Assembly (NCBI GenBank): GCA_016783505.1
Contig: JADHWK010000033.1
Coordinates: 1-28,076, forward strand
Origin: Candidatus Zhuqueibacterota bacterium
GTDB taxonomy: Bacteria > BS750m-G25
DNA length: 28,076 nt
Direction of reading: 5' to 3'
Part shown: piece by piece, positions 1 through 28,076 of the stretch
Layout of the letters: every line of letters begins with the position of its first letter
How positions within the stretch are numbered: the first letter of the stretch is position 1
Notes under the pieces: generated by a model
Database searches by the model: none
What the model was told of the DNA's origin: nothing
Seen by the model: the letters and a program-made list of their open reading frames with translations, nothing else
Translations under genes and position numbers: made by a program

Positions 1-1
1 G

Positions 2-163
2 GATGTCTCCTTGCTCCCCTATAATCCTATGGGGATGGAGATGGCTGTGAGCCTCGGAAAGCCAAAGTCACCTCTTCCGGAGGGCTTCATGAAACATGTG
101 GAAGAAAAAGAGATCCATGCCATGTTCAAAACTTTAATTGATTATAAGGAGAGACTAGCATGA
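2..163 (+). CDS. C-terminal end of a glycyl-radical-enzyme activating (radical SAM) protein, partial
   Basis: An open frame runs from the window edge to TGA at 161-163. Its last 53 residues include LLPYNPMGMEMAVSLGKP and end DYKERLA. The LLPYN-x-G-x-E pattern followed by a small helical tail resembles the C-terminus of pyruvate-formate-lyase-activating-type radical SAM enzymes, which install the glycyl radical on partner enzymes. The radical SAM cysteine motif lies outside the window, so the family call rests on the tail alone. The stop overlaps the start of the DUF362 gene by four bases (ATGA), so the two are probably translationally coupled. Confidence 0.45.
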   Translation, partial: DVSLLPYNPMGMEMAVSLGKPKSPLPEGFMKHVEEKEIHAMFKTLIDYKERLA

Positions 164-2010
164 ATCGTGAATTTGTTGTAATAGAGTCAGGAAAAAGCCG
201 CAGTAAATTTGATTTGTTAAATGCTGCCATTGAGAAGGCTCAATTTAGAGAATTACTTGAAAAAGTTACGGCCAAAAGTGGAAAAACGAAAGCGGAATTC
301 CTTGTAGTCATCAAGCCCAATTTAGCCATGTTCTTCAAAGAGGAAGTAACTGGTACCGATCCGGAATTAGTGGAACATCTGGTGGATCTACTCCATGATC
401 TTAGTTACACTAATGTTGTGATAGGGGAAGCACAAAATACGTTCTATAAATGGCTTCACAATCGAGAAATTCCCAACATTGCACGGGCAATTGGATATAA
501 GTTTACAACTCCAAAAGGCAGGAAATATCAAGTGCATGATCTAGCCAGTGATTTAATTCCATGCAATTTCCCACCAGAGTATTCACTTTTTGGCACCCCT
601 GTTTCCAAGATCTGGCAGGAGGCAGATTTTCGAATTAATTTTGCAAAAAACAAGACCCATGAAGAGTATTTTTATACTCTTTGCCTTAAAAATCTGTTGG
701 GAGCTCTCCCTTTGGACGATAAACATCTTCATTATCATAGTCGGTTAAAGGTTTGGGATGTTTGCCTTGAAGTATATCAGCAATTTCCAGTACATTTCAA
801 TATAATTGACGCATATGTTAGCAATCACGGCAATGTCGGTTCCCAAGTGCTCAATGCCATCGAAACATGGACTGTCATCGCCGGGTATAATGGTATACTT
901 GTGGACTGGATAGGGGCAATTAAGATGGGAATTGACCCTTACTTATCCCCACTGAATAGGAAGGCATTAAAGCAAATCGGATTGCCTGAAAATTATCAAG
1001 TAATAGGAAGTTTGACCCCCTATGAGGGTTGGAAAAATGTCCACCCATTGATCTCTGATTCATTTTTACGTCTCGATGAGGCCGAGGCAATTACCCGTAT
1101 CTTTTGGCCTGCTTCTTTTATTGTTGATAGGCAGGTTTTCCCTTGGAAAAAGAAGCTGGACAAATGGATTAACGCAATCATCTCTCCGTTTTGGACAAGG
1201 GTAGACCGAAACCGGCTTTTTCTATGGTTAATCATTTATATGAATTACTTCTTTGTTTGGGTCTTTTTCATGAAGAGGGTATGGCGAACACTTATCAACC
1301 AGAAGCAATTGAGACGTAAGGAGCTTCCGATCAATGTGGTTCGAGACCAATTTAAGGAACAGGATTACGAAGGATTACCTGCGTTTATGAGGCCCCTGGA
1401 GGAAATCATCAACTCAATTCCCACAAAAAATGGATCATGTCACACTTTTGTGGATGGAGCCATCTTGCATTATCTGGAGCGAGATGTGGATTTTCCTTTT
1501 GAAGAATTTGTAAGCAAAGTGGAGATTCGCAAAACAGTATCCTACATGCATGATTACATCGGTGGACGAACGGTCCAGATAAAGTCCGACTCTGAAGGAC
1601 GATGTATTCATCAGCTTGAGCGAACCGTTTTCTTGTCTCAGCCAAACAGCTTCATCCTCTTCAATGGAAGCAATATCGACGTTACCAAAATCGAATGGAT
1701 TAAGTACAGCGAAGGCTTTCAGAAAATAATCTGGAGAACAGTTTTTAGCGACAATAACTCTGCAATTTATGATGACGGTACGGTGACCTTTGAGCAGCTG
1801 GATAACCGGATCCGAATACGGATTATCGTTCACCAAAATTTTGTCAAACCCCCTGCTCTAAACTGGATAAAGCTGAATAACTTTCCAAGCTTACGACGTT
1901 TCTTCATGGTACCTGGCTACCACCATTTCTTTAAAAAGACCATTGACAATTATTGTTCTGTTGCAGAAGGAAAATACGAGGCAATTGGAAGACCTTGGAT
2001 AACAGATTAG
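160..2010 (+). CDS. DUF362 domain protein with a membrane segment and an unknown C-terminal domain
   Basis: A 616-aa protein. Residues 1 to about 300 carry DUF362 features: VVIKPNLAMF near residue 48, NFAKNKTHEEYFYTLCLKN near 160-180 and an LLGALP segment just after. DUF362 proteins are often linked to iron-sulfur proteins, but no ferredoxin CxxCxxC motif is visible here. A hydrophobic stretch at about 352-375 (FLWLIIYMNYFFVWVFFM) suggests a membrane anchor. The last 220 residues form a beta-rich domain that I do not recognise. AAGGAG at 147-152 sits seven bases before the ATG, and the start overlaps the previous stop, which supports this start and an operon with the activase-like gene. Substrate and reaction are unknown. 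The family call is fairly firm; the function is not. Confidence 0.75.
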   Translation: MNREFVVIESGKSRSKFDLLNAAIEKAQFRELLEKVTAKSGKTKAEFLVVIKPNLAMFFKEEVTGTDPELVEHLVDLLHDLSYTNVVIGEAQNTFYKWLHNREIPNIARAIGYKFTTPKGRKYQVHDLASDLIPCNFPPEYSLFGTPVSKIWQEADFRINFAKNKTHEEYFYTLCLKNLLGALPLDDKHLHYHSRLKVWDVCLEVYQQFPVHFNIIDAYVSNHGNVGSQVLNAIETWTVIAGYNGILVDWIGAIKMGIDPYLSPLNRKALKQIGLPENYQVIGSLTPYEGWKNVHPLISDSFLRLDEAEAITRIFWPASFIVDRQVFPWKKKLDKWINAIISPFWTRVDRNRLFLWLIIYMNYFFVWVFFMKRVWRTLINQKQLRRKELPINVVRDQFKEQDYEGLPAFMRPLEEIINSIPTKNGSCHTFVDGAILHYLERDVDFPFEEFVSKVEIRKTVSYMHDYIGGRTVQIKSDSEGRCIHQLERTVFLSQPNSFILFNGSNIDVTKIEWIKYSEGFQKIIWRTVFSDNNSAIYDDGTVTFEQLDNRIRIRIIVHQNFVKPPALNWIKLNNFPSLRRFFMVPGYHHFFKKTIDNYCSVAEGKYEAIGRPWITD

Positions 2011-2246
2011 AGTAACATCTTAAATTATCAAACGAAACATGAAACTGTGGATGAGTTTCTTAAGGGCAATAAACTGAAAATATCAGATTAATAGTAACTA
2101 TTGTGATATTTTTGATATATTGGCCGGTTCCAAATTCCCTTGGGAGGTTTGAACAGTTTAGAGCTGACCCATACGCATTATTCTTTTGGATAGAGGAACG
2201 ATAGTCATTTTCTTCTATAATAGGCTCAGGGAAGAAGTTATCATCC

Positions 2247-2268
2247 GCACCCCGAAGGCTCGGGGTGC
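2247..2268. other. Perfect 9-bp GC hairpin downstream of the DUF362 gene
   Basis: GCACCCCGA, loop AGGC, TCGGGGTGC is a perfect inverted repeat. No T run follows directly, so it is not an intrinsic terminator by itself. It may be an mRNA 3' stabiliser or a REP-like palindrome. Apart from this hairpin and the terminator at 2294, I see nothing convincing in the 347-base gap after the DUF362 gene. Confidence 0.5.
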
Positions 2269-2293
2269 AGTTAGATTATTAACTTACTAAGAA

Positions 2294-2323
2294 AAAAGGC
2301 TCCATCTGAAGATGGGGCTTTTT
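2294..2323 (+). terminator. Rho-independent terminator
   Basis: A 13-bp stem made by AAAAGGCTCCATC and GATGGGGCTTTTT has two G-T wobbles and a TGAA tetraloop and runs directly into a T tract. It ends the activase/DUF362 unit just before the next promoter. Confidence 0.85.
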
Positions 2324-2330
2324 ATTTCTC

Positions 2331-2359
2331 TTGACAATATAAAATTTTATATTTATCTT
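2331..2359 (+). promoter_or_regulatory. Sigma-70-type promoter for the DASS transporter
   Basis: TTGACA at 2331-2336, a 17-base AT-rich spacer, then TATCTT at 2354-2359. The -10 box covers the TTG at 2358, so translation from that TTG is unlikely. Confidence 0.65.
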
Positions 2360-2405
2360 GTTTCGTAAGAATTATGGGATGCAAATAGTTGGGTGTTGGC
2401 AAGTG

Positions 2406-3941
2406 ATGAGGGAGGTTGTAGAAAAATATAGCCTGCGTCAAAAGATTGGTCTCGGGTTGGGGGTCACTATCTTTCTGTTGATCCTCATCTGGCCCCGTCC
2501 CGAAGGGCTGTCGGCCCCGGCCCAGCGGACGGCGGCGGTTGCCGGGCTGATGTCCGTCTGGTGGATGTCCGAGGCGCTGCCCTTAGCCGCCACTTCGCTG
2601 GTTCCCATCATCCTTTTTCCTTTTTTAAGCGTGCAGCCCGTGGGAGGGGTGGCCGCTTCCTATGCGGATAAGAACATCTTCCTCTTCCTGGGGGGGTTTT
2701 TCATCGCCATGGCTATGCAGCGCTGGGATCTGCACCGGCGGATGGCCCTCTGGATCATCCGGCTGGTGGGGACCAATCCCCGACGGATCATCCTCGGGTT
2801 CATGCTGGCCACCGCTTTCCTCTCCATGTGGATTTCCAACACGGCCACCACCATGATGATGATGCCCATCGGATTGGCGGTTATCCTTCATGTCAGAAGA
2901 GAAATCCATAGGGGTCAGGGGGAAGGGCTCAAGGGTTTTGATGCCGCTTTGATGCTGGGGATCGCTTACGCCGCCTCCATCGGGGGAATCGGCACCCTGA
3001 TCGGCACCCCCCCTAATATCATCTTCGCCTCGGCGGTAAGAAACCTCTTCCCCAGCGCCCCGGAGGTGGGGTTTTTCCAATGGATGAAGGTGGGCTTTCC
3101 CCTGGTGGTTCTGTTTTTACCCCTTACCTGGGTCTTTTTGACCCGGGTTATTTTTCCCATCCGATTAAAGCAGATTCCCGGGGGTAGGGGGGTGATCGAA
3201 GGGGAGTACCGAAAATTGGGGCCTATGAATAGGGGCGAAAAGATGGTGTTAACCGTTTTTTTGACCACTGCTCTGGCCTGGATCTTCCGCCGCCCCATTG
3301 ATATTGGGGGGTTTACCCTGCCGGGATGGACAACCCTTTTGGGGGTGGAGAATTTTGTGGATGACGCCACCGTAGCCGTGGCCGCTGCCGTATTGCTGTT
3401 CATCCTTCCCGTTGACCTGCCCCGGGGCGAATTTGCCCTGAATTGGGAATGGGCCAAGCGCATCCCCTGGGACATTCTGATCCTCTTCGGCGGCGGGCTC
3501 GCCTTAGCGAAGGGCTTTCAGATTACCGGTCTGGCCCAGTGGATAGGGGGAAGTCTCCACGCGTTGGCCAGTGTGTCCACCCTGCTGATCATCGTCACCG
3601 TGGCCTTCATGCTGACCTTTTTAACTGAGATCACTTCTAACACGGCTACTGCAAACATCTTTATGCCGATCCTGGGGGCACTCTCCCTCGCCCTAAAAGC
3701 CCATCCTTTTCTACTGATGGTACCAGCGACCATTTCAGCATCCTGTGCTTTCATGCTTCCCGTAGCCACTCCGCCCAACGCTATCGTCTTCGGCAGTGGG
3801 GTCATCACCATACCCCAGATGGCCCGGGCGGGGTTCGGTTTAAACCTGATTGGCATTGTAATGGTAACTACCTTAACTTACTTGATTGCCATTCCGGTCT
3901 TTGGCATCGTCCTCGGGCAGATACCCCTGTGGGTTAAATAA
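2406..3941 (+). CDS. DASS (SLC13) family sodium:anion symporter
   Basis: A multi-pass inner-membrane transporter of about 511 aa. Family signatures are clear: an SNTATT motif near 2836-2853, GTLIGTPPN near 2994-3018, a second TSNTATANIF near 3633 and ATPPNAIVFGSG near 3763. The paired SNT loops and paired TPPN segments match the inverted-repeat architecture that binds Na+ and a carboxylate. The substrate (dicarboxylate, citrate or sulfate) cannot be told from sequence. The frame is open from TTG 2358, but that codon lies in the predicted -10 box. ATG 2379 and ATG 2406 are the alternatives; I chose 2406 because the following residues (MREVVEKYSLRQKIGL) look like a normal family N-terminus. No good ribosome-binding site precedes either. 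It appears monocistronic. Confidence 0.88.
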   Translation: MREVVEKYSLRQKIGLGLGVTIFLLILIWPRPEGLSAPAQRTAAVAGLMSVWWMSEALPLAATSLVPIILFPFLSVQPVGGVAASYADKNIFLFLGGFFIAMAMQRWDLHRRMALWIIRLVGTNPRRIILGFMLATAFLSMWISNTATTMMMMPIGLAVILHVRREIHRGQGEGLKGFDAALMLGIAYAASIGGIGTLIGTPPNIIFASAVRNLFPSAPEVGFFQWMKVGFPLVVLFLPLTWVFLTRVIFPIRLKQIPGGRGVIEGEYRKLGPMNRGEKMVLTVFLTTALAWIFRRPIDIGGFTLPGWTTLLGVENFVDDATVAVAAAVLLFILPVDLPRGEFALNWEWAKRIPWDILILFGGGLALAKGFQITGLAQWIGGSLHALASVSTLLIIVTVAFMLTFLTEITSNTATANIFMPILGALSLALKAHPFLLMVPATISASCAFMLPVATPPNAIVFGSGVITIPQMARAGFGLNLIGIVMVTTLTYLIAIPVFGIVLGQIPLWVK

Positions 3942-3999
3942 TACCTATGCTGTTTCCACCTATTATGGGCAGGGTTTTATCCCCACAAATGTTTTTGAG

Positions 4000-4127
4000 T
4001 GCGAAGTATGAAGTTCGAAGTTCGAAATGTAAAAGGGTATAGTAATTACAATGAATAGCTTGGAAATTGCAAATTGGGAGAGGCGACAAAAAATAACTTC
4101 ACACTTTAGCTCACTTCACACTTCGCA
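4000..4127. repeat. Inverted copies of a degenerate 15-bp repeat in the DASS-dnaK gap
   Basis: TGCGAAGTATGAAGT at 4000-4014 matches the reverse complement of 4113-4127 at 14 of 15 positions. The surroundings are built of similar GAAGT/CACTT words (TTCGAAGTTCGAA; CACACTTTAGCTCACTTCAC). The rest of the 426-base gap shows only the sigma-54 site. The short open frame across 4051-4275 is not believable as a gene. Confidence 0.5.
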
Positions 4128-4294
4128 TTTTAGATCACTTTACCCTTGCGTTGAAGCGACACATTTGCTACCCCCATTTATCGTGCCCATATGGCAGGGA
4201 ATGGCAGGTATCAGTTGGATTAGCGGGACAATTGAATTGATTAATATATGGTTTAAACTTTTAATAAACAAATAGTAATTTGATTTTTGATAAG

Positions 4295-4309
4295 TGGCAC
4301 AAAGTTTGC
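4295..4309 (+). promoter_or_regulatory. Sigma-54 (-24/-12) promoter upstream of dnaK
   Basis: TGGCAC-N5-TTGC puts GG and GC exactly 12 bases apart, as in the RpoN consensus. The predicted start is near 4321, giving a leader of about 47 nt before the dnaK ATG. No CIRCE element and no obvious sigma-32 promoter were seen in this gap. The activator binding site was not identified. Confidence 0.6.
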
Positions 4310-4367
4310 CTTATTTTTTACGAATAGCAATGTAATGTAAAAATTAAACTTAGGAAAGGAAGAAGAA

Positions 4368-6293
4368 ATGTCGAAGATTATAGGAATTGACTTGGGGACA
4401 ACCTATAGTGTGGTGTCCATTATGGAGGGAGGGGAACCGGTGGTTATTCCCAACGCCGAAGGAAATCGGACGACCCCTTCAGTAGTGGCGTTTACCAAAA
4501 CGGATGAACGACTTGTGGGTGGTCCTGCCAAAAGGCAAGCGGTGACCAATTCTGAGAAAACCATATACAGCATTAAACGGTTCATGGGCCGGAAGCATGA
4601 CGAAGTGGGTATGGAGATCAAAGAGGTTCCTTTTAAGGTCATCAAAGGGAAGGGCGGACTGGCCCGGGTTGGCGTTGATGGCAAGGAATACTCTCCCCCG
4701 GAGATTTCCGCCATGGTACTCCAGAAGATGAAACAGGCGGCCGAGGATTATCTTGGGGAGAAGGTTACCAAAGCGGTTATTACTGTTCCCGCCTATTTTA
4801 ATGACTCTCAGCGGCAGGCCACCAAGGACGCCGGTGAGATCGCCGGGCTGGAGGTGGTGAGGATTATCAATGAGCCTACCGCTGCCAGCCTCGCCTACGG
4901 GTTGGATAAGAAGAAGAATGAGAAGATCGCCGTTTATGACCTGGGTGGGGGGACATTCGACATCTCCATTCTGGAGCTGGGGGAGGGGGTTTTTGAGGTG
5001 AAGTCCACCAACGGGAACACCCATCTGGGTGGGGATGATTTTGACCATCGGTTGATTGATTACGTGGCTGATGAGTTTAAGAAAAAGGAGGGGATTGACC
5101 TGCGGAAGGACCCCATGGCCCTGCAGCGGTTGAAGGAAGCGATGGAAAAGGCAAAATGTGAGCTGTCCACCACCACCCAAACCCAGATCAATCTCCCCTT
5201 TATTACAGCCACCGACACCGGGCCCAAGCATCTGGATATGACCCTTAGTCGGGCCAAGCTTGAGGAGCTGATTGATGACCTCATTCAGGGGTCGTTGGGA
5301 CCCTGCCGGCAGGCGTGCAAGGACGCCAAAATGAAGCCTGAGGATGTTGATGAAGTTATTCTGGTGGGGGGATCCACCCGCATCCCTCTGGTTCAGGAGA
5401 CCGTAAAAAAATTCTTCAAAAAAGAACCCCATAAAGGGGTTAATCCCGATGAAGTGGTAGCGGTGGGTGCCGCCATCCAGGGGGGCATTCTCTCCGGTGA
5501 CGCCGGGGTCAAGGACATCTTGCTGCTGGACGTAACCCCGCTTTCCCTGGGCATCGAGACCTTGGGTGGGGTCCTGACCCGGCTCATTGACGCCAACACT
5601 ACCATTCCAACGGCCAAGACGGAGATCTTCTCCACCGCGGCCGATAGTCAGATGGCGGTGGACATCCACGTCCTGCAGGGGGAACGACAAATGGCTATAG
5701 ACAACAAGACCATCGGCCGCTTTCAGCTGGACGGCATTCCCCCGGCCCCTAGGGGTATACCCCAGATCGAAGTGAGCTTTGATATTGACGCCAATGGCAT
5801 CTTAAGCGTCTCCGCCAAGGACAAAGCCACCGGGAAGGAACAACACATCAAGATCGAGGCCTCTTCTGGTCTGTCCAAGGAAGAGATCGGACGCATGAAG
5901 ACCGACGCCAAGTCCCACGAAGCAGAGGATAAAAAGAGGAGGGAGGAGGTAGATGCCAGGAATGCCGCCGACCAGCAGATTTACCAGACAGAAAAGCAGA
6001 TTCGGGAGTTGGGGGATAAACTGGACGCTGATGGTAAAAACAAATTAGAGGCCGGAGTGGAGCGGATTCGGACGGCTTTGAAGGGCACGGATGTGGGCGA
6101 AATTAAAAAGGCCACTGAAGACCTTACCCATATCTGGAGCGAGGTTTCCTCCAAAATGTATGCCCAGGCCCAGCAGCAGGCAGGCCCGGGCGCTAAAGCC
6201 GAAGAGGCCCCCAAGGAGGAACCCAAAAAGGGCAAGGATAAGGATAAGGAAGTGGAAGAGGCCGATTTTGAGGTGGTAGACGATGATAAATGA
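4368..6293 (+). CDS. dnaK: Chaperone protein DnaK (Hsp70)
   Basis: A 641-aa protein of normal family length. The N-terminal ATPase begins [20 protein letters not shown] (phosphate-1 loop), with [17 protein letters not shown] and the phosphate-2 segment [18 protein letters not shown], followed by [11 protein letters not shown]. The [13 protein letters not shown] linker leads to the peptide-binding domain from about residue 385, then a helical lid. The C-terminus has a charged tail ending EVVDDDK. It folds nascent or stressed proteins in the cytoplasm with DnaJ and GrpE, neither of which is in the window, and supplies substrates to ClpB, encoded just downstream. AGGAAAGGAAG at 4352-4362 is a strong ribosome-binding site. 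A terminator follows, so dnaK is probably its own unit, driven by the sigma-54-like promoter at 4295. Confidence 0.98.
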
Positions 6294-6330
6294 GATGAGG
6301 ACATGATGTTAACTCGATGACCAGTAAGAT

Positions 6331-6358
6331 AAAGGCGAGAAGCGTTTCTCGCCTTTTT
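6331..6358 (+). terminator. Rho-independent terminator after dnaK
   Basis: A perfect 11-bp stem (AAAGGCGAGAA / TTCTCGCCTTT) with loop GCGT and a short T run. Confidence 0.85.
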
Positions 6359-6401
6359 GATAGCGGTCATAATCTCCACTTCTGAATTGACTTACGATTA
6401 A

Positions 6402-6517
6402 AACTACAGATTTCACTGATTCCGCAAAGGTTTGACTGTGGATTTTTATGCCAAAACGATGCATTATTTAAAGACAATAGTATTTATAATCTGTGAAAAT
6501 CTGTGTAATCTGCAGTT
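6402..6517. repeat. Inverted degenerate repeat between dnaK and clpB
   Basis: AACTACAGATTTCAC at 6402-6416 matches the reverse complement of GTGTAATCTGCAGTT at 6503-6517 at 13 of 15 positions. The right side also contains AATCTGTGAAAATCTGTG at about 6489-6506. It resembles an ATCTGTG-type intergenic repeat. Nothing else coding is visible in this gap. Confidence 0.5.
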
Positions 6518-6559
6518 AAAAATTTTGATAAATAAATTATCTATGCATAGAGGAAAAAT

Positions 6560-9172
6560 AGGAACTTAGAGAAATATACCCTAAAATCCCAGGAAGCCCT
6601 GGCCCAGGCCCAACAGATCGCCCGGGATCATAATCACCAACAATTGGAAGTGGAACATCTGTTGTTGGCCATGGTCGGGGACCCTAATAATGTGGTGGGC
6701 TCGATCCTGAAAAAGTTGGGGGTCCAGCCCGAACCCATAAAAAAGGATCTGGGGGAGGCCCTGCAACAGTTTCCCAAGGTTATCGGGGGAGCGGGGAATA
6801 TTTATTTATCACCCGCCTTGAACAACGTTCTGAATGAGGCCCTGAAGGAAGCCAACAGCCTGAAGGATGAGTACATTAGCTTGGAACACCTATTGTTGGC
6901 CATTCTCAGCGCCGGGGGGGCTGCTACTGCCAGGTTGGCCCACCAGGGGGTAGATCGGGATGGGGTGCTTAGGGTCCTGAAGGACATTCGAGGGGGGCAG
7001 CGGGTTACCGACCCCAATCCGGAGGACAAGTATCAGGCCCTTTCACGCTACGGACGCGATCTTAACGAACTGGGTCGCCAGGGGAAGCTGGATCCGGTGA
7101 TCGGCCGGGACGAGGAGATCCGCCGGGTGCTTCAGGTGCTCTCGCGGAGGACGAAGAACAACCCAGTGTTGATCGGGGAGCCGGGGGTGGGTAAGACGGC
7201 CATCGCCGAGGGACTGGCCCAGCGGATGGTGAACGGGGACGTTCCCGAGAACCTGAAGACCAAGCGCATCGTGGCCCTGGACCTGGGGTCTCTCATCGCC
7301 GGGGCCAAATATCGGGGGGAATTTGAAGACCGGCTGAAGGCGGTGTTGAAAGAGATCGCCAGCGCTGACGGTCAGGTGGTGCTGTTCATTGACGAGCTCC
7401 ACACCCTGGTGGGGGCCGGGGCTGCCGAGGGGGCCATGGACGCTTCCAACATGTTAAAGCCGGCCCTGGCCAAAGGGGAGCTGCGGGCCATCGGGGCCAC
7501 CACCATAAATGAATATCGCAAACACATTGAAAAGGATGCCGCCCTGGAACGGAGGTTCCAACCCATCCTCATAGACGAGCCCACGGTGGAAGATACCATT
7601 TCCATCCTAAGGGGTCTCCGGGAGAAATACGAAGTGCATCACGGGGTTCGGATCACCGATTCCGCCCTGGTATCGGCGGCGGTGCTTTCCCACCGCTACA
7701 TCTCCGACCGCTTTCTTCCCGACAAGGCCATTGACCTGATGGACGAAGCAGCGTCACGACTGAGGATTGAAATTGACTCCCTGCCCGAGGAGCTGGATGA
7801 GGTGGAGCGAAGGATAAGACAACTGGAGATTGAACGGGAGGGGGTGAAATGGGAAAAGACCAAGGCTTCCAAGGAACGGCTGCAGAAATTGGAAGAAGAA
7901 ATTGCTAATCTAAAGGATGAAGAGAAGGAACTCCGGGCCCACTGGCGGCTTGAGAAAGAGGCGATAACCAAAATCCGTGCTCTCAAGGAAGAAATAGAGA
8001 AAAATAAAACCGAAGAGGTACGGGCGGAACGAAATGGTGACCTCAAGCGTACCTCGGAGATCCGTTATGGTGTCCTGCCTGAGTTGGAAAAGAAACTTCA
8101 GGCCGAGAAGGGGCACCTCGCAGAATTGCAGAGAGATAAAAAAATGCTCAAGGAAGAGGTGGACGAAGAGGACATCGCTGAGATCGTCTCCCGATGGACC
8201 CACATCCCGGTCAGCCGAATGTTGGAGGGCGAGCGAGAGAAGCTCTTGAGGATGGAGGAGCGGATTGCCCAACGGGTGCTGGGTCAGAAGGAGGCTATCA
8301 CGGCAGTGGCTAACGCCGTCCGCCGGGGGAGGGCCGGGCTTCAGGATGAGAAAAGACCCATCGGATCCTTTATCTTTATGGGTTCCACCGGGGTGGGAAA
8401 GACGGAGCTGGCCCGGGCATTGGCAGAATTCTTGTTTGACGATGAGAATGCCCTCATTCGCATTGATATGTCCGAATACATGGAGAAGCACTCGGTGTCC
8501 CGATTAATAGGTGCTCCTCCGGGTTACGTAGGTTACGAAGAAGGGGGCCAGCTCACCGAGGCCGTCCGCCGGAAGCCCTATTCGGTGATCCTGTTGGACG
8601 AGTTCGAGAAGGCCTATCCCGAAGTATTCAACATTCTACTCCAGATCTTAGATGAGGGGAGGCTGACGGATAATAAGGGCCGAACAGTAAATTTTAAGAA
8701 CACGATCATCATTATGACATCAAACCTGGGTGCCCAGTTGATTATGGAGAAGACCCAACAGCTCACTGATGCAAACCGGGAGGAAATCTATCAGGAGATT
8801 AAGGATGAGATCATGAGAATGCTCAGGGGAACGCTGAGGCCCGAATTCCTGAACCGTATTGATGAGGTGGTACTATTTCATTCCCTGACCATGGATGAAA
8901 TTAAAAAGATCATTAAGCTGCAGTTTAACATCCTTAAGAGAATGGTCGAAAAACAGGGGGTTACCTTGCAGCTTGCCCCAGAAGCCCTGGATTTTCTGGC
9001 TGGGGTGGGATATGACCCCGCCTTCGGGGCCCGGCCCCTGAAGCGGGCTATGGAAAGGTTTATCACCAACCCCCTGGCTGAGAAGATACTGACCGGGGAG
9101 TTCGCCGACGGGGATCAGGTTTTGATTAAAAAAGATGAAAATTTGCTTGCTTTTTCTAAATTAAATCATTAA
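6560..9172 (+). CDS. clpB: ATP-dependent disaggregase ClpB; canonical start codon appears lost
   Basis: A two-ring AAA+ disaggregase that extracts polypeptides from aggregates with DnaK. From the TTG at 6644 the product is 842 aa. The first AAA domain has GEPGVGKT (residues 178-185) and VVLFIDELH; a long coiled-coil middle domain spans about 395-520; the second AAA domain has GSTGVGKT near 582 and [29 protein letters not shown] is present. In-frame sequence before 6644 reads [20 protein letters not shown], the normal ClpB N-terminus, but the codon where Met is expected (6560-6562) is AGG. AGAGG at 6549-6553 would be well placed for it. An in-frame TAG lies at 6548-6550, and no ATG, GTG or TTG falls between it and 6644. 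Initiation from TTG 6644 would lose the first N-domain helix. Coordinates follow the homology. Confidence 0.9.
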
Positions 9173-9221
9173 ATTTTCACCCGTAGGAAAAATGCTGTGT
9201 TATTATCGGAGGATGTCCCAG

Positions 9222-9623
9222 ATGATTCCCAGATGGTTGCTTCCAGTTGTTGTTATTGTCCCCCTGTTATTTTTATGGACGGGGTGCGGCAAGAAAATGA
9301 CGGCCGATGAGATGTTCGCCAAGGCCAACAAGTTTCAGGAGGAAAGAAACTTTAAAGAGGCGGTACACACCTATGAGGATATCACTATCAAATACCCTAA
9401 GAGCGAATTTGCCGCCAAGGCTCAGTTTATGATCGGGTTTGTCTACGCCAATGAAATCAAGGATCTTGAAAAGGCTCGCAAGGCCTATAATAGGTTCCTG
9501 GAAAAATACTCCGATCTCAGCGATAGCGGGATGGTGTCCTCGGCCCGGTGGGAACTGGCCAACCTGGGGAAGGACATCAATGAGATTGACATTCTTAACC
9601 CTGGAGTTGAACTGCAGGAATAA
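9222..9623 (+). CDS. Small TPR (BamD/YbgF-like) lipoprotein
   Basis: A protein of 133 aa from ATG 9222. It starts with a signal peptide (MIPRWLLPVVVIVPLLFLWTGC) whose WTGC is a slightly atypical lipobox. TPR-like helices follow: FAKANKFQEERNFKEAVHTYEDI, then YPKSEFAAKAQFMIGFVYAN, then LEKARKAYNRFLEKYSD. This is the architecture of outer-membrane-assembly or cell-division TPR lipoproteins, but the protein is much shorter than BamD. CGGAGG at 9207-9212 lies nine bases before ATG 9222 and overlaps the ATG at 9213; the ATG at 9192 would place extra charged residues ahead of the signal peptide. It begins about 50 bases after clpB and may be cotranscribed with it. The partner is unknown. Confidence 0.7.
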   Translation: MIPRWLLPVVVIVPLLFLWTGCGKKMTADEMFAKANKFQEERNFKEAVHTYEDITIKYPKSEFAAKAQFMIGFVYANEIKDLEKARKAYNRFLEKYSDLSDSGMVSSARWELANLGKDINEIDILNPGVELQE

Positions 9624-9642
9624 TCCCAACTTTTAGATAAAG

Positions 9643-9698
9643 AAAAACCGATCTGTTTCATTCCCTTTTTTTAGAATGGTGACATTTCGGTTTTTTTT
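9643..9698 (+). terminator. Terminator after the TPR lipoprotein
   Basis: AAAAACCGA (9643-9651) pairs with TCGGTTTTT (from 9687) and runs into eight T residues. A short inner CATTC/GAATG hairpin sits inside the long loop. Confidence 0.65.
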
Positions 9699-9800
9699 GC
9701 ATTGATCCCTAACAAGAAATTACATTCTGGATGATTACAGGTTCATTAAAACCTTTGATAATTTTTATCCCAGATTCGGAATTTTACCCCTCAGTCGGAC

Positions 9801-9847
9801 GTCTGGCTGAAAACCGATAAATCTGTCAGGCGCCAGACTAATCGGTT
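9801..9847 (+). other. Possible H-type pseudoknot RNA in the gene-free region
   Basis: Two 7-bp stems are interleaved: GTCTGGC (9801-9807) with GCCAGAC (9832-9838), and AACCGAT (9812-9818) with ATCGGTT (9841-9847). The first can gain TGA/TCA (9808-9810 with 9826-9828) across a GGC bulge. The order a-b-a'-b' defines a pseudoknot, and a terminator-like hairpin follows at 9871. It matches no riboswitch class I recognise. Confidence 0.4.
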
Positions 9848-9870
9848 GAATGTATTCTTTTGTATTTAAT

Positions 9871-9904
9871 ACCCACCCCGAGTATTCGCGGTGGGTTTCT
9901 TTTC
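9871..9904 (+). terminator. Terminator-like hairpin with a T-rich tail
   Basis: ACCCACCCCGA / TCGCGGTGGGT forms an 11-bp stem with one C-C mismatch and loop GTAT, followed by TTTCTTTTCTTT. The CCCACC/GGTGGG arms also resemble the REP palindromes elsewhere in the window. Confidence 0.55.
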
Positions 9905-10015
9905 TTTAGGATTTGAACACCTTGTGCCAACATAATAAGTAAATTATCCAAATCTGGGCTTAGAAGATGATACTTTTACATTAGAAACAATCCTCGAAAG
10001 TTCTTAGGCCGTTTA

Positions 10016-10048
10016 AAAAAAGCTAGCTTGCAATAAACTGGCTTTTTT
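10016..10048 (+). terminator. Rho-independent terminator in the gene-free region
   Basis: AAAAAAGCTAG / CTGGCTTTTTT forms an 11-bp stem with one G-T wobble and an 11-nt loop, ending in T6. No coding gene lies between this and the previous terminator, so a short untranslated transcript could end here. Confidence 0.65.
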
Positions 10049-10058
10049 GTTTAATGGC

Positions 10059-10087
10059 TTGACAATTAAATTTTTTAATGTTAAATT
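10059..10087 (+). promoter_or_regulatory. Candidate promoter upstream of moxR (first)
   Basis: TTGACA at 10059-10064, a 17-base spacer, and TAAATT at 10082-10087 in very AT-rich DNA just after a terminator. Confidence 0.35.
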
Positions 10088-10106
10088 AAAATATAATTTA
10101 TTTACA

Positions 10107-10134
10107 TTGACATTTCCGTTGGAACTTTTAGACT
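10107..10134 (+). promoter_or_regulatory. Candidate promoter upstream of moxR (second)
   Basis: TTGACA at 10107-10112, a 16-base spacer, and TAGACT at 10129-10134. A transcript from here would read through the three-way-junction fold at 10179-10231 before reaching moxR. Confidence 0.35.
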
Positions 10135-10178
10135 AAATAAAAGTTGTAAGATTTAGAAGACATTATTGGCAATCCCGT

Positions 10179-10231
10179 AAAAAGGTCTATCCTGAAGAAT
10201 AGAAACCGTTAAAACGGTTATGAGCCTTTTT
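10179..10231 (+). other. Three-way-junction RNA fold ending in a T run, upstream of moxR
   Basis: An outer stem AAAAGG/CCTTTT (7 bp with the flanking A-T pair, 10179-10185 with 10225-10231) encloses TCTAT/ATAGA (10186-10203) and AACCGTT/AACGGTT (10204-10219), with no unpaired bases between the first three strands and a 5-nt linker before the closing strand. The T run makes it terminator-like, so it could be a leader attenuator. The AACCGTT hairpin also recurs upstream of the transposase at 19860. Confidence 0.4.
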
Positions 10232-10245
10232 TTATTTGTCTTAAG

Positions 10246-10265
10246 CCCCCGACTCAAGTCGGGGG
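10246..10265. repeat. REP-like 20-bp palindrome
   Basis: CCCCCGACTCAAGTCGGGGG has 9-bp arms and a 2-nt loop, the same format as the palindromes flanking the transposase at 19896-20357. It lies 26 bases from the AACCGTT palindrome at 10204-10219, mirroring the pair at 19816-19875 in the opposite orientation. Confidence 0.65.
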
Positions 10266-10316
10266 TTAACTTGGTTTTTCCAGTGGGATTATTATTTCTT
10301 TTTGTAGAGGAGAATC

Positions 10317-11306
10317 ATGAATAAGGACATTCAGGTTATCAATGAGACGATTAAAGAACAGAGTGCCTTTGTGGACAAATTGGTTTCCGAGGTGGGCAAG
10401 GTCATCGTGGGTCAAAAATATATGGTGGAAAGACTTCTGATCGGGCTTCTGTCCAACGGACACATTCTTCTGGAAGGGGTGCCCGGGCTGGCCAAAACCA
10501 TGGCGGTCAAAACCCTATCGGCGGCCATCAAGACCAAATTTCAAAGGCTGCAATTTACCCCGGACCTGCTGCCCGCCGACTTGATCGGAACGTTGGTTTA
10601 TAACCAGCATGACGGAAAATTTACGGTCAAGAAGGGACCCATCTTTGCCAACCTGATCCTGGCCGATGAGATCAACCGCTCCCCGGCCAAGGTGCAGTCG
10701 GCCCTCCTGGAGGCCATGCAGGAGAGGCAGGTAACGATTGGTGAGAATACCTTTAAGCTCGACGAGCCCTTTCTGGTCTTAGCAACCCAGAACCCCATCG
10801 AGCAGGAGGGGACCTATCCCCTCCCGGAGGCCCAGATAGACCGCTTCATGCTGAAACTGAAAATTACCTATCCCAACCAGGGCGAGGAGCTGGAGATTAT
10901 GCGTCGAATGGCGCGGATGGACGGGATAAAAGTGAACGCCGTCGTTTCCCCAAAGGATATCCTCAAGGCCCGGAAGGCGGTGGATAGCATCTATTTGGAT
11001 GAAAAGATCGAAAAGTATATTCTGGATATCGTCTTTGCCACCCGAAATCCGGAGGATTATGGGCTGGAAGATCTGAAGAGCCTGATTGCTTATGGTGCCT
11101 CACCCCGGGCCTCTATTTATCTGGTGATAACATCCAAGGCGCACGCTTTCTTAAAGAAACGGGGGTATGTGATCCCAGAAGACATCCGGGCCATTGGGAT
11201 GGACATCCTCCGCCATCGAATCATCGTCACCTATGAGGCGGAGGCCGAGGAGGTGACTTCGGAAGACATTGTTCAGAAAATATTCGATACGATTGAGGTG
11301 CCTTAG
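10317..11306 (+). CDS. moxR: MoxR-type AAA+ ATPase, first gene of the Bat operon
   Basis: A 329-aa AAA+ ATPase. Walker A is GVPGLAKT (54-61), Walker B is LILADEIN (113-120), and sensor 1 is in LATQNP (155-160); the small C-terminal lid domain follows. MoxR proteins act as chaperone-like ATPases with VWA-domain partners to mature or insert metal centres and complexes, and here the VWA partners (DUF58, BatA, BatB) follow in the same orientation. GAGGAGA shortly before the ATG is a good ribosome-binding site. The long gene-free region upstream supplies candidate promoters and a structured leader. Unusually, moxR does not abut the DUF58 gene: 584 bases with a four-helix-bundle gene separate them. 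Confidence 0.93.
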   Translation: MNKDIQVINETIKEQSAFVDKLVSEVGKVIVGQKYMVERLLIGLLSNGHILLEGVPGLAKTMAVKTLSAAIKTKFQRLQFTPDLLPADLIGTLVYNQHDGKFTVKKGPIFANLILADEINRSPAKVQSALLEAMQERQVTIGENTFKLDEPFLVLATQNPIEQEGTYPLPEAQIDRFMLKLKITYPNQGEELEIMRRMARMDGIKVNAVVSPKDILKARKAVDSIYLDEKIEKYILDIVFATRNPEDYGLEDLKSLIAYGASPRASIYLVITSKAHAFLKKRGYVIPEDIRAIGMDILRHRIIVTYEAEAEEVTSEDIVQKIFDTIEVP

Positions 11307-11358
11307 TCCGCTGTCAGCGATCCGCTGTCGGCAGTCCGCTGTCAGCTATCCGTTTTCA
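11305..11358. repeat. Degenerate TCCGCTGTC repeat array after moxR
   Basis: Quasi-repeats of about ten bases, including three copies of TCCGCTGTC and then TATCCG, begin at the moxR stop codon. The array at 11820-11881 carries the same words in reverse complement, so the two flank the four-helix-bundle gene as inverted arrays. Confidence 0.6.
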
Positions 11359-11428
11359 GATGTAATCATTTAACTTTTTGGGGAAGAACCCGTAGGTTAT
11401 AAAAAACCTATCCAAGAAAGGATAAGCT

Positions 11429-11779
11429 ATGAGAGACTATCGTAAGTTGAAGATTTGGAATGAGTCCATGGATTATGTTGTAGCCGTCTATAAATTCTCC
11501 AAGATTTTACCCAAAAGTGAGGAATACAATCTGATTTCACAGATAAAAAGGGCGGCAACATCCATTCCTTTGAACATTTCAGAAGGTGCAGGGTGTGGAA
11601 CAAACAAGGAATTTCAACAGTTTTTATGGTATGCCTATCGTTCCACAAATGAAGTATTGACATGCCTGGAATTGTCATTACGATTAAATTTCTGTCAGCG
11701 CAAACAGGTTGAAGCCTTGAGTGATTGGGGTGACAAAATCTGTGGCATGATTTATTCTTTTGTCAAAAAATTAGATTGA
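11429..11779 (+). CDS. Four-helix-bundle protein (23S rRNA intervening-sequence protein family)
   Basis: A 116-aa protein matching the family first described from intervening sequences of 23S rRNA genes. Hallmarks are MRDYRKLKIWNESMDYV at the start, QIKRAATSIPLNISEGAG in the middle, then KEFQQFLWYAYRSTNEV and a final amphipathic helix. The family forms four-helix bundles related to the diversity-generating-retroelement protein Avd; its cellular role is largely unknown. AAGG at 11418-11421 is the ribosome-binding site and lies partly inside a small hairpin (TATCC/GGATA, 11409-11424). Base use is more AT-rich than moxR and the DUF58 gene. It separates two genes that are normally adjacent and is flanked by inverted repeat arrays, which suggests insertion. 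No reverse transcriptase or variable-region gene is nearby. Confidence 0.8.
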   Translation: MRDYRKLKIWNESMDYVVAVYKFSKILPKSEEYNLISQIKRAATSIPLNISEGAGCGTNKEFQQFLWYAYRSTNEVLTCLELSLRLNFCQRKQVEALSDWGDKICGMIYSFVKKLD

Positions 11780-11819
11780 CGTAAAGTTTTTAGAGGAAAT
11801 CCCTTGTTGTGAAAGGTAT

Positions 11820-11881
11820 GATTGCTGACTGCGAATGACGGATATCTGATTGCGGATAGCGGATAACGGATTGCGGGTGGC
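11820..11881. repeat. Degenerate GCGGATARC repeat array before the DUF58 gene
   Basis: Repeated words GATTGCGGATAGCGGATAAC and GACGGATATCTG extend up to the DUF58 start. It is the inverted counterpart of 11305-11358 and shares CTGATTGCGGA (11846-11856) with the element inside hypF (27894-27904). Confidence 0.6.
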
Positions 11882-11890
11882 GGGAATATC

Positions 11891-12769
11891 ATGATCCCGA
11901 AGGAAATCTTAAAGAAAGTCCGATTGGTCGAGATAAAGACACGGGGGTTAGTAAACGAGGTCTTTTCCGGGGAATACCATTCGGTGTTCAAGGGGAGGGG
12001 GATCGAATTTGCAGAGGTGAGGGAATATCAGGTCGGGGACGACATCCGCACCATTGATTGGAACGTTACCGCCCGGACGGGACATCCCCATATAAAGATC
12101 TTTGATGAGGAAAGGGAGCTGGTGGTTATGTTCCTGGTGGACCTCTCCGGTTCGGGGGAGTTTGGAACCCACCGCCAGTTTAAAAGGGAGATCGGCGCTG
12201 AGGTCTGCGCCCTGCTCGCCTTTTCAGCCGCCAAAAACAACGACAAGGTGGGTCTGATCGCCTTTAGCGATCGCATCGAAAAGTTCGTCCCCCCCAAGAA
12301 GGGACGGGGCCACGTCTTCCGGATCATCAGGGAACTCTTGTATTTCACCCCAGAAAGCCGACGAACCCATATCGGCCAGGCACTAGAATACCTGAATCGG
12401 GTGATCAGGAAAAGATGTATTGTCTTTTTGGTCTCCGATTTCTGGGATGAGGGGTACGAAAGACCCCTGCAGATTCTGGCCAGAAAGCACGACCTTATCG
12501 CCATTACCCTCTATGACCCCCGGGAGGCGGAACTGCCCCGGGCCGGCTTTGTGGAGCTGAAAGATGCCGAGAGCGACGAGGTCTTCGTCGTTGATACCAG
12601 CAATGAGCGATTAAGACAGCGATACCGGGAGGAATTTATTAGAAAAAAACTGGAACGGGAAAGGTTGTTTAAGTCATTGAAAGTGGATTTAATTACCTTA
12701 CGCACCGATCAATCATACGTTCAGCCAATTGTTCAGTTTTTTAAGATGAGGGAACGGCGCTTCCGATGA
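11891..12769 (+). CDS. DUF58 / VWA-like protein of the Bat operon
   Basis: A 292-aa protein. The DUF58 core GRGIEFAEVREYQVGDDIR (36-54) leads into TIDWNVTARTGHPHIKIF. A VWA-like fold begins VVMFLVDLSGSGEFG, with an intact MIDAS-type DxSxS at residues 84-88. DUF58 proteins are regular partners of MoxR ATPases and are thought to recruit them to the VWA membrane proteins. No membrane segment is obvious, so it is probably cytoplasmic. The ATG follows the repeat array immediately and has no strong ribosome-binding site. The stop (TGA) lies at 12767-12769. In intact versions of this operon the next gene would follow closely; here 379 bases of repeats intervene. Confidence 0.9.
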   Translation: MIPKEILKKVRLVEIKTRGLVNEVFSGEYHSVFKGRGIEFAEVREYQVGDDIRTIDWNVTARTGHPHIKIFDEERELVVMFLVDLSGSGEFGTHRQFKREIGAEVCALLAFSAAKNNDKVGLIAFSDRIEKFVPPKKGRGHVFRIIRELLYFTPESRRTHIGQALEYLNRVIRKRCIVFLVSDFWDEGYERPLQILARKHDLIAITLYDPREAELPRAGFVELKDAESDEVFVVDTSNERLRQRYREEFIRKKLERERLFKSLKVDLITLRTDQSYVQPIVQFFKMRERRFR

Positions 12770-13105
12770 ACTCAGAGGACGCAGAAACGCAGAATCCCTC
12801 AGAGGACATAGAAGAACTCAGCCCCGTCCCAAGATCGTTTTCCCCTGGGAGCGTAGCCTCCTACCCTAGCCGGGCACGGCGGACCGGGCAGGCAAGATTC
12901 TTGGGCCGAAAGGATCTTGGCAACTGGAATAATGGTCTACAGCCCGTAGGGAATGATGGATAAATGGAAGGATAGAAAAATTGAAGGATGGACGAATGCC
13001 CCCCTGGCCGGGCAGGCAAGGCCCGTATGGGGAGGAATGGGTACACCCAACCTTCCAGCATTCCAACATTCCCCTACAGGTCTTCGGACAATCTTCCATC
13101 ATTCC
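12770..13105. repeat. Composite dispersed-repeat block between the DUF58 gene and batX
   Basis: This 379-base gap is made of repeat pieces. Around 12775-12800 is CAGAGGACGCAGAAACGCAG. The 56-base copy is at 12842-12897. GGAATGATGGA (12950-12960) is the exact inverse of 13095-13105. CCGGGCAGGCAAG occurs at 12884-12896 and again at 13008-13020. ATTCCCCTACAGGTC at 13068-13082 is an exact inverse of 18845-18859. Short open frames through the block are read from repeat sequence and are not believable. Confidence 0.65.
12842..12897 (+). repeat. 56-bp exact repeat, copy 1
   Basis: It begins CCCCTGGGAGCGTAGCC and ends GACCGGGCAGGCAAGA. It is identical by eye to 18791-18846, in the same orientation. 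Confidence 0.85.
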
Positions 13106-13148
13106 AGAAATGACAGATTTGGAAAATATTTTCACTAAGTTTTAGATC

Positions 13149-14120
13149 ATGGGGATCAGGAATATCCTTTTGACAGGGTTGTTATTGTGGGTATCGCTGT
13201 CATTTGCCGATGATGTTCGGATAAAGGCCGAGCTAGAACCGGATACCGCGTTGGTGGGGGACTGGATTAGTTTCTCCCTTTTCATCGAACACGACCAAGG
13301 GATAAAGGTTGACCTGCCCCAGCTTCAGGGGCGGGTAGGGGATCTGGAGGTGATTAAGCCGGGGGAGTGGAAATCTAAAAAGTCAAAAGGGAGGATCATT
13401 GACCAAATGGCGACTACCTGTGCGGTATATGATACGGGCCATTTTGTCATTCCGGAAATACCTATCTTCTACCAAAAGGTCGGGGATACCACCCGGTACC
13501 AGATTAACAGTCAACCCCTTGGGGTTTTTATTGCCAGTGTGCTGGACTCCTCCGTCACCGATATTCTGGACATTAAGGGGCCGGTGGCCTTTCCCCGACC
13601 CTTGCGGGAGAAGCTGTTCTGGGCCATGATTTTTATGATCCCCCTGGCTCTGGGAGCGTTGGCTTACATCTATGTTAAAAGAAAGAAAGGGGGACCGAAA
13701 AAAATCCTGGCGGCGTCCCCCCCTTTAGTTCCCCCCCATGAGTGGGCTTATCAGGAATTGGAGAAATTAAAAGGGTCTTCCCTTCTCCTGCAGGGAAAGT
13801 TCAAAGCCTATTATTCCAGGGCTTCCGAAATCGTCTGCACCTATCTTGAAAGGCGTTATCCCATTCGGGCAGTGGAGATGACGTCAACCGAGCTTATTGA
13901 ATGGTTTTCACAATCCAAATTGTCCGACGGTATTTTAGAGATGGTGAGGAGCTTTCTGGAAAAGTGCGATCTGGTGAAATTTGCCAAGCATCGGCCCCTA
14001 TCCCAGGAAAACGAAGAGGTTCTCCTTCAGGCCTACCAGATTGTGGATAGAACCAAACTCGGGGTTGAAAAGTGCTGGGGAAATGAAACTCCCAAAAGAA
14101 AAAAACAATCTGAGCTTTAG
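13149..14120 (+). CDS. BatX: signal-peptide, single-TM protein of the Bat operon (BatD-like layout)
   Basis: A 323-aa protein. The signal peptide (MGIRNILLTGLLLWVSLSFA, about 1-20) leads to a beta-rich extracytoplasmic domain (about 21-150), one membrane helix (FWAMIFMIPLALGALAYIYV, about 157-177) and a cytoplasmic helical domain containing AYYSRASEIVCTYLERRYPI and STELIEWFSQSKLSD. This is the layout of the BatD C-terminal half, and such a gene commonly sits between DUF58 and BatA in these operons. It probably bridges periplasmic sensing and the cytoplasmic MoxR/VWA machinery (inferred). No clear ribosome-binding site precedes the ATG. I name it by position and layout, not by a recognised motif. 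Confidence 0.65.
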   Translation: MGIRNILLTGLLLWVSLSFADDVRIKAELEPDTALVGDWISFSLFIEHDQGIKVDLPQLQGRVGDLEVIKPGEWKSKKSKGRIIDQMATTCAVYDTGHFVIPEIPIFYQKVGDTTRYQINSQPLGVFIASVLDSSVTDILDIKGPVAFPRPLREKLFWAMIFMIPLALGALAYIYVKRKKGGPKKILAASPPLVPPHEWAYQELEKLKGSSLLLQGKFKAYYSRASEIVCTYLERRYPIRAVEMTSTELIEWFSQSKLSDGILEMVRSFLEKCDLVKFAKHRPLSQENEEVLLQAYQIVDRTKLGVEKCWGNETPKRKKQSEL

Positions 14121-14237
14121 AGGAGAGAAGCACAGATAGTAAAAAATATTCCGATAGTCCAACATTGCTCATATCAAGACATATTAACTAAATAATTAAT
14201 AGTAAATAACTTTTAATAATTTTTGAGGTATCAGAAA

Positions 14238-15341
14238 ATGGAAAATGTGGTGTATCTGTTGGGTGCCGGATTTTCTGCTCCTTTAGGGTTGCCCGTTATG
14301 GATAATTTCCTAGAAAAATCAAAAGATATGTATTTTGAAACACCTGATAAATTTAAACATTTCTTAAAGGTTTTTGATACGATAAAAGAAATGTCTATTA
14401 GTAAGAATTATTTTTCGACAGATTTGTTTAATATTGAAGAAATATTATCAATTCTTGAAATGAAAACTAGTCTTGGGGAAAATGGTTCAAGTCGCTTTTT
14501 TATTAAATATATCATTGATGTTATTAATCATTTTACTCCATCGATTGTACCACATAAAAATCCTTTAATTGGGAATTGGAATGAGCATATTTTTGGGGAT
14601 AAACCAATAGCAAACTACTATGGATATTTTGTATCCTCTTTATTAAATGCTCAAACTACTCGGAGAATAGTAGAAGATAATTATGGTAACAAATCCCCCA
14701 TTTATAAGTTATCAAAAGATAGCAATCACCAAGCAAAATATTCTGTTATTACTTTAAATTATGATTTAGTTATTGAAAATTATTGCAATTTTTTAAATCA
14801 AAATTTAGAATTTTGCAATGACATCAAATTTATAAAACCATACAATAATTTTAATGTCGAATCTTCTAAATTCCCAGTTATTGCAAAATTACATGGTAGT
14901 ATTGATACAGGGAAAATTATCCCCCCTACTTGGAACAAATTATTAAATAAGCGCGAGATAAAGGATGCTTGGAAAGCTGCACATAAGCTTTTAATTAAAG
15001 CAAACCATATTAGAATCATTGGTTATTCTCTTCCAACCACAGATTCTTATGTAAGATATCTTTTTAAATCTGCCATTATCTATTCACTTCATTTAAAAAA
15101 TATTGACGTGATTTGTTTGGATCACAATGGTGAAATAAAAAAACGATATGATGAATTCATCCAATTTAAAAATTATCGTTTTATTCCTGAAGACACCCTT
15201 AATTATCTAAAACAGAATTTTGAGCTAAACGAATCGTTTGAAAGACCCGACTCAAAAACGATGAAAGGATCTTTTAACAGATTGGAACAAGCTCATAATA
15301 GTTTTATGACCAGTTATATTTTATTACATCAATCTAATTAA
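14238..15341 (+). CDS. Stand-alone SIR2-like NADase/sirtuin-fold protein
   Basis: A 367-aa protein with the SIR2 Rossmann motifs in order: GAGFSAPLGLP (9-19) for NAD binding; TLNYD (172-176), equivalent to the TQNID motif; KLHGS (217-221) with the catalytic His at 219; and IIGYSLPTTD (260-269). The zinc-binding Cys pairs of true deacetylase sirtuins are not seen, so it belongs with SIR2-like proteins found in antiphage systems, several of which cleave NAD+. No partner domain is fused and no partner gene is adjacent. The frame is open from TTG 14223, but GAGG at 14225-14228 fits ATG 14238. The gene is far more AT-rich than the Bat genes around it and lies between batX and batA, both strong signs of transfer. 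Confidence 0.78.
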   Translation: MENVVYLLGAGFSAPLGLPVMDNFLEKSKDMYFETPDKFKHFLKVFDTIKEMSISKNYFSTDLFNIEEILSILEMKTSLGENGSSRFFIKYIIDVINHFTPSIVPHKNPLIGNWNEHIFGDKPIANYYGYFVSSLLNAQTTRRIVEDNYGNKSPIYKLSKDSNHQAKYSVITLNYDLVIENYCNFLNQNLEFCNDIKFIKPYNNFNVESSKFPVIAKLHGSIDTGKIIPPTWNKLLNKREIKDAWKAAHKLLIKANHIRIIGYSLPTTDSYVRYLFKSAIIYSLHLKNIDVICLDHNGEIKKRYDEFIQFKNYRFIPEDTLNYLKQNFELNESFERPDSKTMKGSFNRLEQAHNSFMTSYILLHQSN

Positions 15342-15490
15342 CACTTTGGAAATTATGAAAAAATAATAACCTGCACATGCACCGAACGCAACGTAGCACT
15401 ATTACTTAACAATTTTATTTCTCGTTTAACGATCACGCTGTTGATTGCCAAACGCTAATTAAACTGAATAACCATAAAAATCTATCAAAC

Positions 15491-16468
15491 ATGTTTGCCC
15501 ATCCCCAATTTTTTCTGCTGCTGTTGCTTGTTCCATTGATGGTCTTCTGGTACGTTAAGAAGCAGAAGAGAGCCCAGATTCAGTTTTCCACCATCAGCCT
15601 GCTGAAAGAGGTGGACAAAACCTCGTTGAAGAAATTCCGGCACATGCCGTTCATTTTCCGGTGTCTGGCGGTTGTTTTGATGGTCGTGGCCCTGGCCCGG
15701 CCCCAATCTACCAGTGAGACTAAGGAGGTGTTGACAGAAGGGATTGACATCATGCTGGCACTGGACATCTCCAGCTCCATGCTGGCCGAGGATTTTCAAC
15801 CGAAGAACCGGATCCAAGCGGCTAAGGAAGTAGCAGCAGAATTTATTGACGGCCGTATGAGCGATCGCATCGGGTTGGTGGCCTTTTCCGGGATGAGCTT
15901 TACCCAGTGCCCGTTAACCTTAGACTACGGGCTGTTGAAAAAACTCCTGAGCGAGATCGGGGTGGGCATGATCGAGGACGGCACCGCCATCGGGATGGCC
16001 ATCGCCAACGGGGTGAACCGGCTGCGGGATTTAAAGGCCAAGAGCAAGGTAATGATTCTGCTCACCGACGGCCAGAATAATCGGGGGGAACTGGATCCGG
16101 TCACCGCCGCTCAGACCGCTGCTGCCCTGGGCATTAAGGTCTATACCATTGGGGTGGGCAGTCGGGGGCAGGCGCCCTATCCGGTGGATACTCCATTTGG
16201 AAAACGCTATCAGATGGTCCCGGTGGACGTTGATGAGGACATGCTTAAGGAGGTAGCCAGGCTTACCGATGGCCGATACTTTCGGGCCACGAACGAAGAT
16301 AAACTAAGGGAGATTTATGGGGAGATTGATGAGCTGGAGAAGACTAAAATTAAGGTGAAGGAATATAGAAGATATGAAGAGCTTTTTTACGGCTATCTAT
16401 GGCTGGCACTGGCCTTTTTAACCACAGGGGTCGTTCTGGGGAACACCCGGTTCAGGAAGATTCCTTGA
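15491..16468 (+). CDS. batA: BatA: membrane-anchored VWA protein
   Basis: A 325-aa protein. Two N-terminal membrane helices (FFLLLLLVPLMVFWYV, 7-22; FIFRCLAVVLMVVALA, about 54-69) precede a VWA domain with an intact MIDAS: DISSS (92-96), Thr 165 in EDGTAIGMA and Asp 193 in LLTDGQNN. A last helix lies near the C-terminus (YGYLWLALAFLTTGVVLG). BatA and BatB are paralogous VWA proteins named for Bacteroides aerotolerance and thought to act with MoxR at the inner membrane. The VWA domain would face the cytoplasm. No Shine-Dalgarno is visible (the leader is A-rich), and the 149 bases after the SIR2 gene contain no clear promoter. Confidence 0.9.
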   Translation: MFAHPQFFLLLLLVPLMVFWYVKKQKRAQIQFSTISLLKEVDKTSLKKFRHMPFIFRCLAVVLMVVALARPQSTSETKEVLTEGIDIMLALDISSSMLAEDFQPKNRIQAAKEVAAEFIDGRMSDRIGLVAFSGMSFTQCPLTLDYGLLKKLLSEIGVGMIEDGTAIGMAIANGVNRLRDLKAKSKVMILLTDGQNNRGELDPVTAAQTAAALGIKVYTIGVGSRGQAPYPVDTPFGKRYQMVPVDVDEDMLKEVARLTDGRYFRATNEDKLREIYGEIDELEKTKIKVKEYRRYEELFYGYLWLALAFLTTGVVLGNTRFRKIP

Positions 16469-16495
16469 GTTAAATTCTTTAGTTTTTTCGGCTCT

Positions 16496-16648
16496 ATGTC
16501 GTTAAGTGTGGTATATTATGAGATATTTGAGGATATTTACCATGCAAAATCAAGAGAGAAACAAATTAAAGGCGGCTTAAGACAGAAAAAGATCAATCTG
16601 ATTAACAGTATGAACGGGAAATGGAAAGATATATACGACGAATTATGA
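16496..16648 (+). pseudogene. GIY-YIG nuclease remnant (C-terminal half)
   Basis: A 50-residue frame reads VVYYEIFEDIYHAKSREK, then QIKGGLRQKKINLINSM and ends KWKDIYDEL. This is the characteristic second half of small GIY-YIG endonucleases (YbaA/UPF0213-like). The N-terminal half with the GIY and YIG motifs and the catalytic Arg is absent, so it should be inactive even though it has an ATG. It lies in the batA-batB gap. Confidence 0.7.
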
Positions 16649-16667
16649 TCTATGTTTTAAACTAAAA

Positions 16668-16765
16668 AAAGATTGCTTCGGCCAAAAAACGGGCCTCGCA
16701 AAGACAAGCAAAAGAAACTGTCATTGCGAGGAATCCCGAGTATTCGGGATGACGAAGTAATCCTT
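16668..16765. repeat. 98-bp palindromic dispersed element, possibly the vapBC terminator
   Basis: Outer arms AAAGATTGCTTCG (16668-16680) and CGAAGTAATCCTT (16753-16765) pair at 11 of 13 positions. Inner arms CCTCGCAAAGACA (16694-16706) and TGTCATTGCGAGG (16719-16731) pair at 12 of 13. Each side carries its own small hairpin (GGCC/GGCC; CCCGA-GTAT-TCGGG). It resembles the ATTGCGAGG...GACGAAGCAATC repeats common in environmental genomes. Read on the minus strand the stem runs into seven T residues, so it could end the vapBC transcript. Confidence 0.6.
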
Positions 16766-16880
16766 AAAAGATAGTAGATGAACAAAAAAACATTGTGATG
16801 TATCATGAACGGAACTTTTTTCTTCTGCTTCATCCTTTTTGACAATTACCCATAGAAAACGACATAGACTCCTTCGTTCT

Positions 16881-17306
16881 TTATCGAGGGAATATCTCAA
16901 ACCCTAAAACGGAAAAATGATGATCAAAAGTGAAGGCTTTCCTGATCCTTAAATTTTGCATGAGGGCGAAGGAAGTTGCATCAGTGAACGAAAAATTGAT
17001 AGCCGAATATTGGCAAAAAATCTTCCAGGCAGAATCCCTCAATGCGGAATCAATAGCGTGTATTAGAATTACCGGGCTGGAAAAGAGGCTATCCCACAAT
17101 TTGATGGATGCCTCCAGTCCGACAGTATATCTCAGATGGGTGATGCTTTCGTCTATGATATAGTCGCTAGTATGATAGGTGACGGGTCTACCTTTGTAGG
17201 TTTTTAAAAACTGTGAAGCCCGCTGATGGTATTGATCATCCCTATCATAAAGTGCGATCCAGGCGGAGGAATCGACAAAGAAGCCTTCTTTTGCAAAGAC
17301 TTTCAT
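16881..17306 (-). CDS. vapC: VapC-type PIN-domain ribonuclease toxin
   Basis: A 141-aa PIN-domain protein. The acidic site is complete: Asp 12 in FFVDSSAWIALYD, Glu 53 in IIDESITHLRY, Asp 109 in SFTDATSFALM and Asp 128 in FTFDHHF. VapC toxins are Mg2+-dependent RNases that cut tRNA or rRNA and are neutralised by the partner antitoxin. Its start overlaps the stop of the upstream RHH antitoxin gene by four bases (17303-17306). The pair runs against the Bat operon between batA and batB. Confidence 0.88.
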   Translation of the reverse strand: MKVFAKEGFFVDSSAWIALYDRDDQYHQRASQFLKTYKGRPVTYHTSDYIIDESITHLRYTVGLEASIKLWDSLFSSPVILIHAIDSALRDSAWKIFCQYSAINFSFTDATSFALMQNLRIRKAFTFDHHFSVLGFEIFPR

Positions 17307-17572
17307 TTCTTTTTGGGAGCACCGTAGAGATAATGATCATGATTGATGGAACCGTCGGTGATCCCGGAGTTTGCCATTCCCACAATATTCCAGATGGGAT
17401 CGTCTTCAGCCAGGATGTGTTGCCCCTCTTTAGCGGAAATACCCAGGTATTCAGAAATGGCTTCACGGACGAGCTCAGCCATCTTTTTGTTAGTTTCCTT
17501 TGCTTTTTCTCTGAGCAGTCGGTGCTGAAGATGACCGAGGTAAATTTGGGTTCTTATAGGATACTCAGCCAT
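17303..17572 (-). CDS. vapB: Ribbon-helix-helix antitoxin of the VapC pair
   Basis: An 89-aa protein. The N-terminal half is a short beta strand and two helices (YPIRTQIYLGHLQHRLLREK, then NKKMAELVREAISEYLG), the CopG/MetJ ribbon-helix-helix DNA-binding fold. The C-terminal half is the toxin-binding tail (AEDDPIWNIVGM). Antitoxins of this type bind their own promoter as dimers. A 16-bp palindrome sits 14 bases upstream of the start, and a strong -35/-10 pair lies behind it. AGGGG a few bases before the ATG is the ribosome-binding site. The vapB name reflects role, not the AbrB-type fold of classical VapB. Confidence 0.8.
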   Translation of the reverse strand: MAEYPIRTQIYLGHLQHRLLREKAKETNKKMAELVREAISEYLGISAKEGQHILAEDDPIWNIVGMANSGITDGSINHDHYLYGAPKKK

Positions 17573-17585
17573 TTTACCCCTTTTT

Positions 17586-17601
17586 TAATGTATATACATT
17601 A
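17586..17601. promoter_or_regulatory. Palindromic operator of the toxin-antitoxin pair
   Basis: TAATGTATATACATTA is a perfect 16-bp palindrome between the -10 box and the antitoxin start, a typical site for antitoxin autorepression. Confidence 0.6.
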
Positions 17602-17602
17602 T

Positions 17603-17631
17603 AATATAATAAATAAATTTAATTTTGTCAA
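17603..17631 (-). promoter_or_regulatory. Promoter of the toxin-antitoxin pair
   Basis: On the minus strand: TTGACA (17626-17631), a 17-base spacer, then TATATT (17603-17608). It begins only 16 bases before the batB start codon on the other strand. Confidence 0.7.
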
Positions 17632-17646
17632 GTAAAAATTCGTTCT

Positions 17647-18678
17647 ATGATCCGTTTTGCCCATATTGAATATCTCCATCTTTTATGGGGAATCCCGATA
17701 TTATTCTTTTTCTTTCTGTATGTATTTAAAAGGAAGAAAAAGGATGTGAATGTCTTTGGAAACCCGGAATTAGTGGCCAAACTGGCCCCCAACGCCAGCC
17801 GGAGGCGATTCGTATTGAAGGCAATGCTAATATTAGCCGGACTGTTTTTTATCATCATCGCCCTGGCCAATCCCCAGGTGGGGACCAAACTGGAGGAGGT
17901 GAAGCGGGAAGGGATTGATGTTGTAGCGGCCTTAGATGTTTCCCTGTCCATGATGGCAGAGGACATCGCTCCTAACCGGCTGATGAAGGCCAGGCACCAA
18001 ATTGCTCACTTAATCAGCCTACTGGAAGGGGATCGCATTGGACTTATCGCCTTTGCCGGGGCCGGGTTTGTCCAGAGCCCATTGACACTGGATTATGGGG
18101 CGGCCCTCATGTTTCTGGACGCTATGGATGTTCAGACCGTTCCCCGCAAGGGAACAGCCATCGCCGAGGCCATCGGGGCGGCGGCTAAGTCCTTTATTCA
18201 GAGGGAAAAAAAACACAAGGTGCTGGTGCTGTTTACCGATGGGGAGGATCACGGGGAGGATGTTTTGAAGGCCGCCGAAAGGGCGGGGGAGGAAGGAATC
18301 GTCATCTATACCCTTGGGGTGGGCTCACCCCAAGGGGTTCCCATCCCCCTGTTTGGCAAAGCCGGAAATCGGGTGGGATTCAAAAAGGACAAAAACGGTG
18401 AAGTGGTGCTGACAAGGTTAAATGAGTGGGGCCTTCAGCAAATTGCTCTCCAAACGGGGGGAAAATATTTTCGTGCCAGCCCAGGCGAAGGTGAGATCGA
18501 AGAGATCTATCGGGAGATTGGCGGTATGGGAAAGAAAGAACTGGGGGCCAAGCAGTATACCCAATTTGAGGACCGTTTCCAGATTTTTCTGGTCATAGGA
18601 TTAGCACTTCTCGTCACGGAATTCTTTATCAGCGAGGGGAGACGGACGAAAATAAATAAACCATCTGCAATTATTTAG
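17647..18678 (+). CDS. batB: BatB: membrane-anchored VWA protein
   Basis: A 343-aa paralogue of BatA. Membrane helices lie at about 11-27 (LLWGIPILFFFFLYVF) and 56-74 (VLKAMLILAGLFFIIIALA). The VWA domain has an intact MIDAS: DVSLS (97-101), Thr 170 in RKGTAIAEA and Asp 198 in LFTDGEDH. A C-terminal helix (IFLVIGLALLVTEFF) follows. Compared with BatA it has an extra GNRVGFKKDKNGEV segment. It is expected to work with BatA and MoxR at the inner membrane. No Shine-Dalgarno is seen before the ATG, and the vapBC promoter on the other strand occupies the upstream DNA, so batB transcription must read through from batA or start inside that promoter region. Confidence 0.9.
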   Translation: MIRFAHIEYLHLLWGIPILFFFFLYVFKRKKKDVNVFGNPELVAKLAPNASRRRFVLKAMLILAGLFFIIIALANPQVGTKLEEVKREGIDVVAALDVSLSMMAEDIAPNRLMKARHQIAHLISLLEGDRIGLIAFAGAGFVQSPLTLDYGAALMFLDAMDVQTVPRKGTAIAEAIGAAAKSFIQREKKHKVLVLFTDGEDHGEDVLKAAERAGEEGIVIYTLGVGSPQGVPIPLFGKAGNRVGFKKDKNGEVVLTRLNEWGLQQIALQTGGKYFRASPGEGEIEEIYREIGGMGKKELGAKQYTQFEDRFQIFLVIGLALLVTEFFISEGRRTKINKPSAII

Positions 18679-18733
18679 CCTTATCGAGTTGATAAAGAAG
18701 TGAAATGTGCCAGCAGGGAAGAGCAGGAGTGCA

Positions 18734-18773
18734 GGGGAGCAGGGGAGCAGAGGGGCAGAGGGGAGGGGGAGGG
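18734..18773 (+). other. G-run tract with G-quadruplex potential
   Basis: Six runs of three to five G (18734-18737, 18742-18745, 18752-18755, 18760-18763, 18765-18769, 18771-18773) are separated by loops of 1-6 bases such as AGCA and CAGA. It lies on the coding strand 56 bases after batB. This fits the canonical four-G-run pattern several times over. Confidence 0.55.
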
Positions 18774-18790
18774 AGTAATGGAATGTTGTC

Positions 18791-18859
18791 CCCCTGGGAG
18801 CGTAGCCTCCTACCCTAGCCGGGCACGGCGGACCGGGCAGGCAAGACCTGTAGGGGAAT
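18791..18859 (+). repeat. 56-bp exact repeat, copy 2, with a 15-bp end module
   Basis: 18791-18846 is identical to 12842-12897. The overlapping end module GACCTGTAGGGGAAT (18845-18859) occurs inverted at 13068-13082. Confidence 0.85.
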
Positions 18860-18897
18860 TTTGGTAACAGTTCACCACTAAATCCTATTTCTGAATC

Positions 18898-19006
18898 CTT
18901 TTGCCTTTCTCAAAGTCCCCCTTTTAAATAAGGGAGGAATCGAAATAGAGCCAAATCTAAAGATTATCATATTCGTTTTTCTTTTTGACTTGTCACGAAG
19001 TGACCA
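18898..19006. other. Repeat-like DNA and small hairpins before batC
   Basis: TCCCCCTT TTAAAT AAGGGAGGA near 18917-18940 is a weak palindrome of a common intergenic type, and GTCAC-GAA-GTGAC is a 5-bp hairpin near 18994-19006. The 357-base gap between batB and batC therefore holds the G-run tract, the 56-mer and these small palindromes. No gene is visible. Confidence 0.35.
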
Positions 19007-19035
19007 CTCACCCTGAAAGTAGGGAAGGTTATTAA

Positions 19036-19779
19036 ATGGTTATAAATCATTACCATAAGTTTCTTTTCCTGTTAATTACAGGGTCCCTATTAATTCTATC
19101 GTTCCCTTCAGAGTTATGTGGAGAATCGGGCACTGCTAAGGTTAAAAAGGGGAACAAATTCTATAATGAAGGTAAATACGATCGGGCCCAGGTGAAGTAT
19201 ATGGAAGCCCTACAAGAACATCCGGAGGCCCCGGAGATTCATTTCAATCTGGGGGATAACTACTATAAAAAGGAAAATTTTGAAAAATCCCAACAGGAAT
19301 TTCAAAGTTCCCTTTCGACTCAAAAGGATGAATTAAAGACCCGTTCGTATTATAACCTGGGGAACGTCTTATTCAAAGGGCGGAAGATCCCCGAGAGCAT
19401 CGAAGCCTATAAGAATGCCCTGAGGATAAGACCGGATTTCAGGGAGGCGAAGACTAATCTGGAGCTGGCCAAACTGATGCTTAAGCAACAGCAGCAGCCA
19501 CAGGAGCAAAGGGGTCAGGAAGAGCAGTCTAAAGAGCAGAAGCAGGATCAGGAACAACAGCAGGAAGGGAAACAGGAGCAGCAACCGCCAGGACCCAAAG
19601 AAAAGGAATTTGATGAGCGGCAGGAACCGACCCAGCAACGTCGGCTAAAGCCCAAAGAAGGGATGACAGAGGAGGATGCCAAGAAAATTCTGGATGCGTT
19701 GAAGCATGACGAAAAGGAGCTTCTGAGACAGATACGTCGGATGAAGATTAAGGAGGGGATGGTGGATAAGGACTGGTGA
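19036..19779 (+). CDS. batC: BatC: TPR protein with a Q/E-rich tail
   Basis: A 247-aa protein. An N-terminal hydrophobic signal (FLFLLITGSLLILSF, about 9-23) is followed by three TPR units: GNKFYNEGKYDRAQVKYMEAL, then HFNLGDNYYKKENFEKSQQEF, then YYNLGNVLFKGRKIPESIEAY. Residues about 150-200 are a low-complexity Q/E/K stretch, and the C-terminus is a short charged helix (MTEEDAKKILDALKHDEKELL). This matches BatC, a periplasmic TPR scaffold in the Bat complex. GGGAAGG about eight bases before the ATG is a good ribosome-binding site. Batwise the next gene should be batD, but a transposase is inserted first. Confidence 0.82.
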   Translation: MVINHYHKFLFLLITGSLLILSFPSELCGESGTAKVKKGNKFYNEGKYDRAQVKYMEALQEHPEAPEIHFNLGDNYYKKENFEKSQQEFQSSLSTQKDELKTRSYYNLGNVLFKGRKIPESIEAYKNALRIRPDFREAKTNLELAKLMLKQQQQPQEQRGQEEQSKEQKQDQEQQQEGKQEQQPPGPKEKEFDERQEPTQQRRLKPKEGMTEEDAKKILDALKHDEKELLRQIRRMKIKEGMVDKDW

Positions 19780-19815
19780 TGGGTTTTTATTCCAATTCAA
19801 AAATTCTTTTATTAG

Positions 19816-19875
19816 CCCACGAATTTATTCGTGGGTATTAAAAGCATATTAAAACATTTAACCGTTTTAACGGTT
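19816..19875. repeat. Bipartite REP unit upstream of the transposase
   Basis: A 20-bp palindrome (19816-19835), 24 bases, then AACCGTT-TT-AACGGTT (19860-19875). With one T-T mismatch the second stem extends to CATT/AATG. The unit is repeated in the opposite orientation at 10204-10265. Confidence 0.65.
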
Positions 19876-19895
19876 TAATGTGGGAGGGTTTTTTG

Positions 19896-20357
19896 ATGTC
19901 CCATTCTTTAACCAAATTGTGGGTTCATGCCATCTGGGGCACGAAGGATCGAATACCATTGCTTAAAGACCCATTTAGATCCAAGATCATACATCATATT
20001 CAAGACAAGTTAGAGGAACTTGATTGTGGTGTTCGTATAATTAACGGGACGGCGGATCATTTTCATGCACTATTTCTATTATGTAATGATAAATCCCTTG
20101 CTGAAGTGATGAAAATGATTAAAGGCGAATCTTCACATTGGATCAATCAGCAAGACATTATCAGTCGTAAATTTGCTTGGCAGGTAGGTTATGGTGGTTT
20201 TTCAGTAAGCGAATCTATGGTAAAGCAAGTTGAGGATTATATTCGTAAGCAAGAAGAGCATCATCGGAAGATGACATTTCAAGAAGAATATGATCGTTTT
20301 CTTAAACAATATGGGTTATCAGAAAAACCGATGAATCGGTTAAATGAATTCTTTTGA
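19896..20357 (+). CDS. REP-associated tyrosine transposase (Y1, IS200-like)
   Basis: A protein of 153 aa from ATG 19896. The HUH motif is H55-F56-H57 in NGTADHFHALFLL, and the catalytic Tyr is Y115 in QVEDYIRKQEEHH. The N-terminus SLTKLWVHAIWGTKDR is typical of the family. Such enzymes nick single-stranded hairpin DNA at palindromes and can mobilise REP sequences. GGGAGGG at 19882-19888 supports this start over the ATG at 19878. All key residues are present, so it may be active. The matching palindromes sit directly at both ends. Confidence 0.88.
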   Translation: MSHSLTKLWVHAIWGTKDRIPLLKDPFRSKIIHHIQDKLEELDCGVRIINGTADHFHALFLLCNDKSLAEVMKMIKGESSHWINQQDIISRKFAWQVGYGGFSVSESMVKQVEDYIRKQEEHHRKMTFQEEYDRFLKQYGLSEKPMNRLNEFF

Positions 20358-20367
20358 GCTATTTTTA

Positions 20368-20387
20368 CCCACGATTAAAATCGTGGG
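20368..20387. repeat. REP-like 20-bp palindrome downstream of the transposase
   Basis: CCCACGATT-AA-AATCGTGGG: the same 9-2-9 format as 19816-19835 and 10246-10265. Confidence 0.7.
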
Positions 20388-20449
20388 TTACTTATGGCTT
20401 TCAGCACCTTGCAACAATGTCATAAATATATTTTTGGAATATTAGTTTG

Positions 20450-22330
20450 ATGATAAAAAAATATGTGCTGATCTTTCTTCTTTTGTCTATTCCATTAAGC
20501 CTTGGGGCTCAGGAGCTGCAATTTACCGCCCGGGTCAATCCCCAGGCCCTGGCGGAAGACCAGATCCTGGAGGTGATCTTTGAACTGTCCGGAAGTGGAA
20601 TTTCGTCGCTGCCGCGGCCCAGGCTTCCTGACTTCCCTGACTTTATCATCATTTCTGGCCCCAATCAGTCAACCAGTTATGAATTCATCAACGGGAGCAT
20701 GTCCCTTTCCAAGACCTACGGCTATACCCTGATGCCCAAACGGGCCGGTTCGTTCAAAATAGGGTCGGCGGAAGTTCGGTATAAAGGCAAGGATTATCGC
20801 ACCGATCCTGTTCTCATTTTAGTATCTAAAGGCGGGATGGCCGCCCGGAAGGTCCGTCCTTCGGATCGGGAGAAGAAAAAAATTCAACCCGGGCTCGATA
20901 TTTTTCTCAGGGCGGCGTTGGATAAGGTGAAAGCCTATCAAAATGAGATGATAGTTTTGACATATAAGATTTATACCGGCGTGAGAATATCCAGTTATGG
21001 TGTTCAGGAATTGCCCAGGACCACCGGTTTTTGGGTTGAGGAGTTTGAATTGCCCAAGCAGCCCCCCTTGAAGGATGAGGTGGTGAACGGTCAGCACTAC
21101 CGAGCCGCGGTCATCAAGAAACTAGCCCTTTTCCCCACCAGTCCCGGCAAATTAACCATTGACCCTATGGTAGTGGAGTGCGAAGTTCAGGCGCAGAGAA
21201 GACGCCGGGCCTACGATCCCTTCGACCTTGACTCTTTCTTCGATGATTCTTTTTTATTCGGCCGCACCGTCAAAAAGGTCCTTAAATCCAATCCCCTCAC
21301 CCTGGAAGTAATCCCATTGCCCCCAGAAAATCAGCCGCCGGGATTTGGCGGGACGGTGGGGGAGTTTAATCTATCGGTCAGGGTGGATAAAGAAAAAGTC
21401 AAAACCAATGAGGCGATCACCTTGACCGTCACCTTAGCCGGCAGGGGGAATATCAAGACCCTTCCCGAGCCCGTCCTTTCGCTCTCGCCCGATTTTGAAC
21501 GGTATGAGCCCAAAATTTCCGAGGTGATCAACCGCAAAGGGTCCCAGATTTCCGGGAAAAAGACCTTTGAATATGTTTTAATCCCCCGGCACCCGGGGGA
21601 ACAGGTCATTCAACCGATTTCCTTTTCCTTCTTCAACCCAGCAAAAAAACGGTATGTTACCCAGCAAAGCGGCCGGTTCATCATCCAGGTTGAAAAGGGC
21701 CCCGAAGCCCCGGGTCCGTTAGTAGCCGGTCTGACCAAGGAGGAGGTTAAACTGGTGGGACAGGACATCCGGTTCATCAAGAAGCGGGTCAAGGGTTTTA
21801 AAAAACAGGGAAGTTTTCCCTATCAGGGATTTGTCTTCACCTTTTTAATCATTTTTCCCCTGTTCGTCTTGGGGGGGACAGTATTTTACCGGAGTAGGCA
21901 GGACCGGCTGGGACAAAACGCAGCCTTAGCCCGTTTTGAAAGGGCTTATCCTACCGTTCAAAAGGCGCTGAAGCGGGTTGCCAGGTTGCAGTCTGCGGAC
22001 CGGGCTAAAGAATTCTATGGGGACCTGTCCGGTGCCCTGATGGGTTATTTTGGGGATAAATTGAATAAATCAGCGGTCGGATTTTCGGTCGAAGAGCTGG
22101 AAAAAATCCTGACTGAGAAGGGGATTGATGATAATCTGGTCCAACGGACGAAGAAGATTTTGACCCACTGCGACTACGCCCGCTTTGCCCCCGGTGAAGT
22201 TCAGCTTGAGCAACTTGAATCAGTTCTAAAAAAAAGCCAGGGAATCATTAAATCTTTAGAAAAAACCTTGGTATTTAGCTTATTAACTAATAATCTTATA
22301 ATCTTGGTGTCTTCGTGTCTTTGTGGCTGA
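20450..22330 (+). CDS. batD: BatD: oxygen-tolerance family membrane protein
   Basis: A protein of about 626 aa. A signal peptide (KKYVLIFLLLSIPLSLGAQ) leads to a long beta-sandwich region with repeated motifs (FTARVNPQALAEDQILEV near the start; FNLSVRVDKEKVKTNEAITL near 305), the usual BatD extracytoplasmic domain. One membrane helix follows at about 459-480 (FVFTFLIIFPLFVLGGTVFY), then a cytoplasmic helical domain (ALKRVARLQSADRAKEFYGD). The TTG at 20447 is in frame, but ATG 20450 is the better start. The final stretch after SLEKT (LVFSLLTNNLIILVSSCLCG) looks unlike the rest of the domain and is partly encoded by a repeat-like segment that also contains the batE start. It probably scaffolds the periplasmic side of the Bat complex. 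Confidence 0.85.
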   Translation: MIKKYVLIFLLLSIPLSLGAQELQFTARVNPQALAEDQILEVIFELSGSGISSLPRPRLPDFPDFIIISGPNQSTSYEFINGSMSLSKTYGYTLMPKRAGSFKIGSAEVRYKGKDYRTDPVLILVSKGGMAARKVRPSDREKKKIQPGLDIFLRAALDKVKAYQNEMIVLTYKIYTGVRISSYGVQELPRTTGFWVEEFELPKQPPLKDEVVNGQHYRAAVIKKLALFPTSPGKLTIDPMVVECEVQAQRRRRAYDPFDLDSFFDDSFLFGRTVKKVLKSNPLTLEVIPLPPENQPPGFGGTVGEFNLSVRVDKEKVKTNEAITLTVTLAGRGNIKTLPEPVLSLSPDFERYEPKISEVINRKGSQISGKKTFEYVLIPRHPGEQVIQPISFSFFNPAKKRYVTQQSGRFIIQVEKGPEAPGPLVAGLTKEEVKLVGQDIRFIKKRVKGFKKQGSFPYQGFVFTFLIIFPLFVLGGTVFYRSRQDRLGQNAALARFERAYPTVQKALKRVARLQSADRAKEFYGDLSGALMGYFGDKLNKSAVGFSVEELEKILTEKGIDDNLVQRTKKILTHCDYARFAPGEVQLEQLESVLKKSQGIIKSLEKTLVFSLLTNNLIILVSSCLCG

Positions 22331-22339
22331 ACCGTTACA
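22303..22339 (+). repeat. Repeat-like segment at the batD/batE junction
   Basis: CTTGGTGTCTTCGTGTCTTT followed by GTGGCTGAACC resembles CTTTGTGTCTTTGTGG-type intergenic repeats that I recall from environmental genomes. Only one copy is in the window, so this rests on recall plus its out-of-place translation. Confidence 0.3.
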
Positions 22340-23109
22340 GTTTTTTTTACGTATCAACGATTATTCTTTTGGGACCGATCTGTTGGATGGGAGGACATCG
22401 TGCCTTTGGGGATCCATTCGCTAGCCTGTTCGAAGAGGGAAACCACCTCTATGAAGCGGGGGAGTATGAGGAAGCCATTTCAAAATATGAATTGATATTA
22501 GAGGGAGGCTATGAAAACGGGACGCTGTACTATAATCTGGGTAATGCCCATTATAAGCTGAATCACATCGCACCGGCCATCTTTTACTATGAGAAGGCAG
22601 CCCGGCTGATGCCCAGGGAGCCCGACGTGAAGATTAATCTGAAGTTGGCTAATTTGAGGGTCATTGACAAAATTACCCCGAGGCCGCGGCTGGTGATCTG
22701 GGATTGGTTCGACTCCTTTCGGGGGCTGTTTTCCTTGGGTCTGCTGACCGGGCTGGTACTGGGTTTATATCTAATTCTGATAATTGGGCTCATAGTCTAC
22801 GTCTGGTTTCGGAAGGTAAGGTTAAGAAGGATGATCCTCTATGGAATGGGACCGACCGCTTTTTTGCTTCTACTCTTTTTGGGCCTGTTCCTCCTTCGGA
22901 TTCATGAAATTAAAAAGCTACGGGAGGGGATTATTTTTTCGCCAATGGTTGAGGTGCGTAGCGCCCCGGGTGAGGGAGAAACAGAACTTTTCCTCCTCCA
23001 TGAGGGGGTAAAGGCCAAGATTAGAAATAGGGTGGGGGATTGGGTTGAGATTGAACTGGCGGACGGCAAGGTGGGATGGGTGGGCTGTGAATCCCTGCGG
23101 GAGATTTAG
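22315..23109 (+). CDS. batE: BatE: TPR protein with two membrane helices and an SH3b-like end
   Basis: A 264-aa protein. A hydrophobic N-terminus (FFYVSTIILLGPICWM) is followed by TPR units (EEGNHLYEAGEYEEAISKYEL, then LYYNLGNAHYKLNHIAPAIF). Two membrane helices lie at about 138-164 and 176-194. The last 60 residues form a bacterial SH3-like domain (MVEVRSAPGEGETELFLLHEG, then GDWVEIELADGKVGWV). This is the standard BatE layout and closes the operon. The GTG start at 22315 overlaps batD by 16 bases; a TTG at 22321 is an alternative, and both fall in repeat-like sequence. The first 10 or so residues are therefore uncertain. Confidence 0.83.
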   Translation: MSLWLNRYSFFYVSTIILLGPICWMGGHRAFGDPFASLFEEGNHLYEAGEYEEAISKYELILEGGYENGTLYYNLGNAHYKLNHIAPAIFYYEKAARLMPREPDVKINLKLANLRVIDKITPRPRLVIWDWFDSFRGLFSLGLLTGLVLGLYLILIIGLIVYVWFRKVRLRRMILYGMGPTAFLLLLFLGLFLLRIHEIKKLREGIIFSPMVEVRSAPGEGETELFLLHEGVKAKIRNRVGDWVEIELADGKVGWVGCESLREI

Positions 23110-23116
23110 GTCGGCC

Positions 23117-23284
23117 TTAAATCCATTTTTGCATTAATTCATTAATACATCGACCCCTTTTTAAGAGGGCCTTTTTTTCTTCGAGTTCCTCCCGTGTGGC
23201 CTGTGTATAGATCCCTGTAGAGGCAAGAGAGGCGTGCCCTAAAAGTTTTTGAATAAGATGCGATAAATGTTGCTGTTTGGGCAT
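23117..23284 (-). pseudogene. Tyrosine recombinase C-terminal remnant
   Basis: Read on the minus strand, about 55 residues include LIQKLLGHASLASTGIYTQA. This is the box-II end of XerC/D-like or phage integrases: LLGHAS, with the HxxxT...Y pattern and the tyrosine nucleophile. The catalytic Arg and the rest of the fold are missing, so it cannot be active. It marks the left edge of the AT-rich island. Confidence 0.75.
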
Positions 23285-23336
23285 GCGATTAAATATATTA
23301 AAGAAATTGCCCATAATAATAAATGTTAAAAAAAGC

Positions 23337-23365
23337 TTGACTTTTTCCGAATGAAAGTTTAAATT
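23337..23365 (+). promoter_or_regulatory. Candidate promoter of the Ntn-hydrolase cassette
   Basis: TTGACT at 23337-23342, a 17-base spacer, and TAAATT at 23360-23365 in AT-rich DNA, about 30 bases before the first gene of the cassette. Confidence 0.4.
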
Positions 23366-23396
23366 ATAGAAAACTATTTTGAGGTAGAGTATACAG

Positions 23397-24263
23397 ATGA
23401 GTTTAGTAATTTCCATGATAGTCCCTGACGGGATAGTAGTAGCTACGGATAGCCTTTCTCTATCACAAAATATTCTTGAGTTTGTTGCTCAGAATGTTGA
23501 AACGGAATGTCCTCATTGTAGGAAGAAGATCGGAGCACAGGAACTTAGATTGCCTCCTATTCCTATTCCGTTTTCAGCATCGTCTTACACCCAGAAACTC
23601 TTTTCCTTAAAAAATAAATTTGCCCTGGGTTCCTTTGGTCTAGGCATTTTAAACAACCAGAGCATACATTATCATGTTAGGCAGTTTGAACGCATATATA
23701 ATAAGTCTGAGGATTTGTTATCAATCAGGAATGCATTTATCAAATATATAGAGAAAGAGTTGCTTGTCCAATTTCCTGAATACAGGGAAAAGGCACCCGA
23801 AGATTGGCATCCAATTGGGTTTCATCTAAATGGGTACGAAAGATCAGATGGAAAACCAGCTGCGAAGCTGACCGGAGTAACCCATGAAGTTTATATTGGA
23901 CGCAAGAATATTGTTCGTAAAAGGGATAATATAGGCTGCACGATTGGCGGTGATATGAGAGTTGTCCGAAAATTGTGGGAAATTGGAAAAGAGGATCCAA
24001 GACTAAAATTTAAATATAGATTGTTCTCGCTTCAAGATGCAATAGATTTGAGTGAATCTTTAATCGGTATCACAAGCACTATTCAAAGATTTGCTAACGA
24101 GGTTCCATCGGTGGGCGGAGAAATAGATATCGCACTCGTAACTCCGTTTAATGATTTTCAGTGGATAAAGCGAAAGAAACTTATGGAAATACTGGAGGAA
24201 CTAAAAGGTTTTCAGTCGATGAAGCAAAAGAATTTTTTAGAAACAGGGAAGGAATCAAAATGA
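23397..24263 (+). CDS. Proteasome/HslV-like Ntn-hydrolase-fold protein with a CxxC insertion
   Basis: A 288-aa protein. The start MSLVISMIVPDGIVVATDSL matches the first strands of proteasome-type peptidases, whose motif is DGVVLAADSR. Asp 18 would be the conserved acid. Met removal would expose Ser 2 as the N-terminal nucleophile, and Lys 67 in TQKLFSL would play the Lys33 role. Between the Asp and the Lys is an insertion of about 45 residues with CPHC (38-41), a possible metal knuckle. LGSFGLG resembles the family GxxG strand. HslV itself is shorter and starts with Thr, so this is a divergent member; substrate unknown. GAGG at 23381-23384 precedes the ATG. The stop overlaps the next start (ATGA), so three genes form one coupled unit. 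Confidence 0.6.
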   Translation: MSLVISMIVPDGIVVATDSLSLSQNILEFVAQNVETECPHCRKKIGAQELRLPPIPIPFSASSYTQKLFSLKNKFALGSFGLGILNNQSIHYHVRQFERIYNKSEDLLSIRNAFIKYIEKELLVQFPEYREKAPEDWHPIGFHLNGYERSDGKPAAKLTGVTHEVYIGRKNIVRKRDNIGCTIGGDMRVVRKLWEIGKEDPRLKFKYRLFSLQDAIDLSESLIGITSTIQRFANEVPSVGGEIDIALVTPFNDFQWIKRKKLMEILEELKGFQSMKQKNFLETGKESK

Positions 24264-24457
24264 ATACAAGAATGTATACCGAAGAAGAAGTAGCTTCTGG
24301 TTACCCACCAGTTATTGTTTTAGTTAATCCCGACCCGGGAACCTATTATCCAGGAGTAGATTGTAGAACCGACACCAATGACACAACTCCTGAAATCATT
24401 TTCGACGATATTATGCGAAAATATCATAGTGCATGGGAAAAACTGGCCAAATTGTAA
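24260..24457 (+). CDS. 65-aa protein between the Ntn hydrolase and Doc, candidate antitoxin or adaptor
   Basis: A small acidic protein (MNTRMYTEEEVASGYPPVIV at the start, ending HSAWEKLAKL). I do not recognise a family; no Phd/YefM pattern is visible. It overlaps the previous stop by four bases and the Doc start by 25 bases, so it is translated in a strict coupled order. GGGAAGG at about 24246-24252 is a plausible ribosome-binding site. Because it precedes a Doc-type toxin, an antitoxin role is possible, but it could equally be an adaptor or substrate of the Ntn hydrolase. Neither is shown by the sequence. Confidence 0.6.
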   Translation: MNTRMYTEEEVASGYPPVIVLVNPDPGTYYPGVDCRTDTNDTTPEIIFDDIMRKYHSAWEKLAKL

Positions 24458-24849
24458 AATATTTGAGTTTTCAGGAAATTGTAGAAAGGAATCGAAGAAT
24501 TGTTCTAGAAACTGGTGGCTTCGTAGAAGGTGCCGGTAAATTGAGCAATCCCAACAGCCTTGAGTATCTTGTTAATATAGTACAGGAGAAAATTAACGAT
24601 AAAGAACTTTATCCCTCCTTGGTCGAGAAAGCAGCGGTATATGTATTTAATATAATTACAAGACATATTTTTATCGATGGCAATAAACGCACAGGGATGA
24701 TTTGTGCATTTTGGTTCTTACGACTTAATGGATGTATCGTTTCTGAATCGATTTCTGAAAACGAGATTGTCAAAATTGCGCTTGATATTGCTAATAGAAC
24801 AATAGATCTTCCCGAAATAATTATTTGGCTTCAAGAAAGGTTGGAATAA
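24433..24849 (+). CDS. doc: Doc (death-on-curing) family Fic-fold toxin
   Basis: A 138-aa protein with the Fic/Doc core HIFIDGNKRTG (78-88), where His 78 is catalytic and NKR is the Doc-type variant of the nucleotide-binding loop. The N-terminus VKYLSFQEIVERNRRIVLETGG is typical of Doc. Doc enzymes phosphorylate EF-Tu and stop translation; related Fic enzymes AMPylate targets. The usual partner is a Phd antitoxin, which is absent here; the 65-aa gene takes its place. The ATG at 24433 gives a 25-base overlap with that gene; TTG 24463 would start the protein nearer the usual N-terminus. A terminator follows at once. Confidence 0.88.
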   Translation: MGKTGQIVKYLSFQEIVERNRRIVLETGGFVEGAGKLSNPNSLEYLVNIVQEKINDKELYPSLVEKAAVYVFNIITRHIFIDGNKRTGMICAFWFLRLNGCIVSESISENEIVKIALDIANRTIDLPEIIIWLQERLE

Positions 24850-24865
24850 AAATACTTAATGAATC

Positions 24866-24891
24866 AAACCCCCGCTTTGGCGGGGTTTTTT
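24866..24891 (+). terminator. Rho-independent terminator after doc
   Basis: CCCCGC / GCGGGG with loop TTTG, flanked by AAA and T6. Confidence 0.85.
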
Positions 24892-24921
24892 GTTTAACAG
24901 TCAATATTATCTAAAAAAACC

Positions 24922-24950
24922 TTGACACTAAAACCTTAATTTTGTATCTT
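24922..24950 (+). promoter_or_regulatory. Sigma-70-type promoter upstream of the recombinase remnant
   Basis: TTGACA at 24922-24927, a 17-base spacer, TATCTT at 24945-24950: identical boxes and spacing to the promoter at 2331. It would drive a leader of about 260 nt before the gene at 25217. Confidence 0.6.
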
Positions 24951-24966
24951 ATAAACAATTCATTTA

Positions 24967-25035
24967 GAGGCAAGAACGACTGAAATTTACACCCACGTGG
25001 GCCGTAAGCAGATTCGCATATCGCCAGAACAATAA
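24967..25035 (+). pseudogene. Second tyrosine recombinase C-terminal remnant
   Basis: The frame reads EARTTEIYTHVGRKQIRISPEQ-stop. TTEIYTHV is the tyrosine-nucleophile segment of integron and phage integrases, so only the last 20 or so residues survive. It points away from the Doc cassette, as does the remnant at 23117-23284 on the other strand. Confidence 0.7.
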
Positions 25036-25036
25036 C

Positions 25037-25070
25037 CGCACTTTTTCATAATTCAGTGAGAAAAGGTGCG
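25037..25070. other. 11-bp hairpin after the recombinase remnant
   Basis: CGCACTTTTTC / GAAAAGGTGCG pairs fully with one G-T wobble around a 12-nt loop. It could be an mRNA structure in the leader or a recombination-site relic. Beyond it the leader to 25216 holds only the weak promoter at 25164 and the short AGATAT/ATATCT hairpin near 25132. Confidence 0.45.
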
Positions 25071-25163
25071 TCTACTTGCTAGTAAAATGAAATCGATTAA
25101 TAACATAAAGAAATAATATCAAATTACTTAAGATATGGAGTATATCTAAAAGGTTCCGAAACT

Positions 25164-25191
25164 TTGGAGACGGCCAGTAGCTTATTATAAT
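25164..25191 (+). promoter_or_regulatory. Weak candidate promoter for the membrane/TPR pair
   Basis: TATAAT at 25186-25191 is a perfect -10 box. The best -35 (TTGGAG, 25164-25169) is poor. Confidence 0.3.
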
Positions 25192-25216
25192 ATATATAAG
25201 AATTGGAGATTAACTA

Positions 25217-25558
25217 ATGGTGTCTTCGAACAGTAAGGATGCTAATTTGGGTAATAGTAAAGAAGGCGAAAGAATAAGTACAAGCAAAGTTGCATACAGT
25301 GACCCACAAATGGTCGAAATATCTTTATATGAAATAAAAAATTTCTTAATAACTGAGACCATCGCGAAGGTAATAATACTTGTTGGTTCTCTTTTTATTG
25401 GAGGCATCTTATCTGCGGTTTTTTCGAAGATTCCTGTCCATCGAATTATAATTATAGCTTCCTGTGCAATATTATTTTTCGGAATTATCCTTGATGTATA
25501 TTTGATAAAAACTAAACTTAGTGAATTGGAACGAAAAGGGGCTAGAAAATGGAAATAA
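25217..25558 (+). CDS. Small two-helix membrane protein
   Basis: A 113-aa protein I do not recognise. A polar N-terminal 45 residues lead to two membrane helices, about 51-69 (KVIILVGSLFIGGILSAVF) and 76-97 (RIIIIASCAILFFGIILDV), and a short basic tail (KLSELERKGARKWK). Both ends would lie on the same side, by the positive-inside rule the cytoplasm. GGAG at 25205-25208 is a good ribosome-binding site. It overlaps the TPR gene by ten bases, so the two are probably translated together and may form one membrane complex. Confidence 0.65.
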   Translation: MVSSNSKDANLGNSKEGERISTSKVAYSDPQMVEISLYEIKNFLITETIAKVIILVGSLFIGGILSAVFSKIPVHRIIIIASCAILFFGIILDVYLIKTKLSELERKGARKWK

Positions 25559-27117
25559 CGGGGACGTTAGCAGTACTCATTGGCGCTATTCTTGGTTTCA
25601 TAATTTCAATTTTTGTGCTTCGTTATTTTGAGAAGAATAGAAAGCAAAAAACCATAATTGATAATTTAATTAATGAAGGTATGGATTATTATTCTTCATC
25701 ATTGGAAGTTCTAGATAAAGAGGAAAATCTCAACAAAGCAATCCAAACCTATGAAGAGGCTTTAAAAATCAGAACTATTGAGAAATACCCTCTTGACTAT
25801 GCGATGACACAAAATAATCTTGGAAATGCCTGCGCTACTCTTTCAGAGGTTCGTAATAAAGAGAAGAACCTGCTCAAAGCAATCCGAGCTTATGAAGAGG
25901 CTCTGAAAATATACACTGTTGAGAAATACTCTGTTGATTATGCAATGACACAGAATAATCTTGGAAATGCCTACAGGGCTCTTTCAGTAGTTCGAGATAA
26001 GGGGGAGAACTTAGCCAAAGCAATCCGAGCATTTGAAGAGGCTTTAAAAATCAGAACTGTTGAGAAATACCCTCTTGACTATGCGATGACACAAAATAAT
26101 CTTGGAACTGCCTACGGCACTTTTTCAGAGGTTCGAGATAAGGAAGGGAACTTAACCAAAGCAATCCGAACATTTGAAGAAGCCCTGAAAATATACACTG
26201 TTGAGAAATACCCTGTTGATTATGCAATGATACAGAATAATCTTGGAAATGCATATAGGACTCTAGCAGAAGTACGAGACAAGGCGAAGATCATGACCAA
26301 AGCAATCCGAGCCTATGAAGAGGCTTTGAAAATATACACTATCGAGAGATACCCTCTTGACTATGCGATGACACAAAATAACCTTGGAAATGCCTATGGT
26401 ACTCTTTCAGAGGTCTTAGATAAAGAGGGAAACCTGATCAAATCAATACGAGCTTACAAAGAAGCTTTAAATATTAAAACTGTTGAGAAATATCCTGTCG
26501 ACTATGCAATGATACAAAATAACCTTGGGATTGCCTACGGCGCTCTTTCGGGGATTCGAGACAAGGAGGAGAACTTGGCCAAAGCAATCCGAGCATTTGA
26601 AGAGGCTCTGAAAATATGTACTATTGAGAGATACCCTGTTTACTATGCGATGACCCAGAATAATCTTGGAAATGCCTACAGGATTTTTTTAGAGGTTCGA
26701 GATAAGGAGGAGAACTTGACCAAAGCAATCCGAGCATTTAAAGAGGCTTTAAAAATCAGAACTATTGAGAAATACCCTCTTGACTATGCGATGACCCAGA
26801 ATAATCTTGGAAATGCCTACAGGATTTTTTCAGAGGTTCGAGATAAGGAGGGGAACTTGGCCAAAGCAATCCATGCATTTAAAGAGGCTTTAAAAATCAG
26901 AACTATTGAGAAATACCCTCTTGACTATGCGATGACACAGACTAATCTTGGAAGTGCTTATAGTACTTTTTCAGAGATTAGCGATAAGGTGGAGAACCTC
27001 ACCAAGGCAATCCGAGCATTTGAAGAGGCTCTAAAAATATACTCTATTGATAAATATCCCCAATATTATAAAATAATATTGTCCAATCTGGAGAGATCAA
27101 AACAGAGTATGGGTTAA
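25549..27117 (+). CDS. Membrane-anchored TPR protein with nine 47-residue repeats
   Basis: A 522-aa protein. One membrane helix (about 7-25, LAVLIGAILGFIISIFVL) is followed by a partial first unit and nine full units of 47 residues covering 82-504. The consensus is YAMTQNNLGNAYRTLSEVRD followed by KEENLTKAIRAFEEALKI. Units of this kind (TQNNLG) occur in TPR regions of signalling and effector proteins such as CHAT-protease and STAND proteins. No effector domain is fused here; the protein ends 18 residues after the last unit. It would present a superhelical binding surface at the membrane, probably on the cytoplasmic side with the small protein encoded upstream. Ligand unknown. Codon use is AT-rich like the Doc cassette, unlike dnaK or the Bat genes. 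Confidence 0.85.
   Translation: MEITGTLAVLIGAILGFIISIFVLRYFEKNRKQKTIIDNLINEGMDYYSSSLEVLDKEENLNKAIQTYEEALKIRTIEKYPLDYAMTQNNLGNACATLSEVRNKEKNLLKAIRAYEEALKIYTVEKYSVDYAMTQNNLGNAYRALSVVRDKGENLAKAIRAFEEALKIRTVEKYPLDYAMTQNNLGTAYGTFSEVRDKEGNLTKAIRTFEEALKIYTVEKYPVDYAMIQNNLGNAYRTLAEVRDKAKIMTKAIRAYEEALKIYTIERYPLDYAMTQNNLGNAYGTLSEVLDKEGNLIKSIRAYKEALNIKTVEKYPVDYAMIQNNLGIAYGALSGIRDKEENLAKAIRAFEEALKICTIERYPVYYAMTQNNLGNAYRIFLEVRDKEENLTKAIRAFKEALKIRTIEKYPLDYAMTQNNLGNAYRIFSEVRDKEGNLAKAIHAFKEALKIRTIEKYPLDYAMTQTNLGSAYSTFSEISDKVENLTKAIRAFEEALKIYSIDKYPQYYKIILSNLERSKQSMG
25792..27060 (+). repeat. Nine tandem 141-bp coding repeats
   Basis: Nine in-frame units of 141 bases encode the 47-residue TPR-like repeats. Units 7 and 8 are nearly identical at the DNA level (from about 26643 to 26920), while others have drifted. 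Confidence 0.9.
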
Positions 27118-27192
27118 CGAATTTTGTGTACTCTGTTTTCGCTTCCAGTGGATGTTCTAATCCGCCGGAATTCCTAGGGTGTCGATATAATA

Positions 27193-27216
27193 GTCGAGGA
27201 TGAAAACATCCTTGAC
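27193..27216. other. 10-bp hairpin downstream of the TPR gene
   Basis: GTCGAGGATG-AAAA-CATCCTTGAC pairs fully with one G-T wobble. No T run follows. A TATAAT at 27186-27191 lies just before it but has no -35 box. Confidence 0.45.
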
Positions 27217-27244
27217 GAACAGGGTAAAAATATTTACTATTACG

Positions 27245-27275
27245 GCCTCCGGCAATTATGTCAGGGGCTTTTTTT
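27245..27275 (+). terminator. Rho-independent terminator after the TPR gene
   Basis: GCCTC/GGGGC and GGCA/TGTC stems around a C-A mismatch, loop ATTA, followed by seven T residues. Confidence 0.7.
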
Positions 27276-27326
27276 ATCATAAAATCACCTTGCATTTTTA
27301 GTTAAAATTTAGTAATTTTACTATTG

Positions 27327-28076
27327 ATGAAAAAACATCTCAAAATACGTCTTTCCGGGGTGGTGCAGGGGGTGGGCTTCCGACCCTTCGTGTATAATCT
27401 TGCCCACCGGTATCATCTCCCCGGCTTCGTATTCAACGACGACCACGGGGTGCAGGTTGAGGTGGAGGGGGAGGTTAATACCTTAGATCAATTTTTCAGG
27501 GTCCTGATTGAAGAACCCCCGCCGCAGTCCAAGATTGAAAGGGTAGAAAAGAATTATCTGCCCTTAGCCTATTTCAAAGAATTCCGCATTGAGGACAGCC
27601 GCACTCAGGGGATAAAGTTCGTCCAGATATCCCGGGATCTGGCTACCTGCGATGACTGCCTGAAGGAACTGTTTGACCCCAACGACCGCCGCTACCGCTA
27701 TCCCTTCATCAATTGCACCAACTGTGGGCCCCGCTTTACCATCGTTAAAGACATTCCTTATGACCGTCCGCTCACCACCATGACCCCCTTTAAAATGTGC
27801 CCAGAATGTCAGGCCGAATACGATGACCCGGGGAACCGGCGCTTCCACGCCCAGCCCAACGCCTGTCCGGTCTGTGGTCCTAAGCTTGAACTGCTGATTG
27901 CGGAATGCGGAATGCGCCCAGACGGGCGGGCGTCTGCCCGGATTCCGGATTCCGGGGGGGATGTTATCTCGGCGGCCTGTGAATTGCTGAAGCAGGGGAG
28001 AATCCTCGCCGTCAAGGGGTTGGGGGGTTTTCATCTGGCCTGTGATGCATTGAACGAAGATGCGGTTCAGAGGTTG
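27327..28076 (+). CDS. hypF: Carbamoyltransferase HypF, N-terminal part (runs off the window)
   Basis: The frame is open for exactly 250 codons to the window edge. Residues about 5-75 are an acylphosphatase domain with VVQGVGFRPFVY (catalytic Arg 19) and FND (Asn 37). Four Cys pairs, C108/C111, C130/C133, C158/C161 and C180/C183, form the two zinc fingers of the HypF middle region. LAVKGLGGFHLACDA starts the YrdC-like domain. HypF makes the thiocarbamate that becomes the cyano ligand of [NiFe] hydrogenases, with HypE. Between CPVCGPKLELL and GGDVISAA about 20 residues (190-209) are encoded by a palindromic repeat element, which is unusual for the family. No Shine-Dalgarno precedes the ATG. 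The rest of the gene is outside the window. Confidence 0.93.
   Translation, partial: MKKHLKIRLSGVVQGVGFRPFVYNLAHRYHLPGFVFNDDHGVQVEVEGEVNTLDQFFRVLIEEPPPQSKIERVEKNYLPLAYFKEFRIEDSRTQGIKFVQISRDLATCDDCLKELFDPNDRRYRYPFINCTNCGPRFTIVKDIPYDRPLTTMTPFKMCPECQAEYDDPGNRRFHAQPNACPVCGPKLELLIAECGMRPDGRASARIPDSGGDVISAACELLKQGRILAVKGLGGFHLACDALNEDAVQRL
27894..27958. repeat. Palindromic repeat element inserted in frame in hypF
   Basis: GGAATGCGGAATGCG (27902-27916) and CGGATTCCGGATTCC (27939-27953) pair at 13 of 15 positions, enclosing CAGACG-GGCGGG-CGTCTG (27919-27936). The left edge CTGATTGCGGA is identical to 11846-11856 in the array before the DUF58 gene. Confidence 0.65.

Follow-up and report, generated by a model that had tools for sequence, protein, structure and literature searches.

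The window, that is, the whole stretch of 28,076 nucleotides that was analysed, is one contig of a 2.5-Mb metagenome-assembled genome of Candidatus Zhuqueibacterota, which consists of 89 contigs and is 60% complete. It carries a MoxR-Bat operon, known as the aerotolerance operon. The eight genes moxR, DUF58, batX, batA, batB, batC, batD and batE follow one another in the conserved order, all on the plus strand and, according to ORF and Pfam work, all with open frames. In gene content and order the locus resembles other operons of this kind, whereas its junctions differ from theirs in length, six of the seven being 357-1370 bp long. The features are as follows.

10317-11306, plus strand: moxR, an AAA_3 ATPase (Pfam, 6e-66; at most 75% identity in the nearest genomes)
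11307-11883, plus strand: IVP element, a stem-loop with an IVP gene in its loop (RNA fold)
11307-11357, no strand: left arm of the IVP element, degenerate repeats of about 7 nt (CCGCTGTCAGC...)
11429-11779, plus strand: IVP / S23 / four-helix-bundle gene, 116 aa (PF05635, 8.2e-32)
11820-11883, no strand: right arm of the IVP element, complementary to the left arm (46 nt at 72%)
11891-12769, plus strand: DUF58 (vWA) gene (Pfam, 6e-83)
12770-13148, no strand: dispersed-repeat mosaic, DUF58/batX junction (blast against the genome sample)
12842-12897: first copy of a 56-mer, DUF58/batX junction
13149-14120, plus strand: batX, a predicted membrane protein without a Pfam domain, related to the gene at the same position in relatives
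14223-15341, plus strand: SIR2-like gene, 28% GC, batX/batA junction (SIR2_2, 7.6e-08; Aga_SIR2, 5e-13 in PADLOC)
15491-16468, plus strand: batA (VWA and BatA domains)
16496-16648, plus strand: C-terminal remnant of a GIY-YIG nuclease, batA/batB junction (PF01541 positions 48-78, E 0.016)
16671-16763, no strand: palindromic element of the CATTGCGAGG...GACGAAGTAATC type, batA/batB junction (junction fold)
16881-17306, minus strand: PIN-domain (VapC-like) gene, batA/batB junction (PF01850, 6.4e-12)
17303-17572, minus strand: RHH (VapB/CopG-like) gene, batA/batB junction (PF01402, 8.8e-04, a weak match just under the cut-off)
17647-18678, plus strand: batB (VWA and BatA domains)
18679-19035, no strand: batB/batC junction with a G-rich tract of 7/8-nt repeats, a 56-mer (18791-18846) and a repeat (18860-18975)
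19036-19779, plus strand: batC (TPR; profile match)
19812-20449, plus strand: RAYT element, batC/batD junction, its right end abutting the batD start (Y1_Tnp, 1e-21)
19878-20357, plus strand: Y1 transposase gene inside the RAYT element, with a REP-like palindrome on each side
20447-22330, plus strand: batD (BatD, 1.8e-41)
22297-22336, no strand: dispersed repeat, batD/batE seam (copies elsewhere in the genome, 97.5% and 92.7% identical)
22315-23109, plus strand: batE (TPR and SH3 domain matches)

The preliminary description had proposed a canonical operon with intact coding regions and something extra at every junction. Gene order, coordinates and open frames were borne out, and so were the four-helix-bundle gene, the SIR2-like gene, the GIY-YIG remnant, the antisense PIN/RHH pair, the RAYT element and the 56-mers. 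Sizeable additions are present at six of the seven junctions, but the batD/batE seam holds only a repeat of about 40 bp. The composite repeats that had been listed as an insert of their own do flank the four-helix-bundle gene; however, they are the two arms of one element and not a separate feature.

The moxR/DUF58 insert is a single stem-loop element with inverted, degenerate 7-nt arms and a gene in its loop. It follows the moxR stop codon without a gap, and 7 nt separate its end from the DUF58 start. The local alignment of its arms scores 127 against a shuffle mean of 58, and its RNA fold (-180.5 kcal/mol, z -4.7) joins the arms by 68 pairs, with none of 100 shuffles being as stable. The other IVP copies in this genome have arms of different repeat units, so that each copy carries its own unit and the terminal repeats shared between copies that mark a DNA transposon or MITE were not found. 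An S23/IVP ORF and a terminal inverted-repeat stem, which characterize the intervening sequences (IVSs) of 23S rRNA, are both present, and the flanks are moxR and DUF58 rather than 23S rRNA. In the IVSs of Coxiella and Leptospira, the S23p gene lies in the loop of a terminal stem that is cut by RNase III, and in Coxiella tandem heptamers (GACAGAT) precede the ORF; the origin and role of the rRNA-located S23 copies have been unclear since their discovery (PMC4990558). The two kinds of element are alike in size, approximately 0.4-0.6 kb, and in the position of the S23/IVP gene within the loop (PMC4990558). In contrast to the rRNA copies, the element in the window lies between protein genes with no rRNA near, its degenerate 7-mer arms are specific to the copy, and its stem is a predicted one.

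We surveyed the flanks of 53 IVP genes, taken from this genome and from others across many families. The inverted flank score had a median of 124 compared with 60 for mismatched pairs. The 95th percentile of the mismatched pairs was exceeded in the inverted orientation at 36 of the 53 genes and in the direct orientation at 12, a preference for inverted matching with p = 4e-6, and the arms of 35 of the 53 beat all of 100 dinucleotide-type shuffles. Of 200 other genes in this genome, only 4 passed the arm test, the RAYT being among them, as did 4.7% of windows from the same loci. Self-identity in the IVP flanks has maxima at two lags only, 7 (0.375) and 14 (0.357), over a background of 0.27. G-U mismatches in the arms outnumber A-C mismatches 156:112 (p = 0.0085), a modest bias in counts pooled over sites that hints at selection on the sense RNA. 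No rRNA was found near the IVP genes at the 20 loci scanned. The 17 genes of the 53 that lack detectable arms may represent decay, 23S copies or domestication. To our knowledge, no function is known for S23/four-helix-bundle genes, and such genes occurred in 50 of the 145 genomes sampled; a search for IVP genes in phages gave zero matches. All eight IVPs examined on cyanobacterial plasmids have inverted heptamer arms, the units being GGGTGTA, GGGAACA, TTAGCTG, AAAAGCT, GGGAAAA and GGTGACA, and two of the eight pairs are related to each other. No fixed terminus of the IVP elements was found. An apparent orientation bias, with a co-directional upstream gene at 30 of 34 IVP genes, was dropped as near background: co-directional neighbours are the rule in bacteria, and 91% of neighbours are co-directional in this genome.

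Gain (or loss) of IVP elements at operon junctions is seen directly, because related plasmids hold filled, empty and gene-less versions of the same junction. Between the TraM-like and hypothetical genes of Nostoc plasmids, an IVP element is present in pNe_5 and pC052_D, and the junction is empty, at about 50 bp, in p057_K, p057_A and the UHCC 0302 plasmid; pNsp_c of Nostoc ATCC 53789 has the left boundary of the filled allele and its GGGAACA arms without the IVP gene. At the cas6/cas4 junction of type I-D CRISPR loci, Anabaena sp. 90 and Pseudanabaena galeata carry an IVP element, and the junction of Pseudanabaena ABRG5-3 is empty, at 36 bp. The Dolichospermum plasmid pUHCC0315a, which is 98.7% identical to the Anabaena sp. 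90 plasmid, has an unrelated terminal-repeat element at this place (about 240 bp, GTAGGTTGGGTT...AACCCAACCTAC). One junction can therefore receive different elements, as the bat operon does. Reading by eye revealed no clear target-site duplication at the filled and empty IVP junctions. A Calothrix NIES-22 plasmid pair (H6/H7) was tried as a case of two insertions and set aside, since both copies sit within a longer block of shared genes and the transposition is not a clean one.

A rival reading of the element is that heptamer hairpins might be independent repeats, beside which IVP genes merely survive or into which they insert. Heptamer tracts without an IVP gene do occur in this genome, pNsp_c has arms without the gene, and in Xanthomonas paired inverted GGGAATC heptamers are described with no mention of such a gene (PMC4692102). 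However, most IVP genes are flanked on both sides by inverted arms with a unit that matches within each copy, whereas a plain tandem array serving as a target would leave direct flanks. The left boundary of pNsp_c is that of the filled allele, which makes internal loss of the gene an equally likely origin, and the empty Nostoc alleles lack the arms as well as the gene. We consider independent hairpins unlikely, although this reading retains appreciable weight. The heptanucleotide repeats of cyanobacteria, Xanthomonas and Beggiatoaceae are similar to the arms in that they are 7-nt units, intergenic and sometimes paired in inverted orientation, but the portions of these reports that we consulted are silent on any IVP gene lying between the two (PMC4692102; PMC4679880). 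A repeat-binding protein has been proposed as a possible mobile element for such repeats (PMC4679880). Among open-access papers, we found none that connects heptamer arms with the IVP genes they flank outside rRNA.

The batC/batD insert is of an established kind, a RAYT-type element with a non-autonomous derivative (PMC3116915). Its Y1/HUH transposase gene is flanked by the REP-like palindromes GCCCACGAATTTATTCGTGGG and ACCCACGATTAAAATCGTGGGT. An internally deleted copy in the same genome (L143:7627-7854) keeps both ends and has lost most of the gene, and its similarity extends up to the batD start. The element shares with RAYT/REPIN systems the Y1 transposase, the flanking REP-like palindromes, the intergenic position and a deleted copy in the same genome (PMC3116915). 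In the 26% of the genome sampled, the candidate members of a REPIN population are this one deletion derivative and a few palindrome matches; strong Y1 copies number three in the genome. Upstream of moxR, at 9840-10270, lie palindromes similar to those of the RAYT element, and the sequence at 10203-10220 recurs exactly, in inverted orientation, at 19859-19876.

Dispersed repeats occupy further junctions. The 56-mer is present in two exact copies in the operon, at DUF58/batX and batB/batC, and its region matches 23 places in the genome. All 18 blast matches of the DUF58/batX mosaic elsewhere in the genome sample are intergenic, as are all 26 of the batB/batC junction. At the batD/batE seam, the batD stop codon lies within the dispersed repeat, which also extends over the batE start. 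The GIY-YIG remnant has at most 62% identity to annotated GIY-YIG nucleases. No partner defence gene was recognised beside the SIR2-like gene, which stands at the locus as a SIR2-like domain alone; PADLOC matched only this gene and a Fic-like gene in the window, and an Rfam scan of the window gave zero matches.

The filling of junctions is not special to the bat operon and is found genome-wide. Repeats and gaps were assessed in stretches amounting to up to 0.79 Mb. In a 0.66-Mb sample, about a quarter of the genome (26%), the median co-directional gap is 152 bp and about 80% of the sequence is coding, both values being approximate because they come from a crude home-made caller. The repeats of the DUF58/batX, batB/batC, RAYT and batD/batE junctions recur in the sample, and all matches but one are intergenic. 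In rnfCDGEAB, whose unscanned members were named from order and sequence, the gaps are 324, 368, 335, 164 and 284 bp, and dispersed repeats occur in all five junctions. Another IVP gene splits sdhA from sdhB, and yet another lies downstream of ftsZ. With E. coli operons as controls, only dcw, sdh and nuo fragments were obtained, and ribosomal L16 was absent from the incomplete bin. IVP genes elsewhere in the genome, read by eye, are interrupted by small terminal-repeat elements, which indicates that insertions into dispensable genes do survive.

Several other features of the genome were recorded. On contigs C38 and C1, terminal-repeat elements of about 100 bp (CCCCGTTAGATAA... and CCCTGTTAAATAA...) are found within IVP genes and also elsewhere. 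On C66 (L204:16001-17062), a DUF6883 gene is situated between nuoL and the next nuo-like gene, with a copy of the same 90-bp repeat on each side; the two copies are 81% identical. A second, divergent moxR-DUF58 pair is found at C5:67002-69110. Within the window, the hypF frame contains, at 27895-27960, in-frame inverted CGGAATG/CGGAATC heptamers around a palindrome, which from the sequence appears to be a tolerated insertion. A TPR protein at 25549-27117 consists of a 141-bp unit repeated almost identically about 9.6 times; upstream of it lie a Fic gene and the remnant of an integrase.

The comparison with relatives drew on 74 loci related to BatA in named genomes and on another 20 taken from whole genomes; ORFs were called, and the eight genes were assigned by phmmer. 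The source genome is the only one of its phylum among the genomes available, with the nearest MoxR at approximately 75% identity, and the absence of the window's inserts elsewhere accordingly holds at phylum distance only. The relatives' junction gaps have medians from -12 to +37 bp. Six or more junctions could be measured in 38 loci. Junctions of at least 300 bp are lacking in 27 of these, whereas eight have one, two have two and one has four; the window has six of seven. No gap of at least 300 bp occurred at batX/batA in 62 relatives or at batC/batD in 59, and the moxR-DUF58 distance is 18-219 nt in six of the closest relatives by BatA/MoxR. Because the junctions of relatives are compact, none of the 38 loci having more than four of this length, the spacing in the window is derived. 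The preliminary description had suggested a comparison with the closest genomes and had named close relatives that all share the same inserts at the same places as contrary evidence; at the distance covered here, no such relatives appeared. Another relative with loose junctions (G054), which together with one other genome comes nearest in MoxR, has bat junctions of 585, 363, 274 and 183 bp, with its own RAYT (a Y1 transposase between moxR and DUF58) and palindromes that differ from those of the window. As judged from these sequences, the two operons represent parallel invasion rather than shared insertions. The DUF58/batX junction was not simply tight in the ancestor: KSB1-type genomes and UBA2214, which are the nearest relatives, have an additional gene at this place, about 1 kb long, that encodes a PPIC-type protein in the only copy scanned; the window lineage probably lost this gene and gained repeats. 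In a closed relative, G057 (L110:3491-9819), the gap between DUF58 and batX contains the PPIC-type protein, an ABC transporter and two more large genes.

The inserts might instead be functional additions, in which the defence-like, toxin-antitoxin and IVP genes were kept since co-expression with Bat is useful or addictive. The SIR2-like protein resembles defence SIR2 proteins, the IVP and SIR2 genes are co-directional with the operon, and IVP genes have been noted in cas loci, for which a CRISPR-associated function was proposed (PMC3936711). As in the window, those IVP genes lie between operon genes, often beside cas4 or cas6 (PMC3936711); however, the arms and the empty junctions described here point to insertion rather than to a CRISPR-associated role. 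The cas6/cas4 IVP is missing from related plasmids, one of which has the unrelated terminal-repeat element in its place. Furthermore, no relative has an insert of 300 bp or more at batX/batA or batC/batD, and most relatives have short gaps at the remaining junctions. The PIN/RHH genes run antisense to the operon, and the rest of the insert DNA is mostly dispersed repeat. We therefore regard functional addition as improbable for the inserts as a set, although SIR2 and PIN/RHH may be selected cargo instead of neutral survivors. An assembly or binning chimera, with which a 60% complete MAG in 89 contigs and its sharply alternating GC would be compatible, is very improbable: the genes form one uninterrupted operon in the canonical order, repeats from its gaps, including the 56-mer, recur on many contigs of the same bin, and the GC dips coincide with single foreign genes. 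Ancestral spacing, with old gaps common to the lineage, could appeal to the loose junctions of G054 but is contradicted by the different content of those junctions and by the compactness of the other relatives.

We consider the best account, with a probability of roughly 0.75, to be a compact ancestral bat operon in a genome tolerant of heavy intergenic colonisation, in which between-gene insertions persisted, the moxR/DUF58 insert being a copy of a widespread IVS-like element. Successive insertions would have brought in several classes of element: the IVP element, short dispersed repeats, the RAYT together with its REP palindromes, and genes of foreign origin (SIR2, PIN/RHH and the GIY-YIG remnant). 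Because the operon is under selection, only the insertions between genes would have persisted. The preliminary description had inferred strong selection on the operon together with preferential insertion at gene ends. The inserts are indeed derived and the genes spared, but the pattern is not specific to this operon, and preference is not required, because insertion anywhere followed by the purging of gene-breaking insertions predicts the same picture. Survivorship of between-gene insertions suffices, and some target preference may also exist.

Slippage and hairpin-templated correction are known mechanisms for quasi-palindromes. In the IVP elements, slippage may make the 7-mers, and hairpin-templated repair may keep the arms of each copy complementary. 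The element in the window would act as an RNA stem-loop in the read-through transcript; by analogy with 23S rRNA, its stem would probably be cut by RNase III, and the cut would free the IVP message and part the moxR message from that of DUF58. Homology of PF05635 to Avd, a protein of diversity-generating retroelements, has been reported (PMC10053308), so that an RNA route for mobility is a lead, though only that. More broadly, we tentatively propose, at somewhat less than even odds, that IVP genes are the coding part of a widespread, unrecognised class of mobile elements that spread through the protein operons of many phyla. Such elements would be self-contained RNA stem-loops with copy-specific 7-nt arms and would include the 23S IVS as a special case; their arms could possibly derive from an RNA- or hairpin-templated process related to Avd and diversity-generating retroelements. 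New in this analysis is the view of the IVP element as a mobile unit of the IVS kind that lies outside rRNA.

Once S23 genes are recognised as parts of IVS-shaped elements at protein-operon junctions, whose filled, empty and gene-less states are at hand, mobility, excision and arm formation become directly testable, and a simpler reading is offered for the IVP genes considered CRISPR-associated. The invaded bat operon is itself accounted for by a genome-wide condition.

Follow-up and report, generated by a model that had tools for sequence, protein, structure and literature searches.

A proteasome-like peptidase gene coupled to a Doc toxin and its putative antitoxin: an apparent three-gene toxin–antitoxin system of new composition

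Introduction

The removal of type II antitoxins is generally attributed to housekeeping proteases, and its trigger has long been argued over. A module encoding a peptidase of its own would, if truly working as such, make the antitoxin-removal step directly testable.

Among described modules, Phd-Doc and AbrB-Doc combine a Doc toxin carrying the HxFx(D/N)xNKR motif with a small upstream gene that overlaps or abuts doc and whose product ends in a Doc-binding helix. Proteases have been placed within toxin–antitoxin operons before: Makarova et al. (2009) predicted three-component toxin–antitoxin systems with a COG2856 (ImmA-like) Zn-protease (PMC2701414), in which the operon's own protease, a HEXXH zincin with an Xre-type partner, is predicted to act on PIN or RelE modules by cleaving their antitoxin or repressor; a term search of the main text of that paper found no mention of proteasome or Ntn. 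In TAC modules (PMC5105189), a third gene likewise controls the fate of the antitoxin, its product being an antitoxin-protecting chaperone. On the enzyme side, Fuchs, Alva and Lupas (2021) described 22 new families of proteasome homologues with a beta-like core, the residues Thr1/Ser1-Asp17-Lys33, no N-terminal propeptide and no identified AAA+ partner, and reported no genomic context suggesting a specific function (PMC8665760).

Here, we analyzed a 28,076-nucleotide stretch of DNA (the window, contig C32 of a genome ~60% complete) in which a gene for an Ntn-hydrolase precedes a small gene and doc. The locus resembles Phd-Doc and AbrB-Doc modules in its Doc motif, gene overlap and Doc-binding-type C-terminal helix but differs in that its antitoxin lacks a recognised Phd or AbrB DNA-binding front and an Ntn gene is coupled upstream. 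The COG2856 systems are a precedent for its logic but not for its parts: the enzyme of the window operon is of Ntn fold, unrelated to their protease, and an Xre gene is lacking; unlike the TAC chaperone, the additional protein is a predicted peptidase. Of the known enzymes closest to it, HslV, Anbu and 20S beta subunits, the comparison was with 20S beta: the enzyme shares its fold and catalytic residues, yet it carries large insertions, is only ~10–15% identical to 20S beta, has no unfoldase gene in its operon and is linked to a toxin–antitoxin pair. Such coupling to toxin–antitoxin modules also sets the Ntn subset studied here apart from the homologues of the 2021 survey, and it offers a functional clue for uncharacterised proteasome homologues, for which that survey had no informative gene context (PMC8665760). 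Overall, the trio has the appearance of a toxin–antitoxin system not described before, with a candidate trigger protease of its own; judging from its genes, it is probably a type II variant new in composition. A previous sequence-only reading of the window knew of no such system, and the literature searched yielded none with this make-up.

Results and discussion

The three genes are co-directional, with a 4-base overlap (ATGA) between the first two and a 25-base overlap between the last two (Table 1), and the ORF calls agree with the sequence-only reading on both places and overlaps. A Shine-Dalgarno-like GGAAGG lies ahead of the second start. The candidate promoter and strong terminator proposed to delimit the unit were both recovered, although promoter-like sites as a class were not significantly above shuffles in the consensus scan; the promoter-like stretch has an 84% identical counterpart on contig C59 of this genome, where it lies ahead of a different gene.

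Table 1 Features of the Ntn–Doc locus and its surroundings (window positions unless a contig is given).
Feature	Position	Strand	Basis or remark
Ntn-hydrolase, proteasome beta-like peptidase, 288 aa	23397..24263	+	ORF, model, fold match
65-aa antitoxin gene (putative)	24260..24457	+	Orthologues L096/L097, tail profile, AlphaFold helices
Doc toxin, 138 aa, Fic/Doc family	24433..24849	+	Pfam, TIGR01550, nearest structure 9vzc
Promoter-like TTGACT-17-TAAATT	23337..23365	+	Consensus scan
Intrinsic terminator, GC-rich hairpin CCCCGCTTTGGCGGGG + TTTTTT	24870..24885	+	Sequence scan
Tyrosine-recombinase C-terminal remnant (LLGHASLASTGIYTQ...)	23117..23270	-	Pfam 0.0017 (below cut-off), XerC 1.7e-5
Tyrosine-recombinase C-terminal remnant, about 24 aa, TTEIYTHV...TTEIYTHVGRKQIRISPEQ, then stop	24961..25035	+	Read from sequence; too short for family test
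Boundary pieces, window	23177-23367, 24882-24950		
Boundary pieces, C59	C59:19831-19910, 21138-21206, 23525-23604 (L005)		
23S rRNA IVP gene	11429		Interrupts Bat-type operon
SIR2_2 gene	14223		Interrupts Bat-type operon
PIN gene	16881	-	Interrupts Bat-type operon
IS200-like Y1 transposase gene	19878-20357		Interrupts Bat-type operon

Neither the Ntn nor the 65-aa protein matched a Pfam or NCBIfam family; the Pfam Proteasome model (PF00227) left the window enzyme unmatched and reached only 1 of 13 relatives, at 0.0027. The enzyme is too divergent for that model, and the fold test overrides the Pfam negative: its predicted structure (pLDDT 81.6, pTM 0.76) aligned to 20S beta5 over 183 residues with Z 19.2 and rmsd 2.7, with model residue 2 on Thr1 (VIA-align), and Foldseek also assigned a proteasome beta-subunit fold (2.9e-8). 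The fold-search lists were filled by 20S subunits, and the absence of HslV and Anbu there is uninformative. Ser2, which would become Ser1 upon removal of Met1, is the predicted nucleophile, and Asp18 and Lys67 are the counterparts of Asp17 and Lys33, both invariant in a 13-member set of relatives. Across the family, Ser or Thr directly follows Met in all 59 rows with a clear start. Profile matches of the N-terminus were weak only (peptidase 5lox, E 1.6; 20S beta, E 0.16), the protein carries a CPHC knuckle insert, and the operon contains no AAA+ gene. On model and residue comparison, the proteasome-like peptidase named in the sequence-only reading is borne out, with a Ser1/Asp17/Lys33 triad by correspondence and a predicted activity.

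The toxin has an intact HIFIDGNKRTG motif and scores above the cut-offs of both family models (Pfam Fic: 9.7e-13, 49.2 bits, cut-off 24; TIGR01550: 4.8e-16, 59 bits, cut-off 38.65). The nearest solved structure is E. faecalis Doc (9vzc, 6.6e-12). The motif corresponds to HxFx(D/N)xNKR with the Doc-type lysine, and an AMPylator reading was set aside on this Doc-type NKR.

The 65-aa protein, previously deemed unrecognised, can be recognised as a Doc antitoxin from its C-terminal tail. AlphaFold gave confident helices at residues 44–54 and 56–64 and low confidence for residues 1–40, whose predicted disorder rests on a shallow alignment with pLDDT of about 50–55; W59 and L62 lie in these C-terminal helices (44–64), which are of the Doc-binding type. 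In the E. faecalis Phd-Doc structure (PDB 9VZC), the toxin is bound mainly via Phd residues 65–79 (PMC13034048). We built a tail profile from 21 antitoxin tails of Docs without Ntn, i.e., excluding all Ntn loci: among 1931 ORFs, it ranked the small protein of the Zixibacteria locus first (E 4.5e-5) and the window 65-aa protein second (E 0.0034), and all 11 small proteins of the trio loci described below beat their own shuffles (p <= 0.0042). The published E. faecalis Phd C-peptide SKQKHNELYKELVT also fits the profile (p 0.0037). The tie to E. faecalis Phd is based on this peptide and the shuffle test; the profile did not match Phd among PDB sequences, nor did a PDB sequence search match the small protein to Phd.

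Ahead of the tail, the ten trio small proteins aligned have little in common and their fronts vary; a putative (I/V)PV motif common to the fronts was noted by eye. Docs found independently of Ntn likewise have upstream antitoxins with the same tail on differing fronts, i.e., AbrB-like (by eye) or GIY-YIG-like and DUF5678-like (just under Pfam cut-offs), from which we suggest that the tail is a portable Doc-neutralising element. Individual loci (L222:2767-3162, L191, L193) carry it on GIY-YIG-like, DUF5678-like and apparently TPR-like fronts. The PhdYeFM N-terminal DNA-binding fold was not matched in any of ten trio small proteins, so the usual Phd is indeed missing, as the earlier reading had remarked; the absence is, however, normal for Doc modules, because many Docs pair with other antitoxins bearing the same tail. 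Together, the tail and the predicted helices make the 65-aa protein very probably a Doc antitoxin without a recognised DNA-binding front. When it was searched against 386 genomes, only weak matches were returned, in loci where phmmer found no Doc or Ntn relative, because the antitoxin front diverges too fast for such a search.

Since Docs with this kind of antitoxin exist without Ntn in other genomes, it is unlikely that the enzyme is a maturase, ligase or antitoxin guardian which helps to neutralise Doc rather than release it. Precedents for such a role are connectase, a proteasome homologue acting as a specific ligase (PMC8665760), and the TAC third gene, which protects the antitoxin (PMC5105189); a ligase recognition motif was not seen here.

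Next, we evaluated how often the three genes occur together. A profile scan of genome contigs with a three-member Ntn alignment yielded 71 Ntn relatives, and phmmer with the window Doc against all ORFs of these loci gave nine clear matches (next E 0.09), each immediately following Ntn in the same orientation. We counted just 37 comparable Docs across 386 genomes; against this low frequency, adjacency in 9 of 71 loci is far above chance. A search for the 65-aa protein, Ntn and Doc together, suggested in the sequence-only reading, thus recovered the same gene order in ten other loci, nine genomes and one IMG/VR viral contig: L096 (Zixibacteria), L097 (unclassified bacterium), L098 (Armatimonadota), L145 (labelled Deltaproteobacteria), L154 (Desulforudis), L157 (Anaerolineae), L159 (Dehalococcoidia), L160 (Thorarchaeota), L164 (Chloroflexia) and L221 (viral contig), spanning Zixibacteria, Armatimonadota, Chloroflexota, Bacillota, Myxococcota and Thorarchaeota. 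A viral-contig scan with a second-clade Ntn alignment gave two matches, L221 and again the L154 contig, which is itself in IMG/VR. No match came from viral scans that used the window Ntn or 65-aa protein as query, nor from tblastn of two Ntn proteins against plasmids and phages.

A gene of about 63–87 codons always lies between Ntn and Doc in the trio loci, and the 65-aa frame, whose lack of conservation had been named beforehand as refuting the idea, has orthologues in L096 and L097 and counterparts in the others. The 25-base overlap recurs in six loci besides the window (L096, L097, L154, L157, L160 and, by eye, L164); in these, the Doc start (ATG, GTG or TTG) shares bases with the TGG that encodes the antitoxin's conserved Trp. 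L098 and L145 have a 4-base overlap. Ten of the 11 trio loci show the Doc motif clearly (L159 has HHMVDGNKR); Doc is frameshifted in L164 and has no clear start in L159. The Thorarchaeota Ntn is 70% identical to its Anaerolineae sister on the tree, which indicates either recent inter-domain horizontal transfer or a binning error. Overall, we consider it highly probable that Ntn, antitoxin and Doc form a three-gene toxin–antitoxin system with a Doc antitoxin.

The tightness of this link nevertheless depends on the part of the family considered. Doc is absent from 62 of the 71 Ntn loci and from all 12 other Ntn-matching genomes among 400 sampled from the G391 phylum; since most relatives lack Doc, the enzyme has other jobs as well. 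An Ntn gene found mostly without Doc, which the earlier reading would have counted against a system, is therefore what we see family-wide (Doc in 9 of 71), but not in the two trio clades. A 66-protein Ntn tree places Doc in two regions with good support, one with the window, L096 and L097 (L098 nearby), the other a clade with Doc in 7 of 10 rows, and the Doc label requires 4 changes vs. a shuffled mean of 10.4. Distances of Ntn, antitoxin and Doc are correlated (Mantel r 0.53–0.57, p <= 4e-4), a signal stemming partly from two deep clades. Doc linkage thus belongs, by sequence, to two Ntn clades and not to the family as a whole.

These data bear on the reading that the genes are cassette neighbours without a joint mechanism, i.e., a normal antitoxin–Doc pair and an unrelated Ntn under one promoter. 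The mostly toxin-less family and the patchy, recombinase-flanked surroundings of the window copy speak for it, yet order and overlaps are kept in distant phyla, the trio occupies two supported tree regions, divergence is correlated, and related enzymes are followed by PIN or ParE in exchange for Doc; we regard it as unlikely. As to the exchange, in five Poribacteria loci (L099, L101, L102, L104, L109) a related Ntn precedes an overlapping or abutting 147–170-aa gene and a PIN toxin (Pfam test on L099). In L223:2165-3489 (minus), from the G391 phylum sample, the genes for Ntn, a 90-aa antitoxin-like protein and a ParE toxin overlap one after another. Related Ntn enzymes, as judged from these genes, precede at least three toxin types, Doc, PIN and ParE. 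A HEPN toxin suspected by eye behind the L144 Ntn was not confirmed by Pfam.

Alternatively, Ntn may be toxic in its own right, alongside Doc, with the small protein acting as a double-headed inhibitor that blocks the peptidase through its front and Doc through its tail, such that its loss would free both. The constant tail and variable fronts would suit this, as would the small gene that also follows toxin-less Ntn genes (L089, L161, L100/L103/L105/L106), as expected for an Ntn partner or inhibitor. However, stand-alone Ntn genes without a convincing small gene (Caldisericota, Chloroflexota) argue that the enzyme is not generally toxic, and no shared front-domain motif was established, which makes a double-headed inhibitor quite improbable.

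We give about an even chance to a type II module with a built-in protease, in which Doc is freed as the dedicated peptidase breaks down its antitoxin. The 65-aa antitoxin would bind Doc by its C-terminal helix and keep it silent, while Ntn, encoded first and translationally coupled, would shed Met, expose Ser1 and act as a proteasome-like peptidase. Upon a signal, likely phage attack because restriction-modification genes adjoin, Ntn would degrade or clip the unstructured antitoxin, whose front would suit a proteasome-like core without unfoldase. The freed Doc would then stop translation, by analogy with P1 Doc phosphorylating EF-Tu. A broader view, which we hold tentatively and at slightly less than even, is that of a new toxin–antitoxin class: a proteasome homologue without an AAA+ partner in its operon would be the on-switch, degrading an antitoxin in which an unstructured segment replaces the DNA-binding half, with related enzymes joined to Doc, PIN or ParE, probably for phage defence.

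Restriction-modification enzymes are encoded upstream of the trio in L154, L164 and L221, and L097 has a gene for a CAP12 TIR effector downstream of it; these neighbours point to defence islands as the probable setting. Type I restriction-modification genes also appear to adjoin the Poribacterial Ntn modules L009/L109 and L099. Four Verrucomicrobial Ntn genes (L100, L103, L105, L106) are followed by a conserved 67–71-aa gene (MSYAYIQGQEAEALSYFE...) and no toxin.

Both flanks of the trio hold the outward-pointing recombinase C-terminal remnants noted in the sequence-only reading, the right one about 24 aa long. On C59, boundary pieces match those of the trio (84–96% identical before, 86% after); the cargo between them is a 276-aa trypsin-like protein (by eye), adjoined by a methyltransferase-like gene, and a remnant 85% identical to the left one lies further along the contig. 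Like boundaries around different cargo suggest cassette or cargo exchange within the host genome, and the remnants appear to be a feature of this genome, incidental to trio function. An integron attC reading of the flanks found no support.

A short imperfect hairpin repeat at 25031-25083 (GCACTTTTTC...GAGAAAAGGTGC), with 83–84% identical copies at C87:23554-23597 and C35:9398-9443, is possibly a REP-like element, given the IS200-like Y1 transposase gene in the window. The cassette comes right after an apparent Bat-type operon (10317-23109; MoxR-like ATPase, von Willebrand-type proteins, BatD, TPR) broken by small mobile- or defence-type genes (Table 1). On its other side (25217-27117) lie genes for a 113-aa protein with apparent membrane segments and then a 522-aa TPR protein with near-identical TPR_12 repeats and a TPR-S match (5e-8).
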